From Atopobium fossor DSM 15642 (GTDB lineage Bacteria; Actinomycetota; Coriobacteriia; Coriobacteriales; Atopobiaceae), in the NCBI RefSeq assembly GCF_000483125.1, contig NZ_AXXR01000003.1, forward strand, positions 124,001 to 188,000: DNA of 64,000 bases, read 5' to 3'. Shown here one piece after another: positions 1 to 64,000 of the stretch. The position numbers and the translations under genes were made by a program. The notes under the pieces are model-generated. The model was not told where the DNA came from, made no database searches, and saw only the letters and a program-made list of their open reading frames with translations. Numbering within the stretch: position 1 is the stretch's first letter; the number at the start of each line of letters is the position of its first letter.

Positions 1-74
1 TAGGCGTATACTAATTAAACTGCATTTTATTATGCGTGGTATTGATAGCTCTTCACTAATGAAGGAAGCGAGCG

Positions 75-2030
75 ATGAAGCACTTATCAAAGTATTTGTT
101 GCGTGTGGCAATGTGCACGGCAATCCTTTTGGCTGCCCTGCCTCTTGTTGCACTTGCAGCAGATCCAACCTCTCCTACCAGCTTTCCCCACAATGTAACC
201 TTTAAAACGGCATCTGGTGATGTACCTGTTAGCTTTGCTACCGCAGATGAAGCCATTTCTGACTCGACCAACAGGGGTGTTGGCTGGGAAAGTGGCGGTG
301 CCCTGGATAAAAAGTACTTCTTAGGATGGAGTCCTTCTGCCAACTATGAAACTACTGACGGCGCTAAGCTGTATTATGCTCAGGAAAAGGCTTCTGAGCT
401 CGTTAAGGATGATGTAACAGAGCTGTACCCTGTCTTTATAAGCAGGCTTGGTGTAACTGGCTATCTTAATGGCAATGTTACACACATTAATTTGAATAAG
501 TCAGATCAGGATACGGTTCCAGGCTCAGTCATAAATACCGAGCTTGATACCAATCCAACTGATCATGATATTAACTTGTATTTTGATGAGAGCCGCAATA
601 GCTACGAGCTTTCTTTAGAATCAAGCTTTGATATGAATAAGATTATTGCTCACTGGCTGTATACCGGCAACGGATCAACCATCATGACCAATACTCAGTC
701 TGATCAGGGTAGCTCTGCAAAGCGTGCTGGCTACACCCATGTTGACTTGAATATCACTATTCCTGATGAAGTTGAAGTTCCTGAAGAACTCAAGCTCACC
801 TTTACCGGCTATTTTTTCCAGCCCTATATGGCACTCGACACCACCTCAAGGGATAAATTTGAAATAGCAGAGGTAAGTGGTGCAGAAAAATGGAATATTA
901 CTTCACTGGTAAGTGATACAAATCCTTCAACGTCGTTTACCATTAAGAACCCTGCTAAGTCTAGGAACATAACCGTAAGGACCATCCTGAGGACTAACTC
1001 TGCCTATGGCGGAAAGAAAATCTTGGGCGTAAGCGGACATGACGTTGAAAATGAAAATATGCGTCTGGTTGCTGAGTCTCCATTGACCATTTCTAAAGAT
1101 AAAGCCTTGGAGTTGGTCGGCAATTCTCAAAAGGCAACTATTTCTGGACGAGTTGACGGTTATGTCAAAATGCCAACGTTCTATTTCTTGGATTTGTCGC
1201 AATCTATTCCCGCTATTGAGGCAAAAACTCCTGTTTCTATTTCTTTTAGTCCCGTACTCGTAAAGTTTGATAAAAACACAGCAGGCCTGGGAGATAGTAG
1301 CGAGCAGAACCTTGGAACTTCTCGCGTAGCATATAACGGTGCATTGAATACTGACTCATTCAATACCGGAACAAAACCAACTGCTACCGTACTTGGCGAT
1401 GCCCTTGCAGATAACCCCGCTCCATTTGATGCTGCAGCAGGACTTACGTATCAGTTTGAGGGCTGGAATACCAAGCCAGATGGAACCGGTAATACTTTTA
1501 CCGAGAACAGCATTGTTCGCGAGCCGATTACTGTTTATGCCATCTATAAGGCAAATGCTTTGACTATGAACGAAGCTCCTCAATTGGTAGTAACCGACAA
1601 AAGCATTACTCAAGGTGAAGAGCTGGATGTAAAGAGCCTTATTGTATCTGCTACAGATACTGAGGACGGCGATTTGAAGAATGCTGTCCAGGTTGTCAGT
1701 GATGGCGGCTTTAATAAGGATGTTGTAGGCGAGTATACGGTTACGTTTAAGGTAACCGACACCCAGGGTGCAAGCGCAACTAAGACAGCAAAGATTACCG
1801 TAGCTGCCAAGCCAGCCCCTCAGCCAAATACACCCAACAACCCAACGCCTGGCAATCCAATTCCTGGTACCAAGAAACCTGCTCCTAGCTCAAAGACCGT
1901 CAAGCCTGCAAAAACAGCTATTCCCGCAACAGGTGACACCACCAATACAGGATTGTATGTTGCATTGCTTGGACTATCTGCCATGGGATTTTTGGGAGCA
2001 CGTCACTACAAGAAGAGTCTTACGAAGTAA
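75..2030 (+). CDS. Sortase-anchored surface protein (IPATG) with InlB-type and Ig-like repeats
   Basis: Predicted exported and wall-anchored protein of 651 residues. Residues 1-29 form a signal peptide (basic start, Leu/Ala core, ALAADP cleavage region). Residues about 30-400 match nothing I recognise. Residues about 400-500, with FEGWNTKPDGTGNTF, look like the Listeria-Bacteroides (InlB B) repeat. Residues about 500-578, with VVGEYTVTFKVTDTQG, look like a DUF5011-type Ig-like domain. A Pro/Lys-rich wall-spanning linker leads to IPATG at 616-620, a hydrophobic helix and a basic tail (RHYKKS), the classical sorting signal with Ile in place of Leu. The start follows a GAAGGAAG ribosome site. 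The gene stands alone and is followed by a strong terminator. A role in adhesion or host contact is inference. Confidence 0.85.
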   Translation: MKHLSKYLLRVAMCTAILLAALPLVALAADPTSPTSFPHNVTFKTASGDVPVSFATADEAISDSTNRGVGWESGGALDKKYFLGWSPSANYETTDGAKLYYAQEKASELVKDDVTELYPVFISRLGVTGYLNGNVTHINLNKSDQDTVPGSVINTELDTNPTDHDINLYFDESRNSYELSLESSFDMNKIIAHWLYTGNGSTIMTNTQSDQGSSAKRAGYTHVDLNITIPDEVEVPEELKLTFTGYFFQPYMALDTTSRDKFEIAEVSGAEKWNITSLVSDTNPSTSFTIKNPAKSRNITVRTILRTNSAYGGKKILGVSGHDVENENMRLVAESPLTISKDKALELVGNSQKATISGRVDGYVKMPTFYFLDLSQSIPAIEAKTPVSISFSPVLVKFDKNTAGLGDSSEQNLGTSRVAYNGALNTDSFNTGTKPTATVLGDALADNPAPFDAAAGLTYQFEGWNTKPDGTGNTFTENSIVREPITVYAIYKANALTMNEAPQLVVTDKSITQGEELDVKSLIVSATDTEDGDLKNAVQVVSDGGFNKDVVGEYTVTFKVTDTQGASATKTAKITVAAKPAPQPNTPNNPTPGNPIPGTKKPAPSSKTVKPAKTAIPATGDTTNTGLYVALLGLSAMGFLGARHYKKSLTK

Positions 2031-2101
2031 GTAGTAGTAAGCAGATAAATAGATCCGCAAGCGCTTAAATTAACAAGTACGTCTTACAAAGACGCATGAG
2101 T

Positions 2102-2137
2102 AAAGGTCGGTAGATTAAATCTACCGACCTTTGTTTT
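2102..2137. terminator. Bidirectional intrinsic terminator
   Basis: A near-perfect inverted repeat (AAAGGTCGGTAGAT paired with its complement) is followed by TTTGTTTTA on the + strand and preceded by an A-rich stretch. It sits between the surface protein (+) and the lipoprotein gene (-), which converge here, so it probably serves both. Confidence 0.8.
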
Positions 2138-2186
2138 AGGTGTATGGGATTTGTAGAGCTGGTCTGTGGCTTATCAGGTTTGCAGC

Positions 2187-2774
2187 CTACTCTACAATTT
2201 CAAACTCAACGACGTACTTCTCGCCCAATTCATCACCAATGCCCTCGACATAATTTTTCAATAGCTCTTGGGCTCGTTTATCTGCCCTTGCGAGCAAATC
2301 TGTGTTATTAGAGCACTTCTCTTCGAGCTTATCTTGCGCATCGTTAAGAACCTGCTGCTTTTCTTGAGCACCCAGGTCTGCCCACATAACAAGAAGGCCA
2401 TCCTTCTTTGCAACAAAATTTATTGAATCCGGATCAATGGCTGGACGACCAAGAATTGTTGCCTTTGGTATTTGCACCGTTACTACCATATCTGAGCCTA
2501 CCTGATGAGGCTTACCAACTTTTACTTTCTTTGAATCAATGCCATATTGAACTTTTGCATCATACTCATACCAAATTTCATGTCCAAACAGCAGGGCCAA
2601 GTTATCGCGGAATTTACCTTTTGCCACATCGTGAAAATAGCAGTCATAGCTGGCCCATTTTGCAACTTGAATAGCATTTGAAAAATCAGGTCCTTTAGAC
2701 TTACATCCCGGTAAAACCACAGCTCCAGCAATAAGAAAAGCTGATACAAGACTTGCAACAATTTTACGCAGCAT
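2187..2774 (-). CDS. Predicted lipoprotein, function unknown
   Basis: A 195-residue protein with a basic start, a hydrophobic helix (IVASLVSAFLIAGAVV) and a lipobox-like LPGC near residue 24, so it is probably lipid-anchored at the outer membrane face. The rest is soluble and rich in Lys, Asp and Glu. I recognise no family. It overlaps the end of the DUF4230 gene by 11 bases, so the two are translated as one unit and probably act together. The ATG at 2774 is preferred over the upstream GTG at 2783 because AGGTGAT lies at good spacing before it. Confidence 0.65.
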   Translation of the reverse strand: MLRKIVASLVSAFLIAGAVVLPGCKSKGPDFSNAIQVAKWASYDCYFHDVAKGKFRDNLALLFGHEIWYEYDAKVQYGIDSKKVKVGKPHQVGSDMVVTVQIPKATILGRPAIDPDSINFVAKKDGLLVMWADLGAQEKQQVLNDAQDKLEEKCSNNTDLLARADKRAQELLKNYVEGIGDELGEKYVVEFEIVE

Positions 2775-3582
2775 TCTTATCACCTGCAGTCTCTACTGAT
2801 TTTTGCTCACTTTTTTCCATATCTTCTGGCCATACGATTTTGTAGCCTTTAGACTCAACTAGGTTGTAAGTAAGACCCTCGATTATGGCATGAGCATTTT
2901 CTACAGCCATATTGTCTAAATCAATCTTATTGGCTATGTCATTTACTGCATCCTGCTTGCAATAATTAAAAGCCTTCTTTGGATCGATACCTATAGCCCC
3001 ATCTTCAAGATAGACAATGTGGTCATCAATGACTGGTTCTGAATGAGTGAACTCAGGAAGAATGGGAGTGATTATTTTCTTCTCGTTATCAATTTCCCAC
3101 TGCACATCTTCGGGATTAAATGAAACATTAACAGTTGCCTTATAGTGCATGTGTACTGGTAAGTGCTCATAGTAAAAGCCATCAGTATAATCAGCAACAC
3201 CCTCATAGGGGTACTCAATAACTGAAAGCTGATTGACAGCAATCATCTTGGTAAGTTGAGAAGAACTAATAAAAATAGGCGGTTGCATCCAATTGACGCC
3301 AAACCACGTAAGAAATATTGCTGCAACTACAACAGCAAGTGCAATGAGTGTGCCTTTGGGACCAAGCATTTTAAAAAGCTTAGCAATACCCTTTATTGCA
3401 CCTAGATGGGACTTTTTATCCCTGCTTTTTTGATTAGGGATTTTCTCGTTTAGAGATTTGACTTTCTGAGCAATAGCAGACGAGCTAAAACTCTCTTTTT
3501 GAATGTCTTTAGAGCTCCCCCCCCCCAGAACTTTTGTCTCTTCTTGCTCGGTATTCTCGGAATCTGGTACAGAACTATCCAC
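2764..3582 (-). CDS. DUF4230-like membrane-anchored protein with an in-gene G10 tract
   Basis: A 272-residue protein. About 85 cytoplasmic residues, rich in Ser, Lys and Glu, precede one transmembrane helix (GTLIALAVVVAAIFLTWFGV). The extracytoplasmic domain (LSVIEYPYEGVADYTDGF and onward) resembles DUF4230; the function of that family is not established. It is the first gene of a two-gene unit with the lipoprotein. The second of two tandem GTG codons is taken as start because GGAG lies 5 bases before it. Codons near residue 20 contain ten consecutive G on the coding strand (C run at 3517-3526), encoding Leu-Gly-Gly-Gly-Ser. A one-base slip there would truncate the protein within the cytoplasmic tail. 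Confidence 0.65.
   Translation of the reverse strand: MDSSVPDSENTEQEETKVLGGGSSKDIQKESFSSSAIAQKVKSLNEKIPNQKSRDKKSHLGAIKGIAKLFKMLGPKGTLIALAVVVAAIFLTWFGVNWMQPPIFISSSQLTKMIAVNQLSVIEYPYEGVADYTDGFYYEHLPVHMHYKATVNVSFNPEDVQWEIDNEKKIITPILPEFTHSEPVIDDHIVYLEDGAIGIDPKKAFNYCKQDAVNDIANKIDLDNMAVENAHAIIEGLTYNLVESKGYKIVWPEDMEKSEQKSVETAGDKNAA
3517..3526 (-). repeat. Mononucleotide G10 tract inside a coding region
   Basis: Ten consecutive C on the + strand (G on the coding strand), about 60 bases after the start of the DUF4230 gene. As assembled, the gene is in frame. Tracts of this length are typical slipped-strand mispairing sites and are also prone to sequencing error. Confidence 0.9.
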
Positions 3583-3640
3583 CACGTCTCCTTACCTCAA
3601 AATTTTGTGCCGATGCCTTACTACACCTACCGACTAACGC

Positions 3641-4135
3641 TTAGTACAGCTTTGCTCCCGCAGGAATCTTATCGTCAACCATTAGAACATTAAGAGCTTC
3701 TTTTCCGTCCACCTCGTGAATTGCCGAGATAATCATGCCGCAGGAATCAATCCCCATCATGCGACGAGGCGGCAGGTTAACAATGGCAATGAGGGTCTTA
3801 CCAACCAGCTCTTCGGGTTCGTAGTTGGCATGAATGCCGGACAGAATCACGCGATCAGTGCCGCTGCCGTCATCCAAAACGAACTTGAGTAGCTTTTTTG
3901 ATTTGGGAACAGCTGTGCATTCTTTAACCTTTACAGCACGGAAATCTGACTTGCTAAAGGTATCAAAGTCCACTTCTTCCTCTGCAAGAGGCTCGGTCAC
4001 AACTTTGAGACCGACGGATTCATGGAGGTCATTAAGCTCTGCGGAAGCTACAGCTTCGCTGGTTTGTGCCTCTGTTGCTACCTCGACGGCCTTATCGATA
4101 AGGTCTTCTGCAGATTTGCGGGTATCTTCAGACAT
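3641..4135 (-). CDS. EMAP/OB-fold tRNA-binding domain protein (MetG C-terminal-like)
   Basis: A 164-residue protein. The N-terminal 55 residues are acidic and Ala-rich, perhaps helical. Residues about 60-164 (FRAVKVKECTAVPKSKKLL, DGSGTDRVILSGIHANYEPE, KTLIAIVNLPPRRMMGIDS) match the tRNA-binding OB fold found at the C terminus of methionyl-tRNA synthetase and in CsaA/Trbp111-type proteins. It probably binds tRNA or other structured RNA in the cytoplasm. The start at 4135 is preferred over upstream Met codons because GGAG lies just before it and the earlier residues look like leader sequence. It stands alone, unlinked to a synthetase. Confidence 0.8.
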   Translation of the reverse strand: MSEDTRKSAEDLIDKAVEVATEAQTSEAVASAELNDLHESVGLKVVTEPLAEEEVDFDTFSKSDFRAVKVKECTAVPKSKKLLKFVLDDGSGTDRVILSGIHANYEPEELVGKTLIAIVNLPPRRMMGIDSCGMIISAIHEVDGKEALNVLMVDDKIPAGAKLY

Positions 4136-4283
4136 GATTTTCTCCATTTGGTTTGGGAAGTTGTTACTAGAAGTATAGGGTATACAGTGTCTTGTTCTGT
4201 AAAGGAATATCCCGAGTGGAAATAATAAAAGGTATTTGTAGTATTGCATAACAATAAGCAATCAGCCAGATACTTCATGTATG

Positions 4284-4316
4284 AAAAAGCAGCCATAAAG
4301 ACTATGACTGCTTTTC
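4284..4316 (-). terminator. Intrinsic terminator of the EcsC-family gene
   Basis: An inverted repeat (AAAAGCAG and CTGCTTTT arms, extended by an imperfect inner stem) lies just after the stop of the EcsC-family gene, with a T tract in the direction of that gene. Confidence 0.7.
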
Positions 4317-4332
4317 TCTGTAAAGCAATTAT

Positions 4333-5376
4333 TTAAGCATGTAATTCTTTTATACGCTGTTCTTTCTCGATAATAAACCGCCGGTGATAAAAAATATCCG
4401 CATACTCAATGATAGCGTTCATTTGTGCATAATCGATTAATGCACCAATTCCCGCACCGACAACAGGAACTGCTCTTTGAATGGTCTTTAGTGTTAGGCG
4501 CTTTCCAATTTGTTCAAATACTTCCTTTAATGCTGTTTTTTCAAGCCCCTGCTTTCCTGCTGTAACTAAAGCTTTTTGTGCTGCCTTGTTGGCAAGCGCA
4601 CGCATTTGAACAAGCAAAAGTGCGGAGCCTCCATGTTGAGCCATTGCAACCCAACCCTTTTTTGCAACTACCTCGACATTTGACACAAAAGCTAAGGTCA
4701 TAAACTTACTAACTGTATTTACTTGACCATTGTTAGAACTACTCAACGGATTCATAGAACTTGATAGTACTTCACCTGCGATAATTAATTCTGCTGGGTC
4801 ATCTTGGATATCAAATCCATATGACATGGCAATACATTGAACTGCTCGATAATAGACAAATGTACTTGTTGCCAAATTAGCTGGAACACCTGCAAAACCA
4901 AACAGACCAGTAGCAGCTCCCTCCGCTAACGCAGAAAGGGCATGTTGAATATTTCCTTTATGAGCTGCTTTAGAAATGATGGAGCTTGGTAGCGTACAAA
5001 TTTCTTCAAAAGAGTTAATCTGAGTTTCATCACTTGTAGCATTGATAGACTTTACTATTGCTTCTTTACTAACCGTATATTTAGCTGCATTTTTCTCGGC
5101 AATAGTAAATCCTTTTGCTATTAATTCCATAGCTTGATTATATAATTGCTGTTCAGTAATAGTTGCTCCTGCAGCAGCAACTGCAGCTTTTGCTTGTGTT
5201 GGAACAAGATCTAATACCTTTTTACCTGCTTGAGCAAGTTTATTTGATGACACTTTTTTATAGCGAGCGTCAAGCTTTTTTAGCTGAATGATTTCCTGTT
5301 CATCTAGCGTACTTTTGTCAGTGAAGTCCCCCCCCTGCTGCATATTTGCAGCAGAACCACTATAATCATCAGTCAT
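4333..5376 (-). CDS. EcsC family protein with a G8 tract near its start
   Basis: A 347-residue protein. The region from about residue 150 to the end (FGFAGVPANLATSTFVYYRA, IAMSYGFDIQDDPAEL, VPVVGAGIGALIDYAQM) matches the EcsC family, named after a Bacillus gene linked to an ABC transporter; its molecular function is unknown. Amphipathic and Ala-rich helical segments suggest membrane association. It is transcribed divergently from the DUF1643 gene and ends at its own terminator, so it is monocistronic. Codons 13-17 contain eight consecutive G (C run 5328-5335). Together with the G10 tract in the DUF4230 gene, this is a possible contingency site. Confidence 0.8.
   Translation of the reverse strand: MTDDYSGSAANMQQGGDFTDKSTLDEQEIIQLKKLDARYKKVSSNKLAQAGKKVLDLVPTQAKAAVAAAGATITEQQLYNQAMELIAKGFTIAEKNAAKYTVSKEAIVKSINATSDETQINSFEEICTLPSSIISKAAHKGNIQHALSALAEGAATGLFGFAGVPANLATSTFVYYRAVQCIAMSYGFDIQDDPAELIIAGEVLSSSMNPLSSSNNGQVNTVSKFMTLAFVSNVEVVAKKGWVAMAQHGGSALLLVQMRALANKAAQKALVTAGKQGLEKTALKEVFEQIGKRLTLKTIQRAVPVVGAGIGALIDYAQMNAIIEYADIFYHRRFIIEKEQRIKELHA
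5328..5335 (-). repeat. Mononucleotide G8 tract near the start of the EcsC-family gene
   Basis: Eight consecutive C on the + strand (coding-strand G) encode Gly-Gly at about codon 15. The gene is in frame as assembled. Confidence 0.85.
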
Positions 5377-5412
5377 TTTGATTCCAATCTATAGCTTTTT
5401 GTACAACCACTT

Positions 5413-5455
5413 GTTACCTATCTAGCTGTTACCTATCTTCCCATAAGATAGGTAA
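5413..5455. promoter_or_regulatory. Three copies of a 10-bp element (two direct, one inverted) in a divergent promoter region
   Basis: TTACCTATCT occurs at 5413-5422 and 5429-5438, and its exact complement at 5446-5455, spaced 7 bases from the second copy. The region lies between the divergent EcsC-family and DUF1643 genes. It could be an operator cluster or an RNA hairpin in the DUF1643 leader. The repeats are seen; the role is inference. Confidence 0.45.
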
Positions 5456-5563
5456 TCATGAACTACAATTCTGTAAACGTAGGAGTCGTATGCAATGCAC
5501 GACTAGTCCACGTGATGTTAAAATCAAAAAATAAAATCGTCCTATACAAACTAAAGGCTACCT

Positions 5564-6178
5564 ATGTCTACCAGCTTAAACGGGCACACTCCTCAATCCG
5601 TATGCGATGAATTTGCTTCCAAGCTAGCTAATGTGCAGCCTGATAAGAAAATTATGGTAGGCAACAAAGACACAGTTCGCTTTTTGTTAGGTGTGCCCGG
5701 TACAAAGCCACTTGTGGTGTTTGGCGTAAATCCCAGTACCGCTTCTGATGCAGAAGGACCCGCTGGTGACGACCCTACTATCCGGCGTGTAAAGAGCATT
5801 CTGGAATCCAAGCGTGATGAGGGTTACGATGGCTGGATTATGCTCAACTTGTATCCCCAGCGCGCAACAAACCCCATTAACCTTCATAAAAACAAAGATG
5901 CTCGCCAAGATTATTTAGACGCCAACCTTGCTCTTGTGCGTGAGGTGTTTGCCTGCTATCCGGATGCTTTGCTTTTAGCAGCTTGGGGTAACACTGTTGA
6001 TCGTAGGAGCTATTTAAAGCAAAGCGAGCTAGAAATCTTACGCTTAGCAACAGGCAGGCAGTGGTATATGGTTGGACATCCCTCAAAGCTGGGCAACCCG
6101 CATCATCCTTTGTTTACTCGCTTGGTACTCTCGCCTGTTCGCTTTAACGACAAAGGCAAAGTTGTTTGTGGAGTGTAA
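5564..6178 (+). CDS. DUF1643 domain protein
   Basis: A 204-residue cytoplasmic protein. Residues 50-185 carry the DUF1643 signature: VFGVNPSTASD, then DDPTIRRV, NLYPQRATNP, a conserved AAWGN and VGHPSKLGNPHHP. The family is widespread in bacteria and phages, often beside mobile or defence genes; no activity is known to me. It has its own promoter region, shared divergently with the EcsC-family gene, and is the last ordinary gene before the defence island. Confidence 0.8.
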   Translation: MSTSLNGHTPQSVCDEFASKLANVQPDKKIMVGNKDTVRFLLGVPGTKPLVVFGVNPSTASDAEGPAGDDPTIRRVKSILESKRDEGYDGWIMLNLYPQRATNPINLHKNKDARQDYLDANLALVREVFACYPDALLLAAWGNTVDRRSYLKQSELEILRLATGRQWYMVGHPSKLGNPHHPLFTRLVLSPVRFNDKGKVVCGV

Positions 6179-6258
6179 GACGCCTTTTGAAGTGCCAAAT
6201 CATTTTGAAAGGCAACGCGAAAATATAAAATGATTTTCTCGGTAATGCAGTGATTGTC

Positions 6259-6645
6259 CTATGCTTTTACCTGCACAATATCTGGAAGGATAAGTGAGGT
6301 TATCATCAGACCAAGTGCAGCTGCAAACGCCACAAGGACAAAGAAAAGGCTTCGTCCCGTTCTTTTTCGAGTGTTAAAAAGCGCCAATATGGGCGGAAGA
6401 ACGAGCGCCCTCGCTAGAATTGGCGAACTACTATTGTTGATAGCATCAAGAGCAACAAAGCCAAATATAACGATACATACTATGTAAACAGCTAATTCAT
6501 CTACTTTGAAGGGTGATGTACGAGAAAAGGTATTTACGGGTTCATCTATTATTTTTTGTCCAACAAAAGTGCGACAAATTACATAGGCGACTATATTCAG
6601 AATAGTACTGCTCTGTAAGCTATTACAACTACCAACTATTACCAG
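6259..6645 (-). pseudogene. Open frame for a small membrane protein with no usable start codon
   Basis: The minus strand has an uninterrupted frame of about 128 codons ending in TAG at 6259. It encodes two or three clear transmembrane helices (LAVYIVCIVIFGFVALDAI and LFFVLVAFAAALGLMITSLI) separated by a basic loop (NTRKRTGRS). It contains no ATG, GTG or TTG near its beginning, and the frame opens inside the end of the NERD gene. It is probably the decayed C-terminal part of a membrane protein. A CTG start at 6645 cannot be ruled out. The rest of 6179-6638 shows nothing else. Confidence 0.4.
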
Positions 6646-7679
6646 CTATTTCTTGTGTACCTACATTTGGGAAAACTGCTACATCCAATGAATGTGCTGC
6701 CATCAGACTTACGATGTCGCTCTATCAATTCTTTGCCACAGCGAGGACAAATATGATCAGAAGCATTCTGTTTTGTCTCGACAGTCTGTTTTTGAGGCGT
6801 TTCTCCAATCGAAGCTGATGTGAGTAACTCTAAGCGCAGCTTAATCATAGAGTCTTCCTCGGTTACTTGATTGGAGGGAGCCTGTTCTACTTGGATAGTT
6901 TGTTGAGCTTGAATGGCTTGCTGTACTTCAATGCTTTGTTTTTGAGACGGCTTTTTAGTAGATTGACCAGAAAAAGCCTGCCTTACCTCGGCAACATGTT
7001 CTTGAAGAGCTTCATTGGTTGACGCAGCCGCTAGCACCTCTAGTTGTAATTCAATCGTAGAAAATTGTTTCTCATTAAACAGCAATTCTCTATGAGAAAG
7101 ATCGCGCTTTATGTCTCGAACAAGGTGTTGGCGCTGACAAATATGAAACTCGGACGAATCTTCCGGCACTTTCTTAAGTTCGCAGCGCTCGGAAAATACT
7201 ATGACTGACCTAAATACACTTTCGGGCAATTGTAAGTACTCCGACAAAGCCCTAATATGTCCCCTATTTTGCATAATAGGATTGTAGAAGCGTTCCTTGG
7301 TTCTTGCGTTAAGCGCCATAGTCCACTGACGTTGATTGACACTACCAAATATCCAGCCCGAGTAATTCTTGGATTCAAAAACGTAAATGCCCCTCTCGTG
7401 CAGCATAAGCACATCAATTTCTGATGTTTCGGTCACCTTACCAAAGCGAGGCACTAACAAATTAGTGTAGGTTTCTAGTTTGCCAGGAATACTTTTGTGA
7501 TTAAGAGCATATTCCGTAAGATACTCACCATAATGTCCCTTACCTTTAAATACGTGAGGGATTCTCTCAAAAAAGCCTGGTTCTTCACCTTTCATGTATC
7601 CAAGAAAACTCAAGACAATGGCCTCATTTCTTCCTTTTGATGATGCTTGGTTATTCAATAATATTACACTTATATCCAT
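6639..7679 (-). CDS. NERD-domain nuclease-related protein with C-terminal topoisomerase-type zinc finger
   Basis: A 346-residue protein. Residues about 45-165 contain the NERD domain: GKGHYGEYLTEYAL, then SEIDVLMLHERGIYVFESKN, with the Asp and Glu-x-Lys pattern of PD-(D/E)xK nucleases. A Gln- and Val-rich, low-complexity linker follows. The C terminus (ICPRCGKELIERH, then FIGCSSFPKCRY) is a four-Cys topoisomerase-type zinc ribbon that should bind DNA. The Met at 7679 is taken as start because an upstream frame would run through the divergent Abi gene; the exact start is uncertain. It lies at the left edge of the defence island. A role in nucleic-acid attack or processing is inferred from the family. 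Confidence 0.75.
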   Translation of the reverse strand: MDISVILLNNQASSKGRNEAIVLSFLGYMKGEEPGFFERIPHVFKGKGHYGEYLTEYALNHKSIPGKLETYTNLLVPRFGKVTETSEIDVLMLHERGIYVFESKNYSGWIFGSVNQRQWTMALNARTKERFYNPIMQNRGHIRALSEYLQLPESVFRSVIVFSERCELKKVPEDSSEFHICQRQHLVRDIKRDLSHRELLFNEKQFSTIELQLEVLAAASTNEALQEHVAEVRQAFSGQSTKKPSQKQSIEVQQAIQAQQTIQVEQAPSNQVTEEDSMIKLRLELLTSASIGETPQKQTVETKQNASDHICPRCGKELIERHRKSDGSTFIGCSSFPKCRYTRNSW

Positions 7680-7823
7680 ATGTGTGTCGATACCTTGGAC
7701 AGGTGTCGGCACCGTCTCGCGGTGGATATGAATGTGATAGACTGTGGTCAGTAAACCCGCCTGGCCTCTGCTTTTAAGCATGCACACTGGCGGGTCTTCT
7801 TTATTTGGAGATATAGACACACC

Positions 7824-8780
7824 ATGGGAACATACACGAAGCCTTGGCTGTCCTTTGAACAGCAGGCGGATCTTCTCATAAACGAGCGCGGTCTTGTGGC
7901 CAATCGCAATGACCTCATCAGGCACCTTGCCGACATCGGCTACTATCGCCTGAGCGGGTACTGGCACATCTTCAAGCGTCAGCCCAAAGGTAGTAAGGAT
8001 TGTGAGAAGGACGAGCGCTTCATCGCAGGAACGTCGTTTAGTCAGGTCTGGCACCTCTACATCTTTGACAGGCAATTCAGGCTTGTCGTGCTCGATGCGA
8101 TAGAACGCGTGGAGGTCTACTTCCGCACACAGCTCGCCTACGAGCTTGCTAGAACAACTGGCACCTTCGGGTTTTTAGACCCCAGTAACCTACCCAGACT
8201 CGAGCAAAGCGAGTACGACAAGTTCATCGCAAGATGCAAGGAGGAGCTCAAGCGTTCCCGAGAACCCTTTACTCTTCACTTCAAGGAGACTTATAGCAAC
8301 GAGCACGAGTTTCCTCCCTACTGGATACTCGTCAACCTGATGGACTTTGGCACTATGCTCAAGCTCTATAATGGAGCGCCCTCTGACATCCGGAACAAAC
8401 TCGCAAGTAATCTAAATGTGAGCTCGCATGTGCTCAAATCTTGGCTTGTCGCCATAAACACAGTGCGCAACATCTGTGCCCACCATAGCCGCCTCTGGAA
8501 CAGGGGCATTGGCACCAAGCCAATCATCCCAAAGCAGTCGAAATATCCGGAGTGGCACGAGCCCTTTGACGTGAGATCGGACAACATGTTCGGCATTCTC
8601 ACCATTCTGAGTTACCTGCTGGAGCGCATTGCACCAGAAACCTCTTGGCGCAAACGCCTCTTCAGACTGCTGAATAGCCTGAATGCCGATGAGCTCCATC
8701 GTATGGGGTTTGCTGAGGGCTGGAAAGAATGCCCACTCTGGAAACCGTACGTACACATTGCCGAAGGTACTGAAGAGTAG
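7824..8780 (+). CDS. Abi_2 (AbiD/AbiF-like) abortive infection protein
   Basis: A 318-residue protein matching the Abi_2 family throughout: KPWLSFEQQADLLINERGL at the N terminus, then YYRLSGYWHIF, FDRQFRLVVLDAIERVEVYF, and RNICAHHSRLWNR at 215-227. The last is the R-x(4-6)-H motif of HEPN-type ribonucleases in this family. Known relatives abort phage infection, probably by cleaving RNA; that activity is inferred here. Length and motifs are complete, so the gene looks functional. It is divergent from the NERD gene across a 144-base gap that holds an ACCCGCC/GGCGGGT inverted repeat (7755-7795). Confidence 0.85.
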   Translation: MGTYTKPWLSFEQQADLLINERGLVANRNDLIRHLADIGYYRLSGYWHIFKRQPKGSKDCEKDERFIAGTSFSQVWHLYIFDRQFRLVVLDAIERVEVYFRTQLAYELARTTGTFGFLDPSNLPRLEQSEYDKFIARCKEELKRSREPFTLHFKETYSNEHEFPPYWILVNLMDFGTMLKLYNGAPSDIRNKLASNLNVSSHVLKSWLVAINTVRNICAHHSRLWNRGIGTKPIIPKQSKYPEWHEPFDVRSDNMFGILTILSYLLERIAPETSWRKRLFRLLNSLNADELHRMGFAEGWKECPLWKPYVHIAEGTEE

Positions 8781-9282
8781 GCGCATAAGTCAAACAAGCG
8801 TACTACAGGGCAGCTGGATGGAATGTAGGCACAGAAAGTGCTCATTTCTATGTCTTTTCAACTGCGTAAGTCCCCAAAGGCAGAACTATCTACAAAGCTT
8901 TGAGCCAAAGGAGCAGCAGTGGTCACTTGGACCAATTGTCTAGTTGAGAGAATGGATGCAACAACGCAGTAGCTCCTTCAGCAAACCACGAGGCACAATG
9001 GATAGCGAGATCTGACGCCTTCATACACCCCAGACGAGCAGCGCCACGACGAGATGAAGCGCCGAGCATCTTATGGGGCATGGCCATCCCGCCTCGCTCT
9101 GGGAGCGAAGAATCACCCACGATCGCTTGCGCGCAAGGGCCGCGAAAACTTTTCCGAAAGGTACAAAGCGCCCTTCGGGAAAGTCGAGTACATCCGTATT
9201 TCGTTTTTACCTCATACGCAGGTACCATCCGCCCCACAAGGCACTTCAAGATGTCGGCCTAGACACGAGGAGGCCTCAGGCC
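8781..9282. other. Gene-free stretch, partly GC-rich, no recognisable feature
   Basis: Several short frames on both strands cross this stretch, but none resembles a protein family or carries a ribosome site. Base composition rises after about 9000 and stays high to 9545, unlike the flanks. This suggests it belongs to the same imported, decaying segment as the yraN remnant that follows. Confidence 0.4.
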
Positions 9283-9542
9283 ATGAGAAAGAGCATCGAC
9301 TTCATCACCATGGACAGCAAGGAGTTCGTCTTTGTGGACACCGCCACCAAAGTGCGGAGTACGACATACCCAAGGAGGAATCCGACCAGGAGTGCTTCGA
9401 GGGCATCGCGGCGGCATACTTTGCCGAGTCCGAGGTGGAGGGCCTCACTAGTATCCGCTACGACATCGTGAGCCTTTTGGTGACGGGCTCCGAGAAGGCC
9501 TTCCTGCGCCACCATAAGAACGTCCTCAATGGCAGGAGGTAG
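9283..9542 (+). pseudogene. Remnant of yraN (UPF0102 endonuclease-like), truncated and frameshifted
   Basis: Two adjoining frames together give a YraN-like C-terminal part. The first (from ATG 9283) reads SIDFITMDSKEFVFVDTATK, matching the family's ExD-hinge-VFVEVKTR strand but with the catalytic Glu-Val-Lys replaced. After about 9356 the match moves to another frame: EYDIPKEE, then FEGIAAAYFAESEVEG, SIRYDIVSLLVTGSEKAFL, RHH. The N-terminal third of the family is missing. The segment is GC-rich compared with its surroundings. It lies between the Abi gene and the Hachiman operon, far from the rnhB/dprA context usual for yraN, so it is probably an imported scrap. Identification comes from motif memory, not a search. 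Confidence 0.6.
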
Positions 9543-9555
9543 ATTCTAAAACGAC

Positions 9556-9581
9556 TGCCCCGAGCCTTCGGGCTCGGGGCA
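9556..9581. terminator. GC-rich hairpin with TTCG loop at the convergent end
   Basis: TGCCCCGAGCC, a TTCG tetraloop and GGCTCGGGGCA form a perfect 11-bp stem. It lies between the yraN remnant (+) and the end of hamB (-). There is no long T tract, so it may be an inherited terminator or a transcription block. Confidence 0.65.
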
Positions 9582-9602
9582 GGGCAAATCACAGGAATCG
9601 CG

Positions 9603-12600
9603 CTACTCGTTTTGCATCCACGCCTCATATCGATTGGTAAAGTAGGCTGGTAGATTTGAAAGGTAGCTTTCTACCTCTTTCTTGTGATGAATTATGAGCA
9701 TGCGGAGAAAGTCACTTGACTTCTCTTCTGCAAACCCAAGAATCTCAACTAGGTCTCTTACGACCATTCGGTCTGCAAAGATTTCTTGAGATATGACACA
9801 ACCCAAAGGCATGCTAACTCCAAACTTGACCTTTTCATGCAGGAGGAAGAGCGACTCCTTTAAATTCACGGGTGCGCTATCGCCGAGAACCGGCTCTAGG
9901 AGATCTGCAATACAAGATATAAAGTTTGCGAGTCCATAACTTATATCATCGCTTAAAGCGCTTTCCACTCTGTGTACGTTGGGTCCCTTTCTTGGCTGAA
10001 ACGTATGATAGCTTTTGAGCTCATTACACATACCGTTGATTGTTCTTCCGCACATCCACATGTTGGCCAAATCGCTTAGCACGGCATCATCAAACCACTC
10101 GTCACCATCCCCCATACAATACCTATAAGCCTTGCAAATTAACGAAAGGCGGTGTCGATTATCTTCTGCAGCTAAGAAAGCGTCCCCATCCGCTGACTGC
10201 AGCCATTGCTTGAGCAGCTCTGTTTTAGCTACTCCCATCTGAGTCTTTGAGTAGATCGAGACGGGCAGGCTTTGAGCTTGATCCTCTAAGGTCTCACATA
10301 TTGCTTGAAACAGCTTCAATAGAAGCTCTTTCATAGCATCATCTGCACTTGCATACGCAAAAGTACTAACACTTAAACTGACCGCATTTACATCATCCGG
10401 TTTCTGTTCCAGCATACCAGCCACGTAAGTCTCGATTGCCGCGAAAGAAATTAGACGGCTGGCAATACAACGTCTTGCTTCAGATATGTTCAAACCAATT
10501 TCAACAAGAATATCGATGAGCAGAGAGGATGCGTCGCGATGCGCGAGCCCCTCCAGCATCATGTTCACAACGTCATTGCCAGGGATAACAGTAAGAGTAA
10601 CGCCTGCTCGCTTCACTGGTAAGTCGTTAAACAATTTTGCAATGGCGCTGACACAAGCTTCGCTTTGACGGTCATCCAACAGGCGGCCATAGTTCTGCGC
10701 TCCATACAAACTCAGTATCGACGGGTCACTGATGAGCACACTGCCCTCACTGTACTTACCCGAACGCGCAACCCTTCCCAAAAGGTTTTGAAAGTCTCTA
10801 GTCTTTACTGTCGAGATACCATTTTCTACTGCTGTGATAATCAAGTATTTGATTGGTAAATTAATGCCCTGCGCCAATGTCGACGTACATGCCACGCATT
10901 TAAAGTTACCTCTTTCGAGTTCGTCCTCTACCACCTGTCTCAAACATCCTTGCAGATTGCCGTAATGGGGCAAAATTCCTGCAAGGATGCCATCATGGAA
11001 GATGTTGTTACCTTGTGTGCTGCCATAGTGCATATCTACTAGCTTGGAAATCCTTTGGCCTTCATCGCTGTTGCAACTAGCAGCCAGACGTGGCAGTTTG
11101 CAGCCATGTCTAATTAGCTCATGCAAACGTGAGAAATATGCGCTAATAAAGCGCGTCTGCGGGAGATACATTGCGACAGGTCCAGTTGGGATGACCTGCT
11201 CCGCCATATACAGAGCAAGCTCTCGCGAAGACACAGCATCGTTGTCTTCATTCTCCAATGCGGGAAAATGCCTGTTCTTTGACTCGCGACCAATTGAATC
11301 CAGCACCTGCACTTTTGGTTTCAACGGCACGAAGTACTCAGATTTCCCGAGCATGTCTAAGTCCCAAAAATTAAGGTGATAACCTTTATCAATTACTCCA
11401 AGCGATTTCTCAGTCTTAGGGATGTCGTTATTAGAGATACACGATTTTGAATCCCCCATTGCCCAGTCGGCAATCTCTTCAGGATTCTGTACTACTGCAG
11501 ATAGCATGACCAACTGCGAATCAGGGTTCTTCTGCTTAATCTCCGCTATTGTCAGCTCATAGGAAGCCCCACGCGATGAGTCGTCGACAAGATGGGCTTC
11601 ATCGAGAATAAATAACTCAGTCGAAACTATTAAGCCGCCCTCATGGCGTTCAACATATGCGAATTTCTCTGGCGTAAAAACAAGTACTCGAGGTTTTGTG
11701 CTTGGTATTCCAAGCCAAGTATCTAACTCAAGTGTATCGGCGGCTTGTCTTACTTCGACGATGTCGGAGAGGCTCTTTTCCAAATCTCTTGCAATTTCAG
11801 AACAAAGTGCACGCAACGGAGCCATTACAACCGCTTGTTTACATTTGCCAGCGAGCACTCTTGACCTAATTAGGAGTTGGATGCTACGCGTTTTGCCTGA
11901 ACCCGTAGGCATCTGGACAAAGAGACTCTTCCCTTTAAAAGCGCCTGCTTGTCCAATACTTTTCTGCGATTGCCAGAGCAGACGACACGCGCTATCAGAT
12001 TTGAGGTATGAACTCCACCGGGCTTTATCCAAGCCACTAAATTCTGGAAGCCATCTACTAGCAGCAAAATTTGTCACTATCCCGATAGCGACATAACAGA
12101 CTTTTCCAAACAAGTAGCTTTCTGGACTATCGATATTGAGTAGTGTTGCAGCTTCTTCTTGCACTGAGTTGAGAGGAATCCTGTCGCCCTCGATATAGCT
12201 GATTAGCTTCGAGAGCCGTAATTCCTCATTCGGAGATGCCCCCTTGAGCAGATAGTTCACAAGAAAGTAGAATCTTGCGCCCATTTCCCCGTAGTAATGC
12301 GAGTTATGCACACGCTCTGAAGCAACTGCTGCAGAGCCAAAGTTCTCTAGCAAGAAGTACGAAGCCATCGCAAGAAGCCAGAAGCCATCACTGAATTGAG
12401 AATGATCTTCTTCGATTGAAGCTGCATCGTAGAATGAAGCGGCCTCTTTCAGTTTTCGCTGCGTATCCTCATCGGGCACCTCACTATGCAACAGTACATC
12501 CACATACGATGACAGAGCATGCATTGCATTGAAGCAAAGGTCGTCAGAATCAAACTTAAACTCGGGATATTCCTCACGTGGAGTAGAGAACTCAACAAGC

Positions 12601-12689
12601 TTCGCTTTTGCTTTAGCGTACTGGAACTTTCTTCTTATCAGCCTCTCGCCGCTCAATGCGTTGTCGTTTGAGGAGTCTCTGCCATTCAT
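9603..12689 (-). CDS. hamB: Hachiman defence helicase HamB (SF2, Ski2-like)
   Basis: A 1028-residue superfamily 2 helicase. An N-terminal domain of about 240 residues precedes the motor. Motif I is PTGSGKT at 261-267, motif II DEAH at 363-366, motif III LSAVV near 396-400, and the motif V/VI region reads STLAQGINLP and NLLGRVARSG. A long C-terminal helical region follows, as in Ski2-type enzymes. It overlaps hamA by four bases (ATGA), so the two are translationally coupled. In Hachiman systems the helicase forms a complex with HamA and, on sensing damaged or phage DNA, releases its nuclease. That mechanism is known for relatives and inferred here. All motifs are intact. Confidence 0.85.
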   Translation of the reverse strand: MNGRDSSNDNALSGERLIRRKFQYAKAKAKLVEFSTPREEYPEFKFDSDDLCFNAMHALSSYVDVLLHSEVPDEDTQRKLKEAASFYDAASIEEDHSQFSDGFWLLAMASYFLLENFGSAAVASERVHNSHYYGEMGARFYFLVNYLLKGASPNEELRLSKLISYIEGDRIPLNSVQEEAATLLNIDSPESYLFGKVCYVAIGIVTNFAASRWLPEFSGLDKARWSSYLKSDSACRLLWQSQKSIGQAGAFKGKSLFVQMPTGSGKTRSIQLLIRSRVLAGKCKQAVVMAPLRALCSEIARDLEKSLSDIVEVRQAADTLELDTWLGIPSTKPRVLVFTPEKFAYVERHEGGLIVSTELFILDEAHLVDDSSRGASYELTIAEIKQKNPDSQLVMLSAVVQNPEEIADWAMGDSKSCISNNDIPKTEKSLGVIDKGYHLNFWDLDMLGKSEYFVPLKPKVQVLDSIGRESKNRHFPALENEDNDAVSSRELALYMAEQVIPTGPVAMYLPQTRFISAYFSRLHELIRHGCKLPRLAASCNSDEGQRISKLVDMHYGSTQGNNIFHDGILAGILPHYGNLQGCLRQVVEDELERGNFKCVACTSTLAQGINLPIKYLIITAVENGISTVKTRDFQNLLGRVARSGKYSEGSVLISDPSILSLYGAQNYGRLLDDRQSEACVSAIAKLFNDLPVKRAGVTLTVIPGNDVVNMMLEGLAHRDASSLLIDILVEIGLNISEARRCIASRLISFAAIETYVAGMLEQKPDDVNAVSLSVSTFAYASADDAMKELLLKLFQAICETLEDQAQSLPVSIYSKTQMGVAKTELLKQWLQSADGDAFLAAEDNRHRLSLICKAYRYCMGDGDEWFDDAVLSDLANMWMCGRTINGMCNELKSYHTFQPRKGPNVHRVESALSDDISYGLANFISCIADLLEPVLGDSAPVNLKESLFLLHEKVKFGVSMPLGCVISQEIFADRMVVRDLVEILGFAEEKSSDFLRMLIIHHKKEVESYLSNLPAYFTNRYEAWMQNE

Positions 12690-13489
12690 TGCGTCATCCT
12701 GTCATAGAGGCTGTTAACAAGCTTCATCAACTTGTTGCCATGGACAATCAGTAGCAAATTGTCCATTCTAAGTCCGACATCTGCAGGCAGGCTTTTGGTT
12801 AAGACTTCACTAGGCGTGCAATACGAGGTGGTTACTGCGGAGCCATACTCCACTGCATAAGGCGAGCCTCCCTTATCCCAGAATCGATGAAGATTTTTTA
12901 CGGTCACGTTGTCTCCTGCACGATCCGCCTTCTTAATCATCCATTCGAGAGACATTGGCATGCGATTAGGATCTTTTGCTGAGCCTGCAGTCGCGTCTTT
13001 AATTCGTTTCAAAAATTCGGCTTCCGTTTTGCCAGAAGTATTTGATTTGACTTCAAAAACTAAGAGCTTATCGTCCGCGGATGGGATGCTACTATCACTT
13101 TGCTGATATGCAATAACGTCAGTTCCTGGACCAGACGCGTTCTTGTCTTCTCTATAGCGATGCTTATAGCGTGGTACTACAAATCCGCATAGACACTCAA
13201 GAATGTCTTCGATAATAATCTCAGCAAAGTCTCCGCTTCTCGCATTACGCCTATCTGTTCTGTCAGGTACAACCGAATTCGTGAGGTATTCACAAATGGA
13301 CAATCCAAAAAGCTTGCTCTCATAATCAAGGTCTTCATCGTATATATATTGTCGACGAAGATGCAGAGCCCACTCATCAAGCTCACTTTCAGTAATCGGC
13401 TCCCACTCAAGCAACCAACAATTTACAGAGGTACCGTCCCCAAAAGTGCACTGTTCCTTCGTGAGCCATGTTTTAAGAGACAGAGACAC
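12686..13489 (-). CDS. hamA: Hachiman defence nuclease HamA (DUF1837)
   Basis: A 267-residue protein of the DUF1837/HamA type, directly upstream of and overlapping hamB. It carries a PD-(D/E)xK nuclease core: GDFAE at about 86-90, PGTDVIAY with Asp about 124, and LLVFEVKSNTSG with Glu about 146 and Lys about 148. GTG at 13489 is taken as start because GGAGG lies 8 bases before it; an upstream TTG at 13504 would overlap that site. The gene order hamA-hamB, the sizes and the four-base overlap all match known Hachiman operons. A family search would settle the assignment. Confidence 0.82.
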   Translation of the reverse strand: MSLSLKTWLTKEQCTFGDGTSVNCWLLEWEPITESELDEWALHLRRQYIYDEDLDYESKLFGLSICEYLTNSVVPDRTDRRNARSGDFAEIIIEDILECLCGFVVPRYKHRYREDKNASGPGTDVIAYQQSDSSIPSADDKLLVFEVKSNTSGKTEAEFLKRIKDATAGSAKDPNRMPMSLEWMIKKADRAGDNVTVKNLHRFWDKGGSPYAVEYGSAVTTSYCTPSEVLTKSLPADVGLRMDNLLLIVHGNKLMKLVNSLYDRMTQ

Positions 13490-13575
13490 CTTACTTGCCT
13501 CCAATAATCTTATGCATCGTACGCCCTTGGTGCCAACCGACCAGGCAATAAATACACAATTTCTAACTGCTTTAT

Positions 13576-13581
13576 ATTATA
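13576..13581 (-). promoter_or_regulatory. Candidate -10 box of the hamAB promoter
   Basis: TATAAT on the minus strand lies 87 bases before the hamA start, in an AT-rich gap between hamA and the silent hsdS cassette. No convincing -35 box is present at 17 bases, so this rests on the -10 match alone. Confidence 0.3.
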
Positions 13582-13587
13582 TACGAT

Positions 13588-14382
13588 TCAACATACACCG
13601 CTCATTTGAATATCTAGGACGGTAACATCTATAAGTTGATTGCGAGCGCGGTGTGCTACGACCAATAAATGATAATTTAGCTGCGTGATGTCGACCTTCG
13701 AAACGTCGATTTCTCCAGACATCAGCTTTGGCAACAGAGCGTCTCGCAGTCCCGCGATCGTTTTCGATTCGTTTTCATTATGCGCAATGGCAGTAAACAA
13801 GCTGTCTAGCTGCGGTCTAACCTTCTCAACCTCTTCTTGGGTGGGCATTGGAATTTCAAGCTGTTCCAAATCCGAGCTCTTAATAGACGGATATGCCGAA
13901 GTGCTCTGTTCGGCGACGCTTTGAAGCTTTGTAGTAATCGATGATCTGGTCAGTGCAAGGTAAATAAATGGGCCACCAACCCCCATAGAATCGCGAACAA
14001 CCGTGAATCCCGTAGAGACAAGCATGTTGTTTGGCGGGTTGCACATTATTCCGTAATGAAGTTGGTTTGGTCGTACAGTTGAATAGACAACATCGCCGTT
14101 CTCCACCTTACGTCTTGCACGGCTGGGCAACTCCTCCGTTGCAGTGTCGATAACCATGGGTCTTTCGAAGTGATTGCGTGTTACCGAGCCCGTATCGACA
14201 TATGCCACAGTCGACCATTTCTCCTTCGGTGAATAAGTCGAAGGATTAAATGTGGCAAAGCATGACAACGGCGTTGGTTCACCTTCGGCCGTGAGGAGCC
14301 AGTCTTCGAAAATCCCGTCGGCTATCTCAGCCAAATTATCATTTGGTGCTCCATCAACCCGCAAAGCTACCATGTACTCCAT
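13588..14382 (-). CDS. hsdS: Silent half-gene cassette of type I specificity subunit (module delta)
   Basis: A 264-residue frame that begins at the recombination core and carries one target-recognition domain. It opens NDNLAEIADGIFEDWLL, the start of an HsdS second half, continues through SCFATFNPSTYSPKEKW, and ends with LRDALLPKLMSGEIDVSKVD, the conserved HsdS tail. It has no ribosome site, and the ATG at 14382 only reads through sequence overlapping the recombinase leader. It is best seen as a stored second-half module rather than an expressed gene. Its 3' end contains the left copy of the perfect 77-bp inverted repeat. Inversion of the segment would bring it towards the expressed hsdS. Confidence 0.8.
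   Translation of the reverse strand: MEYMVALRVDGAPNDNLAEIADGIFEDWLLTAEGEPTPLSCFATFNPSTYSPKEKWSTVAYVDTGSVTRNHFERPMVIDTATEELPSRARRKVENGDVVYSTVRPNQLHYGIMCNPPNNMLVSTGFTVVRDSMGVGGPFIYLALTRSSITTKLQSVAEQSTSAYPSIKSSDLEQLEIPMPTQEEVEKVRPQLDSLFTAIAHNENESKTIAGLRDALLPKLMSGEIDVSKVDITQLNYHLLVVAHRARNQLIDVTVLDIQMSGVC
13667..13743 (+). repeat. Left copy of the 77-bp inverted repeat (site C)
   Basis: The 77 bases are the exact reverse complement of 16430-16506. They cover the conserved HsdS tail and end in the AAATGATAATTTAG core at 13667-13680. The flanking bases diverge, so the identity is confined to the repeat. Confidence 0.92.
14333..14344 (-). repeat. hsdS recombination core, site D
   Basis: A minus-strand copy of the 12-bp core AAATGATAATTT at the beginning of module delta, 62 bases before the recombinase start. 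Outside the core only a few bases match the other sites, so it may recombine less often. Confidence 0.6.
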
Positions 14383-14405
14383 CACGTTCAACGAAAGGAA
14401 CAGCA

Positions 14406-15371
14406 ATGGAGGCAGAAATAAACCAAGTGCTTGTGCGGATGCAAGACAATCTAAGCAGTACGCAGCTACAGCTCTTAAAAAGGACTCTTGAAGATGTGCT
14501 CAATACGCCCATGACAAGCAGCGCCTGCAATAACGCCCACCTATTAGCCCTCTTCCTCACGGCAAAGGAGGTAGAAGGTTGCTCCACAAAGACGCTTGCC
14601 TACTACGAGAGCACCATCAAGCACATGAGCCTCACTGTGGCAAAGCCCTACATACAAATTTGCAGCGACGACCTGAGGCGATATCTGAGCGACTACGAGT
14701 CACAGCGCCACACAGGCAAGGTAACCATCGACAACATCAGGCGTATTCTCTCTAGCTTCTTCTCGTGGCTCGAAGACGAAGACTACGTGGTAAAGAGCCC
14801 CATCCGCCGCATACACAAGGTCAAAACTCCAACGAAGACGAAGAGTGTCTTGAGTGATGAAGACCTAGAGACCCTACGGGACACCTGCAGCGAGCAACGA
14901 GATCTCGCAATTATCGACATCCTCATTTCAACCGGCATTCGCGTTGGCGAGCTCGTCGGGCTGAACATTGCAGACGTGGACCTGCAAAACCGCGAGTGCG
15001 TTGTTACCGGCAAAGGCAATAAGCAACGCTTCGCCTACTTTGACGCCAGAACAAAACTGCATCTCCAAAAGTATCTGCAAGAACGAATGGACGATAACCC
15101 TGCCCTATTTATTGCACTCAAAAATAATGGCGCAAGACTTACAATTAGCGGTGTTGAAGAAAGACTGCGCTCACTTGGCAGACGGGCCGGCGTTGGCAGA
15201 GTACACCCACACAAGTTCCGCCGGACCCTCGCCACGCATGCCATCGACAAAGGCATGCCAATAGAGCAAGTGCAGAAACTCCTTGGACACGCCAGAATTG
15301 ATACAACCATGCACTACGCGCTGGTAAACCAGAACAACGTGAAGGCATCGCATAGAAGGTATTTGGAATGA
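14406..15371 (+). CDS. Tyrosine recombinase (XerC/D-like) associated with hsdS inversion
   Basis: A 321-residue phage-integrase family protein. The N-terminal SAM-like core-binding domain covers about residues 45-135 (LTAKEVEGCSTKTLAYYEST). The catalytic domain carries Arg in STGIRVGEL, HKFRRTLATH (His-x-x-Arg), and LLGHARIDTTMHY with the second His and the Tyr nucleophile, so all catalytic residues are present. ATG 14406 is used because AAGGA precedes it at proper spacing. It lies within the hsdS locus, between four copies of the core repeat, and its stop overlaps the ATG of the next hsdS by four bases. It most likely catalyses the hsdS inversions rather than chromosome dimer resolution. Confidence 0.88.
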   Translation: MEAEINQVLVRMQDNLSSTQLQLLKRTLEDVLNTPMTSSACNNAHLLALFLTAKEVEGCSTKTLAYYESTIKHMSLTVAKPYIQICSDDLRRYLSDYESQRHTGKVTIDNIRRILSSFFSWLEDEDYVVKSPIRRIHKVKTPTKTKSVLSDEDLETLRDTCSEQRDLAIIDILISTGIRVGELVGLNIADVDLQNRECVVTGKGNKQRFAYFDARTKLHLQKYLQERMDDNPALFIALKNNGARLTISGVEERLRSLGRRAGVGRVHPHKFRRTLATHAIDKGMPIEQVQKLLGHARIDTTMHYALVNQNNVKASHRRYLE

Positions 15372-16519
15372 GTACGATTGAGCTTGACAACATCTGCAGG
15401 TATCGCACAGAGAGCGTGTCTGTTGGCCCGCTGCCTTACATAACGACCGAATCAATGCTACCAAATAGAGCTGGAATTGCCGCCAATCTGTCTAAACCTG
15501 CCAGCGAAAAAGCTCGTCTCTTCCATAAGGGAGACATTCTCATCTCAAATATTCGCCCCTACTTCAAGAAGATATGGCAGGCGAATTACGACGGATGTTG
15601 TTCACCCGACGTGCTCGTCTTTGAGCCATCACATTGTGATGCAGAGTACTTGTATTGGCTGCTATCGGACGACGCATTCTTCAACTATATGGTCTCGACC
15701 ACCAAAGGGACCAAAATGCCACGTGGAGATAAGTCCGCAATCATGCACTACACACTCGAGCATATGGACGCTGGAAAACAGCGTGCGATAGCAGGTGTAA
15801 TGAATCCCATCCGTGAGCTCATAACCACTAACCAGCGCACAAATGATAATTTAGAAGATTTGGGCCAAACGCTCCTTGCTCGCTATTTGGAAGCATGTGA
15901 TGAATCTGTTTCTTTGGGTGCCATCATGGGTTTTGGAAACGGATTTGCATTCAAAAGCGGAACCTATGCAGACAATGGCCAATATAAAGTTTTGACCATC
16001 AAGAACGTCCAAGACGGCAGTGTCGATTGCTCCGCGTCAAACAGGATTGATGCGTTGCCGGTAAAGATGAAAAGCTTTTGCAAATTGCAGCTCGGAGATG
16101 TCGTGTTGTCCCTTACCGGAAATGTCGGACGAGTTGGCATTGTCGCAGAAGAGAACTGCCTGTTGAATCAACGTGTAGCTGTGTTACAGCCGCAGTCAGC
16201 ACAGTTATTGCCCGGTCTATATTTCTTCTTTAGGCAAAAAACATTCCAGAACGAAATGATTGGAATCGCCAAGGGAACTGCCCAAGCAAATCTCAGTCCG
16301 GTTGAGACTCTTCGCCTTAATATTCCCTACAACAAAGCGGCCTTCGAGGAACTAAGCGATAGCTTGGCACCTCTCTTCGATTCGATTCTGGCAAATAAGA
16401 TCGAAACGCAAAAACTTGCCGAGCTCCGTGACGCTCTGTTGCCAAAGCTGATGTCTGGAGAAATCGACGTTTCGAAGGTCGACATCACGCAGCTAAATTA
16501 TCATTTGTGCGCTGATTAA
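15368..16519 (+). CDS. hsdS: Complete type I specificity subunit HsdS (modules beta-gamma), opposite to hsdM
   Basis: A 383-residue HsdS with two recognition modules. Residues 1-152 (ISNIRPYFKKIWQANYDG) form module beta and end in the first conserved region NQRTNDNL. Residues 160-345 (LGDVVLSLTGNVGRVGIVAE) form module gamma, followed by the conserved tail LRDALLPKLMSGEIDVSKVD. It lies on the strand opposite to hsdR-hsdM and starts within the stop of the recombinase gene (ATGA), so it is probably translated by coupling from recombinase mRNA. If so, it could supply specificity in trans while the hsdM-linked copy is a half gene. Module beta lacks some N-terminal sequence compared with average HsdS. 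Confidence 0.85.
   Translation: MSTIELDNICRYRTESVSVGPLPYITTESMLPNRAGIAANLSKPASEKARLFHKGDILISNIRPYFKKIWQANYDGCCSPDVLVFEPSHCDAEYLYWLLSDDAFFNYMVSTTKGTKMPRGDKSAIMHYTLEHMDAGKQRAIAGVMNPIRELITTNQRTNDNLEDLGQTLLARYLEACDESVSLGAIMGFGNGFAFKSGTYADNGQYKVLTIKNVQDGSVDCSASNRIDALPVKMKSFCKLQLGDVVLSLTGNVGRVGIVAEENCLLNQRVAVLQPQSAQLLPGLYFFFRQKTFQNEMIGIAKGTAQANLSPVETLRLNIPYNKAAFEELSDSLAPLFDSILANKIETQKLAELRDALLPKLMSGEIDVSKVDITQLNYHLCAD
15833..15854 (+). repeat. hsdS recombination site A
   Basis: 22 bases identical, in reverse orientation, to 16493-16514. They begin CAGCGCAC and continue into the AAATGATAATTTAG core, encoding the central conserved region Gln-Arg-Thr-Asn-Asp-Asn-Leu of HsdS. About 20 further upstream bases match site B imperfectly. 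Confidence 0.85.
16430..16506 (-). repeat. Right copy of the 77-bp inverted repeat (site B, long arm)
   Basis: Exact reverse complement of 13667-13743. It encodes the HsdS tail on the + strand and, on the minus strand, supplies the stop that ends the half-length hsdS next to hsdM. Confidence 0.92.
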
Positions 16520-17063
16520 GGGTTATTTTCGATTCGATGTTGTCGAGGATATGAACCGCTTTGTGCTGGTCTTCGAGACTCGGCAAGTCGATTTCGATAC
16601 GAGCCACATCTGACGGATGAACCCTGAAAACCTTCATTCCCTTTACGTACTGGCGCAGGAGTCTCTTGAATCGTACGGTTTGCGTCATGTAGTTTAGGTA
16701 AGCAGGAAGAACTAGGTCCTGCCTGCTTACGCGCATAATTGTCGTCTCGGTCCCTGCAACTGCGGGAACGCTCGTGGGGTCTTTGAACAAAAACGCATGT
16801 CCAAGATCGTTGACAGTCTCGGATGTCAAAACGTAGACGATATCTTGGTCGACGAGAAACTGTTCACCTTTAATCTTTTCAGACGAAGCAATAGCAGGAA
16901 GCGGTTTCTGCGGGTCTTCCACGTCGATATAGATATTGAACCCCTTGTACAGATCTCCATAGTGCACATAGAGATAGTCGCCCGACTCTTGCATACGAGC
17001 ACGCGGAACGCTTGCACCCCTGAAAAAATTACAGAGCTCACCGATCTTGTACTTAGAGCCCAT
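16485..17063 (-). CDS. hsdS: Half-length type I specificity subunit HsdS (module alpha) in the expressed position
   Basis: A 192-residue S-subunit half. It has one recognition module (GELCNFFRGASVPRARM, then YVLTSETVNDLGHAF) and the central conserved region LNQRTNDNLAA, then stops. The stop comes from the inverted repeat, so the second module is missing in this orientation. ATG 17063 overlaps the end of hsdM by 11 bases, making this the copy expressed with hsdR and hsdM. Inversion between sites A and B would fuse it in frame to module gamma and restore a full HsdS. Half subunits of some type I systems work as homodimers, so the present state may be off or may recognise a symmetric site. Confidence 0.85.
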   Translation of the reverse strand: MGSKYKIGELCNFFRGASVPRARMQESGDYLYVHYGDLYKGFNIYIDVEDPQKPLPAIASSEKIKGEQFLVDQDIVYVLTSETVNDLGHAFLFKDPTSVPAVAGTETTIMRVSRQDLVLPAYLNYMTQTVRFKRLLRQYVKGMKVFRVHPSDVARIEIDLPSLEDQHKAVHILDNIESKITLNQRTNDNLAA

Positions 17064-18564
17064 ACCCGATAGCCTCCAGGTTCTTCTTGATCTCTTCCTG
17101 TAGGCGATTCGACTCCTCAAAGCACTTGGAGAGTTCGCCAGTCAGCCTAGCCATCTTCTCTTCGAAGGGTTCGCCATCGTCCTCCTCGTCGGGGATGCCA
17201 ACGTAGCGACCGGGCGTAAGGATGTAGTCCTGCTTGGCAATGTCCTCGATGGTCACAACGGCGGAGAAGCCATTCTCCTCTTCAAGCGTACCCTCACGGA
17301 ACGCATCAAACGCCTTGGCCACCTTCTGGATATCCTCCGGCATGAACTCGCGCAGGCTGCGCGACACCATCGTGCCCATCTCACGGGCGTCCACGAAGAG
17401 CGTCTTGCCCTTCTGCGGCTTGTCCTTGTCGATGATCCACAGGGATACAGGGATGCCCGTGCTGTAGAAGAGCTTATCAGGCATGGCGATGATGCCCTCG
17501 ACGTAGTCGGCATCCATAATCGCCTTGCGAATCTCTCCCTCGTTGTTTGTCTGCGACGACAGGGAGCCGTTCGCCAGGACCATGCCCATACGCCCACGCT
17601 CATTCAGGTGGTGGATCATGTGCTGCATCCACGCGAAGTTCGCATTGCTCTCGGGCGGGATGCCGAACTCCCAGCGAGGGTCGTCCTGCAGGCGGTCGCC
17701 GCCCCACTCCTTCAGGTTGAAGGGCGGGTTCGCCAGGATGAAGTCGAAGCGCTTATCCTTGTGCAGGTCGTCGAAGAACGTGTCGGCGTTGTGCTCGCCG
17801 AGGTCAGCGTCAATGCCGCGGATAGCCAGGTTCATCTTGGCCATCTTCCACGTAGTCGGGTTGCTCTCCTGCCCGAAGATCGAGATATCGCTGATGTTGC
17901 CGGCGTGGCTCTCCACGAATTTGGCCGACTGCACGAACATGCCGCCCGAGCCGCAGCACGGGTCGTAGACGCGCCCGTGATAGGGTTCGATGATCTCGAC
18001 CAGCGTCTGGACTATGCAGGTGGGCGTGTAGAACTCGCCGGCATTCTTGCCCTCCTGCTCTGCGAACTTGGCCAGGCAATACTCGTAGGTGCGCCCCAGC
18101 ACGTCCTGCGTGCCGTCTTCGCCAGCCGTCTTCACGTTGGTGAAAAGGTCGACAACATCGCCCAGCATGCGCTTGTCGAGCTCCTGGCGGGCAAAGTTCT
18201 TGGGGAGGGTGCCCTTGAGCGTCCTGTTCTCCGCCTCGATCTCACGCATGGCCTCGTCAATGACCTTGCCTATCTCGGGCGTGTGCGCAGCCTTCGCAAT
18301 CTCCTCCCAGCGGGCCCCCATAGGGACCCAGAAGATGTTCTCGAAGCCGTACTCGTCGCGGTCCTCCTCGAAGCCTTCGCCCTCATCCACGAGCTCCCGG
18401 TGACGCTGCTCGAACCTATCCGAGATGTACTTGAGGAAGATGAGGCCGAGCACCACGTTCTTGTACTCCGAGGCGTCTATATGGCCGCGCATGCTGTCCG
18501 CTGCCTTCCAGATCTTCTTCTCGAAGCCCAGCTCCTGAGTGTTCGATTGTTTCTTAGTTGCCAT
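17053..18564 (-). CDS. hsdM: Type I restriction-modification DNA methyltransferase HsdM
   Basis: A 503-residue N6-adenine methyltransferase. The N-terminal HsdM helical domain (about 1-150) begins LGFEKKIWKAADSMRG. The catalytic domain has the SAM-binding motif DPCCGSGGMF at 201-210 and NPPF at 279-282. The C terminus contains helices that contact the S subunit. It lies 9 bases after hsdR and overlaps hsdS, in one operon. It modifies adenines at sites chosen by HsdS and forms M2S and R2M2S complexes. Its GC content and codon use are clearly higher than in the flanking housekeeping genes, which suggests acquisition. Confidence 0.95.
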   Translation of the reverse strand: MATKKQSNTQELGFEKKIWKAADSMRGHIDASEYKNVVLGLIFLKYISDRFEQRHRELVDEGEGFEEDRDEYGFENIFWVPMGARWEEIAKAAHTPEIGKVIDEAMREIEAENRTLKGTLPKNFARQELDKRMLGDVVDLFTNVKTAGEDGTQDVLGRTYEYCLAKFAEQEGKNAGEFYTPTCIVQTLVEIIEPYHGRVYDPCCGSGGMFVQSAKFVESHAGNISDISIFGQESNPTTWKMAKMNLAIRGIDADLGEHNADTFFDDLHKDKRFDFILANPPFNLKEWGGDRLQDDPRWEFGIPPESNANFAWMQHMIHHLNERGRMGMVLANGSLSSQTNNEGEIRKAIMDADYVEGIIAMPDKLFYSTGIPVSLWIIDKDKPQKGKTLFVDAREMGTMVSRSLREFMPEDIQKVAKAFDAFREGTLEEENGFSAVVTIEDIAKQDYILTPGRYVGIPDEEDDGEPFEEKMARLTGELSKCFEESNRLQEEIKKNLEAIGYGL

Positions 18565-18573
18565 GCTGCCGCC

Positions 18574-21500
18574 TTAATCCATAACCCGACTGTCAGCCCA
18601 GAGCTCGCACTGCCGCATGACGGTGTCGAGCGCCTCTTCCTGCCCGTCGGGTGGGTACTTGTATTTCTTGAGGAGGCGCTTTATCGAGCGGCGCATGCCC
18701 GCGCGGGCGCTCTCCTTCCTCTGCCAATCTATCGTAGCGTTGTTTCTCAGCTGCTCGGTCAGCTCTCGCGTGATGGCGACCAGCTGGTCGTTATCGTAGA
18801 AGTCTTTGACCGCCTGAGGTTTGGTGAGGGCGTCGTAGAAGGCGAGCTCCTCCTTGCCCAGGCCGAACTTCTTGCCCTCCTCGCACTCCGCCATCATCTC
18901 GTGCGCCATCTTGATAAGCTCTTCAATGACCTGTGCGTTGGAGAGCATGCCGTTGAGGTACCCGTTAACGGAACGCTGAAGCATGTCGGAGAACTTCTCC
19001 GCCTGGACGACGCTCGTCTTCTGGTAGTCGCGGACCTGTTCCTTGATGAGGCGCTTGAGCGTCTCGTAGGCGATGTTCTTCTCCTTCATGCGGCGAATCT
19101 CCTCGAGAAAGCCCTCGTCGAAGAGCGAGACCTCCACCTTGTCCTTGCTGTCGAACAGGTCGATGACGCCCTCGCTGTGCACGGACTGCTCGAGGATGGC
19201 CGCGACACGGCAGTTGAACTCCTCGTAGGTCATGCCTCCGCCACCAGTGCCGTTGCGACCAAGGATGCGCATCACCTGCACACGCAGGACGTCTATGAAC
19301 GCCGCCTCGTGCTGGTCCTGCTCGGAGACCATACTCTTGCAGAGGCTCTCCGCCTTCGCGAGGAGCTGCGCCTGCTTCAGGAAGTCGTCGCGCGTCTCCT
19401 CGTGCGCCGGACTGAGCAGCCAGTCGGTGCATTCGGATATGAGAGTCGCAAGAGTCACCTTGTCGGACGTGAACACCCGCTCGCAATAGCGTGTGCCGTG
19501 CAGGAGGTCGCGGCAGACCGAGAGCTTCTCCTGGAACTTGGGGTAGGCAGTCTTGGCGACGTCCATGTCCCCGTAGTTCCTGCGGTCGCGGTTCGTGTAG
19601 GACTTCATGGCATACTTGAGGGCGTTCGCAATGCCGATGTAGTCGACGATAAGCCCGCCCTCCTTGCCCGGGTACACGCGGTTGACGCGGGCGATGGCCT
19701 GCATGAGGTTGTGGCCCTTCATGGGTTTGTACATGTACATGGTGGCAAGCGAGGGGACGTCGAAGCCCGTGAGCCACATGTCCACGACGACGGCAATCTT
19801 GAGGGGGTCGTCGTCGCTCTTGAAGCGGCGCTCCATCTCCGCCTTGTGTTCCTTGCCGCCCACGACGTCGAACCATTCCTCGGGGTCCTGGTTACTCGTG
19901 GTCATGACCACGTCCACTTTGTCGGTCCACTCCGGGCGAAGGCGCATCAGCTCGTGGTAGATCTTCATGGCGATGGGGCGCGAGTAGGCCACGATCATAG
20001 CCTTGCCGGCGAGCAACCCCGCGCGGTTCGCCTCATAGTGGGAGACGATATCGCGGCAGAGGTCGGTCACCGTCTCGGGAGCACCGAGGATGCCGTCGAG
20101 CCCGGACATGAGGTGCTTACTGCGCTGCGCCGTCTCCTCGTCGTGCTCGTCGGAGAACTCCTTATAGGCTTTGTCGAGGCTCTCGAGCGCGTCTGCATCG
20201 AGGTTGAGGGCCACGACCCTACTCTCGTAGTAGACGGGAACCGTTGCCTCGTCCTCGACTGCCTGCGTCATATCGTAGACGTCGATGTAGTCGCCAAACA
20301 CCTCGCGGGTGTTGCGCCCGTCGAGCGCGATGGGCGTCCCCGTGAAGCCGATGTAGCTCGCGTTAGGCAGTGCGTCGCGCACGAGCTTTGCGGCGCCGAT
20401 CGAAATGGTGCCGTCGGGCTTTATCTCCTCGATGAGGCCGTACTGCCCGCGATGGGCCTCGTCGACCATGACGATAATGTTATGCCGCTCGCTGAGCGGG
20501 CCGTCTCCCTCGGAAAACTTCTGCATGGTGGTGAACACGATGCCGTTGGCGTCGCGCTCGGAAAGCAGGTCCTTGAGATTACCCTTGCCTTTGTCGCGGT
20601 GAAGCGCCTGTACGGGGACTTGTCTCAGGAACTTGGTGCAGCGGCCGAACTGTCCGAAGAGTTGGTCATCGAGGTCGTTTCTGTCGGTCACGACAACGAA
20701 CGTGGGGTTCTCCACTAGCTGTTGCATGAGATGCACAAAGAAGACCATGGAAAGTGACTTCCCTGATCCCTGCGTATGCCAGAAGACACCAATCTGGCCA
20801 CTCCCGCCGACGGCGGAGAGTGCGCGCGCCGCAGCCTTCCTCACGCCGAAGTACTGGTGATAGGCCGCCAGAATCTTCACCGTTTTATCTGCGGAATCGT
20901 TGAAGCAGATGAAGTTGCGGATGATGTCGCAAAGCCGCTCTTTGCGGAACATGCCCTCGAGTGTGGTCTTCCAGTTGGCAGTCTGCGTATCAGAATAATC
21001 ACCATCCGCGCTCTTCCAGGCGACGTAGCGGTCTTCGGTCGCAGTGATGGTACCGACGCGCGTTTCGGTCATGTCGCTCATCACGCAGAAAACGTTGGGC
21101 ACAAACAGGGAGGGGATCGCCTTGATGTAGTTTCGCAGCTGCAGGTAGGCATCCGAAGCGCTTGTCTCCTCGCGAGAGGGAGACTTAAGCTCGAAGACCA
21201 CAACGGGGATGCCATTCAAGAAGACGATGAGGTCGGGGCGCTTGTTTTCGTGCTCTACGTACGTCCATTGATTGACAATGTGGAAGAAGTTCTTCTCGGG
21301 ATGCTCGTAGTTGACAAGGTAGACGATATCGTCGCGGTCTTCCTTGCCATCGAAGTAGCGAACTTCGACGCCCGATTGCAGGTAGTCGGTGAAGACCTCA
21401 TTGCGCTGTTCAAGAGAGCCACTCTCCACTGCGGAGAACTTCATCATCGCCTCGTCGATAGCGACGGACGGAAGGCTCGGGTTTATACGACAAAGGCTCT

Positions 21501-21672
21501 CCTTGAGAATCCTAGGCAGGAAGACATCTTGATACCGATCACTCGTACGCTCCACATCTGGACCGTGCAGATATTCATATCCGAGGTTCTCCGTGAAATA
21601 CTGAATGAGCATTTCCTCGTAGAACTCTTCGTTGAACGGAATGGAGACGGTCGCGTATTTCATATCACCCAT
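18574..21672 (-). CDS. hsdR: Type I restriction endonuclease HsdR
   Basis: A 1032-residue restriction subunit. The N-terminal nuclease has RPDLIVFLNG (Asp about 147) and VVFELKS (Glu about 161, Lys about 163). The translocase has GSGKS at 302-306, DEAH at 404-407 and the downstream YIGFTGTPI. The C-terminal helical region fits the MTase-binding part. It is full length with all motifs intact. ATG 21672 is used because GGAGG precedes it; it overlaps the stop of the ribbon-helix-helix gene by one base. The protein cuts unmodified DNA after ATP-driven translocation when bound to HsdM and HsdS. GC is high, and a long open frame on the opposite strand is a by-product of that composition. Confidence 0.95.
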   Translation of the reverse strand: MGDMKYATVSIPFNEEFYEEMLIQYFTENLGYEYLHGPDVERTSDRYQDVFLPRILKESLCRINPSLPSVAIDEAMMKFSAVESGSLEQRNEVFTDYLQSGVEVRYFDGKEDRDDIVYLVNYEHPEKNFFHIVNQWTYVEHENKRPDLIVFLNGIPVVVFELKSPSREETSASDAYLQLRNYIKAIPSLFVPNVFCVMSDMTETRVGTITATEDRYVAWKSADGDYSDTQTANWKTTLEGMFRKERLCDIIRNFICFNDSADKTVKILAAYHQYFGVRKAAARALSAVGGSGQIGVFWHTQGSGKSLSMVFFVHLMQQLVENPTFVVVTDRNDLDDQLFGQFGRCTKFLRQVPVQALHRDKGKGNLKDLLSERDANGIVFTTMQKFSEGDGPLSERHNIIVMVDEAHRGQYGLIEEIKPDGTISIGAAKLVRDALPNASYIGFTGTPIALDGRNTREVFGDYIDVYDMTQAVEDEATVPVYYESRVVALNLDADALESLDKAYKEFSDEHDEETAQRSKHLMSGLDGILGAPETVTDLCRDIVSHYEANRAGLLAGKAMIVAYSRPIAMKIYHELMRLRPEWTDKVDVVMTTSNQDPEEWFDVVGGKEHKAEMERRFKSDDDPLKIAVVVDMWLTGFDVPSLATMYMYKPMKGHNLMQAIARVNRVYPGKEGGLIVDYIGIANALKYAMKSYTNRDRRNYGDMDVAKTAYPKFQEKLSVCRDLLHGTRYCERVFTSDKVTLATLISECTDWLLSPAHEETRDDFLKQAQLLAKAESLCKSMVSEQDQHEAAFIDVLRVQVMRILGRNGTGGGGMTYEEFNCRVAAILEQSVHSEGVIDLFDSKDKVEVSLFDEGFLEEIRRMKEKNIAYETLKRLIKEQVRDYQKTSVVQAEKFSDMLQRSVNGYLNGMLSNAQVIEELIKMAHEMMAECEEGKKFGLGKEELAFYDALTKPQAVKDFYDNDQLVAITRELTEQLRNNATIDWQRKESARAGMRRSIKRLLKKYKYPPDGQEEALDTVMRQCELWADSRVMD

Positions 21673-21848
21673 CACTTCGCCTCCTTCACGATAGCATCGG
21701 CGAGGATGGACGAAATGAACGCGCTTACGCTCATACACTTCTTTTCAGCCAGTTCCTTGACGGCATTCTTGAGTTCTGGAGTCACAGCAAATATGACCCT
21801 CTCGGTCTTCTTGCCGTTGAGGAGAGTCTGTCTATTGATCTGCTCCAT
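21672..21848 (-). CDS. Small ribbon-helix-helix protein heading the hsd operon
   Basis: A 58-residue protein. TERVIFAVTPELKNAVKELA and KKCMSVSAFISSILADAI have the strand-helix-helix pattern of CopG/Arc-type DNA-binding proteins. The Met at 21848 is preferred to one at 21872 because GGAGG lies 7 bases before it. It overlaps hsdR by one base, so it is the first gene of the hsd operon and may regulate it. No toxin-like partner lies beside it, which argues against a plain antitoxin. Confidence 0.7.
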   Translation of the reverse strand: MEQINRQTLLNGKKTERVIFAVTPELKNAVKELAEKKCMSVSAFISSILADAIVKEAK

Positions 21849-22241
21849 GGATGCCTCCATCTGGTTATGCATAATACTTATATAATTTTAGCACCATCTC
21901 GCAATTCTCTAACAGTGCAGATTGTCCCTATAAGCAGGCAGTCTATCTCGCGCGTACGACGTACAAGATAGACTGCCTGTCGGTACTGGAAGCCACATCT
22001 ATCGTGCTGCAAACTTCGATAGGATGCCGTTCAACCCGGATTCCGAGCGACGGGAGCAGCACGCGTATGCACGAGATAGCACTCCCTTGCGGGGATGCTC
22101 CATACCTCTAGGAAGCCCGGACGACCGTCTAAGCAAGACGCACCGCCTCTCAGCGCTTAGGGGGATTGTAGAGAGATTCGACAAGCGCCTGCATATGCGT
22201 GTTGGCAAGGCGGACACCAAACGTAACACTGCACACTCAGC
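21849..22241. other. Leader region of the hsd operon and GC-mixed gap
   Basis: This gap holds the AT-rich promoter-like stretch before the ribbon-helix-helix gene (about 21873-21895) and the hairpin at 21936-21978. The part from 22000 to 22240 is GC-rich with short frames on both strands, none recognisable, and may be debris of an older gene. Confidence 0.4.
21936..21978. repeat. 13-bp inverted repeat, hairpin upstream of the hsd operon
   Basis: AGGCAGTCTATCT at 21936-21948 pairs exactly with 21966-21978. The 17-base loop itself contains CGTAC repeats. No T tract follows on either strand. It could be an operator for the adjacent ribbon-helix-helix protein or a transcript-end structure. Confidence 0.55.
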
Positions 22242-22406
22242 ATGCTTATAGGCAGCAGCACAGATGGCATCAACCTGGAAGCCAAAGTCTGCCGCCTGAT
22301 AGGCTTCGATCCCACAACATATGAGCTTGTGGAAGAGCTTTCAGAGATGACATACTCAAAACAAGAAAACGCTGATAACAGATTCAGTGAGGACCCGCCT
22401 ACCTAA
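22242..22406 (+). CDS. Possible 54-residue protein, unknown
   Basis: A short open frame starting MLIGSSTDGINLEAKVCRLI and ending in a charged tail before TAA at 22404. It shows no ribosome site stronger than background, no hydrophobic helix and no motif I recognise. It lies 74 bases before the PD-(D/E)xK gene and could be a small partner or the tail of a lost gene. Confidence 0.25.
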   Translation: MLIGSSTDGINLEAKVCRLIGFDPTTYELVEELSEMTYSKQENADNRFSEDPPT

Positions 22407-22480
22407 AAAATACACATAGCTCCACATTACAAATGCAATAATTCTTCTAATACAAAGCACATCCATTAACCAGGTGAAAA

Positions 22481-23494
22481 ATGAAAATCCATTACTTCCA
22501 ACGCTATCAACAAAAAGAAAATGTTGCGACTGCAAACACGATGCTACTGCTATCACGCTTGTATCAGTATTCTCCTGATAAGTTCTTCCGCTTTCTGAAG
22601 ACAGAATCTGATGCTTTTGAGCCGGAGGTTACTTTCACTCTGCAGGAAAAGAGCAAAGATAGCGTTCCCGATGCAATAATCACCCAAGAAAGCTTCAAGA
22701 TTATCGTGGAAACAAAATTGTCCGATTGGTTTTATACGACCCAGCTGATGAATCACATAAAGGCTTTCAGTGGAGAAAAATACAAGCGACTGCTCACACT
22801 TGCTCCGGTTCCGATGGCTGAAGACAAGAAAGGACTCGTCGAAACCGAGATATCAAAGCACAATGAAATCTCAGGCGAGAAATATGGCATCGTTCATGTA
22901 AACATGACATTCGAAGAATTGGCAAGTGCGGTTCAGGATGTTCTTGATGACCGTGATTACAAAATGCAGGCGGTACTCGATGATTACATTGACTACTGCC
23001 GCCACGACAATCTAATTGTCGAGCAGGATTCTTGGAAGTACCTGCGCATGCGATTGTGCGGCACCACCTTTGACTTCAATAAGGAAAGCGGTCTGTACTA
23101 CGACAAAGCAGAACATGGATTTAGACCACACGACTACCTTGGCCTGTACAAGAACAAGAGTGTCCGGGCGGTTGGGAAAATCTGCGCACGCATTGTGGCA
23201 TGGGAAGAATCCGGGGAAATGCAGTACCATCTTGAACTAGGAAAGTGTACTCAAGAACGTATGGATGCAATCATTGAGGCGATAAAAGACGGGAAAAATT
23301 ACGGCTATGATTTGACCGCAGAAAAGCATAGATACTTTTTTGTGGATCAATTCATTGAGACCGATTTCAAAAAAGTCACCCCGTACGCTCCGATGGGAGC
23401 AAGGAACTTTGATCTCACCGATGTTTTAGGCACTGACGACCTCCCTGACTTGCAAGAAATTGCAAGTGCGCTTAGTACTAGAACATGGAGCTAA
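22481..23494 (+). CDS. PD-(D/E)xK nuclease-like protein of unknown family
   Basis: A 337-residue protein. Residues 60-80 read SVPDAIITQESFKIIVETKL: Pro-Asp at 63-64 and Glu77-x-Lys79 give the PD-(D/E)xK catalytic pattern. The remainder (EEMQYHLELG-type strands, KYLRMRLCGTTFDFN) is unassigned. AGGTGAAAA before ATG 22481 is a good ribosome site. It stands alone at the right end of the defence island next to tRNA-fMet. Single-gene nucleases of this sort occur in defence islands, but a defence role here is inferred from position only. Confidence 0.6.
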   Translation: MKIHYFQRYQQKENVATANTMLLLSRLYQYSPDKFFRFLKTESDAFEPEVTFTLQEKSKDSVPDAIITQESFKIIVETKLSDWFYTTQLMNHIKAFSGEKYKRLLTLAPVPMAEDKKGLVETEISKHNEISGEKYGIVHVNMTFEELASAVQDVLDDRDYKMQAVLDDYIDYCRHDNLIVEQDSWKYLRMRLCGTTFDFNKESGLYYDKAEHGFRPHDYLGLYKNKSVRAVGKICARIVAWEESGEMQYHLELGKCTQERMDAIIEAIKDGKNYGYDLTAEKHRYFFVDQFIETDFKKVTPYAPMGARNFDLTDVLGTDDLPDLQEIASALSTRTWS

Positions 23495-23550
23495 ATGTCA
23501 GTCATACAAAAAACCGCCACCTGCTTTTACAAGTGACGGTTATAAATTCA

Positions 23551-23627
<77 letters not shown>

Positions 23628-23873
23628 ATATCTAGCGCACCAAAGTGCGGTAGATAATGTTACGCGCGCTTACCTATAATGTCAATACCATCTGTTTAAA
23701 CGTGACGGAATTGTGGACAGCACATCCTAGCCGCTGTTCACCAGTCCGCCCACCAGTCCGTTCGCTAACGCGATTGCAGGAAGCCTAGTCGCTGTTCGCC
23801 AAGTTGCTCGCTGATACGCTCACAATCTATCGACTGTGTGCGTGTCGGAGCTCCGCCACCCTATCTCGCAACT

Positions 23874-24671
23874 CTACGACAAACTCTCCAACACTTTGCG
23901 CATCTCGTTTTGAACACCATGCTCTACGTTTGTCTCGATAACCTTATCGGCAATCTGCTTAATAGCGTAACGCGCGTTGCCCATAGCACGAGAATGACCA
24001 ACAAAGCTCAAGATCTCGTAGTCATTCATGGCATCGCCAAAGGCCATAACTGCCTCACGCTCAATACCATGTGCGCGCATGACCTGCGCAATACCGGTTG
24101 CCTTGGTTACGCCCAGCTGATTAGCATCAATCCACTTTTTACCGGAGGGGGTAAAGGCAAACTTGTCACCCAGCTCGCGAGAAAGCGCATACTGCATGTC
24201 CATCAAATACTCGGCGGTATCGCAGTAAATGGACGCCTTCAAGATATTAACGTTGGGGCTCAACTCATCATAAATACGATGAGCATCGGGCAGGTCCTTG
24301 TCAATCTCGCGCTCATACACCTCGTAGTCATCGTACAAAAACGTATGAGTGCGATCGGACAAGGCCACGTGCAGGCAGTCAAAACGGCGTACCACCTCAA
24401 TAAGACGCAGCAACGAAGCGTGACTCATAACCTCGCGGTCTACAACCTCGCCATTTACAAAAACCTGTGCACCATTGGAGGCAACAAAATCCATGTACTC
24501 ACGAACAGGCGCAAAAAACTTGCATAGCGTATCGTAGCGACGGCCAGAAGAGGCAGCAAAATGCACGCCCTTCTCGCGAAGAGCCATGATGAGATCAAAC
24601 GTCTCTGGTGGGACCTCGCTGTTCTCGTTAAGCAGAGTACCATCCATATCAGAAGCAATAAGTTTTATCAT
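23874..24671 (-). CDS. Cof-type HAD phosphatase (first of a tandem pair)
   Basis: A 265-residue haloacid dehalogenase-family hydrolase. SDMDGTLL near the N terminus provides the DxD nucleophile pair, SSGRRYDTL the second motif, and MAFGDAMNDYEIL near the C terminus the metal-binding Asp residues. A C2-type cap lies between, as in YidA/Cof proteins, which dephosphorylate sugar phosphates and cofactors; the substrate is not predictable. ATG 24671 follows GGAAAGG; earlier codons lack a site. A paralogue lies directly upstream in the same direction, suggesting duplication. Confidence 0.9.
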   Translation of the reverse strand: MIKLIASDMDGTLLNENSEVPPETFDLIMALREKGVHFAASSGRRYDTLCKFFAPVREYMDFVASNGAQVFVNGEVVDREVMSHASLLRLIEVVRRFDCLHVALSDRTHTFLYDDYEVYEREIDKDLPDAHRIYDELSPNVNILKASIYCDTAEYLMDMQYALSRELGDKFAFTPSGKKWIDANQLGVTKATGIAQVMRAHGIEREAVMAFGDAMNDYEILSFVGHSRAMGNARYAIKQIADKVIETNVEHGVQNEMRKVLESLS

Positions 24672-24807
24672 GTAAACGCCTTTCCTACGCCTTTCACACG
24701 ACTTTCGTATGCCTTCCAAATGCCTTTCGTATACTTTTTACACGCCTTTTTATGCACTATTTACGAGCTGCTAAGCACGCTACTTAGCGCAACCTTTACC
24801 TTAACAA

Positions 24808-25647
24808 CTAGTTACGCATAAATTCAGGCAGCTCACCTGTTCCTGCCACATCCGCAATCTGATTAAACGCCTTGGCTACCGCATAGTCCGCACTCTGACC
24901 AATATGATACCGAGCCGCAGCAGCAACCACTGGCTCGGCATTAGCAACGGCAACAGAATGGGGCAGTGCCGAGATGATGGAAAGATCATTAACGCCATCG
25001 CCAAACACAACAACTTCTTCTTTGATAAGCCCTAAAGCATCCATCAAAATCTGCGCGCCCTGAGTCTTTGACCAGCCCTTAGGCGTAACATCAAACCAAT
25101 CAATATAGGTGTAGAGAAAATCGAGCGAAGGCACCTCATACATAAGCTGCTGCTCAATATCCTCTTTGCGTATAAGGTCAGAATCAAACAAGACACCAAC
25201 ATTAACTGTTTGAATCTCAGGCAATTCTTCGGTCAAGATATAACCACTAGGAAAAGCACCGGGGCTATCCAACTTGCTGTTACCCTTACCATGCAAACCA
25301 ATAATCCAGGGTTTTGGATCATCTCCCGTTACTACAAGCGCAGCCCCGTCAATGTCACAAACACAACGAGCGATATTCTCAAGGTCTGCTTGCGAGAAAT
25401 ACTTTTGAAGTATGGGCCTGTTATCCAACCAAATTTCCAGCGCATTGCAGGTAATTGCCGTAGTTAACACAGTTTGATCAAGCTTAAAAAACTGAGCTAA
25501 ATCAGAAAATCCGCGTCCCGTTGCAGGCGCAAAGTGAATGCCCGCATCCATAAGCCTACGAATGGCGCAGATAGTCTCTTTAGAGACCTGCGCATCACCA
25601 AAGGGCAATAGCGTATTATCCATATCGGTAAGTACAAGCTTTATCAT
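24808..25647 (-). CDS. Cof-type HAD phosphatase (second of a tandem pair)
   Basis: A 279-residue paralogue of the neighbouring HAD gene. TDMDNTLLPFG carries the nucleophile motif, with Asn in place of the usual Gly. ATGRGFSDL gives motif II, and VVFGDGVNDLSII the C-terminal metal site. All catalytic residues are present and the cap domain is of the C2 type. The gap to the neighbour is 136 bases, with degenerate ACGCCTTT-like repeats, so the two may have separate promoters. Confidence 0.9.
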   Translation of the reverse strand: MIKLVLTDMDNTLLPFGDAQVSKETICAIRRLMDAGIHFAPATGRGFSDLAQFFKLDQTVLTTAITCNALEIWLDNRPILQKYFSQADLENIARCVCDIDGAALVVTGDDPKPWIIGLHGKGNSKLDSPGAFPSGYILTEELPEIQTVNVGVLFDSDLIRKEDIEQQLMYEVPSLDFLYTYIDWFDVTPKGWSKTQGAQILMDALGLIKEEVVVFGDGVNDLSIISALPHSVAVANAEPVVAAAARYHIGQSADYAVAKAFNQIADVAGTGELPEFMRN

Positions 25648-25755
25648 ACAAACTCATTTCACGCGCTTGCGGTTACTGTCTGTTTGCGATTACTGTCTGT
25701 TTGCCTTTGCGACTCACTGCCCCTGCTTGCTTTTTGCGGCGTACTTTGCTGCCTG

Positions 25756-27054
25756 TTACTGCTGAGCCACCGCAAACTTGGCAACTAAATGCTCTAACAC
25801 ATCAACGGTAATCTCCAAGCTGGGCACGGGCACAAACTCACGCACCGAATGTGCGTTATAGCCGCCCGTTGCAATATTGGGACATGGCAAGCCACGGAAG
25901 GTAAGCTGGCTACCATCAGTACCACCACGAACAGCTACACAATGCGCATTGGTAATACCCGCCTCACGGTTAGCTTCAAGCGCGTTATCTACCAAAAACT
26001 CAAGGCCCTCAAAGCACTCGGCCATGTTGCGATACTCGGGCTTAATGGAAACTTCTACCGTACCCTCGCCATGGCGTTTGTTAAGAAAACCTGCAATGTC
26101 ATACAGCAACTGCTGACGAGCCTCAAACTTAGCAGAGTCAAAGTCACGCACGATGTACTGCAGTTTTACCACATTGGCATCACCGGAAATCTCGGTAGGC
26201 ATAAAGAAGCCGTCGTAGCCCTCGGTATGCTCGGGGCGCTCGTTGGCAGGCAGCATAGCGTCAAACTCACGCGCTACTGTAATGGCATTAACCATGATGT
26301 CCTTAGCAGAACCCGGGTGTACCATCACGCCGGTAAATGTAATGTTTGCCTCGCAGGCAGAGAAGGTCTCGTAGTTAACCTCGCCCAACGTTTCTCCGTC
26401 AACGGTGTAGCACCAAGCAGCACCAAACTTCTTAAGGTCAAGCAGCTCTGCACCATGGCCAATTTCCTCGTCCGGTACAAAGGCGATCTTGAGCGTAGGA
26501 TGTGCCAGCTCGGGATGCTTCTTTAAGCGAGCGATAAGAGCCATGATTTCTGCTATGCCGGCCTTATCGTCAGCAGAAAGCAAGGTAGTGCCATCAGAGC
26601 ACACAATGTCCATGCCCACAAACATATCGAGGTCCGGAACCTGCTCTACCGTGGACTGAACCGGCTCGCCATTAACTATGCCGCTTACCAAAGGTCCACC
26701 CTCGTAGTGGACAATGTGAGGCGCAACTCCCTTGCCAGGTGCATCGGGAGCACTATCCATATGAGCGCATAGGCCCAACGCAGGCAAATCCTCTGCGCCG
26801 GCAGAGGCAGGAACGGTTGCTGTTACATAGGCATGCTCATCCACGCACACATCCTCACAGCCCAACTCAAGCAAATCTGCCTCTAGCATATGCGCTAAAT
26901 CAAACTGCGTTGCCGTAGAGGGCACCTGCGTATCATTGTTTGGGTCGGACGTGGTGTACACCTGTACGTAGCGCATAAAACGAGCTACTACGTCAGAAAC
27001 ACCCTCGGGGATGGGGGTGCCCGTATAATTTTGTGGAACTGTATTATCTGTCAT
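25756..27054 (-). CDS. pepT: Peptidase T (tripeptidase, M20B)
   Basis: A 432-residue zinc aminopeptidase that removes N-terminal residues from tripeptides in the cytoplasm. The metal-binding motifs are present: LCAHMDSAPDAPGKG, SADDKAGIAEIMAL and FVPDEEIGHGAELLDL, followed by the dimerisation lid and the C-terminal GGTDGSQLTF. Length is normal (about 410-430). It is monocistronic, and the terminator of the upstream activase gene lies just before it. Confidence 0.92.
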   Translation of the reverse strand: MTDNTVPQNYTGTPIPEGVSDVVARFMRYVQVYTTSDPNNDTQVPSTATQFDLAHMLEADLLELGCEDVCVDEHAYVTATVPASAGAEDLPALGLCAHMDSAPDAPGKGVAPHIVHYEGGPLVSGIVNGEPVQSTVEQVPDLDMFVGMDIVCSDGTTLLSADDKAGIAEIMALIARLKKHPELAHPTLKIAFVPDEEIGHGAELLDLKKFGAAWCYTVDGETLGEVNYETFSACEANITFTGVMVHPGSAKDIMVNAITVAREFDAMLPANERPEHTEGYDGFFMPTEISGDANVVKLQYIVRDFDSAKFEARQQLLYDIAGFLNKRHGEGTVEVSIKPEYRNMAECFEGLEFLVDNALEANREAGITNAHCVAVRGGTDGSQLTFRGLPCPNIATGGYNAHSVREFVPVPSLEITVDVLEHLVAKFAVAQQ

Positions 27055-27084
27055 GACTGCTCCTTTACTTGCAAGCCACTATTA

Positions 27085-27126
27085 AACTAAAAAATGTCCG
27101 CATTCCAGTTTAAAGAAATGCGGACT
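27085..27126 (-). terminator. Intrinsic terminator of the activase operon
   Basis: GTCCGCATT pairs with AATGCGGAC (27096-27125), followed on the minus strand by a T6 tract. It sits between the end of the activase gene and the start of pepT. Confidence 0.88.
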
Positions 27127-27165
27127 CATTATTCCTTAGGTTACGTCAATGGCAGAAAAATCATG

Positions 27166-30100
27166 CTATTTGGAAGTGCTGGATGAGAAGTCCTCGTGCC
27201 GAGAAGCTCGTTGGGCCGCAGTCTTTTTAACAGACGCAAGGCGCTCCAGCTGTTCGGAACTCAAAACAAGTCCGCCGCATTTCTCGTCCACAGAGGGCGC
27301 GACTGTATACAGTGTTGGATCGGCAGGATTTTCCAGTTTAAAGCCACCCTCACGGTTGTTACGATAATTCTCCTTAGCAACGGAAATCATGAGCTTAATA
27401 CGGTTAAGCTGGTTAACCTCAGATGCGCCAGGATCGTAATCTACCGCCACAATATTGGACTCAGGATGCATTTGACGCAGGCGCTTAATAACGGCCTTGC
27501 CTACCACGTGGTTGGGCAAGCACGCAAAGGGCTGAGCACACACAATATTGGGTGTTCCATGATCAATAAGGTCCACCATCTCGGCCGTCAACAGCCAGCC
27601 CTCGCCCATGGTGTTGCACAACGACAAAATCTGAGCAGCCTTGTTACCCAACTCATCAATAGGCTCGTAAGGTTCAAAGCGCGTACTCTTCTTAAGCATG
27701 TTGTTAATGGGCTCACGCATGCCTTGAACTGCTCGAATACCAGCAGAATGCGTTACACGACTCGAGAGTTTAGTACCCAACTCATCTTTCATGTTGAGTT
27801 GATTGGACATACCAAACAAGAAGAAGTCTGTTAGATTAGGCACGTTGGCCTCGCAACCCTCGGCTTCAATGACCTTAACCAGCTCATTGTTTGCTGTGGG
27901 GTGGAACTTTACTAAAATCTCTCCCACTACACCAACACGTGGCTTGGAACGATCATTGGTAAGCGGCAGTGTCTCAAACGCATCCACCACATCCTGACAC
28001 AGCGCATAAAACGCACGACGGCTAATGGTTGGCATTTCCTTGCGTGCACGCGCCATGAATTTCTCGTACAACTCATTAGCAGAGCCAGGCACTGTCTCGT
28101 ACGGACGTGTGCGGTACAGCAACTGCATAATCAAATCGCCAAAAAGCAAGGTAAAGCCTGCGCGTAAAATCAAACCAGGCTTCATGATGCTAAAGCCAGG
28201 GTTGTTCTCGTCTAGGCTTCGCGCTACAGAAAGAGAAATAACAGGCACCTGGTCATGACCAGCATCGCGCAGTGCCTTGCGGATAAGCGCAATGTAGTTG
28301 GTTGCGCGACAACCGCCACCCGTCTGAGAAATAATAACGGCTGTTTTGTTAAGGTCGTACTTGCCCGATTCAATTGCTTCCATAATCTGGCCGGTTACCA
28401 GGATAGATGGATAGCAAATGTCGTTGTTTACGTAACGCAAACCAGCCTCAATAGCACCGTGGTCAACGGATGGTAACAGCACAACGTTATACTTATACTG
28501 ACGCAGCAGCTCAGCGAGAATATCAAAGTGGATAGGCGCCATTTGCGGAACCAAAATGGTATAGCCCTCATCAAACATCTGCTTGGTAAATTCTATCTTT
28601 TCCCAGGCAGCGCTTGCAGCCTTACGCTCCACAGGCACCAACTGCCCCTCGCCCACCGTGCGCTCCAACTCTGCACGCTGTTCATTCAAAGCTGCCATAA
28701 GGGAACGGACACGAATGCGTGCCGCACCTAGATTGGAAACCTCGTCAATTTTAAGCACGGTATAAATCTTGCCCGATGCCTCAAGAATCTCCTGCACTTG
28801 ATCGGTGGTTAACGCGTCCAAACCACAACCAAAGCTGTTGAGTTGAATCAAATCCAAGTCATTGCGACTGGCAACAAACCGTGCTGCCCTATACAAACGA
28901 CTGTGATACATCCACTGATCAACCACGCGAATAGGACGTTCTGGCTGCATCTTATGTGCAATGCTGTCCTCGGTTAAAACAGCAAAGCCAAACGAGGAAA
29001 TGAGCTCGGGAATAGCATGGTTAATTTCACCGTCGTTGTGATAAGGACGTCCGGCCAGCACAATACCATGTCCATCATGCGCTTCAAGCCATGCCAAAGC
29101 CTCATCGCCCTTACGCTGCATGGCCTCCTTAAAATCTAAGTCTGCCTGCCAAGCAGCATTAACGGCGCGATCAATTTCTCCGCGCGTAATATGCTCCCCG
29201 CGAAAAACACCTTTACCAGACTGTGCGTCCTTCTCGCGCTGAACAGAAATCAACTCATACAGACGACGCTTGAGTTCTTTTTTATTGTCGTACGGAATAA
29301 AGGGCGCCATAAACTGCACGTCCGGAGCAGACAGCTCATCCATGTTAAGGCTTAAAGCCTGAGGATAACTCATAACAATGGGGCAATTATAGTGATTACC
29401 AGCAGTTGTATCCTCAATACGCTCCCAACGAATGCAGGGCATCCAAATAAAGTCAGGTTTCTTTTTAAGCAGATTCATTACATGGCCGTGGGAAAGCTTT
29501 GCAGGATAACACACGCTTTCCGAAGGCATGGACTCAATACCGGACTCATACACCTTCTTAGAAGAAGGATCGGACAGCACCACGCTAAAGCCCAGTTCCG
29601 TAAAGAAGGTATGCCAGAACGGATAATTTTCGTACATATTAAGCGCACGCGGAATGCCCACGGTGCCATGCGGCGCGGTCTTCTTATCAAGTGATGGGCG
29701 ATCAAAGAGCAGCTTATTTTTGTAGGTAAACAGATTGGGTGCATCGGATTTCTTTTTCTTATTGCCCGCACCACGCTCGCAGCGATTACCCGTAATAAAC
29801 TTGCGACCCTTACCAAAGTTGGACACAGTAAGCAGGCAGTTGTTAGAGCACAAGCCACAGTGCACCTTGGAGTGTTTAACTGTAAGCGTTGCAAGAGCCT
29901 GACGGTCTAGTAGCGTAGAAGTACCATTTTCTCCCGCACGGTCTTTGGCGAGAAGGGCCGCACCGTAGGCACCCATACAACCAGCAATGTCGGGACGAAT
30001 AACGTCACGACCCGTAAGCAGCTCAAAAGCGCGCAGGGTTGCATCGGACATAAAGGTACCGCCCTGCACTACAACATAGTTGCCAATCTCGGAAAAATCA

Positions 30101-31779
30101 CGCAGCTTAATAACCTTAAACAGCGCGTTTTTAATCACAGAGTAAGACAAACCCGATGCAATATCGCCAACGGTTGCACCTTCTTTTTGTGCCTGCTTAA
30201 CTCGAGAGTTCATAAACACGGTGCAACGACTACCCAAATCCACCGGACCAGTAGCCTTAACTGCTTCTGCCGCAAACTCACGGACATCCATGCCCATGGA
30301 GACAGCAAAGCTCTCTATAAAGGAACCGCAGCCAGCAGAGCAAGCCTCATTAAGCATGATGTGCTCAATAACACCATCCTTAACCTGCAAGCACTTCATA
30401 TCCTGGCCGCCAATATCCAAGATGAAGTCCACCTTGGGAATAAATGCCTTTGCGCCACGCAGGTGTGCTACGGTCTCGATTTCTCCCGAATCCGCTCGCA
30501 GTGCCTCTATAAGCAGCGCTTCTCCGTAGCCCGTTGTAGTGACATGACCAATGGTGCAACCCGCAGGTAACTTGCCATAAAAATCATCCATGATCTTTTG
30601 CGCAGTACCCAAAATATCGCCACCATTGTTGCCATACCAGGTGTACAAAAGCTGGCCATCTTCACCCACAGCAGCAGCCTTCATAGTGGTAGAGCCCGCA
30701 TCAATACCCAAAAAAACGCGACCAGAATAACCTGCCAAGTCGCCCTTAGGCACCACCTGCTTGTCATGACGCTCGCAGAATTTCTCGTAATCCTCAGGTG
30801 CTGCAAACAACGGCTCCAAACGCGCCACCTCAGAGCCTTGCACGTCACCTAAGTTATCGAGAAGATCAATAAGCTCGTCTAAGCTAATGGTTTGCGTAGA
30901 CTCTCCCGCCAGTGCTGCACCCGTTGCCACAAACAAATGCGCGTTCGTAGGAACAATGCGATGCTCTTCGTCCAAATTGAGCGTCTCGTAAAAACGCTTG
31001 CGCAGCTCAGATAGGTAGTTAAGCGGACCGCCCAAAAATGCTACATAGCCTCGAATGGGGTGACCGCAAGCCAAACCAGAAACGGTTTGATTGGCCACAG
31101 ACTGAAAAATAGAAGCGGCAATATCGGCTGGTGCCGCACCTTCATTAAGAAGGGGCTGCACGTCAGACTTTGCAAAAACACCGCAACGACTTGCAATGGG
31201 ATAAATATGTGTTGCGCTCTTAGCAAGCTCATTCAAACCGGTAGCATCTGTCTTAAGCAGGGTTGCCATCTGGTCTATAAAGGCACCCGTACCACCCGCA
31301 CAGGTACCATTCATGCGCTGCTCAATGCCATTATCAAAATAGATAATTTTGGCATCCTCGCCGCCCAACTCAATAGCGCAATCAGTTTGAGGAATGAGAT
31401 TTTCTACCGCACGCTTGGAAGCAATAACTTCCTGAACAAACTCGAGCTCGAGCCATTTAGCTAATAGCAAACCACCAGAACCAGTAATGGATGCCCGCAT
31501 GGATGCACCAGGCAAATACGTCTGCGCTTTTTGGAATAACTCGCGCGCGGTTGCACGAACATCGGTATGGTGACGCTGATAATTTGCATATACGAGCTGG
31601 GCCTTCTCGTCTATGACCGCTAACTTTACCGTAGTAGAGCCAACATCAATGCCCAGCCGCAGCTGAGCATGAGAAAAGTCAGTTGCATGTGCAGGATGCA
31701 GCTCGGCACCATCTGCTACCAAATCCAGTGGACGTGCCACCCGCGCCTGTTCACGATTAGAGAGTTCATGATTTGTCAT
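27166..31779 (-). CDS. Giant acyl-CoA dehydratase activase (BadF/HgdC family, two activase domains plus DUF2229)
   Basis: A 1537-residue protein. The first ASKHA ATPase domain has GIDVGSTTVK at about residue 47 and NGTCAGGTGAFID with the cluster Cys. The second has GIDAGSTTMK at about 355 and NEACSAGCGSFIES. The matching second Cys residues are in SRCGVF and SRCTVF. A Cys-rich stretch (VHCGLCSNNCLLT) and a DUF2229/HgdB-like part follow. Activases use ATP to inject one electron through a [4Fe-4S] cluster into 2-hydroxyacyl-CoA dehydratases or related reductases. No catalytic dehydratase gene lies in this window, so the target is unknown. It overlaps the upstream TetR-type gene by one base; GGGGGG serves as ribosome site. 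Confidence 0.88.
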   Translation of the reverse strand: MTNHELSNREQARVARPLDLVADGAELHPAHATDFSHAQLRLGIDVGSTTVKLAVIDEKAQLVYANYQRHHTDVRATARELFQKAQTYLPGASMRASITGSGGLLLAKWLELEFVQEVIASKRAVENLIPQTDCAIELGGEDAKIIYFDNGIEQRMNGTCAGGTGAFIDQMATLLKTDATGLNELAKSATHIYPIASRCGVFAKSDVQPLLNEGAAPADIAASIFQSVANQTVSGLACGHPIRGYVAFLGGPLNYLSELRKRFYETLNLDEEHRIVPTNAHLFVATGAALAGESTQTISLDELIDLLDNLGDVQGSEVARLEPLFAAPEDYEKFCERHDKQVVPKGDLAGYSGRVFLGIDAGSTTMKAAAVGEDGQLLYTWYGNNGGDILGTAQKIMDDFYGKLPAGCTIGHVTTTGYGEALLIEALRADSGEIETVAHLRGAKAFIPKVDFILDIGGQDMKCLQVKDGVIEHIMLNEACSAGCGSFIESFAVSMGMDVREFAAEAVKATGPVDLGSRCTVFMNSRVKQAQKEGATVGDIASGLSYSVIKNALFKVIKLRDFSEIGNYVVVQGGTFMSDATLRAFELLTGRDVIRPDIAGCMGAYGAALLAKDRAGENGTSTLLDRQALATLTVKHSKVHCGLCSNNCLLTVSNFGKGRKFITGNRCERGAGNKKKKSDAPNLFTYKNKLLFDRPSLDKKTAPHGTVGIPRALNMYENYPFWHTFFTELGFSVVLSDPSSKKVYESGIESMPSESVCYPAKLSHGHVMNLLKKKPDFIWMPCIRWERIEDTTAGNHYNCPIVMSYPQALSLNMDELSAPDVQFMAPFIPYDNKKELKRRLYELISVQREKDAQSGKGVFRGEHITRGEIDRAVNAAWQADLDFKEAMQRKGDEALAWLEAHDGHGIVLAGRPYHNDGEINHAIPELISSFGFAVLTEDSIAHKMQPERPIRVVDQWMYHSRLYRAARFVASRNDLDLIQLNSFGCGLDALTTDQVQEILEASGKIYTVLKIDEVSNLGAARIRVRSLMAALNEQRAELERTVGEGQLVPVERKAASAAWEKIEFTKQMFDEGYTILVPQMAPIHFDILAELLRQYKYNVVLLPSVDHGAIEAGLRYVNNDICYPSILVTGQIMEAIESGKYDLNKTAVIISQTGGGCRATNYIALIRKALRDAGHDQVPVISLSVARSLDENNPGFSIMKPGLILRAGFTLLFGDLIMQLLYRTRPYETVPGSANELYEKFMARARKEMPTISRRAFYALCQDVVDAFETLPLTNDRSKPRVGVVGEILVKFHPTANNELVKVIEAEGCEANVPNLTDFFLFGMSNQLNMKDELGTKLSSRVTHSAGIRAVQGMREPINNMLKKSTRFEPYEPIDELGNKAAQILSLCNTMGEGWLLTAEMVDLIDHGTPNIVCAQPFACLPNHVVGKAVIKRLRQMHPESNIVAVDYDPGASEVNQLNRIKLMISVAKENYRNNREGGFKLENPADPTLYTVAPSVDEKCGGLVLSSEQLERLASVKKTAAQRASRHEDFSSSTSK

Positions 31780-32498
31780 TATTGTTCCCCCCTATAAAAC
31801 GCAATTGCAGCACCAAGCGCACCCACGTTAAAGTTCATTTGCTTGTCATAAAGATCACCTGGACGCACAAACATCAACGCCGTCATAATGCGAGACATAA
31901 TACCCACGTCTTCCTGCATGCCACGCGTAAGCCAACGAACCAAAACGCCAACTTCAGCAGAAATCGTATAGGTAAGGTAGTAATCCAGCAGAGCCTCACC
32001 TACGTGTTCATTAATGCCTTGAGCTGCACGCTCATGAACCACCTCACGAACGAGAAGTTCAATACGATGAATAAAACCTGGGTCGCCACCGTCACCAAGT
32101 AGCGCAGGCATATAACTTCCACTTCCTTTTAAAAACTCCAGCGCCTCAACCGTACCGGGACAGGGCTGCAAATGCGTAATAGCCTCTTGCAAGCTATCTA
32201 AATCTGTTGTTGCAATACGAACAATGTAGGGACGCAGGCATTCCAACGTGTCATCCTCAATCGCACGCACCAAATCTGGAATATCCTTAAAGTGCGAATA
32301 AAAAGTACGTCGCGTAATCTGTGCATGATCACTTACCGCAGTAACAGTTACCTGTGACAAATCCCCGGTCTTCTCGATCTCTGCTGCTAGAGCATCACGC
32401 AAAGCACGTCGTGTGCGCACAATACGGCGATCCATATTTGCAGTTACAACATTGGTAGCAATAAGCGGAGTATCTTCGCAACCAGTCCTGACGCGCAT
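31779..32498 (-). CDS. TetR family transcriptional regulator
   Basis: A 239-residue regulator. The helix-turn-helix (VTVTAVSDHAQITRRTFYSHF, with Phe-Tyr-Ser-His-Phe as the family hallmark) is at about residues 50-70. The remainder is the helical ligand domain. ATG 32498 follows AAGGAGAATTC, an ideal site. Its stop overlaps the start of the activase gene (TAATG), so the two are co-transcribed and it probably controls the operon. The divergent intergenic region contains a 24-bp imperfect palindrome that could be its operator. Confidence 0.85.
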   Translation of the reverse strand: MRVRTGCEDTPLIATNVVTANMDRRIVRTRRALRDALAAEIEKTGDLSQVTVTAVSDHAQITRRTFYSHFKDIPDLVRAIEDDTLECLRPYIVRIATTDLDSLQEAITHLQPCPGTVEALEFLKGSGSYMPALLGDGGDPGFIHRIELLVREVVHERAAQGINEHVGEALLDYYLTYTISAEVGVLVRWLTRGMQEDVGIMSRIMTALMFVRPGDLYDKQMNFNVGALGAAIAFYRGEQ

Positions 32499-32540
32499 GA
32501 ATTCTCCTTTTTGAGCTATCGCTCAGTTTTTTATCAGTTA

Positions 32541-32584
32541 TTACACACTATGTATAGTAAGTAACAATTTGTGTAGTATTACAC
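32541..32584. promoter_or_regulatory. Candidate TetR operators in the divergent region
   Basis: An imperfect 24-bp palindrome (TTAC-2-ACTAT-2-ATAGT-2-GTAA) spans 32541-32564, and a shorter one (GTGTA-4-TACAC) spans 32571-32584. Both lie just upstream of the tetR-activase operon, on the side facing the beta-lactamase-like gene. The symmetry is seen; the binding is inference. Confidence 0.4.
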
Positions 32585-32733
32585 GAGCGAGAAATGCTGC
32601 GTAATATACCCGCGCTCAAAAACATAAAACTGCTACACTATTGAAATGTAGTTGTATTTGACCTTGAGTGTCTACTTTTTAGCAGCTACTTCTTGTACGC
32701 GTCCGGCCAAAACTCTGCCAGAGGAACTACATT

Positions 32734-33951
32734 TTGTCTGCTAACAACCCTTACCATTCCCGGCACTCTTCATCTTCTAACCATAGCCAGCCAAACAGCC
32801 AGCCTCAGACAAATAACCACCGGCCAAAAAGTCTCCCTCTGCACCGTTTTGAGCCTACACGTCACCAACAAACACATCAGCGCCAAACACGTCATGCTCA
32901 ATCACAAGGGCATATACTTCATCATCACAAGTCACCTAATCACACAACAAAGCACAGGTATTCAACACGCACGATTGTTGTAATTGTGCTGGGACTTCTT
33001 GTTATCTTAGGACTGCTTATTGCTCTTATTTCATGTGGCATGAGGTATACAAAAGCCAAGAAGACCAAGCAAAACGCAGCAATAAGCCCTACAACAACTG
33101 CTCGTGCCGCACTTTCTAATGATGCAAGCCCGCGCATTAACACAGACAAAGATGCAACCATCGTAGACTATGACAAAGACGGCATTTTGGTTCACGCACC
33201 AGAGGGTTTTACAGACACCTCCAGCTACGGTGAACTGGTTGATGCTGTGGATGAATTTGAGTCCTATGGCTATACTTTAAGTTTCTCGCTCTTAGACCTT
33301 AATACGGGTCGTTCTCTTGATTACAACAAAGACACTGCCCTGTACCCCGCAAGTGCCATTAAAGCTGCCTATACGGCTATGGTATACGAGACACACGGAG
33401 GTGCCTCCGGACTTGCTGGTGTGGCAGAAAACTGCATTGTTAACTCCGATAACGAATCTTTCCACACGCTGATTCATACCTTTGGTCTATCAAGCTATGG
33501 CAATTGGCTTACCCAGCATGGCGCTCCCAACGCAGGTCAAATAGCTTATGTACACTATTATCCAAAGATTAGCGCCGCAGAGCTGTCCAACGTCTGGCAA
33601 GAAATTTTCCGCTACGGTGTTTCTGGCGAGAAGGGCTCTGAGGAATTTACCAACTTCTTAGCTCAATCCAATCACACTTCTATGGGCGGCTTGCTCCGTG
33701 ATCGCTATACCGTATGGGCAAAACCTGGCTGGTATCCCAAGGATGGCACGGGTAACGAAGCAACGGTAGATGCTGGCGTGGTTTTCTCGGACTGCGGCCC
33801 CTATGTATTTGTAGTTATGTCTAATGCACCCGAGGATTTTAATGCCATGTTTCCCCTAGAAGATGCACTCAATGCTGCTCATGGCTGCATGTGTGGTGGA
33901 AGCATAGACTTGCTACAAACGGACTACACCTCTCTGCCAGGGATTTCATAA
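32734..33951 (+). CDS. Membrane-anchored serine beta-lactamase-like hydrolase with His-rich N-terminal tail
   Basis: A 405-residue protein. Residues 1-79 are a His/Gln/Ser/Asn-rich tail with about 14 His. Residues 80-101 are a transmembrane helix (VVIVLGLLVILGLLIALI). The extracellular part resembles a class A beta-lactamase: YPASAIKAAY gives Ser207-x-x-Lys210, SDN occurs at 238-240, and WAKPGW takes the place of the Lys-Thr-Gly box. The TTG at 32734 is the likely start, with GAGGAAC before it. It may be a cell-wall peptidase or esterase; true beta-lactamase activity is doubtful given the altered third box. Confidence 0.75.
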   Translation: MSANNPYHSRHSSSSNHSQPNSQPQTNNHRPKSLPLHRFEPTRHQQTHQRQTRHAQSQGHILHHHKSPNHTTKHRYSTRTIVVIVLGLLVILGLLIALISCGMRYTKAKKTKQNAAISPTTTARAALSNDASPRINTDKDATIVDYDKDGILVHAPEGFTDTSSYGELVDAVDEFESYGYTLSFSLLDLNTGRSLDYNKDTALYPASAIKAAYTAMVYETHGGASGLAGVAENCIVNSDNESFHTLIHTFGLSSYGNWLTQHGAPNAGQIAYVHYYPKISAAELSNVWQEIFRYGVSGEKGSEEFTNFLAQSNHTSMGGLLRDRYTVWAKPGWYPKDGTGNEATVDAGVVFSDCGPYVFVVMSNAPEDFNAMFPLEDALNAAHGCMCGGSIDLLQTDYTSLPGIS

Positions 33952-34032
33952 AAGGTGTTCTAGTCGTACTGAAGAATCAGCTTCTCGTCTCTTTTCCTGC
34001 TTTAATACAAGATGAATGAGATGAGCTAACTT

Positions 34033-34323
34033 TTAAAACGGCTTAGCATTGACTGCATTCAAAATATTGGAAACAACAAGAAACATACCCAATATGATTA
34101 AGACTATGTGCATTCGCTGAGCGGATGGTTTTTCTTCAACAGGTCGAATGATTTCATGAACTAATACAGCACTCCAACATAATGTTGTCAGCCAGTATTG
34201 ATATGGATGCATTGCTGGAATAATCATAGAGGCAATAAGCAGTGGGATTAGTATAACTCCGCAGCAAATCCTCAGATATTTACCCCACCTGGTCTCCCAA
34301 ATAAAATGATAAAGTTCTTTCAT
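34033..34323 (-). CDS. Small membrane protein, unknown
   Basis: A 96-residue protein with three predicted transmembrane helices (ICCGVILIPLLIASMIIPAM, LTTLCWSAVLVHEII, IVLIILGMFLVVSNIL). I recognise no family. Start codon choice is uncertain (34323 or 34335). It stands alone between two + strand genes. Confidence 0.5.
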   Translation of the reverse strand: MKELYHFIWETRWGKYLRICCGVILIPLLIASMIIPAMHPYQYWLTTLCWSAVLVHEIIRPVEEKPSAQRMHIVLIILGMFLVVSNILNAVNAKPF

Positions 34324-34516
34324 AAGCATTACCATTCTTACGCCTTATGGCAACGGCATCTGCCCCTCTCAACCTAGTAAGATTATTGTATACAAATCTC
34401 ACATTAGAGTTAACCATGACTAATAAGCTCTTTTGGTAAACTATTTCCTTGTGAATTATGCTTTTACCACATGATTTTCTCTCTATCTACTCACGCCCAT
34501 GAAGGGAATTCACCAC

Positions 34517-35881
34517 ATGGATATTACGACCGAGGAAATTGCAGAAACTCGCAGCATGGTTTCAGATCAACATTTGGATATTCGCACCATCACCATGGGC
34601 ATTAACCTGGGTGGTTGCGCGGACGAGAACCTCGATCGCATGTGCACTAAGGTATATGACCGCATTACCACTACCGCTCAAAAATTGGTTCCAACCGCAC
34701 AAGCATTGGAACGCGAATATGGCATTCCCATCGTAAACAAGCGTGTCTCGGTAACACCTATTGCACAAATTGCTGCTGCTTGTCCCAATGAAGACCTCAC
34801 GCCCTTGGCTCATGCCATGGATCGTGCGGCAAAAACGCTGGGTATTGACTTTATGGGTGGCTTTTCTGCTTTAGTCCATAAGGGCATTGGCAATGGTGAC
34901 CGCCGTCTGATTAACTCCATCCCTGAGGCGCTGGCAACCACCGAACGCGTCTGCTCATCGGTAAATGTAGCAAGCCTACGTGCAGGCATTAACATGGATG
35001 CCGTCTTGCTCATGGCTCAAAAAATTGTTGAAGCGGCTAAACTCACTACAGATATCCAATGCTACGGTGCCGCCAAGCTAGTAGTTTTCTCAAACATGGT
35101 TGAAGATTCTCCATTTATGGCTGGCGCTGTTCATGGCACGGGCGAGGCAGATGCTGTTATTAACGTGGGCGTCTCTGGTCCTGGCGTTATGGCAAGCGCA
35201 TTGGAAGGCCTGCCCGCAGACGCAGACATGATGACTGTGGCCGAGCGCATCAAGCAAACCGCTTTCAAGATTACCCGTGCAGGTGAGCTCATAAGCCGTG
35301 AGGCAGCTCGTCGCCTGGGTGTCGAGAAGGGCATTGTAGACCTATCACTTGCTCCCACCCCCGCAGTTGGAGACTCCGTTGCACGCATATTAGAAATTAT
35401 CGGCGTGGGCACCTGCGGTGGCCCTGGAACCACCTGCGCACTTGCCATGCTTAATGACGCCGTTAAAAAGGGTGGCGTCATGGCATCGTCTTCTGTTGGC
35501 GGCTTATCTGGTGCCTTTATTCCTGTATCAGAAGATGCTGGTATGATTGCTGCTACAAAGTCCGGTGCTCTTTCTTTGGAGAAACTTGAGGCTATGACCT
35601 GCGTTTGCTCTGTTGGCTTGGATATGATTGCTGTTCCCGGAGACACTCCCGTGGAAGCAATCGCCGGCATTATTGCAGACGAGATGGCTATTGGTGTTAT
35701 TAACAACAAGACCACGGCTGTACGCCTTATCCCTGCCATTGGTAGCAAAGAGGGAGACGTTTTGGAGTTTGGTGGACTCTTTGGTTCTGCTCCTGTTATG
35801 CACGTTAATCCCAATGCAGGTACGGTACTGGCGCATCGTGGCGGTCGCTTCCCTGCACCGCTTAACTCGCTTAAGAACTAA
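34517..35881 (+). CDS. UPF0210 (PFL/DUF711 family) protein
   Basis: A 454-residue cytoplasmic protein matching UPF0210 throughout: [16 protein letters not shown], then [52 protein letters not shown] and [19 protein letters not shown]. The fold is related to pyruvate-formate-lyase-type barrels, but no activity is established. The ATG at 34517 is preferred since AAGGG lies before it. In many genomes this gene follows a small ACT-domain gene; none is adjacent here. Confidence 0.88.
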
Positions 35882-35897
35882 ATGTAGCAGCAGTTGG

Positions 35898-36824
35898 TTA
35901 CTCACCCAAAAAGCGAACTTCTGGTTCCAAACAAACGCCAAACTGGCGCATAACCTCATCCTGCACATGCTGGATAACGCTATGAACATCAGCGGCAGTT
36001 GCATGATCAATATTTACCACAAAGCCAGCATGCTTGGTAGAAACTTCGGCGCCGCCCACACGGTAACCCTGCAAACCAGCATCCATAATAAGCTTGCCAG
36101 CAAAATACCCTTCGGGACGCTTAAAAGTCGAGCCAGCACTGGGCAATTCCAGAGGCTGCTTAGACTCACGGCGCTGGGTAAAATCATCCATCTTTGCACG
36201 AATCTCGGACTCATTACCCTCATGCAGCAGATAGGTTACTTCAAGTACAACTAGGCCTTCTTTACTAATACGACTTGAGCGATATCCCAAATCAAGTTCC
36301 TCGTTAGAAAGCGTAATAATCTTACCTTCAGGCGTGAGTACACGTGCAGACTCAATAATATCTGCCATACAGCCATCGTAAGCACCGGCATTCATAAATG
36401 CAGCCCCGCCTACCGTACCGGGGATGCCACAAGCAAACTCCATACCCGTTAAGCTGAGGGCACACGCCATTTCTGCAGCATCGGAAAGGCAAACACCCGC
36501 CTGAGCAATAACGCGCTCGCCCTCTACCGTCAAATCATCCAGAGCGTCTGCCATGCCAATAATGACACCCCTATAACCCTTATCGGAAACAAGCACATCA
36601 CTACCGCGACCTAACACAAAACAGTGAGCACCAAACTCACGACAGGTATCAATCAACACACGCACACGATCCAAGGTATCAGGCACCACATACATATCTG
36701 CAGGACCGCCAATAGCAAACGTTGTGTGTTCGCTCATGGGCTCATCAAAATAGACGTTATCCTCGCCGGCAATACTTACCAAACGCTCGGCAAGCGAGGG
36801 TTTATCGTTATCCAAATCAGACAT
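35898..36824 (-). CDS. murB: UDP-N-acetylenolpyruvoylglucosamine reductase MurB
   Basis: A 308-residue FAD enzyme that reduces UDP-GlcNAc-enolpyruvate to UDP-MurNAc in peptidoglycan synthesis. The FAD-binding part reads TTFAIGGPADMYVVPD and FVLGRGSDVLVSDKGYRG. GIPGTVGGAAFMNAGAYDG and SAGSTFKRPEGYFAGKLI are family signatures with the catalytic Ser, and the final Glu lies in LEPEVRFLGE. AAAGGAG precedes the start. It is divergent from the riboflavin transporter leader and monocistronic. It is a short type I/IIb form. Confidence 0.95.
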   Translation of the reverse strand: MSDLDNDKPSLAERLVSIAGEDNVYFDEPMSEHTTFAIGGPADMYVVPDTLDRVRVLIDTCREFGAHCFVLGRGSDVLVSDKGYRGVIIGMADALDDLTVEGERVIAQAGVCLSDAAEMACALSLTGMEFACGIPGTVGGAAFMNAGAYDGCMADIIESARVLTPEGKIITLSNEELDLGYRSSRISKEGLVVLEVTYLLHEGNESEIRAKMDDFTQRRESKQPLELPSAGSTFKRPEGYFAGKLIMDAGLQGYRVGGAEVSTKHAGFVVNIDHATAADVHSVIQHVQDEVMRQFGVCLEPEVRFLGE

Positions 36825-36910
36825 GTTATAGACTCACTCCTTTGATAAAAATCTTGAACATGAGTATAACCTATCGAGAATGCCTGTTAAATGCTATACT
36901 CTTGCCAACA

Positions 36911-37034
36911 GTTTCAGGGCGGGGCGCAATTCCCCACTGGCGGTAAGGCTATTCGCCAAGCCCGCGCGCCGAGAAAGTCGGCTGATCTGGTGCAAATCCA
37001 GAGCCAACGGTATAGTCCGGATGAAAGAAACGGA
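36911..37034 (+). promoter_or_regulatory. FMN riboswitch (RFN element)
   Basis: The leader carries the conserved RFN blocks in order: CAGGGCGGGGCG-AATTCCCCACTGGCGGTA, then AGCCCGCGCGCC, GATCTGGTGCAAATCCAGAGCC and AGTCCGGATGAAAGA. It lies directly before ribU, with the GGAG of ribU 2 bases after it, so FMN binding probably blocks translation initiation or early transcription. A TATACT candidate -10 box lies at 36895-36900. Confidence 0.93.
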
Positions 37035-37041
37035 GCGCCTC

Positions 37042-37623
37042 ATGGCACAATCCACTTCAAATATGCATCACGACTCTCATTCCACTACTGCTCAGGGCAC
37101 ATGGACCACTAAGCGTATTGCTGTTACAGCATTGTTATGCGCGGTCTCGGCCATTTGCACACTGTTTTTGGAGTTTCCCATCTTGCCGGGACTTGAGTTT
37201 TTAAAGTATGACCCTTCCGGCATCGTGGCTCTTATCGGCGGCTTTGCTTTTGGACCAGCAACTGCAGCAATTATCTCTGTCCTACCCTATCTGGTGCACT
37301 TTGCAACGCACTCTGGTTTTTACGGCGTCATTATGGCCATAGTGGCGACCATTTCCCTGGCATTACCTGCAATCCTCATTTACCAGCGCAAGGCCACGCT
37401 TGCAGGCGCTCTTTTAGGTATGGTTGTTGGCGCTGTGTGTTGCATTGTTGCCTGCATTGTAGGCAACCTTATTTTGACTCCTTTGTATATGGGCACCAGC
37501 TTTGATGATGTCGTTGCACTTATCGTTCCTGCACTTTTACCATTTAACCTGGTAAAAATACTTATTAACTGCGTGGTTACGGCTATTATGTATAAGCCCA
37601 TCACCAAGGCTTTATCGGAGTAA
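37042..37623 (+). CDS. ribU: Riboflavin ECF transporter substrate-binding subunit RibU
   Basis: A 193-residue membrane protein with about six helices. After a short hydrophilic start, IAVTALLCAVSAICTLF and FLKYDPSGIVALIGGFAFGP match the RibU S-component family, whose Asp-Pro-Ser and Lys-Tyr-Asp residues contact riboflavin. Start 37042 follows GGAGCGCCTC. The upstream FMN riboswitch identifies the substrate as riboflavin. The ATPase gene begins 11 bases downstream, so transporter and energising module share one transcript. Confidence 0.93.
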   Translation: MAQSTSNMHHDSHSTTAQGTWTTKRIAVTALLCAVSAICTLFLEFPILPGLEFLKYDPSGIVALIGGFAFGPATAAIISVLPYLVHFATHSGFYGVIMAIVATISLALPAILIYQRKATLAGALLGMVVGAVCCIVACIVGNLILTPLYMGTSFDDVVALIVPALLPFNLVKILINCVVTAIMYKPITKALSE

Positions 37624-37634
37624 ACCAGTCCCAC

Positions 37635-39527
37635 ATGACCAATACGCACACCTCATCAAATAAGCCTATTGCACAGCTTACCAATGTGAGTTTGTGGTAC
37701 AAGGATTTTGCTGCTCTTAGCAACATTAATCTGTCAATAAACCCAGGTGAACGTATATGTATTTTGGGTGCCAATGGCTCAGGTAAGTCTACCTTGGCAT
37801 CCGTCTTATGTGGTCTGCTTGCTCCAGATGAAGGCAGCATTACCCTTGTTGACCAAGCTGTTTGTACAGAGGGGCATCCCAATTTTGACGCCTACAGACA
37901 AGCCCGCCGCTGGCTCGGACTGGTTTTTCAAAATCCAGACGACCAAATTGTTACCTCAATTGTGGAAGATGATATTGCCTTTGGACCAGAGAACCTAGGT
38001 GTTGAGCCTCAGGAGATAACGCACCGTGTCCAGCGAGAATTGCACCGTGTGGCGCTGGATGCCTATGCCAAAGCAAATCCCTCCCACATGTCTGGTGGGC
38101 AAAAACAACGAGTAGCAATTGCCGGAGCTCTGGCCATGGAACCTCGTCTTTTGGTACTCGACGAACCTGGAGCCTTGTTGGATGTTCGTGGTCGTCGCAG
38201 CATTATGCACATTATGGACAAGCTTACCGCAACAGGCACAACCATTGTGCACGTCACACATTTTATGGAAGAAGCCCTCGCAGCAAGCCGCGTTATCGTG
38301 CTTTCCCACGGCAGCATTGTGTTGGATGGTACGCCACAAGAAGTGTTTTCTCATACAGATACCCTCGCTCAACTTGAGCTGGAAGAGCCCTTTATTGCTC
38401 GGCTCTGCGCCACACTCGTCAAAAAAGGTGTCCCCATCTCTTGGACCTGTGACGAGAAAAACCTCTGCCAGCAACTCGCACATCTACTACAGCCCATTAA
38501 CGCACCCGACAGTCCCCCTGTATCTGAAACATCCCCATATACGCCTGCAAAATCCACAGAACACGCCACGTGTACCTTGCCTGTCCCTACCTTGCCAGCC
38601 GTCCAAGCTTGCAAGCTCAGCTATTCCTATGCTGCCGCAAACACAACATCCGTCCAGCGTCCAGCACTCGATGACATAAGTTTTACCATCCCACAAGGCT
38701 CATGTACCTCAATCATTGGTCAAACAGGATCTGGCAAGTCCACTCTTGCTCGGCTTATCTGCGGCTTGGAAGCTCCAGACTCAGGTGAGTTACTTGTAAA
38801 CAGCATCAATACTGCCCATAAGCGGGAACGACGCAAGCTTCATGGGCAGGTAGGCTATGTTATGCAGCACCCCGAACGACAGCTCTTTGCGCAAACCGTG
38901 CTAGAAGACGTAGCATACGGCCCCAAGAACTTGGGAGCCTCTGTACAAGAAGCAACCAAGCAGGCATGTCAAGCTCTACAAGAAGTGGGACTACTTCATA
39001 AAAAGGACGCTTCTCCCTTTGAGTTATCTGGTGGCCAAGCACGTGTATGTGCCATTGCAGGCATCTTAGCCATGCAACCAAAAATTCTTCTGCTGGACGA
39101 ACCAACTGCGGGCCTCGACCCCGTTGGCCGAGAAACCCTCCGTAGCCTGCTCAACCGCATCCACCAGCAGGGCACAACCGTAATCCAAGTTACACACTCC
39201 ATGGAAGAAGCAGCCACAAGCAAACATATTATTGTGCTTGACCAATCACATATTCTTACTAGTGGTACGCCGCGTGAGGTGTTTCAACCTCATAACCAGA
39301 AGCGTTTGCGTGAGGCGGGACTTGCCCTGCCGTATCCACTTATCTTTGCACTTGCCCTACAAAAGCAAGTTCCTCACTCTTATCTGGGACAGCCTCTTAC
39401 CATGGATGATCTTGTACAAAGCCTGTTACAAACGCTTGGTTTACCTAGTTTTAGCAACTCCACAAAAACCACTCCAGAGGTCGCATCATCTGCAAAGGTG
39501 GTGGTGCCCCCATGGCCTTTCGCGTAA
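37635..39527 (+). CDS. ecfA: ECF transporter ATPase, two nucleotide-binding domains fused
   Basis: A 630-residue duplicated ABC ATPase. Domain 1 has GANGSGKST at 45-53, SGGQKQR and LLVLDEPG. A variable, Pro-rich linker of about 60 residues (near 285-330) follows. Domain 2 has GQTGSGKST near 365, SGGQARV and LLDEPTAGLDP. It corresponds to EcfA1 and EcfA2 joined in one chain. It lies between ribU and ecfT and overlaps ecfT by 16 bases, so the operon encodes a full riboflavin importer. The first Walker B ends Glu-Pro-Gly rather than Glu-Pro-Thr. Confidence 0.9.
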   Translation: MTNTHTSSNKPIAQLTNVSLWYKDFAALSNINLSINPGERICILGANGSGKSTLASVLCGLLAPDEGSITLVDQAVCTEGHPNFDAYRQARRWLGLVFQNPDDQIVTSIVEDDIAFGPENLGVEPQEITHRVQRELHRVALDAYAKANPSHMSGGQKQRVAIAGALAMEPRLLVLDEPGALLDVRGRRSIMHIMDKLTATGTTIVHVTHFMEEALAASRVIVLSHGSIVLDGTPQEVFSHTDTLAQLELEEPFIARLCATLVKKGVPISWTCDEKNLCQQLAHLLQPINAPDSPPVSETSPYTPAKSTEHATCTLPVPTLPAVQACKLSYSYAAANTTSVQRPALDDISFTIPQGSCTSIIGQTGSGKSTLARLICGLEAPDSGELLVNSINTAHKRERRKLHGQVGYVMQHPERQLFAQTVLEDVAYGPKNLGASVQEATKQACQALQEVGLLHKKDASPFELSGGQARVCAIAGILAMQPKILLLDEPTAGLDPVGRETLRSLLNRIHQQGTTVIQVTHSMEEAATSKHIIVLDQSHILTSGTPREVFQPHNQKRLREAGLALPYPLIFALALQKQVPHSYLGQPLTMDDLVQSLLQTLGLPSFSNSTKTTPEVASSAKVVVPPWPFA

Positions 39528-40312
39528 GCATTGGACAATATCTAGCAGGCAATTCTGTTATCCACAAACTTGATCCGCGCACCAAAATCTTGGCTGCTTT
39601 TGTGCTCATGGTTTCTGCCTTCTTCATTCAAGCGCCTATGCAACTGGTTTTTGGACTTGTTTGTGTGACAACGCTCAGTCGCATGGCGCACGTTCCTGCG
39701 GGTAAACTATTTGATGCCATCAAATCCATTGTGGGCATGTTACTAGCACTGGGTCTTATCAATATGCTTATGATCCACCGCGGAGAAGTGCTTGTAAGTT
39801 GGGGCATTCTCAACATTACCAATGAAGGCGTTCGTGTGGCACTTCTGTATTCTTTGCGCATGATTGTAGCTATCGTGGCAGCTACATTGTTATTACTTAC
39901 CACCACCCCAACCCAGCTTACAGACGCTTTTGACGCACTGCTTTCACCTTTAAGTAAGCTGGGGCTTCCCGCTCACGAACTTGCCATGGTTTTCTCGCTC
40001 ATGCTGCGCTTTATTCCCACTCTTGCCGATGAGGCTAATGCCATCATGGACGCACAAATGGTTCGCGGTGCGGGCATAAACGAAGGTTCGGTGCTTAAGC
40101 GCATCCAAGCCATCGTTCCCGTTATTACAGCTTTACTTGCCAGTGCCCTGCGGCATGCCAATGGATTGGCTCGTTCGTTGGACGCACGCTCCTATGAGGG
40201 TGGCGCCGCGCGTTCCCACTGGCATCGGCTTGTATACAAAAAGCGTGATGCCCTAGCGGGGGCTCTCACGCTTCTCTATTGCATTATGTTAGGACTTCTC
40301 GCAGGCTTCTAG
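39512..40312 (+). CDS. ecfT: ECF transporter transmembrane subunit EcfT
   Basis: A 266-residue membrane protein (CbiQ family). It starts SVIHKLDPRTKILAAFVLMV, the typical EcfT opening. Helices follow, and the coupling segments with Ala-Arg-x motifs appear as QMVRGAGINEGS and RSLDARSYEGG. It couples ATP hydrolysis by the fused EcfA to RibU. It is the third gene of the riboswitch-controlled operon. Confidence 0.92.
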   Translation: MAFRVSIGQYLAGNSVIHKLDPRTKILAAFVLMVSAFFIQAPMQLVFGLVCVTTLSRMAHVPAGKLFDAIKSIVGMLLALGLINMLMIHRGEVLVSWGILNITNEGVRVALLYSLRMIVAIVAATLLLLTTTPTQLTDAFDALLSPLSKLGLPAHELAMVFSLMLRFIPTLADEANAIMDAQMVRGAGINEGSVLKRIQAIVPVITALLASALRHANGLARSLDARSYEGGAARSHWHRLVYKKRDALAGALTLLYCIMLGLLAGF

Positions 40313-40405
40313 CGTTTAACCACCTTGACATCCAAGCACTTAAACGCCTCAACATCTAAGCTGCTAAGCATTTGCCAACATGTTAATGCATGCTACACAA
40401 AGCAA

Positions 40406-41434
40406 TTAGATACGATCTGCTATCGAGAAAATCAAGCGTTCAGACTTATCCCAGCCCAAGCAAGCATCAGTGATGGACTTGCCATACACACCACCATTAA
40501 CGGGCTGATTGCCATCCTCCAAATAACTTTCCACCATAAAGCCGCGGAACAAACCAGATACTTTGCTTGAGCGATCCATACTATCCAGCACCTCGTTGCA
40601 AATACGCACCTGCTCTAAAGGCCGCTTGCCCGAGTTGTCATGATTACAGTCAATAATTACCGCAGGATTTGCATAAAGATCTGTCGTGTAAGCCTCTGCC
40701 AAACGCTCCAGATGCTCATAGTGATAATTGGCATGTGTACGACCATCGGACCCCACATAGCCACGCAAAATTGCATGGGCTAAATCATTGCCAGTAGTCC
40801 TTACTTCCCAATTACGATAAATAAATGTTTGCGACTGTTGAGCTGCATAAATAGAGTTCAGCATGACATCCAAACTACCACCCGTAGGATTTTTCATCCC
40901 TACAGGACCTGGAATGCCACTGGCAACCAAGCGATGCTCCTGATTTTCCACCGAGCGCGCACCTACAGCATTATAGGCAAGCAAATCCTTTAAAAACTGG
41001 TAGTTAGACGGGTAGAGCATTTCATCTGCGGTATACATACCCGTCTCTTCAATTATGCGCAAATGCATATGACGAATAGCCTTTACACCAACCAACAGGT
41101 CATCTCCTGCCTGCGGGTTTGGATTGTGTAGCAAGCCTTTGTAACCAGTACCTTTGGTACGAGGCTTATTGGTATAAACGCGCGGAATAATAATGAGTTT
41201 CTCGGCAACTTGCTCGGCAACTGCAGCAAGACGCACCATATAGTCCAGCACCGTATCCTCACGATCAGCCGAACATGGACCAATAATAAGCAGCTTACGT
41301 GTATCTGTACCACGCAATACACGAGCAATCGCCTCATCAAACGCCACTTTGCGCTGCGTAGCGTCTGCCGATAAAGGCATCTGCTCGCGAATTTCTTGTG
41401 GGATAGGCAGCTTGCGCATGAAGTCAAACGCCAT
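40406..41434 (-). CDS. 3-deoxy-7-phosphoheptulonate synthase (class I, AroF/AroG type)
   Basis: A 342-residue cytoplasmic enzyme joining erythrose 4-phosphate and phosphoenolpyruvate, the first step of the shikimate pathway. LIIGPCSADREDTVLDYM, RVYTNKPRTKGTGYKGLLHN, GVGARSVENQEHRL-type (AVGARSVENQEHR) and VIIDCNHDNSGK are class I DAHP synthase signatures with metal and substrate ligands. ATG 41434 follows GAGGTACGTT; upstream codons lack a site. It is monocistronic and not near other aro genes. Feedback specificity is not predictable. Confidence 0.93.
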   Translation of the reverse strand: MAFDFMRKLPIPQEIREQMPLSADATQRKVAFDEAIARVLRGTDTRKLLIIGPCSADREDTVLDYMVRLAAVAEQVAEKLIIIPRVYTNKPRTKGTGYKGLLHNPNPQAGDDLLVGVKAIRHMHLRIIEETGMYTADEMLYPSNYQFLKDLLAYNAVGARSVENQEHRLVASGIPGPVGMKNPTGGSLDVMLNSIYAAQQSQTFIYRNWEVRTTGNDLAHAILRGYVGSDGRTHANYHYEHLERLAEAYTTDLYANPAVIIDCNHDNSGKRPLEQVRICNEVLDSMDRSSKVSGLFRGFMVESYLEDGNQPVNGGVYGKSITDACLGWDKSERLIFSIADRI

Positions 41435-41585
41435 AACGTACCTCGCTATCTCATGTATGTAATGGAAGCATGTTAGCACCTTGACCCATCCACGCACATG
41501 CAATTCATGTAGCTCGCTTATACTTGCAAAGAAACGTTAACAGTTTGCGGCGGTTCAAACGACCTCCGCAATGTTTGGAGGAAAC

Positions 41586-42641
41586 ATGGATACTGCAGCT
41601 ACCACTCAAGAGCAATGTGTACTCGTCACCGGTGGCGCTGGTTTTATTGGCAGTCACACCGTGGTTGAGCTGCTTAAAGATGGCTATAGCGTTGTAATCG
41701 TGGATGATCTGTCCAATGCAAGTGAGAAAGTGTTGGATCGCATTGACACCATTGTGGGTGAAGAAGCAGCCAAAAACCTTTCTTTCTATCGCGCAGATGT
41801 GTGTGACAAAGAAGCTCTTGCATACATTTTTGACAACAACACCATCACATCTGTCATTCATTTTGCTGGCTACAAGGCTGTTGGTGAATCAGTAGCCAAG
41901 CCCATTGAGTACTACACAAACAACCTTGCCTCTACACTTACGCTGGTAGATGTCATGCGTGAGCATGGCTGCAAGTCCATTATCTTCTCGAGCTCTGCTA
42001 CGGTATACGGAGATCCCGATGTTCTACCTCTAACCGAAGCCAGCCCCAAGAAAAATGCTACCAACCCTTATGGTTGGACCAAATGGATGATTGAACAAAT
42101 CCTCACCGACCTACACAGCTCTGATCCCGAGTGGAACGTTGTATTACTGCGTTATTTCAATCCCATTGGCGCGCATCCTTCTGGACTTATGGGTGAAGAT
42201 CCCAAGGGCATTCCCAACAACCTAGTACCTTATGTAGCACAGGTAGCTGTAGGTAAGCGCGACGCCATTCACGTATATGGCAATGACTACGACACTCATG
42301 ATGGCACGGGCGTACGTGACTACATCCATGTATGTGACCTGGCAAGTGGCCATGCAGCAGCCCTTAAGTGGATGGACGGCCGCAGCGGCGTAGAGATTTT
42401 TAACCTAGGCACCGGTAAGGGCAGCTCTGTTTTGGATGTCATCACGTCCTTCTCGGCAGCTTGTGGTAAGGAACTGCCCTATGTTATGGAACCTCGCCGC
42501 GCTGGAGACGTTACTGCCAACTATGCCAACTGCATCAAGGCCAAAGAGCTTATGGGCTGGGAAGCACAGTTTAACTTAGATGATATGTGCCGCGACTCTT
42601 GGAATTGGCAGTCCAACAATCCCAACGGCTACGAAGGCTAA
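41586..42641 (+). CDS. galE: UDP-glucose 4-epimerase
   Basis: A 351-residue NAD-dependent short-chain dehydrogenase-type enzyme interconverting UDP-glucose and UDP-galactose. VTGGAGFIGSHTVVELL binds NAD. SSSATVYGDPD and NPYGWTKWMIEQ supply the catalytic Ser and Tyr-x-x-x-Lys, here as Tyr-Gly-Trp-Thr-Lys. YFNPIGAHPSG is the substrate region. ATG 41586 follows TTTGGAGGAAAC, a perfect site. The prenyl synthase begins 9 bases after it, so the two are co-transcribed. It feeds cell-surface polysaccharide synthesis. Confidence 0.95.
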   Translation: MDTAATTQEQCVLVTGGAGFIGSHTVVELLKDGYSVVIVDDLSNASEKVLDRIDTIVGEEAAKNLSFYRADVCDKEALAYIFDNNTITSVIHFAGYKAVGESVAKPIEYYTNNLASTLTLVDVMREHGCKSIIFSSSATVYGDPDVLPLTEASPKKNATNPYGWTKWMIEQILTDLHSSDPEWNVVLLRYFNPIGAHPSGLMGEDPKGIPNNLVPYVAQVAVGKRDAIHVYGNDYDTHDGTGVRDYIHVCDLASGHAAALKWMDGRSGVEIFNLGTGKGSSVLDVITSFSAACGKELPYVMEPRRAGDVTANYANCIKAKELMGWEAQFNLDDMCRDSWNWQSNNPNGYEG

Positions 42642-42650
42642 GGCTCATTC

Positions 42651-43739
42651 ATGACCGATGTTTCACAGAGCGCTTCACTTATCCCCACCTCCGATGGTGG
42701 AGCTGCATTTACGCAATTCCTCGCGACCAAGCGCACGCAAATAGATACCTATGTGCAGTCCACAACCCCCCGGATTTCTCTTGGCGAGAAACCCGGGGTT
42801 CCCGCACATGATCTGGATAGTTTTTTGTATACACCCCTGCAAACTTTTACTGCGTGGGGAGGTAAGCGCACACGCCCTGCTCTTTGTTTGCTGGGTGCCG
42901 CAGCAGTAGGTGGAAACGAAAAAGATGCCCTGGATATCGCCGCAGCTATCGAGGATTTTCAAAGTGCAGCGCTTATCCACGATGATATTGCAGACCAAAG
43001 TGAACTACGTCGTGGCAAGCCCTGCGTTCATCAAACACAGGGCGTTGGTATTGCCATTACTATTGGAGACCTTGCTCTGGTAAATGTAGTTGCACGAATG
43101 ATACGCGCTACACACCTATCTGATGCAACAAAGGTGCAACTCGTTGAACTTCTCTGCCAGATGGAAGAACGCACTCTTGAGGGACAAGCGCTTGACCTTG
43201 GTTGGGCGCGCGATGATCGTTGGGATATTTCTCAGGACGACTATCTGTATATGGCATCGCATAAAACAGCTTACTATTCCGCAGCAACTCCGCTGGTAGC
43301 CGGTGCTTTATGTACAGGCGATGCCACAGACAGACAACTTGAAGCGCTCCATGACTTTGGCATGAAAACAGGTCTTGCTTTTCAGTTGCAAGATGACCTA
43401 CTCAATTTGGTTGGAGATGCCACTGCTCAAGGTAAAGACTGGCGCAGCGATATTACAGAAGGAAAACGCACACTTTGTGTAGTGCACGCCCTTTCTGAGC
43501 TTAATTCACAAAACTGCAGTGAACTCATTGAAATTCTGAGCAGTAATACCTCTGACCCTAAGCAGCTTGCACATGCTGTGGAGCTTATGGAACAGGCTGG
43601 GAGTATTACCCATGTACAAAACTATGCACAAACACTGGTAGACGATGCAAAAACCGTACTGACCAAAACTCAACTAGCACCAGAGGCACTCACTATTTTG
43701 TATTCCATGGCGGACTTTTTTATTGAACGTCTGGGCTAG
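42651..43739 (+). CDS. Polyprenyl (farnesyl/geranylgeranyl) diphosphate synthase
   Basis: A 362-residue trans-prenyltransferase extending allylic diphosphates with isopentenyl diphosphate. GGKRTRPALCLL, the first Asp-rich motif DDIADQSELRRGKPC and the second, QLQDDLLNLVGD, are present. The residues before the first motif are Ser-Ala-Ala-Leu-Ile-His, which does not fix product length. It is 9 bases downstream of galE. The product probably serves isoprenoid carriers or quinones. Confidence 0.88.
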   Translation: MTDVSQSASLIPTSDGGAAFTQFLATKRTQIDTYVQSTTPRISLGEKPGVPAHDLDSFLYTPLQTFTAWGGKRTRPALCLLGAAAVGGNEKDALDIAAAIEDFQSAALIHDDIADQSELRRGKPCVHQTQGVGIAITIGDLALVNVVARMIRATHLSDATKVQLVELLCQMEERTLEGQALDLGWARDDRWDISQDDYLYMASHKTAYYSAATPLVAGALCTGDATDRQLEALHDFGMKTGLAFQLQDDLLNLVGDATAQGKDWRSDITEGKRTLCVVHALSELNSQNCSELIEILSSNTSDPKQLAHAVELMEQAGSITHVQNYAQTLVDDAKTVLTKTQLAPEALTILYSMADFFIERLG

Positions 43740-43760
43740 CCGCTTTGAAACGGCTTTTGT
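43738..43760 (+). terminator. Weak hairpin after the prenyl synthase gene
   Basis: AGCCG and CGGCT (5-bp stem) followed by TTTTG lie directly at the stop codon of the prenyl synthase. The short stem makes this a tentative terminator. Confidence 0.4.
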
Positions 43761-43850
43761 CGGGTACACTTGGCAATGCTTGAATATTGCACGCCCAGAT
43801 GTGCTGCGGATAATTCAAATGCAACGAAGCATTACGTTTTAGGAGGATAG

Positions 43851-44762
43851 ATGGATCCCATTCGTGAAGGCATGAGCGGAGCTGCCGTGGAAGATATCCA
43901 GGAACGCCTGGTTAATCTTGGCTACAGCATCGATGATGCCGAGCGCAGTAATGCAACGTTTGGCAGCTCCACTGCCACAGCAGTAACACGTTTTCGTTTG
44001 GACCATGAGCTTTCACTCTCCAGTGAGGTGGATGCTGCATGCTGGGCAGAGCTAGTAGATGAAAGCTGGGAGTTTGGTGAGCGGACCTTGTATTTACGCC
44101 TCCCCAATTTTCATGGTCGCGATATTAAAATTTTGCAAGAACGCCTCAATGTACTAGGTTTTTCCTGTGGTAAGCCTGATAGCTACTACGGTGTTCATAC
44201 AGAGGCAGCCGTCAAACAATTCCAAGAAAATATTGGTCTTTTGGCTGATGGTATGGCTTTTTCGGACACCTTTGATGCTATAAACCGTCTGCATCATGTA
44301 TGGAGTGGCAAGCCCGCGGCTGGACCTCATCCTCAAATGGGTATGGGCTTTGCACGTGCAGCATCAGTTCTAGAACATGCTCACCTAGCTTTTAGCGCTG
44401 CGGACCCCATCTCGCGCAATGTTGCTGGTCGTCTGTGGAATTTAGCTCAAGCAACCGTAACCGATGCAGATATTGAACTTATCGATTCAGTGGACGAGAA
44501 TACCCCTCTTACCAAAACAGTATTTTTGCTCTCGCCCAGTTCGCTTCCCTACAACACCAACATTCCCAACGTTGAAGTAGACGACTTAGAAACACTTCCG
44601 CGCCGCATCCGCACTGCATGCGAAAGCTCTCGTTCTTCTCATCCTTTGGTGCGTCTTGAGTTGCCTATTGGTGCAGAATATGACGGAACGTTCTCTGCTT
44701 CTGATGCACAAACGTTGGCAGTTATGTTACTTGATGCAATTTGCGAAGCATTTTCTAATTAG
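43851..44762 (+). CDS. Protein with two peptidoglycan-binding (PGBD) domains
   Basis: A 303-residue protein. Two PG_binding_1 repeats cover about 5-70 (MSGAAVEDIQERLVNLGY) and 80-150 (GRDIKILQERLNVLGFSCG). The C-terminal half (AGRLWNLAQATVTDADIEL) resembles no family I can name. It has no signal peptide or membrane helix, odd for a wall-binding protein, so it may act inside the cell or leave by another route. AGGAGG precedes ATG 43851. It is followed by tRNA-Gln. Confidence 0.8.
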   Translation: MDPIREGMSGAAVEDIQERLVNLGYSIDDAERSNATFGSSTATAVTRFRLDHELSLSSEVDAACWAELVDESWEFGERTLYLRLPNFHGRDIKILQERLNVLGFSCGKPDSYYGVHTEAAVKQFQENIGLLADGMAFSDTFDAINRLHHVWSGKPAAGPHPQMGMGFARAASVLEHAHLAFSAADPISRNVAGRLWNLAQATVTDADIELIDSVDENTPLTKTVFLLSPSSLPYNTNIPNVEVDDLETLPRRIRTACESSRSSHPLVRLELPIGAEYDGTFSASDAQTLAVMLLDAICEAFSN

Positions 44763-44807
44763 TAGTAGCAAAAACCACTACTTGTCGTATACACTAGTAA
44801 AGCGCAC

Positions 44808-44882
44808 TGGGGCATCGTCCAATGGTTAAGACACGGGTTTTTGGTGCCTGTAATGGGGGTTCGACTCCCTCTGCCCCAGCCA
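44808..44882 (+). tRNA. tRNA-Gln (TTG)
   Basis: A 75-base cloverleaf with encoded CCA. The acceptor stem is TGGGGCA/TGCCCCA, the D arm TCGTCCAATGGTTAAGACA, the anticodon loop TTTTGGTG (anticodon TTG) and the T arm GGGTTCGACTCCC. Confidence 0.95.
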
Positions 44883-44925
44883 GTCGCTTTTTGACGGCTT
44901 AATCTTTTTTCTTGGAGGCATACTA

Positions 44926-46335
44926 ATGCCACTCACCGCGATAGTCCTCGCAGCTGGCGAGGGTACGCGCATGAAGTCCCGTCATCCTAAAGTTATGCAC
45001 AAATTACTTGACCGTCCTCTTGTTGGCTGGACGGTTGACTGCGCACGTCGTGCTGGTTGCAGCCGCATTATTGTGGTTGTAGGTCATGGCGCACAAGAAG
45101 TGCGCGACTATTTGAGCACCTTTGATGATGTGGAATTTGTCGAGCAACCCCAACAACTTGGCACCGGTCATGCCGTACGCTGTGTTTTTGACACTTTGTT
45201 TGCTGATGCACCCGTCAACACCATCAATGATCGATTTGTTGTGTTGTATGGAGATAGCCCTCTGATGCGTCCTCAAACCATTTCTTGGCTTACGGACAAA
45301 TCCACTGCGCGCAATGACGCCTGCACCATTCTTACTATGACGCCTCCCAGCCCAACGGGATATGGTCGCATCGTGTTTGAAGGCGGTCAGGTTAAAGCCA
45401 TTATCGAGCATAAAGATTGTACCCCTGCTCAGCAAGAAGAGCTGCGCGAATGCAACTCTGGTATGTATTGCTTTGAGGGTAGTTCCCTTGCACAGGGTAT
45501 TGCCCAACTCTCCAATAACAATGCGCAGGGCGAGTACTATCTGACTGACATGATAGCCTGGCTCAACAAGCACGGCAGCAACGTTTCTGCCGTTCACTGT
45601 GAAGAATACACTGAGCTTTTGGGTGTAAATTCCCGCGTGCAACTTGCAAGCGCCAGCAAAATCATGCAACAGCGCATTAACCAACAGCATATGGAAAATG
45701 GCGTTACCATGCTGGATCCCACAAGCGTATGGATTGGTCCTGAGGTAACCATTGGCCAGGATACAGAGATTTTGCCCAACACCCTGCTCTTTGGTCACAC
45801 CAGTGTTGGCACAAACTGCGTATTAGGTCCTAGCACTCGTCTTACCAATGCTACCGTAGGTAACAATTGCACAGTGGACGAGACCATCATAGTAGACTCA
45901 TCCATAGACAATAACGTGAGCTGTGGTCCTCGTGCCTACTTACGTGGCGGTACACACTTCAAAGATGGTGCTAAGGCTGGCACACACGTTGAACTTAAAA
46001 ATACTGTTGTTGGAGAAGGCTCCAAAGTTCCTCATCTGTCTTACCTGGGGGACACCACCATGGGCAGCGGCGTAAACATTGGTGGCGGCTCCATTACATG
46101 CAATTATGATGGCGTTCACAAAAATAAGACCACAATTGGCAACAACGCTTTTGTAGGCTCGGATACTATGATGGTAGCTCCCGTAACCATTGGAGAAGGC
46201 GCTGTTACGGGTGCAAGTTCTTGCATTTACGAGGATGTCCCCGCAGGAGCGCTTGGCATTGAGCGTTCCCGTCAGGTCATAAAGGAAGGCTTTGCAACCG
46301 CAAGGCAGCAGCGACTCGAGAAAGGCAACAAGTAA
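44926..46335 (+). CDS. glmU: Bifunctional UDP-N-acetylglucosamine pyrophosphorylase / glucosamine-1-phosphate acetyltransferase
   Basis: A 469-residue enzyme making UDP-GlcNAc for peptidoglycan. The N-terminal uridyltransferase has LAAGEGTRMKSRHPKVMHKL and YGDSPLM. The C-terminal half is a left-handed beta helix of hexapeptide repeats (VGNNCTVDETIIVDSS, SYLGDTTMGSGVNIGGGSIT) with the acetyltransferase residues. Ribosome site GGAGG precedes ATG 44926. Its stop overlaps the start of prs (TAATG), giving the classical glmU-prs-pth order. Confidence 0.96.
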   Translation: MPLTAIVLAAGEGTRMKSRHPKVMHKLLDRPLVGWTVDCARRAGCSRIIVVVGHGAQEVRDYLSTFDDVEFVEQPQQLGTGHAVRCVFDTLFADAPVNTINDRFVVLYGDSPLMRPQTISWLTDKSTARNDACTILTMTPPSPTGYGRIVFEGGQVKAIIEHKDCTPAQQEELRECNSGMYCFEGSSLAQGIAQLSNNNAQGEYYLTDMIAWLNKHGSNVSAVHCEEYTELLGVNSRVQLASASKIMQQRINQQHMENGVTMLDPTSVWIGPEVTIGQDTEILPNTLLFGHTSVGTNCVLGPSTRLTNATVGNNCTVDETIIVDSSIDNNVSCGPRAYLRGGTHFKDGAKAGTHVELKNTVVGEGSKVPHLSYLGDTTMGSGVNIGGGSITCNYDGVHKNKTTIGNNAFVGSDTMMVAPVTIGEGAVTGASSCIYEDVPAGALGIERSRQVIKEGFATARQQRLEKGNK

Positions 46336-47330
46336 TGTACGAAACTCTGTGCCAGCCCCTTAACGTGGAGAAACAAATTAGGCTCTACACTGGTACCGGC
46401 AATCCCCTGCTTGCCCAGCGCATTGCAAATGTTCTGCACCTTGAGCTGTCAGGTCTTAAGATCGAGAAGTTCGCCAATGGCGAAATTTACGCTCGCTTTG
46501 AAGAGACTGTTCGTGGCAGCGAAGTGTTTTTCGTACAGTCCATCGCAGGCACTAATGTAAATGATCTGCTTATGGAGACTCTTATTGTTGCTGATGCTGC
46601 ACATCGCGCGTCTGCCAGCAACTTCACTGCTGTTATTCCTCACTATGGTTATGCACGCCAAGACCGTAAAGCCGCAAGTCGCGAGCCCATTACCGCTCGT
46701 CTTGTAGCAAACTTGCTTGAAGCTGCTGGTATTGACCGCGTAATTACTCTTGATTTGCACTCTGGTCAGATTCAGGGCTTCTTTGACATTCCCGTAACTC
46801 ATCTTACTGCCCTCTATCAGTTTGGTGACTACTTTAAGACCAAGGGATTTGACCTGAACAACACCGTTATTGTGTCCCCTGACATGGGCCGCGCAAAGGT
46901 AGCCAAAAAACTATCCGATTATCTGGGTTGTGAGGTTGCCATTGCTCATAAGAGCCGCCCCAAGCACAACGCTGCAGAAGTCATGGGTATTATTGGCAAC
47001 ATAAAGGGCAAAACCTGCATCATTAATGATGACATGATTGATACTGCTGGTACGCTCTGTGGCTCCATTAGTAAGCTTAAAGAGATGGGTGCAGGCGACA
47101 TCTATGTATGCGCAACCCATGGCATTTTCTCGGGCCCCGCTATTGAGCGCCTAGAAGCAGCGCCCATTGAGGAGTGCGTTGTAACCGATGCAATCCCTTG
47201 TGCCATTGCCAACACCGAGGGTTCCAAGATTAAGTCTATTTCAGTAGCACAAGAGCTTGCAGACGCTATCTATGCTGTATACGCCGACCAAACCGTTAGC
47301 GGCGTACACGGTGGTAACTCCGAGATGTAA
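46335..47330 (+). CDS. prs: Ribose-phosphate pyrophosphokinase
   Basis: A 331-residue enzyme making PRPP from ribose 5-phosphate and ATP. It has GNPLLAQRIANVLHL, IPHYGYARQDRKAASREPIT, VSPDMGRAKVAKKLSDYL and the PRPP loop CIINDDMIDTAGTL. Length is normal for class I. It is translationally coupled to glmU; pth follows 6 bases later. Some allosteric-loop residues differ from the Bacillus enzyme, but class I is clear. Confidence 0.96.
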   Translation: MYETLCQPLNVEKQIRLYTGTGNPLLAQRIANVLHLELSGLKIEKFANGEIYARFEETVRGSEVFFVQSIAGTNVNDLLMETLIVADAAHRASASNFTAVIPHYGYARQDRKAASREPITARLVANLLEAAGIDRVITLDLHSGQIQGFFDIPVTHLTALYQFGDYFKTKGFDLNNTVIVSPDMGRAKVAKKLSDYLGCEVAIAHKSRPKHNAAEVMGIIGNIKGKTCIINDDMIDTAGTLCGSISKLKEMGAGDIYVCATHGIFSGPAIERLEAAPIEECVVTDAIPCAIANTEGSKIKSISVAQELADAIYAVYADQTVSGVHGGNSEM

Positions 47331-47336
47331 GGCATT

Positions 47337-47906
47337 ATGTCTACCTTACATGTAAAAGAAATCCGCATGATCTGCGGCTTAGGTAATCCTGAGCCGCAGT
47401 ATGCGTTTACTCGTCATAACATTGGTTTTGCCGTAGTGAACGCCCTTGCCCAAGCATATAACGTCCGATACTGGAAGGATGAGGCTGGTGCTCAAGTTGC
47501 AGAAGTCGCCAGTACTCACCAACCCATTCTTCTTATTAAACCACAAAGTTACATGAATACAAGCGGTGGTCCCCTATCTAAAGTAGCACGTGCTCATAAG
47601 ATAAAACCTACGGAAATTTTAGTTATCCACGATGAAGTAGATTTGCCAGAAGGCCAAAATCGCGTGAAGTTTGGTGGTGGTCTCAATGCGCACAACGGAT
47701 TGCGTTCCGTTGCCGATAAGCTCGGGACTAAAGATTTTGCTCGCTTGCGCATGGGAATTGGACGTCCTCCTGGAAAAATGGATGTTGCCACCTACGTGCT
47801 GCGCGATCTTAAAAATACCGCACGTGAAGAATTTCTTTTTAATGCGCAAGTAGGTGCTGAGTTGTGCCAGCAATGTATTTCTAGCGGCATAAGCACACTA
47901 CTCTAA
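47337..47906 (+). CDS. pth: Peptidyl-tRNA hydrolase (bacterial type)
   Basis: A 189-residue esterase that frees tRNA from peptidyl-tRNA. CGLGNPEPQYAFTRHNIGF contains the catalytic His and its neighbours; KPQSYMNTSGG and VIHDEVDLPEGQNRVKFGGG are also diagnostic. ATG 47337 follows AAGGCATT; a Met at 47364 is a possible alternative start nearer the family's usual N terminus. It is the third gene of the glmU-prs-pth operon. A second, unrelated hydrolase (Pth2) is encoded at 62.9 kb. Confidence 0.95.
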   Translation: MSTLHVKEIRMICGLGNPEPQYAFTRHNIGFAVVNALAQAYNVRYWKDEAGAQVAEVASTHQPILLIKPQSYMNTSGGPLSKVARAHKIKPTEILVIHDEVDLPEGQNRVKFGGGLNAHNGLRSVADKLGTKDFARLRMGIGRPPGKMDVATYVLRDLKNTAREEFLFNAQVGAELCQQCISSGISTLL

Positions 47907-47955
47907 AACTGATTACATATATTTACGTAACTTACGTAAATATATACTTTAGAGT
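47900..47955. promoter_or_regulatory. Large palindrome upstream of the NfnAB-like operon
   Basis: ATATATTTACGTAA at 47917-47930 and its exact complement at 47932-47945 surround one C. Outer arms ACTCTAAA (47900-47907) and TTTAGAGT (47948-47955) extend the symmetry. It begins at the end of pth and lies about 110 bases before the flavoprotein genes. It could be a regulator-binding site or, as RNA, a terminator for pth. Confidence 0.55.
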
Positions 47956-48001
47956 AAAATATACGGAGCTGTGCATTTTTACATAGCTTCGGAAGGAAAA
48001 T

Positions 48002-48029
48002 CGATAAACCCTTAGAGGAGGGTTTATCG
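48002..48029 (+). promoter_or_regulatory. Leader hairpin before the NfnAB-like operon
   Basis: CGATAAACCC pairs with GGGTTTATCG around an 8-base purine-rich loop (TTAGAGGA). It lies 33 bases before the start codon, between a GGAAGG-like stretch and the real ribosome site GAGAGGAG. No T tract follows, so a role in mRNA stability or translation control is more likely than termination. Confidence 0.45.
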
Positions 48030-48061
48030 CCGTATGGAGAAAGCGGAGAGGAGTACGGTTA

Positions 48062-48904
48062 ATGTATAAGATCCTCGAAAAGACGCAGTTCTCTGAGAAG
48101 GTATTTAAGTTCCGCATCGAGGCACCCGAGATGGCTAAGCATGCTCATGCTGGTCAGTTCCTGATGGTTCGTGCAAACGAGGTGGGCGAACGTGTGCCCT
48201 TTACCTTCGCAGACTGGAATGCTCAAGAGGGCTGGGTTGAATTCATCTTTATGGTGATTGGCAAGACCACACGCCTTTTATCTAGCTACGAAGCTGGCGA
48301 TGTTTTGCAAGACGTAACCGGACCTTTGGGTATGCCTACCGAGATGGGCAAAGGTCGCTATGCCGTTATTGGCGGTGGCGTTGGTTTGGCCATTGCTTAT
48401 CCCGTAGCTCGTTCTTTGGCAGCTGCTGGTAATGAAGTTCATGCAATCATGGGTGCACGTACCAAGGGACTTCTCTTGCTTGAAGACCAATTCCGTGAGA
48501 TTTTAGATGATGAGCATGTTCACATCACCACAGATGATGGTTCTTACGGCGAGCAGGGTGTTGTAACCGCTCCTTTGGAGCGCCTACTGCAGGCTGGTGC
48601 AATTGATCAGGTATTCTGCGTTGGCCCTGTTCCTATGATGAAATTCTCTACTCTCACCGCTCAGAAGTACAACACTCCTATTACCGCTTCCCTTAATCCC
48701 ATTATGGTTGACGGCACCGGTATGTGCGGTTGCTGCCGTGTAGAAATTGGTGGCGAAACCAAGTTTGCCTGCGTTGATGGTCCCGATTTTGATGCAACCA
48801 AGGTTAACTGGGACGACTTGCGCATGCGTCAGGCATCCTACCTCACCGAGGAAGGTCAATCACTCAAGGCTTATGAGGAGGCGACTTGCGCATGCCACAG
48901 GTAA
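48062..48904 (+). CDS. FAD/NAD-binding oxidoreductase subunit with [2Fe-2S] cluster (NfnA / PyrK-like)
   Basis: A 280-residue ferredoxin reductase-type flavoprotein. The FAD domain covers about 1-95 and the NAD domain has VIGGGVGLAIAYPVARSL. A C-terminal Cys cluster (GTGMCGCCRVEIGG, then FACVDGPDFD) holds a [2Fe-2S] centre. With the following gene it forms the NfnAB / sulfide-dehydrogenase-like pair, which balances NADH, NADPH and ferredoxin, sometimes by electron bifurcation. The next gene starts within its end. It has its own leader with palindrome and hairpin, suggesting specific control. Confidence 0.88.
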   Translation: MYKILEKTQFSEKVFKFRIEAPEMAKHAHAGQFLMVRANEVGERVPFTFADWNAQEGWVEFIFMVIGKTTRLLSSYEAGDVLQDVTGPLGMPTEMGKGRYAVIGGGVGLAIAYPVARSLAAAGNEVHAIMGARTKGLLLLEDQFREILDDEHVHITTDDGSYGEQGVVTAPLERLLQAGAIDQVFCVGPVPMMKFSTLTAQKYNTPITASLNPIMVDGTGMCGCCRVEIGGETKFACVDGPDFDATKVNWDDLRMRQASYLTEEGQSLKAYEEATCACHR

Positions 48905-50289
48905 ATGGAAGGTATGTGCCTAATGCTAAGGCACCCCGTGTTCCCGATAATGAAGAACCCGCAGCCGAGCGCGCAACAGATTTCCGTCCCGTTGATAAAG
49001 GCTATACCCCCGAGATGGCAATTGCTGAGGCAAATCGCTGCTTGAACTGCAAAAAGCCTTTATGCGTAGACGGCTGCCCTGTAAATATTCAGATCCCTCG
49101 CTTTATCGAGAAGATCCGTGAGGAAGACTTTGGCGGCGCTCTGGACGTTATCCGCGAAGACTCCATGCTTCCCGCAATCTGCGGTCGCGTATGCCCTCAG
49201 GAAAGCCAATGTGAGGGCAAGTGCATCCTTGGTCGCAAGGGTGATCCTGTTGCCATTGGCCAGCTAGAGCGCTTTGTTGGGGACCAGCCTGAGCTTGCTT
49301 CCGAGCCCAGCGTTGCTCCCTCTAATGGCAAAAAGGTTGCTGTCGTAGGCTCTGGTCCTTCTGGCATTACCTGCGCAGGCGAACTTGCTCGTAATGGCTT
49401 TGATGTCACTGTTTATGAGGCATTCTTTACCGGCGGTGGCGTACTTGTATACGGTATTCCTGAATTCCGTCTACCTAAGGCTGTTGTAAAGCGCGAGATT
49501 GATGCTCTGGCAGAGTTGGGCGTTAAATTTGAGTACAACGCCGTAGTAGGTCGTATTACAGACGCTTCCGAGTTGTTCGAGAAGGGCTTTGATGCCATTT
49601 ACGTTGCAACAGGCGCTGGTCTTCCCAAGTTCCTTAACGTTCCTGGTGAAAACCTGCCTAACGTATTCTTTGCCAATGAATACCTCACTCGCGTTAACCT
49701 GATGAAGGCCAACAACTTCCCCGAGTATGACACGCCTACCAAGCATGGCAAGAACGTTGTTGTATTTGGTGGCGGCAACGTGGCTATGGATGCCGTCCGT
49801 ACCGCTAAGCGTTTAGGTGCAGAGCATGCAATCATTGCCTATCGTCGTACCGAGGAAGAGATGCCTGCACGTAAGGCAGAACTTCATCATGCAAAAGCCG
49901 AGGGCGTAGAGGTTATGCCTTTGGTTTCTCCTCTAGAGTTTGTTGCTGGCGAGGATGGCGCAGTAGCTGCTGTTCGCGTGCAAAAGATGGAGCTTGGCGA
50001 GCCTGATGCAGATGGTCGTCGTCGCCCAGTGCCTATTGAGGGCGCTATTGAGGAAATTCCTTGCGACGTAGCCATCTCTGCCATTGGTACCAACGCCAAC
50101 CCCTTTGCTCCCATGATTGGCGATATGAAGCTTAATAAGTGGGGTTATATCGAGGCTGACGAAGACGGTCAAACTTCCGATAAACGCATCTGGGCTGGTG
50201 GCGACATCGTAACTGGTGCCGCAACCGTCATTTTAGCAATGGGTGCAGGCAAGACTGCTGCTGCTGCCATTACCAAAGCGTTTGCGTAA
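48892..50289 (+). CDS. NADPH-dependent glutamate synthase-like / NfnB flavoprotein
   Basis: A 465-residue protein. The N-terminal cluster domain has EANRCLNCKKPLCVDGCPVN and ICGRVCPQESQCEGKCILG for two [4Fe-4S] centres. The FAD domain has VAVVGSGPSGITCAGEL and the NADPH domain VVVFGGGNVAMDAVRTAKRL, ending GGDIVTGAATVILAMGAGK. The order matches glutamate synthase small subunits and NfnB. It overlaps the partner gene by 13 bases. ATG 48892 or TTG 48886 may be the start; AGGAGG lies before both. Whether it bifurcates electrons is inference. Confidence 0.88.
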   Translation: MPQVNGRYVPNAKAPRVPDNEEPAAERATDFRPVDKGYTPEMAIAEANRCLNCKKPLCVDGCPVNIQIPRFIEKIREEDFGGALDVIREDSMLPAICGRVCPQESQCEGKCILGRKGDPVAIGQLERFVGDQPELASEPSVAPSNGKKVAVVGSGPSGITCAGELARNGFDVTVYEAFFTGGGVLVYGIPEFRLPKAVVKREIDALAELGVKFEYNAVVGRITDASELFEKGFDAIYVATGAGLPKFLNVPGENLPNVFFANEYLTRVNLMKANNFPEYDTPTKHGKNVVVFGGGNVAMDAVRTAKRLGAEHAIIAYRRTEEEMPARKAELHHAKAEGVEVMPLVSPLEFVAGEDGAVAAVRVQKMELGEPDADGRRRPVPIEGAIEEIPCDVAISAIGTNANPFAPMIGDMKLNKWGYIEADEDGQTSDKRIWAGGDIVTGAATVILAMGAGKTAAAAITKAFA

Positions 50290-50315
50290 GAGCTACGATA
50301 TATAACACATCTATA

Positions 50316-50352
50316 AGAGAGGCTTGAAGATTAACCAAGCCTCTCTTTTTAT
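50316..50352 (+). terminator. Intrinsic terminator of the NfnAB-like operon
   Basis: AGAGAGGCTTG and CAAGCCTCTCT form an 11-bp stem followed by TTTTTATTTT. Confidence 0.93.
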
Positions 50353-50442
50353 TTTCCTAAAGGATTACCGTTCACCGTAAATAAACAAATATGTGAAGTA
50401 TACTTTTAGAAATACATACCCAGACAAATTTTCTTAACAAAA

Positions 50443-50487
50443 AACTGCCTGGTCGCTGAAGTATGGCTCACAGGCAGTTCTTTTTTT
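50443..50487. terminator. Bidirectional terminator
   Basis: AACTGCCTG (50443-50451) pairs with CAGGCAGTT (50471-50479). CTTTTTTT follows on the + strand and TTTTTTG on the minus strand. It serves the coiled-coil adhesin gene that ends at 50554 and backs up the preceding terminator. Confidence 0.88.
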
Positions 50488-50553
50488 GCTGAAGTTATCT
50501 TGTTCTCAAAACAGCTCGCTTATCCAACAGGACAATGCTGTTTCTCTACCAAC

Positions 50554-53229
50554 TTATCGGTGCAGGTGACGAGGGGCATATTTCGCAGTTTTTTTAAGCC
50601 CCACTGCTGCAAGTGCCATCATACCAAGTGTTACACACGCAGAAATCGGATAGGAAGCATCACCTGTTTTTGGTAATGCAGCAACATGCTGAGCTGTATG
50701 TAAAACCGTTGCTCGGCCTACATTAGTTGTCTTACTATCTTCATGCTTATCCAATTGATATGCCTGAGCAGAAGCATGCTGTTTTTTCAGAAGCATAACC
50801 TGGGCATCTGCCGCCATACGTTCTACCATTGCATGCTTATAAGCGGTCTGTGCCTCATTATATGCCTGTTGACGAGCTAAGAGCTGTTTTTGAGCTTGTA
50901 AAAGAGCTGCTTGGGAAGCCTTAAGTGTATCAATATAAGCGTTAAGGTTCGTAAAGTCTGCATCGGTTATCTGCGGCGTATCTATGCCGCGGTATACAAT
51001 CTTTTGAGCACGCACAGCACGATCTTTAGCTTGGTTAAGCTGACTGATTGCTTTGTTCAAACGCTGCGGAGCAGCAAGTACTTCTTGCTTTGCTGTGCTT
51101 AGCTGTGCCTGTGCCTGTGCAACAGCCTTTTGCGCTTGTGCAAGCTGCTGTTTTGCTGCATTAAGTACTGCGGTTGCTTTGGTGTATTGTTCACGCACCT
51201 GCTCATACGATGCTTCTTCACGCAAGACAGCGGCTGCACTGGTATCTAGATTCTGTTTAGCCTGAGAAGCCTCATTGGTGCGCTTGAGAACATCAGCTTG
51301 TGTTGTTGCCACATTTTTTTGTGCTTGTGCTACGGTAGCCTGCGCAGAGCTATATGTGCGTTGCAATTCTGGAAGTTGAGCACGAGTTTGAGCAAGCTTC
51401 TCTTCCTGCTGGCGTATCGCATCCTTTGCATCCTGAACGGATGCACGAGCAGCAGCAAGCAATCCTTGTGTATGGGCTTCAATAGCCTGGCGCGCAGCTG
51501 TCAGTTCTTGATTACGCTGTTGTACCAAATTCTGTGCAGCCGCCAACTGTTGTGCCAACTGCTGAGAATTATGCTCAAGTCCCTGGACAGCATCATGGCG
51601 CTTTTGCGCAAGGTCAGCTACATATGCCTCAAACCTTTTCTTGTATTCTGCAAGGGGCATATGGTTAGTTTTGTCTGCTTTATCTTGCTTCCAAAAACCC
51701 AGACCATAGACACCATATCCATCAATAAAACCATTTTTGGAATAGGATCCTCCCATAACGGTATATTTGGGATCCACCACATCAAGATAGTGTCCTACAT
51801 CAACCCACTCCAAGCCTTGCTGCATAAGCTCTTTCATATGGGCGTATGTCCAAGCAAACAATTCCTTATCGTTAAGTGTGCTCTCTTTACCTTCAATAAT
51901 CTTGTATTTTTCGGTAATCCTATCTCTTTCAAACCTGTACCACCACCACAATGCCGCTTGAGGACCTGGTGCAGTAGAAAGAACCTCGGTAATACCACCT
52001 TTCTCGGCATGCTTGAGAGTCTTTTGTACACTTGACCAATTGGTATTAACCATCGAGCGCGCCATAACTTCATCAGAAACTTCAAGCTCTGGTACGCCCG
52101 CCCTATTTTTGCGCATATCGTTGAGCTTCTCCATAAGAGAAATTGTTAGACGGATATGCTCGCCATCGGTAGCATCCCTCTTGCTCCCTCTGTGAGTAAA
52201 GGAGGCATAATCTGCTTTCTCAAAATATTCAATAGCTTTTTTTGAACCATTCCATGCAAAGAAACCCCATGCATCACCATAAGGATGTTCGGGATTATCA
52301 CGTTCTTGTATGGCCGCAGCAAGATCTGCCTCGTTGCTCTTTTGGAGTTCCTGGATACGTTGAACCTCTTTACGCGCTGCATTAAGTAGCACCTCTTTTG
52401 AAGCAGCTTGCTCCTTAAGCTGTGTTTCGGTGTTCTCGGCCGCACGAAGGCGCTCTTCTGCCTGCTCTTGCATATTTTGAAGAAGTGCACTTTGATTATT
52501 AGCGTTATCGAGCAAATCTTGTGCTGTCTGCAACGTTTTGCGTGCATCATCCTGTTTGCTTTGAGCTACAGAAAGTTCCTGCTGAGCCGCAGAGGCTTTT
52601 TTCTGAGCTTCTGTAAGCTGAGCTGCGGAAGTATCTGCTTTCTGCTGAGCTTCTTCTTTGCTGCGAGCAGCTTCTTGCACACGCTGCTGTGCCCGTGAGA
52701 CATCTTTCTCAGTTGGAGCTTGCTTATGGGTAGTCTCCGCTTGTGAATACGCATGGGCAGCTTCACGTTCCGCTTGTTGAGCGACATCTACTTGCTTTTG
52801 CGCATCCTGAACTTGCTGAGCGCTTTTATCAACAGCTGAACGCTCATGCTCTACCAGCGCTTGTGCATTGCGTTCGGCCGTTTGCGCATCACGCTTTGCT
52901 GCATCAAAAGCATCTGCAGCTTGATGCTTTTGTGCTACATGCTGAGCTTGAGCATTTTGTACCGCTTGCTGTGCCTCATCGCGCTGAGCCTGAGCTTTTT
53001 GCTGACGAGTATATGCATCTTTTTCTGCTGCCGCTGCCTGAGTGGCCTGTTTTTGAGCTTCAGAAATATTTGTAGCTGTAGTAACTTCTTGACTCTTGGG
53101 AACTTCATGCGTGGGAGTCGTTGGCTGATGTACGCCCTCAATAGCTAACGCAGGCGTAGCTATTACACCAGAAGCCACAACAACACTTGTGGCGAGAGCA
53201 CCTGTAATGAGTGCCTCAGTTTTACTCAT
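50554..53229 (-). CDS. LPKTG-anchored coiled-coil surface protein with CAP-like domain (SEC10/PgrA-like)
   Basis: An 891-residue wall protein. Residues 1-30 form a signal peptide ending ATPALA. Residues about 50-320 and 560-830 are Ala/Gln/Glu/Lys-rich coiled coils with near-heptad repetition. Between them, about 345-540 (MEKLNDMRKNRAGVPELEVS, then YTVMGGSYSKNGFIDGYGVY) lies a domain resembling the CAP/SCP-like module of SEC10/PgrA surface-exclusion proteins. LPKTG at 852-856, a hydrophobic helix and a basic tail form the sorting signal. It may be an elongated adhesin or a conjugation-blocking protein; no conjugation genes are nearby. Confidence 0.82.
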   Translation of the reverse strand: MSKTEALITGALATSVVVASGVIATPALAIEGVHQPTTPTHEVPKSQEVTTATNISEAQKQATQAAAAEKDAYTRQQKAQAQRDEAQQAVQNAQAQHVAQKHQAADAFDAAKRDAQTAERNAQALVEHERSAVDKSAQQVQDAQKQVDVAQQAEREAAHAYSQAETTHKQAPTEKDVSRAQQRVQEAARSKEEAQQKADTSAAQLTEAQKKASAAQQELSVAQSKQDDARKTLQTAQDLLDNANNQSALLQNMQEQAEERLRAAENTETQLKEQAASKEVLLNAARKEVQRIQELQKSNEADLAAAIQERDNPEHPYGDAWGFFAWNGSKKAIEYFEKADYASFTHRGSKRDATDGEHIRLTISLMEKLNDMRKNRAGVPELEVSDEVMARSMVNTNWSSVQKTLKHAEKGGITEVLSTAPGPQAALWWWYRFERDRITEKYKIIEGKESTLNDKELFAWTYAHMKELMQQGLEWVDVGHYLDVVDPKYTVMGGSYSKNGFIDGYGVYGLGFWKQDKADKTNHMPLAEYKKRFEAYVADLAQKRHDAVQGLEHNSQQLAQQLAAAQNLVQQRNQELTAARQAIEAHTQGLLAAARASVQDAKDAIRQQEEKLAQTRAQLPELQRTYSSAQATVAQAQKNVATTQADVLKRTNEASQAKQNLDTSAAAVLREEASYEQVREQYTKATAVLNAAKQQLAQAQKAVAQAQAQLSTAKQEVLAAPQRLNKAISQLNQAKDRAVRAQKIVYRGIDTPQITDADFTNLNAYIDTLKASQAALLQAQKQLLARQQAYNEAQTAYKHAMVERMAADAQVMLLKKQHASAQAYQLDKHEDSKTTNVGRATVLHTAQHVAALPKTGDASYPISACVTLGMMALAAVGLKKTAKYAPRHLHR

Positions 53230-53532
53230 GTACCTCTCCTTGAAAAATAAAAATCAACAAGCTTTTCGCTCAATTTTCAATATCGCACAATAGTAACAAA
53301 GTTAGATTATTTTTAACTATAAGTAAAATTCAAAATCATAAAAACTATGTATAAGCTGGCACTTCAATTATCGTCAGACTCATAAGTCTTCTTTATTAAG
53401 TCGTCAGATTTTTTGGATGAGATTGCATTGCGAGCACATATTACCCAAGTGAGTGTGAGAAACTTTTTACCGTATGTGAACGTGGCTGATGCCATAAAAA
53501 GTCTGAGAGGACTTGCTATATCGGAGGCAGTT
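53230..53532. other. AT-rich intergenic region with no recognisable gene
   Basis: This is the promoter region of two divergent genes. It contains TCGTCAGA twice (about 53372 and 53401), an AGACT/AGTCT hairpin between them and a poly-T stretch near 53409. An in-frame upstream extension of UPF0371 across 53413-53532 lacks family similarity and was not used. Confidence 0.4.
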
Positions 53533-55014
53533 ATGCAGCTTGGTTTTGATAATGACAAATATCTATCCATGCAGGCAGAACGCATTAGGGACCGCATCGC
53601 ACATTTTGGCGGCAAACTGTATTTGGAGTTTGGCGGCAAACTGTTTGATGATTACCATGCTTCTCGCGTGTTACCTGGTTTTGCTCCTGATTCTAAAGCG
53701 CGTATGCTAGCAACCTTGGCTAATGAAGCAGAGGTCTTGTTTGCCATTAACGCCAACGATATTGAGCACGGTAAACGCCGCAGCGATATTGGCATTAGCT
53801 ATGCAGAAGATGTTTTGCGCCTCATGGATGTATTTCGCTCCATGGGTTTGGCTATTGGCGGTGTAGTTATTACACAGTGGTCTGGCCAGCAAAAGGCAGA
53901 GCAGTACAAAGTTATGCTGGAAAATATGGACATTGCCGTTTACAAGCACTATCCCATTCCCGAATACCCAGCCAACGTAGATCTTATCGCCAGCGATGAA
54001 GGCTTTGGTAAGGATGAGTTTGCCAAGACCACACATCCCCTCGTAGTTGTTACGGCTCCTGGTCCTGGCTCTGGCAAACTTGCTGTATGTCTTTCTCAGC
54101 TGTACAACGAGCATAAACACGGCATCAATGCAGGATATGCCAAGTTTGAGACTTTCCCTGTTTGGAACTTGCCTTTGGCACACCCCGTCAACGTTGCTTA
54201 TGAGGCTGCCACGCTTGATTTGGGCGACAATAATATTATTGACCCCTTCCATCTGGAGGCTCATGGCGAGGTAACCGTTAATTACAATCGCGATGTAGAA
54301 ACCTTCCCCGTGCTTAAAACCATTATGGAGCGCATTTTGGGAACCTGTCCCTATGCCTCTCCCACGGACATGGGTGTAAACATGGTGGGTTACTGCATTA
54401 GTAATGATGAAGTGTGCCGCACTGCCGCAAAGAACGAGATTGTACGCCGTTACTTCCATTGTGCCGAGAAAATCGAGCGTACAGGCGTGGGTACCTCTCA
54501 GCTAGATAAAGCTCGTCTGCTTATGAAGGAAGTTGGCGTGGACGAGAACTTCTCGCCTGCTCACAGAGCTGCTTTAGAAAAAGCTGCCGAGACAAACGCT
54601 CCTGCTGGAGCTATGGTCTTACCAGATGGCACCGTCGTAACAGGTAAAACATCCTCTTTATTGGGTGCTGCTTCCTCATTGTTGCTCAATGCCCTCAAAC
54701 GCGTAGCAGATGTTGATAAGGACACCTATGTGGTGAGCAACGAAGCACTTGCCCCCATTGGTCGCTTAAAGACCGAACATCTGCACAGTCATAATCCTCG
54801 CCTGCATTCGGATGAGACTCTGATTGCACTTTCTATTAGTTCTGCCACCAATTCGGAGGCCAAGCGCGTGATTGAAGCTACCAGTAAGCTTTACGGCTGT
54901 GACGCGTACTTCTCTGTAATCATTTCTGCAACAGATGAGCGTGTATATCGACAGCTAGGTATTAACGTTTGCTGCGAGCCTCATTTTGAGAGCGGTGCGT
55001 ACTACCACAAGTAA
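53533..55014 (+). CDS. UPF0371 (DUF1846) family protein
   Basis: A 493-residue cytoplasmic protein. It opens LGFDNDKYLSMQAERIRDRI and continues FGGKLYLEFGGKLFDDYHAS, the family hallmark, with TAPGPGSGKLAVCLSQLYNE as a P-loop-like segment. Structures of relatives suggest a two-domain nucleotide-binding protein; function is not established. ATG 53533 is chosen because TCGGAGGCAG precedes it and the family begins there. The gene is monocistronic. Confidence 0.9.
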   Translation: MQLGFDNDKYLSMQAERIRDRIAHFGGKLYLEFGGKLFDDYHASRVLPGFAPDSKARMLATLANEAEVLFAINANDIEHGKRRSDIGISYAEDVLRLMDVFRSMGLAIGGVVITQWSGQQKAEQYKVMLENMDIAVYKHYPIPEYPANVDLIASDEGFGKDEFAKTTHPLVVVTAPGPGSGKLAVCLSQLYNEHKHGINAGYAKFETFPVWNLPLAHPVNVAYEAATLDLGDNNIIDPFHLEAHGEVTVNYNRDVETFPVLKTIMERILGTCPYASPTDMGVNMVGYCISNDEVCRTAAKNEIVRRYFHCAEKIERTGVGTSQLDKARLLMKEVGVDENFSPAHRAALEKAAETNAPAGAMVLPDGTVVTGKTSSLLGAASSLLLNALKRVADVDKDTYVVSNEALAPIGRLKTEHLHSHNPRLHSDETLIALSISSATNSEAKRVIEATSKLYGCDAYFSVIISATDERVYRQLGINVCCEPHFESGAYYHK

Positions 55015-55054
55015 GCTGCTTTGCACCTTGCGCTGTGAGGCTGGTACACAAAGC

Positions 55055-56326
55055 TTATGGAGCAAGGGTAGCCAAAGGAGCAACAATAACCCCATCTTCT
55101 CGTCTGTAAGCATATGGTGTACCCGTAAGCACCATAAGGAAGGAAGCTTTTTTCATACGGGAGGTGTCAATTCTTTCTTGCAACGTAAGTAAATTGGATG
55201 CACCTTCATCAATATGCTCTTGTGAGAAAAGCTTCACTTCCACCAAACCATATCGCCCATCACGTAGATGAACAACGGCATCTGATTCTAGACCAGACTT
55301 ATCTCGATAGTGATACACCTCGCCATTAAGACGTTGAGCATATATACGTAAATCTCTTACACATAGCGTTTCAAAAAAGAATCCAAATGTTTTTAAATCA
55401 TTCATTAAATCATTTGGTCCGAGACCCAATGCTGCCGCTGCAATAGAGGGGTCTGTAAAATGTCGCGTATTTGAGGTACGTATTGCTGTTTTTGATCTAA
55501 TGTTTGGATTCCAAGCACAAAGATCCTCTGTTACAAACAGCTTGTTAAGGACTGAAAGATATGAAGCGATGGTATTTTCACTAATTGAATCTTCTTCATT
55601 GGCAACAATATCAGATTTTATTGTCGAGTAATTTGCCTGTGTACCAAGGTTACGAGCATATGATTTTAAAATTCGATTCATGCGACCTGAATCTCTGGAA
55701 ATACCATCGACTTTGGAATAATCACTTTGCAATAAGCTCTCTACATAATCGATTGCCTGCTGCAATGCCACATTCTTTTTTTGCCCCACTGACATTGGCC
55801 ATCCACCCCGACAAGTGAGAAAGGCCAAATCTTCCAAGCTTTTATCCGAAGTGCCTCGCACTTCTCCTAATCCATCAAAGAGTTTTTTTAGGGATACTTC
55901 CCCGCTAGAGTCACCAGACTCAAAAAGAGACATTGTATGCATTGTCATGCAAGAAATACGCCCTGTGCCGCTATGGGTTATCTCATCTGAGCTAGGTGGA
56001 GTAACCGAACCAGTAAGTAAAAACTGACCAAACTCCCCACGCTTATCTACCTCAAAACGAATTGCATCCCAAATAAAAGGAATGATCTGCCACTCATCAA
56101 TAAGTTTAGGAGTCTTACCTGCTAAAAAACGAGAAGCGTCAGCCTTGGCAAGCATCATATTTTGCTCACGCATTGAGGGATTTTGCATGTAAACCGCACT
56201 TTTGGCTAACTGTTCGGCAGTAGTAGACTTACCGCACCATTTTGGGCCTTGAACCAGTACTGCACCACGAGCCTCAAGCCTAGATTTTAAAACCTCATCT
56301 GCAATACGTGGCATGTACTTTTTCAT
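55055..56326 (-). CDS. AAA ATPase with DUF4143 domain
   Basis: A 423-residue protein. The AAA_14 domain (about 1-190) has QGPKWCGKSTTAEQLAKSA as Walker A and PKLIDEWQ as Walker B. A winged-helix-like middle and a C-terminal DUF4143 domain follow, the latter with YHYRDKSGLESDAVVHL and GLVEVKLFS, whose Asp and Glu-x-Lys resemble a PD-(D/E)xK nuclease core. ATG 56326 follows AAGGAGGATGT, ideal spacing. These proteins are frequent, variable and often multi-copy in gut and oral actinobacteria; their role is unknown. Six 23-bp tandem repeats lie about 50 bases upstream. Confidence 0.85.
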   Translation of the reverse strand: MKKYMPRIADEVLKSRLEARGAVLVQGPKWCGKSTTAEQLAKSAVYMQNPSMREQNMMLAKADASRFLAGKTPKLIDEWQIIPFIWDAIRFEVDKRGEFGQFLLTGSVTPPSSDEITHSGTGRISCMTMHTMSLFESGDSSGEVSLKKLFDGLGEVRGTSDKSLEDLAFLTCRGGWPMSVGQKKNVALQQAIDYVESLLQSDYSKVDGISRDSGRMNRILKSYARNLGTQANYSTIKSDIVANEEDSISENTIASYLSVLNKLFVTEDLCAWNPNIRSKTAIRTSNTRHFTDPSIAAAALGLGPNDLMNDLKTFGFFFETLCVRDLRIYAQRLNGEVYHYRDKSGLESDAVVHLRDGRYGLVEVKLFSQEHIDEGASNLLTLQERIDTSRMKKASFLMVLTGTPYAYRREDGVIVAPLATLAP

Positions 56327-56373
56327 ACATCCTCCTTTTATGTTTATGCAGCTAATCATATCATAATGTATGT

Positions 56374-56510
56374 TGTTGTGGAGTTTGGCACTGTTTTGTT
56401 GTGGAGTTTGGCACTGTTTTGTTGTGGATTTTGGCACTGTTTTGTTGTGGAGTTTGGCACTGTTTTGTTATGGAGTTTGGCACTGTTTTGTTATGGAGTT
56501 TGGCACTCAA
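56374..56510. repeat. Six tandem copies of a 23-bp repeat upstream of the DUF4143 ATPase
   Basis: Copies of TGGAGTTTGGCACTG plus TTTTGTTG/A begin at 56379, 56402, 56425, 56448, 56471 and 56494. The period is exactly 23 bases, with only single-base variants (GATTTTGG in copy three; TTATGG before copies five and six). The array ends in unique sequence at about 56509. It lies in the promoter/leader region of the ATPase gene and could be a set of binding sites (iteron-like) or a copy-number-variable spacer. There are no spacers, so it is not CRISPR. Confidence 0.9.
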
Positions 56511-56550
56511 ACTAAAAATGCCATTTATTTTCTCGTCTTTTTTGTTGTAA

Positions 56551-56581
56551 GCATAATACTATGTGATATATAGTATTATGC
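56551..56581. promoter_or_regulatory. Palindromic operator candidate for the PadR regulator
   Basis: GCATAATACTAT and ATAGTATTATGC, exact complements, are separated by GTGATAT, 55 bases before the padR start. A further half-site-like TAGTACTA follows at 56588-56595. PadR proteins bind AT-rich palindromes of this kind and commonly repress themselves. The symmetry is seen; the regulator is inferred. Confidence 0.55.
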
Positions 56582-56635
56582 AATAAATAGTACTAAGATC
56601 ATGCAAGAACACACATGCATAGGAGGGAGGTATCT

Positions 56636-56965
56636 ATGGACTCGCAAATGAAAAGAGGTTTTATCGAGGCCTGCATTCTTGCAGCTGTCTGTGATAAAGA
56701 ATCCTATGGCTATGCGATTATTAAAGATATACCTAGCGCTCTTGAGCTGACCGAATCAACCCTTTATCCCGTCCTCAAGCGTTTAGAACAAGCACAGCTT
56801 GTTGCTTCTCGTTCAGCTGAGCATAATGGTCGTTTGCGAAAATATTTTCATGCAACCCCCGAGGGAAAATTGCGTCTTAAGCAATTTACGCAAGAACGTC
56901 AGCAAGCCATAGAACTTTATAACTACGTTGAGAATAGATTGCATCAAAACAATTCGGACGTTTAA
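56636..56965 (+). CDS. PadR family transcriptional regulator
   Basis: A 109-residue winged-helix repressor: FIEACILAAVCDKESYGYAI, TESTLYPVLKRLEQAQLV and GRLRKYFHATPEGKLRL are PadR signatures. ATG 56636 follows AGGAGGGAGG. It precedes the DUF1700 membrane gene by 47 bases, a common pair in Gram-positive genomes that often responds to cell-envelope stress. A palindrome lies in its promoter. Confidence 0.93.
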   Translation: MDSQMKRGFIEACILAAVCDKESYGYAIIKDIPSALELTESTLYPVLKRLEQAQLVASRSAEHNGRLRKYFHATPEGKLRLKQFTQERQQAIELYNYVENRLHQNNSDV

Positions 56966-57012
56966 AAGACACTTCTACACAGACATTTTGCCTTACGACA
57001 AAGGAAAACACC

Positions 57013-57846
57013 ATGGATAAGAATGCATATATGCAAGCATTACGCGATCATCTGAGTTCACTTCCAGAGGAAGAAATTAAACGCGCACTTTCTTTTTATG
57101 AAGAAGCCATACAAGATCGTCTTGAAGCTGGTATGCAAGAATCCGATGCGATAGCGGAATTGGAGAAACCCAAGCAAGCGGCACAACGTATTATTTCTGA
57201 GCTACCAGCAGTATCTCGATTTGCAGCAAAACTAAAAAGTACACAAATTCCAACCGCAACGCTCATCGGCCTTCTCATCTTGACAATTCTCGGTTCGCCT
57301 CTTTGGGTTGCAATTCTTTTTGCTATAGCTGCTCTGTTTGTTGCTGCACTTGTTGTTCTTTTTTCAGCACTGCTAGTCATTTGGGTTTTTACGGGCCTTT
57401 TTATATGCGCAATTATACCTGGCACAATTGTTACTTATAATGCCATAATTACTGGAGGTATTTCGGCAGCACTATTAGCACTTGGAATTAGCCTTGTCAT
57501 ATCGGGTGCAGGCCTCTATTTCTCACATGTAACAATTGCACTATCACGCCTTATTATTCAGGCGCTCTCATGGCTTATCTGTAAGGGTGCCTCGCTTTTT
57601 ATAAACCCCTCTGCTCCTGTTGCTTGGAATCATGGAATTGCACACCCTCTTTGGAAGGTAGTTCATCTTATTGCAGGTTCTATGATTGCTGTTGGTATAG
57701 CAACTGCACTTTTAGCATGGACTACCGTAGGGTTTAGTACAACACGTATGAACAAGCAATTCAGAGATATTAGCAGCGCAACTGACGGTCATGTTCGAAT
57801 AGAGCTGTTTGAAAACACCCAAGGGCCTACCATTTTGTTTTCATAA
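57013..57846 (+). CDS. DUF1700 (HAAS-domain) membrane protein
   Basis: A 277-residue protein. Residues 1-60 (YMQALRDHLSSLPEEEIKRA, then SFYEEAIQDRLEAG) form the HAAS/DUF1700 signalling helix region. Several transmembrane helices follow (LIGLLILTILGSPLWVAILF, IAALFVAALVVLFSALLVI) and a short extracytoplasmic end. It belongs to the PadR-DUF1700 operon. The DUF4097 adhesin-like partner that usually completes such operons is absent; the last 30 residues could be a vestige. Confidence 0.85.
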   Translation: MDKNAYMQALRDHLSSLPEEEIKRALSFYEEAIQDRLEAGMQESDAIAELEKPKQAAQRIISELPAVSRFAAKLKSTQIPTATLIGLLILTILGSPLWVAILFAIAALFVAALVVLFSALLVIWVFTGLFICAIIPGTIVTYNAIITGGISAALLALGISLVISGAGLYFSHVTIALSRLIIQALSWLICKGASLFINPSAPVAWNHGIAHPLWKVVHLIAGSMIAVGIATALLAWTTVGFSTTRMNKQFRDISSATDGHVRIELFENTQGPTILFS

Positions 57847-57898
57847 TTAGTCAGGCAGATATTCCCTCAACGCATATGTTATTGCAGATGTCTTTTCT

Positions 57899-58174
57899 TT
57901 AGATAAAAAGATGGACTAACCCGACTAAGGCAAAGATGCCAGTAAAAACTATGCATACAACATTAACGATGGTTTCGACCCTCGTTAATGTTTCTCTTTC
58001 TTTTTTAAGTTGCACTACACTCATGATGGTTGCCATCATTCCTGCTAAGAATTGAAATAAAGACACATTGACATGAAAATAAAACGCAGAGACCGCATAT
58101 CCAATAACGCAAGCAGCAAAAAGAATATTTAAAGCCTTGGTAGCAACTTTTTTAGCGCAGACTTCCATCATCAA
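57899..58174 (-). CDS. Small three-helix membrane protein, unknown
   Basis: A 91-residue protein with three predicted membrane helices (ILFAACVIGYAVSAFYF, FLAGMMATIMSVVQL, VNVVCIVFTGIFALVGLVHL). No family is recognised. GGAAG precedes the cluster of Met codons at its start. It is convergent with the DUF1700 gene. Confidence 0.55.
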   Translation of the reverse strand: MMMEVCAKKVATKALNILFAACVIGYAVSAFYFHVNVSLFQFLAGMMATIMSVVQLKKERETLTRVETIVNVVCIVFTGIFALVGLVHLFI

Positions 58175-58295
58175 GCACTTCCTTTACTAGCTTGACTTCC
58201 ACCTTTCGATGAATTAAATCTTTCTTACTTTATAACATAATTATCTTTACCTATACATAGACTCATAATCTAAAGCACAGGCATCACCCGAGTAA

Positions 58296-58335
58296 CAAAA
58301 AAGAACTGATTCCGAAGTACTATCGAAATCAGTTC
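58296..58335 (-). terminator. Intrinsic terminator of the 127-residue membrane protein gene
   Basis: GAACTGATT and AATCAGTTC arms surround a 15-base loop. On the minus strand the stem is followed by TTTTTTG. Confidence 0.82.
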
Positions 58336-58365
58336 CTTGGGTTTAAGCTGTACTAATATTTGGTT

Positions 58366-58749
58366 TTATCGGTCAACTTCCTTAGCAAGCTTATTACATA
58401 GCATGATGCAGATAAGAGCACTTACGGCAAGAACAAAGCCCATTATCATAAAAGGAATTTTTTGACCTAGGATACTTCCACCAAGCGCCGCAAAAATCAC
58501 AATGATGGAAAGCACGAGTACCATACCTAAATTATTGCGCTGACCAACTGCTTGAGCAGGAACATTTGCTGCCATAGCACTGTTGTATCCGTAATAGACA
58601 CTCAGGGCACCTAACACCAAGCTTGCAGCAGTACCAGCAGGAGCACTCAGGTGAATAAAACCTCCTACCAGCCCAAATATAACAGTCATTAAACCAAAAC
58701 CCAGCAGTGTAAGACAAGAAATCTTAAACTGCCTTTGCAAACTAGACAT
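58366..58749 (-). CDS. Four-helix membrane protein, unknown
   Basis: A 127-residue protein with four predicted transmembrane helices (LTLLGFGLMTVIFGLVGGF, AASLVLGALSVYYGYNSAM, GMVLVLSIIVIFAALGGSIL, FMIMGFVLAVSALICIML). No family is recognised. GGAGACATGC gives the ribosome site. It is 26 bases downstream of the alcohol dehydrogenase gene in the same direction and may be co-transcribed. Confidence 0.65.
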   Translation of the reverse strand: MSSLQRQFKISCLTLLGFGLMTVIFGLVGGFIHLSAPAGTAASLVLGALSVYYGYNSAMAANVPAQAVGQRNNLGMVLVLSIIVIFAALGGSILGQKIPFMIMGFVLAVSALICIMLCNKLAKEVDR

Positions 58750-58775
58750 GCATGTCTCCTTACCTGCACATGACC

Positions 58776-59957
58776 TTACAATGCCATGCGATAAATTGCC
58801 AAAAAGTCCTGCTCGTATAAGAGTTTTGCCGAGCCCTTAGATCCACCATTTACTTTAGCGCACTGGCGCGCCATTTCGTGCAACTGTTTATTAGTTGGTG
58901 TTATCCCCAACTCTTTCATAGTAATTGGCATACCAATACGGTGGAAATAATCCTCCAAAGCGCAAATACCAGCAAGCGCAATGTCTTCCTCAGACAGCGT
59001 TGTATCTGAAATACGCATAACATTATGCGCAAAGCGCACAAAGCGGCTCAAACAATCCTTATATACATAACGTGCCCAGCTTCCCCAAATAGCTGCTAGT
59101 CCAGCACCATGTGCAACATCAAACATGCCACTCATTTGGTGTTCTAGGTTATGAGAAACAAAGTCTCCACCATCTCCACCACAGCCAGTCAGGCCATTGT
59201 GAGACAAAGAGCTTGCCCACATGAGTTCGGCACGCGCATCGTAGTTAGTAGGATCAGACGTAACGATAAGACCAGCATCCAATACTGTGCGCATAAGAGC
59301 CTCTGCAAGACTATCCGTAAGCTCCATGGTGGAACCACTTGTAAAGTAGCGCTCCATAGTGTGCATAAGAATATCTGTAGTACCACATGCCGTCTGGTAT
59401 TCGGGCAATGTGTAGAGCAACTCGGGATTCATAATGGCAAAGATAGGCCTTGCAAAATTAGTGTTGCAACTACGCTTATCTCCACAAGAATCATCTGTGA
59501 TAACAGAGCTGTTAGACATCTCCGATCCCGCTGCGCTTATCGTCAAGACGACACCAATGGGAAGACAGGCCGTAGGCTTGCGTGTACGCAAATAAAAATC
59601 CCATACGTCACCTTTGTTGGCAACACCGTATCCAATTGCTTTAGCAGAATCTATGACAGAACCACCGCCCAAAGCAACAATAAAGTCTACCTTGTTGGTA
59701 CATGCCAACTCGATACCCTTACGTACCAAAGATAGATGTGGATTAGGCACCACACCACCCAACTCAACATACTCAATGCCGGCTACAGAAAGACTTTGTT
59801 TGGCACGATCCAACACACCCGTACGTTTAACACTTCCCGAACCATAGTGCAGCAGTACCTTATGAGCACCAGCAGCAACCACAAGCTCACCGAGCTTCTC
59901 TTCAGAATGACGGCCAAACACCACGTGTGTAGGTGCATAATACTCAAAATCGTTCAT
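58776..59957 (-). CDS. Iron-containing alcohol dehydrogenase (butanol dehydrogenase-like)
   Basis: A 393-residue NAD(P)-dependent enzyme of the group III Fe-ADH family. It starts FEYYAPTHVVFGRHSEEKLG. VALGGGSVIDSAKAIGYGV is the nucleotide-binding motif, and SHNLEHQMSGMFDVAHGAGL supplies His ligands for the metal. Length and motifs fit BdhA/YqhD-type proteins that reduce aldehydes during fermentation. A four-helix membrane protein gene follows. Confidence 0.92.
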   Translation of the reverse strand: MNDFEYYAPTHVVFGRHSEEKLGELVVAAGAHKVLLHYGSGSVKRTGVLDRAKQSLSVAGIEYVELGGVVPNPHLSLVRKGIELACTNKVDFIVALGGGSVIDSAKAIGYGVANKGDVWDFYLRTRKPTACLPIGVVLTISAAGSEMSNSSVITDDSCGDKRSCNTNFARPIFAIMNPELLYTLPEYQTACGTTDILMHTMERYFTSGSTMELTDSLAEALMRTVLDAGLIVTSDPTNYDARAELMWASSLSHNGLTGCGGDGGDFVSHNLEHQMSGMFDVAHGAGLAAIWGSWARYVYKDCLSRFVRFAHNVMRISDTTLSEEDIALAGICALEDYFHRIGMPITMKELGITPTNKQLHEMARQCAKVNGGSKGSAKLLYEQDFLAIYRMAL

Positions 59958-60110
59958 GAAGCCTCCCCGCCCCTGTGCACAATATGCAGATTACCTGCTT
60001 CTATTATCCTCTACGGGATAGTCTTACCACTAGCCAAACGCTTATATAATTTTGCGCATATTTGTCCTAGTATTAGCATGTCCATGCACCCCACGAGCAA
60101 GGCTTCCACT

Positions 60111-61151
60111 ATGTCAGATGCAGCTATGCCAAACCTCAAAACCATTTTGATGATTGCCACTGGCGGAACCATTGCTTCCACCGGTCAGGTTGGTCAGCTT
60201 ACACCCACGCTTTCTGGTCGTGAGCTTGTACAAGAAGTCCCCTTGCTTGAAGGACTGTGCAACTTGGACTACGTTCAGCCCATGAACATAGACAGCACCA
60301 ATATGCGTCCTCGTAATTGGCTAGAAATTGCAGCGCTTATCGAGAAAAACTACGATTCGTACGATGGTTTTGTAATACTCCACGGCACCGACACCATGGC
60401 CTACACTGCCGCCGCACTGTCTTACCTCATCCAAGGCTCACCTAAGCCCATTGTCCTTACAGGCTCACAGCAACCCATGGGTAATCCCTTTACCGATGCT
60501 AAGCTCAATATGTATCAATCTTTGCTATACGCTTGCGATGATGCCTCACGTGATGTATCTATTGTCTTTAGCGGACAAGTCATTTGCGGTACCCGTGCGC
60601 ACAAACAGCGCACTATGAGCTTTAACGCCTTTACCAGTATGAATTTCCCAGCAATAGCCGTTATTCGCAACAACAAAATTATCCGCACATCTACCCACAC
60701 CGCTGTCGAGAAACCCTGTAAGCTCACCGCAGCCCCTCGTTTTTATCACCAGCTTGACGAGAAAGCCATTGTGCTTAAACTCACGCCCGAGCTCAATCCA
60801 TCCATCTTTGAGCTGCTTAAACGGGACTACAATGCCATCATTCTGGAAACTTTTGGTATAGGCGGCATCCCCGAGCATGCAGATGCTTCCTACAAGAAGG
60901 CAATTTTTGACTGGGTAGACTCTGGTCGCACCCTGGTCATTACCACACAGGTAGATGAAGAAGGTCTCGACCTTGGCGTGTATGAGGTGAGCCACGCCTA
61001 TGCCAATCATCCTGGTATTTTACGTGATGCAGACATGTCCACTGAAGCTTTAGTAGCCAAAACTATGTGGGTATTAGGCCAAACACATGACCCCCAAGAG
61101 CGCGCAGAGCTATTTTATGCGCCCATTAATCACGATCGCATGGACCTGTAG
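60111..61151 (+). CDS. ansA: L-asparaginase, type I (cytoplasmic)
   Basis: A 346-residue amidohydrolase converting asparagine to aspartate and ammonia. MIATGGTIAST contains the first catalytic Thr. GFVILHGTDTMAYTAAALSY contains the second Thr with Asp and Lys nearby, and PIVLTGSQQPMG is the third family block. No signal peptide is present, so it is the cytoplasmic type. ATG 60111 is chosen because GCAAGG precedes it; open sequence further upstream overlaps the opposite dehydrogenase gene. Confidence 0.93.
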   Translation: MSDAAMPNLKTILMIATGGTIASTGQVGQLTPTLSGRELVQEVPLLEGLCNLDYVQPMNIDSTNMRPRNWLEIAALIEKNYDSYDGFVILHGTDTMAYTAAALSYLIQGSPKPIVLTGSQQPMGNPFTDAKLNMYQSLLYACDDASRDVSIVFSGQVICGTRAHKQRTMSFNAFTSMNFPAIAVIRNNKIIRTSTHTAVEKPCKLTAAPRFYHQLDEKAIVLKLTPELNPSIFELLKRDYNAIILETFGIGGIPEHADASYKKAIFDWVDSGRTLVITTQVDEEGLDLGVYEVSHAYANHPGILRDADMSTEALVAKTMWVLGQTHDPQERAELFYAPINHDRMDL

Positions 61152-61274
61152 CAACCTCTTGTTTGTATGTTCATTAGGCGAAAAACCCCATTTATACAGC
61201 ATATCGTGGCAAAATCGACGTGTTAAAACTGCGCGCCACCAAACGCGCGTAAGCAAACACGACGAGGAGATCAC

Positions 61275-62612
61275 ATGGCCGACGATATTCGCAAGGTCAA
61301 CGTTTTTGGACACTTGCACCCCGATACCGACAGTATTTGCGCAGCTCTTTCCTACGCGTATCTTAAAAACCAGATTGATAAACCTATTTATGAGGCTCGC
61401 CGTTGCGGCGCCCTTAATCGCGAGACCGCATGGGTTCTCAAGCACTTTGGCTTTAACGAGCCCCAGCTTATTACTACCGTTACCCCTCAAATCAAGGATG
61501 CACAAATCCAAGCTATTCCCGGTATTGCGGCAGATACCACCTTGGCAGAGGCTTGGACAAGCATGCGCGACAACAATGTAAGTTCTTTGTGCGTTGTTGA
61601 TAAAAACGGCGAGCTTGAGGGTCTTATCGCCATCCGTGATATTGCGTTTGCCAACCTGGACAGCCTGGAAGAAGACCGTGCCAATGCCATGAGCATGCCG
61701 GTTTCCAGCCAGATGCGCCCCGCTGCAGACTTGCTGCACTTCTCGGTAAACACTGCTATTGACGACGCCAAGGAAGTTATTACCGCTTCCAAGCACCGCT
61801 TCTTCCCCGTCTTGGACGAGAATGGCAAATATGCTGGCATGGTAAGCTCTCCTGACCTGCTTAATCCCAGCAAAAAGCACGTCATTTTGGTTGACTTTAA
61901 CGAGCGTAGCCAGGCCGTTGACGGTCTTGAGCAGGCAGAACTTATGGAGATTGTTGATCACCACCGCTTGGGCTCCATTGAAACCGACGGCCCCATCCGC
62001 ATGCGTCTTGAGCCTGTAGGTTGTACCTGCACCATTTTGTACAGTATTTATCAGGAGAAGGGTGTGGAAATTCCCGCCAACATTGCTGGTCTTATGATGA
62101 GCGCCATTTTGTCCGACACACTCTGCTTCCGCTCTCCTACCTGTACTGCTCGTGATATTGAGGCGGGTCGTGCTCTAGCTGCCATTTGCGGTGAGGACGT
62201 AGACACTTACTCCGATGCCATGTTTGATGCTGGCGCAGACCTAACAGGACGCACCGCAGAGGATGTTTTTGGTGGCGACTTCAAGGTGTTCTCGCGCGGT
62301 AAGGTTCGTTTTGGCGTTGGTCAGGCAAGCTTTATGACCGAGAATAGCCGCAAGGCTGCAGAGGCTTTGGTTGGTCCCTACCTTAAGGAAGGTGCTGCTA
62401 CCAACGATATTCCTCTAGTCTTCTATATGTTCACTGATGTTAAGTCTCAAACTTCTGAGCTGCTCTACTGGGGCGAAAATGCCGAGACTGTTATTGAGCA
62501 TGCCTTTGGTGTAAAACCTGTTGATGGTATGGCTGTTTTGGAGGGCGTAGTAAGCCGTAAAAAGCAAGTCACGCCACCTCTGATGTCCACGCTTACTGAT
62601 ATGCTGGATTAA
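61275..62612 (+). CDS. ppaC: Manganese-dependent inorganic pyrophosphatase (family II) with CBS pair
   Basis: A 445-residue DHH-family phosphatase. FGHLHPDTDSICAALSYAYL and MEIVDHHRLGSI hold the metal ligands. Two CBS motifs (about 75-195, DNNVSSLCVVDKNGELEGLI and KHRFFPVLDENGKYAGMVSS) are inserted in the DHH domain, as in regulated CBS-PPases where adenine nucleotides inhibit or activate. The extra DRTGG domain found in some clostridial forms is absent. The C-terminal DHHA2 domain carries SRKKQVTPPL. A strong terminator follows. Confidence 0.93.
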   Translation: MADDIRKVNVFGHLHPDTDSICAALSYAYLKNQIDKPIYEARRCGALNRETAWVLKHFGFNEPQLITTVTPQIKDAQIQAIPGIAADTTLAEAWTSMRDNNVSSLCVVDKNGELEGLIAIRDIAFANLDSLEEDRANAMSMPVSSQMRPAADLLHFSVNTAIDDAKEVITASKHRFFPVLDENGKYAGMVSSPDLLNPSKKHVILVDFNERSQAVDGLEQAELMEIVDHHRLGSIETDGPIRMRLEPVGCTCTILYSIYQEKGVEIPANIAGLMMSAILSDTLCFRSPTCTARDIEAGRALAAICGEDVDTYSDAMFDAGADLTGRTAEDVFGGDFKVFSRGKVRFGVGQASFMTENSRKAAEALVGPYLKEGAATNDIPLVFYMFTDVKSQTSELLYWGENAETVIEHAFGVKPVDGMAVLEGVVSRKKQVTPPLMSTLTDMLD

Positions 62613-62638
62613 GATTAACGCATACAATCTCAACGATA

Positions 62639-62682
62639 AGGGGCTGATGCCAGAATGTTTCCGGCATCAGCCCTGATTTTTA
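62639..62682 (+). terminator. Intrinsic terminator of the pyrophosphatase gene
   Basis: GGGCTGATGCC pairs with GGCATCAGCCC, followed by TGATTTTTAAA. Confidence 0.92.
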
Positions 62683-62763
62683 AATCCTCGCAAGGTTTTC
62701 AAGATTTTCAAGATTTTTAATCTCCAACAGTGTCTTTAGCTTTCCAACACTATTTTTAGCTTC

Positions 62764-62809
62764 CATTGCGTCATGTCATTATTAATATTAATAATGACAT
62801 GACGCAATG
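62764..62809. repeat. Perfect 46-bp palindrome
   Basis: 23 bases starting CATTGCGTCATGTCATTATT are followed with no spacer by their exact reverse complement ending TAATGACATGACGCAATG. It lies in the convergent gap between the pyrophosphatase and pth2 genes, after a normal terminator, with no T tract of its own. It can form a long cruciform or RNA hairpin. Confidence 0.95.
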
Positions 62810-62862
62810 CGAAATAGTTATTACTCCACCTAGAGACACTACCTATAGCTCCTACTTCATGC

Positions 62863-63291
62863 CTAAAATAAGGGTAAATCCCCCGTTAGGGGGTCTACTT
62901 GCTCGGGCAGCAGCGGTTCCAGCGCCAAACAAGTAAACGTTGCTTCACCATGAAACTCTGTAAGCCCTGCATCACGTACCAGCGCACACACAAAACCTTG
63001 CTCTTTAGCACGCGCTGCTAAATCCAGCAGTTCTTCTTCGGAATCCACATACACACAGATTTTGGCAACACCAGCCTCAAACCAGCCAGACAACGGCGTT
63101 GGCTCTTGGCTGCCCTCTTCTAGATACACCCAGTTATCATGGGCAACACGCACCTGATCCAAGCGCTTCTCGCGAGCAAGCGCCATAAGGATAGCTTCTA
63201 CACAGGCATGACTAGCCTGAGCCGCAATTTTTCCCTTGCGCATGTGAAGATCACGGCGCATGACAATCATTTGTTTAGACTTGTAAGCCAT
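62863..63291 (-). CDS. pth2: Peptidyl-tRNA hydrolase Pth2 family
   Basis: A 142-residue protein of the archaeal/eukaryotic-type Pth2 family: QMIVMRRDLHMRKGKIAAQA with the conserved Lys residues, then SHACVEAILMA, ICVYVDSEEELLDLAARAKE and LVRDAGLTEF. The C-terminal ALEPLLPEQVDPLTGDLPLF is typical of actinobacterial members. It should recycle peptidyl-tRNA, as does the classical Pth encoded at 47.3 kb, with which it shares no ancestry. It is monocistronic or follows the ABC-F gene in one unit. Confidence 0.9.
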   Translation of the reverse strand: MAYKSKQMIVMRRDLHMRKGKIAAQASHACVEAILMALAREKRLDQVRVAHDNWVYLEEGSQEPTPLSGWFEAGVAKICVYVDSEEELLDLAARAKEQGFVCALVRDAGLTEFHGEATFTCLALEPLLPEQVDPLTGDLPLF

Positions 63292-63357
63292 GGGCAGAAT
63301 TCTTTTCTCAATCGGTGATGCTCATTAAATTAATACTGGTCAAATATTCAACTTTTC

Positions 63358-64000
63358 TTAGTCGCGCGTAAGTTTACGATGCAGGCGGTGAGGGCGCGCA
63401 GCCTCTGCACCCAAACGAGCCACGCGGTCCTTTTGATAATCTGCAAAGTTACCCTCAAACCAATGCCACGTAGCGGGCGCATCATCTGTACCTTCCCAAG
63501 CAAGGATATGTGTACAAATGCGGTCCATAAACCAGCGATCATGGCTTGTAATGACCACACAACCTGGGAACTCAAGCAATGCCTCTTCTAGGCTTTCCAA
63601 GGTCTCGGTATCCAGGTCGTTGGTAGGCTCGTCCAAGAGCAGCAGATTGCCACCCTGCTTAAGTGTAAGCGCCAAATTCAGGCGATTGCGCTCACCACCA
63701 GAAAGCACACCAGAGCGTTTTTGCTGATCGGTACCCTTAAACCCAAAGGCACTTACATAAGCACGACTAGGAATTTCTGTTTCGCCCACACGAATGACAT
63801 CGTTACCATCAGATACTACTTCCCATACCGTTTTTTGAGCATCCAAGCCAACGCGACCCTGATCAACATAAGAAAGCTCCACGGTTTCACCCACTGTAAG
63901 TGAGCCAGATGTTGGCTGTTCAGAACCCGTAATCATCTTGAAGAGTGTAGACTTACCCACACCGTTGGGACCAATAACACCAACAATGCCATTACGCGGA
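63358..64000 (-). CDS. ettA: ABC-F ATPase EttA-like (C-terminal part, runs off the window)
   Basis: The last 213 or so residues of an ABC-F protein; the 5' part lies beyond position 64000. GPNGVGKSTLFKMI is the second Walker A. LSGGERNRLNLALTLKQGG, LLLLDEPTNDLDTETL and VVITSHDRWFMDRICTHIL complete the domain. The sequence DQGRVGLDAQKTVWEVVSDG and the ending FADYQKDRVARLGAEA match EttA, the energy-dependent translational throttle acting at the ribosomal E site. Confidence 0.9.
   Translation of the reverse strand, partial: PRNGIVGVIGPNGVGKSTLFKMITGSEQPTSGSLTVGETVELSYVDQGRVGLDAQKTVWEVVSDGNDVIRVGETEIPSRAYVSAFGFKGTDQQKRSGVLSGGERNRLNLALTLKQGGNLLLLDEPTNDLDTETLESLEEALLEFPGCVVITSHDRWFMDRICTHILAWEGTDDAPATWHWFEGNFADYQKDRVARLGAEAARPHRLHRKLTRD

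Follow-up and report, generated by a model that had tools for sequence, protein, structure and literature searches.

The closest characterised system to the locus described here is SsuCC20p of Streptococcus suis, which according to the accessible text of PMC10790761 comprises hsdM, hsdR, four TRDs, a tyrosine recombinase encoded within the locus and an hsdS gene behind the recombinase, with one complete hsdS at a time. The same text states that switching requires the locus recombinase and that the hsdS behind it is transcribed and involved in methylation. All of these genes, again with one complete hsdS, were found in the window, the 64-kb stretch of DNA analysed here. In both loci short inverted repeats form two identical pairs, with a shape common to the two systems; the sequence is TAAATCATCATTTA in SsuCC20p, as printed in that text, and AAATGATAATTT in the window. 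The printed 14-bp SsuCC20p repeat was located in four copies in the S. suis locus L120, whose recombinase is 59% identical to that of the window (191 of 322 columns). The window and L120 differ in the block formed by the recombinase and the hsdS half behind it (beta), which points toward hsdM in the window and away from hsdM in L120, and also in the middle bases of the repeat core. The block orientation of L120 (the same way as hsdM) is not that of the window, and was treated as a variant and not as a defining trait. No S. suis assembly is reported with the window's orientation in the accessible text of PMC10790761. The window locus is thus a further example of a switch type already worked out in S. 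suis, with the middle part reversed.

The original prediction had compared the locus with pneumococcal and other hsdS inversion loci; the switch type is indeed a known one, but the pneumococcal locus is not its closest relative. In the sections available of PMC6620402, PMC7096588 and PMC4948785, SpnIII ivr/cod (CreX/PsrA) is a type I locus that resembles the window in its locus-borne tyrosine recombinase, its inverted repeats and the presence of further hsdS genes beside one complete copy. It differs in that its repeats form three dissimilar pairs (15, 85, and 298 or 333 bp) whose core is ATTATGGGAA. This core has no exact match in the 64-kb window and three matches with one mismatch, against a shuffle mean of 3.83, none of them in the locus. 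The pneumococcal ivr locus was therefore ruled out as the closest design, on core sequence and on the better match to SsuCC20p. Pneumococcal tvr/SpnIV also shuffles TRDs of a type I locus by recombinase action, but by excision and reintegration through direct repeats and with TvrAT genes, unlike the window (PMC6265443, as far as its available text describes it). A locus resembling tvr/SpnIV is present elsewhere in this genome. The type I locus of Bifidobacterium longum NCIMB 8809 has the order S3-recombinase-S2-S1-M-R in the available portion of PMC4618763, the same as the window, the likeness being one of gene order. A second Bifidobacterium locus, L054, from another species than B. longum, groups with the window's recombinase. 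In the hsdS inverton group 145 of a defined gut community, invertons overlap hsdS and adjoin a tyrosine recombinase as in the window, and the repeats are conserved across Bacteroidota and Firmicutes_A; the likeness is one of gene layout, as described in the accessible part of PMC11892184. A limited literature search found no description of such a locus in Coriobacteriia.

Pfam matches and open reading frames agree with the predicted content of one hsdR, one hsdM and three hsdS segments carrying four modules, with a tyrosine recombinase among them. The hsdR gene (18574-21738, minus strand) matches Pfam HSDR_N, SWI2_SNF2 and T1RH-like_C and NCBIfam TIGR00348 (547 bits, above cut-off). The hsdM gene (17053-18564, minus) encodes the N6-adenine methyltransferase subunit and passes the Pfam cut-off (N6_Mtase, 372 bits; HsdM_N), but lies under its NCBIfam cut-off with 186.6 of 242.75 bits. 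Its end is overlapped by the start codon of the hsdS half gene alpha (16485-17063, minus; 192 aa by translation), which carries a first TRD (Methylase_S, 46 bits). The resident tyrosine recombinase (14406-15371, plus; Pfam Phage_integrase, E 2.9e-34) received general integrase/Xer names from PHROGs and NCBIfam, and nothing narrower. Residues R179, K203, H269, R272, H295 and Y304 were invariant in an alignment of 11 recombinases, and we take them to be the catalytic residues. The stop codon of the recombinase overlaps the ATG of beta (ATGA), and the complete hsdS beta-gamma (15368-16519, plus; 383 aa; Methylase_S, 60.9 bits in two stretches) is co-oriented with it. From the ORF list the first-half module beta spans 15368-15840 (plus). 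The second-half cassette gamma, at present fused to beta in the slot adjoining hsdM, spans 15853-16494 (plus), as delimited by repeat search and reading frames. The silent second-half cassette delta (13679-14332, minus; Specificity_I, 90 bits; delimited by reading frames) lies in an ORF at 13588-14406 (minus); a Pfam search at E 0.001 gave no match for it. Delta shares 33% identity with gamma across 201 residues and is preceded by no first-half module in the assembled state. Beta-gamma is the only complete hsdS of the locus in that state, alpha and delta being incomplete; alpha may be inactive without a second half, or may act as a dimer. The components of a type I restriction-modification system, namely hsdR, hsdM and at least one complete hsdS with two TRDs, are present with Pfam matches above cut-off for all three. 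A promoter scan placed none in front of the recombinase; across the promoter and terminator scans, matches were fewer than in shuffles and nothing was placed. Beta-gamma is probably expressed.

The 12-bp core AAATGATAATTT was located by motif search at 13667-13678 (plus; site 1, antisense in the delta tail), 14333-14344 (minus; site 2, start of the delta cassette), 15841-15852 (plus; site 3, beta-gamma junction) and 16495-16506 (minus; site 4, antisense in the gamma tail), in the alternating orientation (+-+-) that had been predicted. Sites 1 and 2 therefore flank delta and sites 3 and 4 flank gamma, each as an inverted pair of identical 12-mers, as in SsuCC20p. With one mismatch allowed, the 64 kb contain no matches beyond these four; shuffled windows gave a mean of 0.54 matches and four were reached in 0 of 100 shuffles. 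The whole 1.65-Mb genome contains five exact copies, four of these in the locus. The core has the architecture AAAY-NNNN-ATTT. Its outer-base pattern AAAYNNNNATTT occurs 184 times genome-wide against 219 for the reversed control, so that only the full 12-mer is informative as a genome-wide signal and the arms alone were rejected for this use.

Sites 1 and 4 lie in a 113-nt inverted tail repeat of 88% identity (left arm 13667-13779, right arm 16394-16506), found by repeat search; sites 3 and 4 lie within a 34-nt inverted repeat (91%) and sites 1 and 2 within a 24-nt inverted repeat (83%). The cores had been placed at Asn-Asp-Asn-Leu codons or at the tail repeat, which was confirmed, with the added detail that sites 1 and 4 run antisense within tail codons (LNYHL) and that site 4 doubles as the TNDNL codons of alpha. 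Because of this double role of site 4, alpha ends two codons past it in the assembled state. In alpha, beta/gamma, delta and both tails alike, the first base of the core is the third of a codon, and this shared phase places any join of a first half with a second half in frame. Enumeration from the present beta-gamma gave alpha-gamma or beta-delta by one inversion and alpha-delta by two, the same counts as in the original prediction.

The locus is very probably a specificity shufflon, in which two first halves and two second-half cassettes are joined at the 12-bp core. The resident recombinase would presumably bind the conserved outer bases of the core, with strand exchange presumably taking place in the locus-specific middle bases. 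Inversion of the segment bounded by sites 3 and 4 would shift gamma from beta to alpha, and delta would act as a reserve, entering by slot exchange or by further inversions. Each state would yield a different bipartite methylation motif. The recombinase probably flips cassettes in this organism itself.

A total of 118 non-duplicate recombinase loci, window included, were compared, and in 112 of them the recombinase has an hsdS no more than 1.5 kb away. A pattern-free search of 113 loci with hsdS found 68 that contain a repeat 12 bases or longer, present in both orientations and in at least three copies, and in 60 of these 68 the repeat had the AAAYNNNNATTT shape. In the pattern search at least three identical cores were found in 48 of 78 loci with hsdS, against 1 of 7800 shuffled regions, and the cores alternated strictly in 43 of the 48. 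Four alternating sites were present in 42 loci, 40 of them with hsdM. The order hsdM-alpha-[slot1]-(recombinase block)-[slot2] was found in 40/40 of these, window included, and the codon phase of the alpha junction was that of the window in 39 (the remaining one had no open frame). The cassette in slot1, adjoining hsdM, faced alpha in 22 loci and away in 17, with one unscored. Several observations count against the shufflon reading: 54 of the 118 loci lack three identical cores of AAAY-NNNN-ATTT shape, some being cut by contig ends, and many recombinases at 51-61% identity adjoin one-direction hsdS genes without this core set. Identical cores are direct and not inverted repeats in L066, L071 and L121. 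At the search threshold used, this recombinase is missing from two congeneric genomes.

The middle bases of the core vary, with 14 cores in the 40 loci. The constancy of the outer bases in this comparison was demanded by the search pattern, its independent support being the pattern-free search, and the agreement of the four cores of a locus in their middle bases follows from locus selection. The unbiased part is that core matches with another middle were at chance level (27 against 28.3 expected). These values bear on the explanation that the repeats reflect nothing more than conservation of coding sequence at NDNL and tail codons, with rare homologous recombination, for which the 113-nt tail repeat would be long enough. 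Middles that differ among loci argue against it, as do the sites at 13667 and 16495, where the identical 12 bases recur antisense to tail codons that have no relation to NDNL, and we consider it extremely unlikely.

On the recombinase tree the orientation of slot1 changed 15 times (shuffled mean 13.0) and is as labile as random, whereas that of the middle block changed 4 times, with 0 of 300 shuffles as low. The middle recombinase-beta block therefore looks fixed by clade. A locus that once shuffled but is now locked in beta-gamma, serving as a conventional type I system of one specificity, would fit this fixed block and the single assembled state known here. Such a relic is very unlikely, however, since all four cores are intact and identical, the recombinase retains the residues invariant in its relatives, the reading frames are open and related loci occur in both states. 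Shuffling as originally proposed is supported by relatives that share the architecture in different states and by cassette breaks at the cores or at most 15 bases away in three whole-locus comparisons. The immobility of the middle block does affect the predicted route to delta: the formal count of two inversions stands, but slot exchange may serve instead, and use of all 16 formal configurations is not required.

Cassettes have moved between slots in related loci. A cassette of Bacteroides clarus L060 matches one of L068 over 714/714 bp (90.9%) in the other slot and reversed; the flank match stops one base past the core, and the middle block has the same orientation in both. Cassettes of L098 and L112 match over 672/672 bp (99.3%) on opposite sides of the recombinase. 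One genome of the order to which the window belongs holds three 100% identical copies of a 651-bp cassette; they occupy slots in two loci and lie in both orientations. Exchange may proceed mainly by excision and reintegration at direct cores, as in pneumococcal tvr, and not by inversion. The rarely changing middle block beside freely changing slots fits this route, as does the pair L060/L068, and identical cassettes in two loci of one genome cannot be given by inversion alone; the authors of SsuCC20p also consider TRDs switching place, in the accessible text of PMC10790761. Against it, slots of the mirrored class are often found in either orientation, which an orientation-keeping exchange does not produce, and homologous copying could also account for the identical cassettes. 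We regard excision and reintegration as the main route as possible but somewhat doubtful.

The block orientation of the window, toward hsdM, was found in 15/15 loci of the actinobacterial recombinase group. With the recombinase-beta block turned around, the two first halves point at one common slot and exactly one complete hsdS is unavoidable; enumeration gave exactly one in 8 of 8 configurations, against only 4 of 8 for the other orientation. Loci of that other class had exactly one complete hsdS in 13 of 15 cases, two in 2 and none in 0, a rule noticed post hoc here and already in print for S. suis (PMC10790761, in its accessible text). Tentatively, and at a little under even likelihood, we propose a mirror-image class of shufflon, to which the window belongs and which keeps its recombinase-beta block in the orientation not observed in S. 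suis. Both first halves would compete for one cassette, giving always one complete hsdS without coordination; the core middle would serve each locus as its address, and cassettes of the same address would be traded between slots and, within one genome, also between two loci.

The two mirror arrangements differ in that one complete hsdS is guaranteed by geometry in that of the window and needs coordination in the other. Together with the many loci that have common outer core bases but differing middles, they offer a simple test bed for comparison. Switching could alter the methylome and gene expression. If the locus switches, a clonal population of this Coriobacteriales organism would contain cells of up to four methylation patterns, with consequences for DNA uptake, defence against phages and perhaps gene expression.

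The genome assembly comprises 1.65 Mb in 4 contigs and is 97.55% complete; the window spans positions 124001-188000 of 345315 on contig C2, with the contig ends far off. On the minus strand lie hsdR (18574-21738), hsdM (17053-18564) and a half-length hsdS of 192 residues, alpha, whose start codon (17061-17063) falls within the end of hsdM and whose stop lies two codons past a core site. The tyrosine recombinase (14406-15371, plus) overlaps through ATGA with the complete hsdS beta-gamma downstream (15368-16519, plus), and the second-half module delta (13588-14345, minus) has no preceding first half. By BLASTP, alpha and beta were 31% identical over 70 residues and gamma and delta 33% over 201 residues. 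Because these identities are low, four distinct recognition modules are present, and the gene calls and module comparison bear out the predicted set of hsdR, hsdM, hsdS segments with four modules and a tyrosine recombinase. The Hachiman defence genes hamB and hamA directly adjoin the delta cassette (9603-13504, minus; PADLOC, HamB1 665 bits, HamA1 203 bits). An AbiD/Abi_2 family protein is encoded at 7824-8780 (plus), a further sign of a defence cluster.

The 12-bp core AAATGATAATTT was matched exactly at 13667 (+), 14333 (-), 15841 (+) and 16495 (-), sites 1 to 4 in that order, and no further match was found in the window with one mismatch allowed. Shuffled sequence gave a mean of 0.54, with four copies in 0/100 shuffles. 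A fifth exact copy in the genome lies ~69 kb from the locus (C2:209116-209127). Sites 2 and 3 encode [T/P]NDNL, as does site 4 read from alpha, and sites 1 and 4 are antisense within the LNYHL tail codons of delta and gamma; an inverted core pair therefore bounds each second-half cassette. In alpha, beta/gamma, delta and both tails, the first base of the core is the third base of a codon, and all fusions are therefore in frame. Core search and translation thus agree with the original prediction of four cores in alternating orientation, at Asn-Asp-Asn-Leu codons or the tail repeat, and the common codon phase with its proposal that in-frame fusions are possible.

Configurations, 16 in all, were enumerated with symbols only. 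The cassette position next to hsdM is termed slot1, that beyond the recombinase slot2, and the recombinase with beta the middle block. From the present state, beta-gamma, one inversion gives alpha-gamma or beta-delta and two give alpha-delta, matching the predicted one or two inversions for alpha-gamma and alpha-delta. In the window's middle orientation alpha and beta both face slot1, and exactly one complete hsdS is present in 8/8 configurations. The middle orientation of Streptococcus suis gives one complete hsdS in 4/8 configurations, none in 2 and two in 2; natural loci with that orientation carried one in 13/15, two in 2 and zero in 0. With the middle held fixed, inversion of single cassettes yields alpha-gamma and beta-gamma only, and entry of delta therefore requires slot exchange.

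Recombinase relatives at E <= 1e-60 were found in 48/395 genomes of the order Coriobacteriales, the window's genome counted. In a wider genome collection, 590 candidate stretches yielded at least 553 relatives; the best 80 were taken forward and extend to Bifidobacterium, Bacteroidota, Bacillota and Methanobrevibacter. Pooling these 80 loci with the window and 40 Coriobacteriales stretches, and removing three duplicates, left 118 loci. In 112/118 an hsdS lay no more than 1.5 kb from the recombinase, at least three identical cores of shape AAAYNNNNATTT were present in 64/118, and exactly four, alternating, in 42/118. In the first set, at least three identical cores were found in 48/78 hsdS-bearing loci versus 1/7800 shuffled regions, with strict alternation in 43/48. 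A pattern-free search for repeats of at least 12 bases, in at least 3 copies and both orientations, returned 68/113 hsdS-bearing loci; 60/68 have the AAAYNNNNATTT shape, which is missing in 8 (L099, L111, L119, L121, L159, L160, L163 and L169). Identical cores are direct repeats in L066, L071 and L121. Among the 54/118 loci without a core set, some lie at contig ends and many carry a 51-61% identical recombinase beside one-direction hsdS, apparently another design. Loci L150, L152, L157, L158 and L160-L166 (recombinase 51-58% identical, two or three one-direction hsdS alongside, no AAAYNNNNATTT set) apparently represent another exchange design.

hsdM was found in 40/42 four-site loci, and the order hsdM-alpha-[slot1]-(recombinase and beta)-[slot2] in 40/40 of these. 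Slot1 pointed toward alpha in 22 and away from it in 17, with 1 unscored; for slot2 the counts were 21 away from hsdM and 17 toward it, with 2 unscored; the middle block pointed toward hsdM in 25 and away in 15. On the recombinase tree of the 40 loci, slot orientations changed at the frequency seen with shuffled labels: slot1 15 times (shuffled mean 13.0) and slot2 14 times (12.8). The middle block changed 4 times versus 12.4, a number as low being reached in 0/300 shuffles. The window's branch holds 15 loci, one from Bifidobacterium and 14 from the window's order; slot1 was toward alpha in 8, away in 6 and unscored in 1, and the window's middle orientation was present in 15/15. L146, the sixteenth locus of the order, has the opposite middle orientation, and its recombinase groups with that of S. 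suis.

Among the 40 loci 14 distinct cores occurred, one being common to only 95/780 locus pairs; the constant outer bases in this set were demanded by the search pattern, and the agreement of four cores within a locus came by selection of loci. Unbiased support is given by the pattern-free repeat count and by the outer bases with a different middle, which matched at the expected number (27 in 143 kb, 28.3 expected). Tyrosine recombinase sites are expected to show a shared outer part and a middle that matches between partners. The four middle core bases would be the exchanged ones.

Cassettes (107 from 63 loci) were excised at the cores and compared pairwise, and 25 pairs matched across at least 85% of the shorter member. 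Outside the locus, L060 (Bacteroides clarus) aligns colinearly with L068 (Bacteroidales bacterium SW299) at ~91%; on the left, the flank match stops one base beyond the core, and a 714-bp cassette lies reversed in the other slot (714/714 bp, 90.9%). Cassettes alone were compared for L098 (Prevotella multiformis) and L112 (Hoylesella nanceiensis), which share one at 99.3% over 672/672 bp on opposite recombinase sides. In genome G319, loci L140 and L142, ~1.45 Mb apart and with the same core, hold a 100% identical 651-bp cassette in three slots: slot1 of one locus, reversed, and both slots of the second. The adjoining 3.2-kb match is merely 76% alike, and the cassette match stops within 15 bases of the cores. 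The two loci look as if recognition cassettes had been traded between them; homologous recombination could be the route of such copying. Two 651-bp cassettes of L139, a locus from the family of the window, are identical to each other, and L132 carries a 99.8% identical cassette in both slots, reversed. Wherever identical repeats occur within a single assembly, G319 included, assembly error may be their source. Other matching pairs, such as L062/L072 (99.5%), lie on the same strand. In protein comparison, L140 joins a beta-like half (53%) to a delta-like half (52%), halves that are separate in the window, which agrees with cassettes moving as units. The same gene order, differing slot states and moved cassettes of related loci support phase-variable shuffling of the recognition modules, as originally predicted, and from this comparison we infer its action in the window's strain.

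Contig C1 of the same genome carries a second type I locus with several hsdS, belonging to a different class (L182, stretch C1:493000-512000, at 3175-13533). Besides hsdM and hsdR, the latter with an EcoR124_C domain, it has a complete hsdS containing WEQRK/LITLHQRK repeats, two half hsdS, a further half hsdS in convergent orientation, and a Fic-family gene. Its tyrosine recombinase shares just 24% identity with that of the window across 197 residues. L182 resembles the pneumococcal tvr/SpnIV design as far as the available descriptions extend, and the genome may therefore hold two kinds of shuffling locus. A third hsdS region (C1:105215-106519) has an in-frame TAA in one of two Methylase_S stretches; the repeat search of C1:99000-112000 gave no direct and two weak inverted repeats.

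In the S. suis study (PMC10790761), the phase-variable system SsuCC20p has four target-recognition modules and the repeat TAAATCATCATTTA in two identical pairs, switching requires its recombinase gene, assemblies with a complete locus always carry a single complete hsdS, and an inverted recombinase is reported in no S. suis assembly. Because the hsdS behind the recombinase is there described as transcribed and involved in methylation, beta-gamma of the window is likely active. TAAATCATCATTTA occurs exactly four times in L120 of S. suis 10581, whose recombinase shares 59% identity with that of the window, but the window's middle block is reversed relative to L120. Homologous systems had been noted across many phyla by Li et al. 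in 2016 (PMC4948785), an hsdS inverton group spanning phyla was described in 2025 (PMC11892184), and Bifidobacterium longum has the window's gene order (PMC4618763). Given these precedents, the kind of locus is well known, as had been stated with reference to pneumococcal and other hsdS loci; the pneumococcal locus has its own, different core (PMC6620402), and that core was not found in the window. The literature searched held no description of such a locus in Coriobacteriia. What we would call new is only the mirrored middle block: as read from single assemblies of many species, the middle would stay fixed, one complete hsdS would always be present, and delta would enter by slot exchange.
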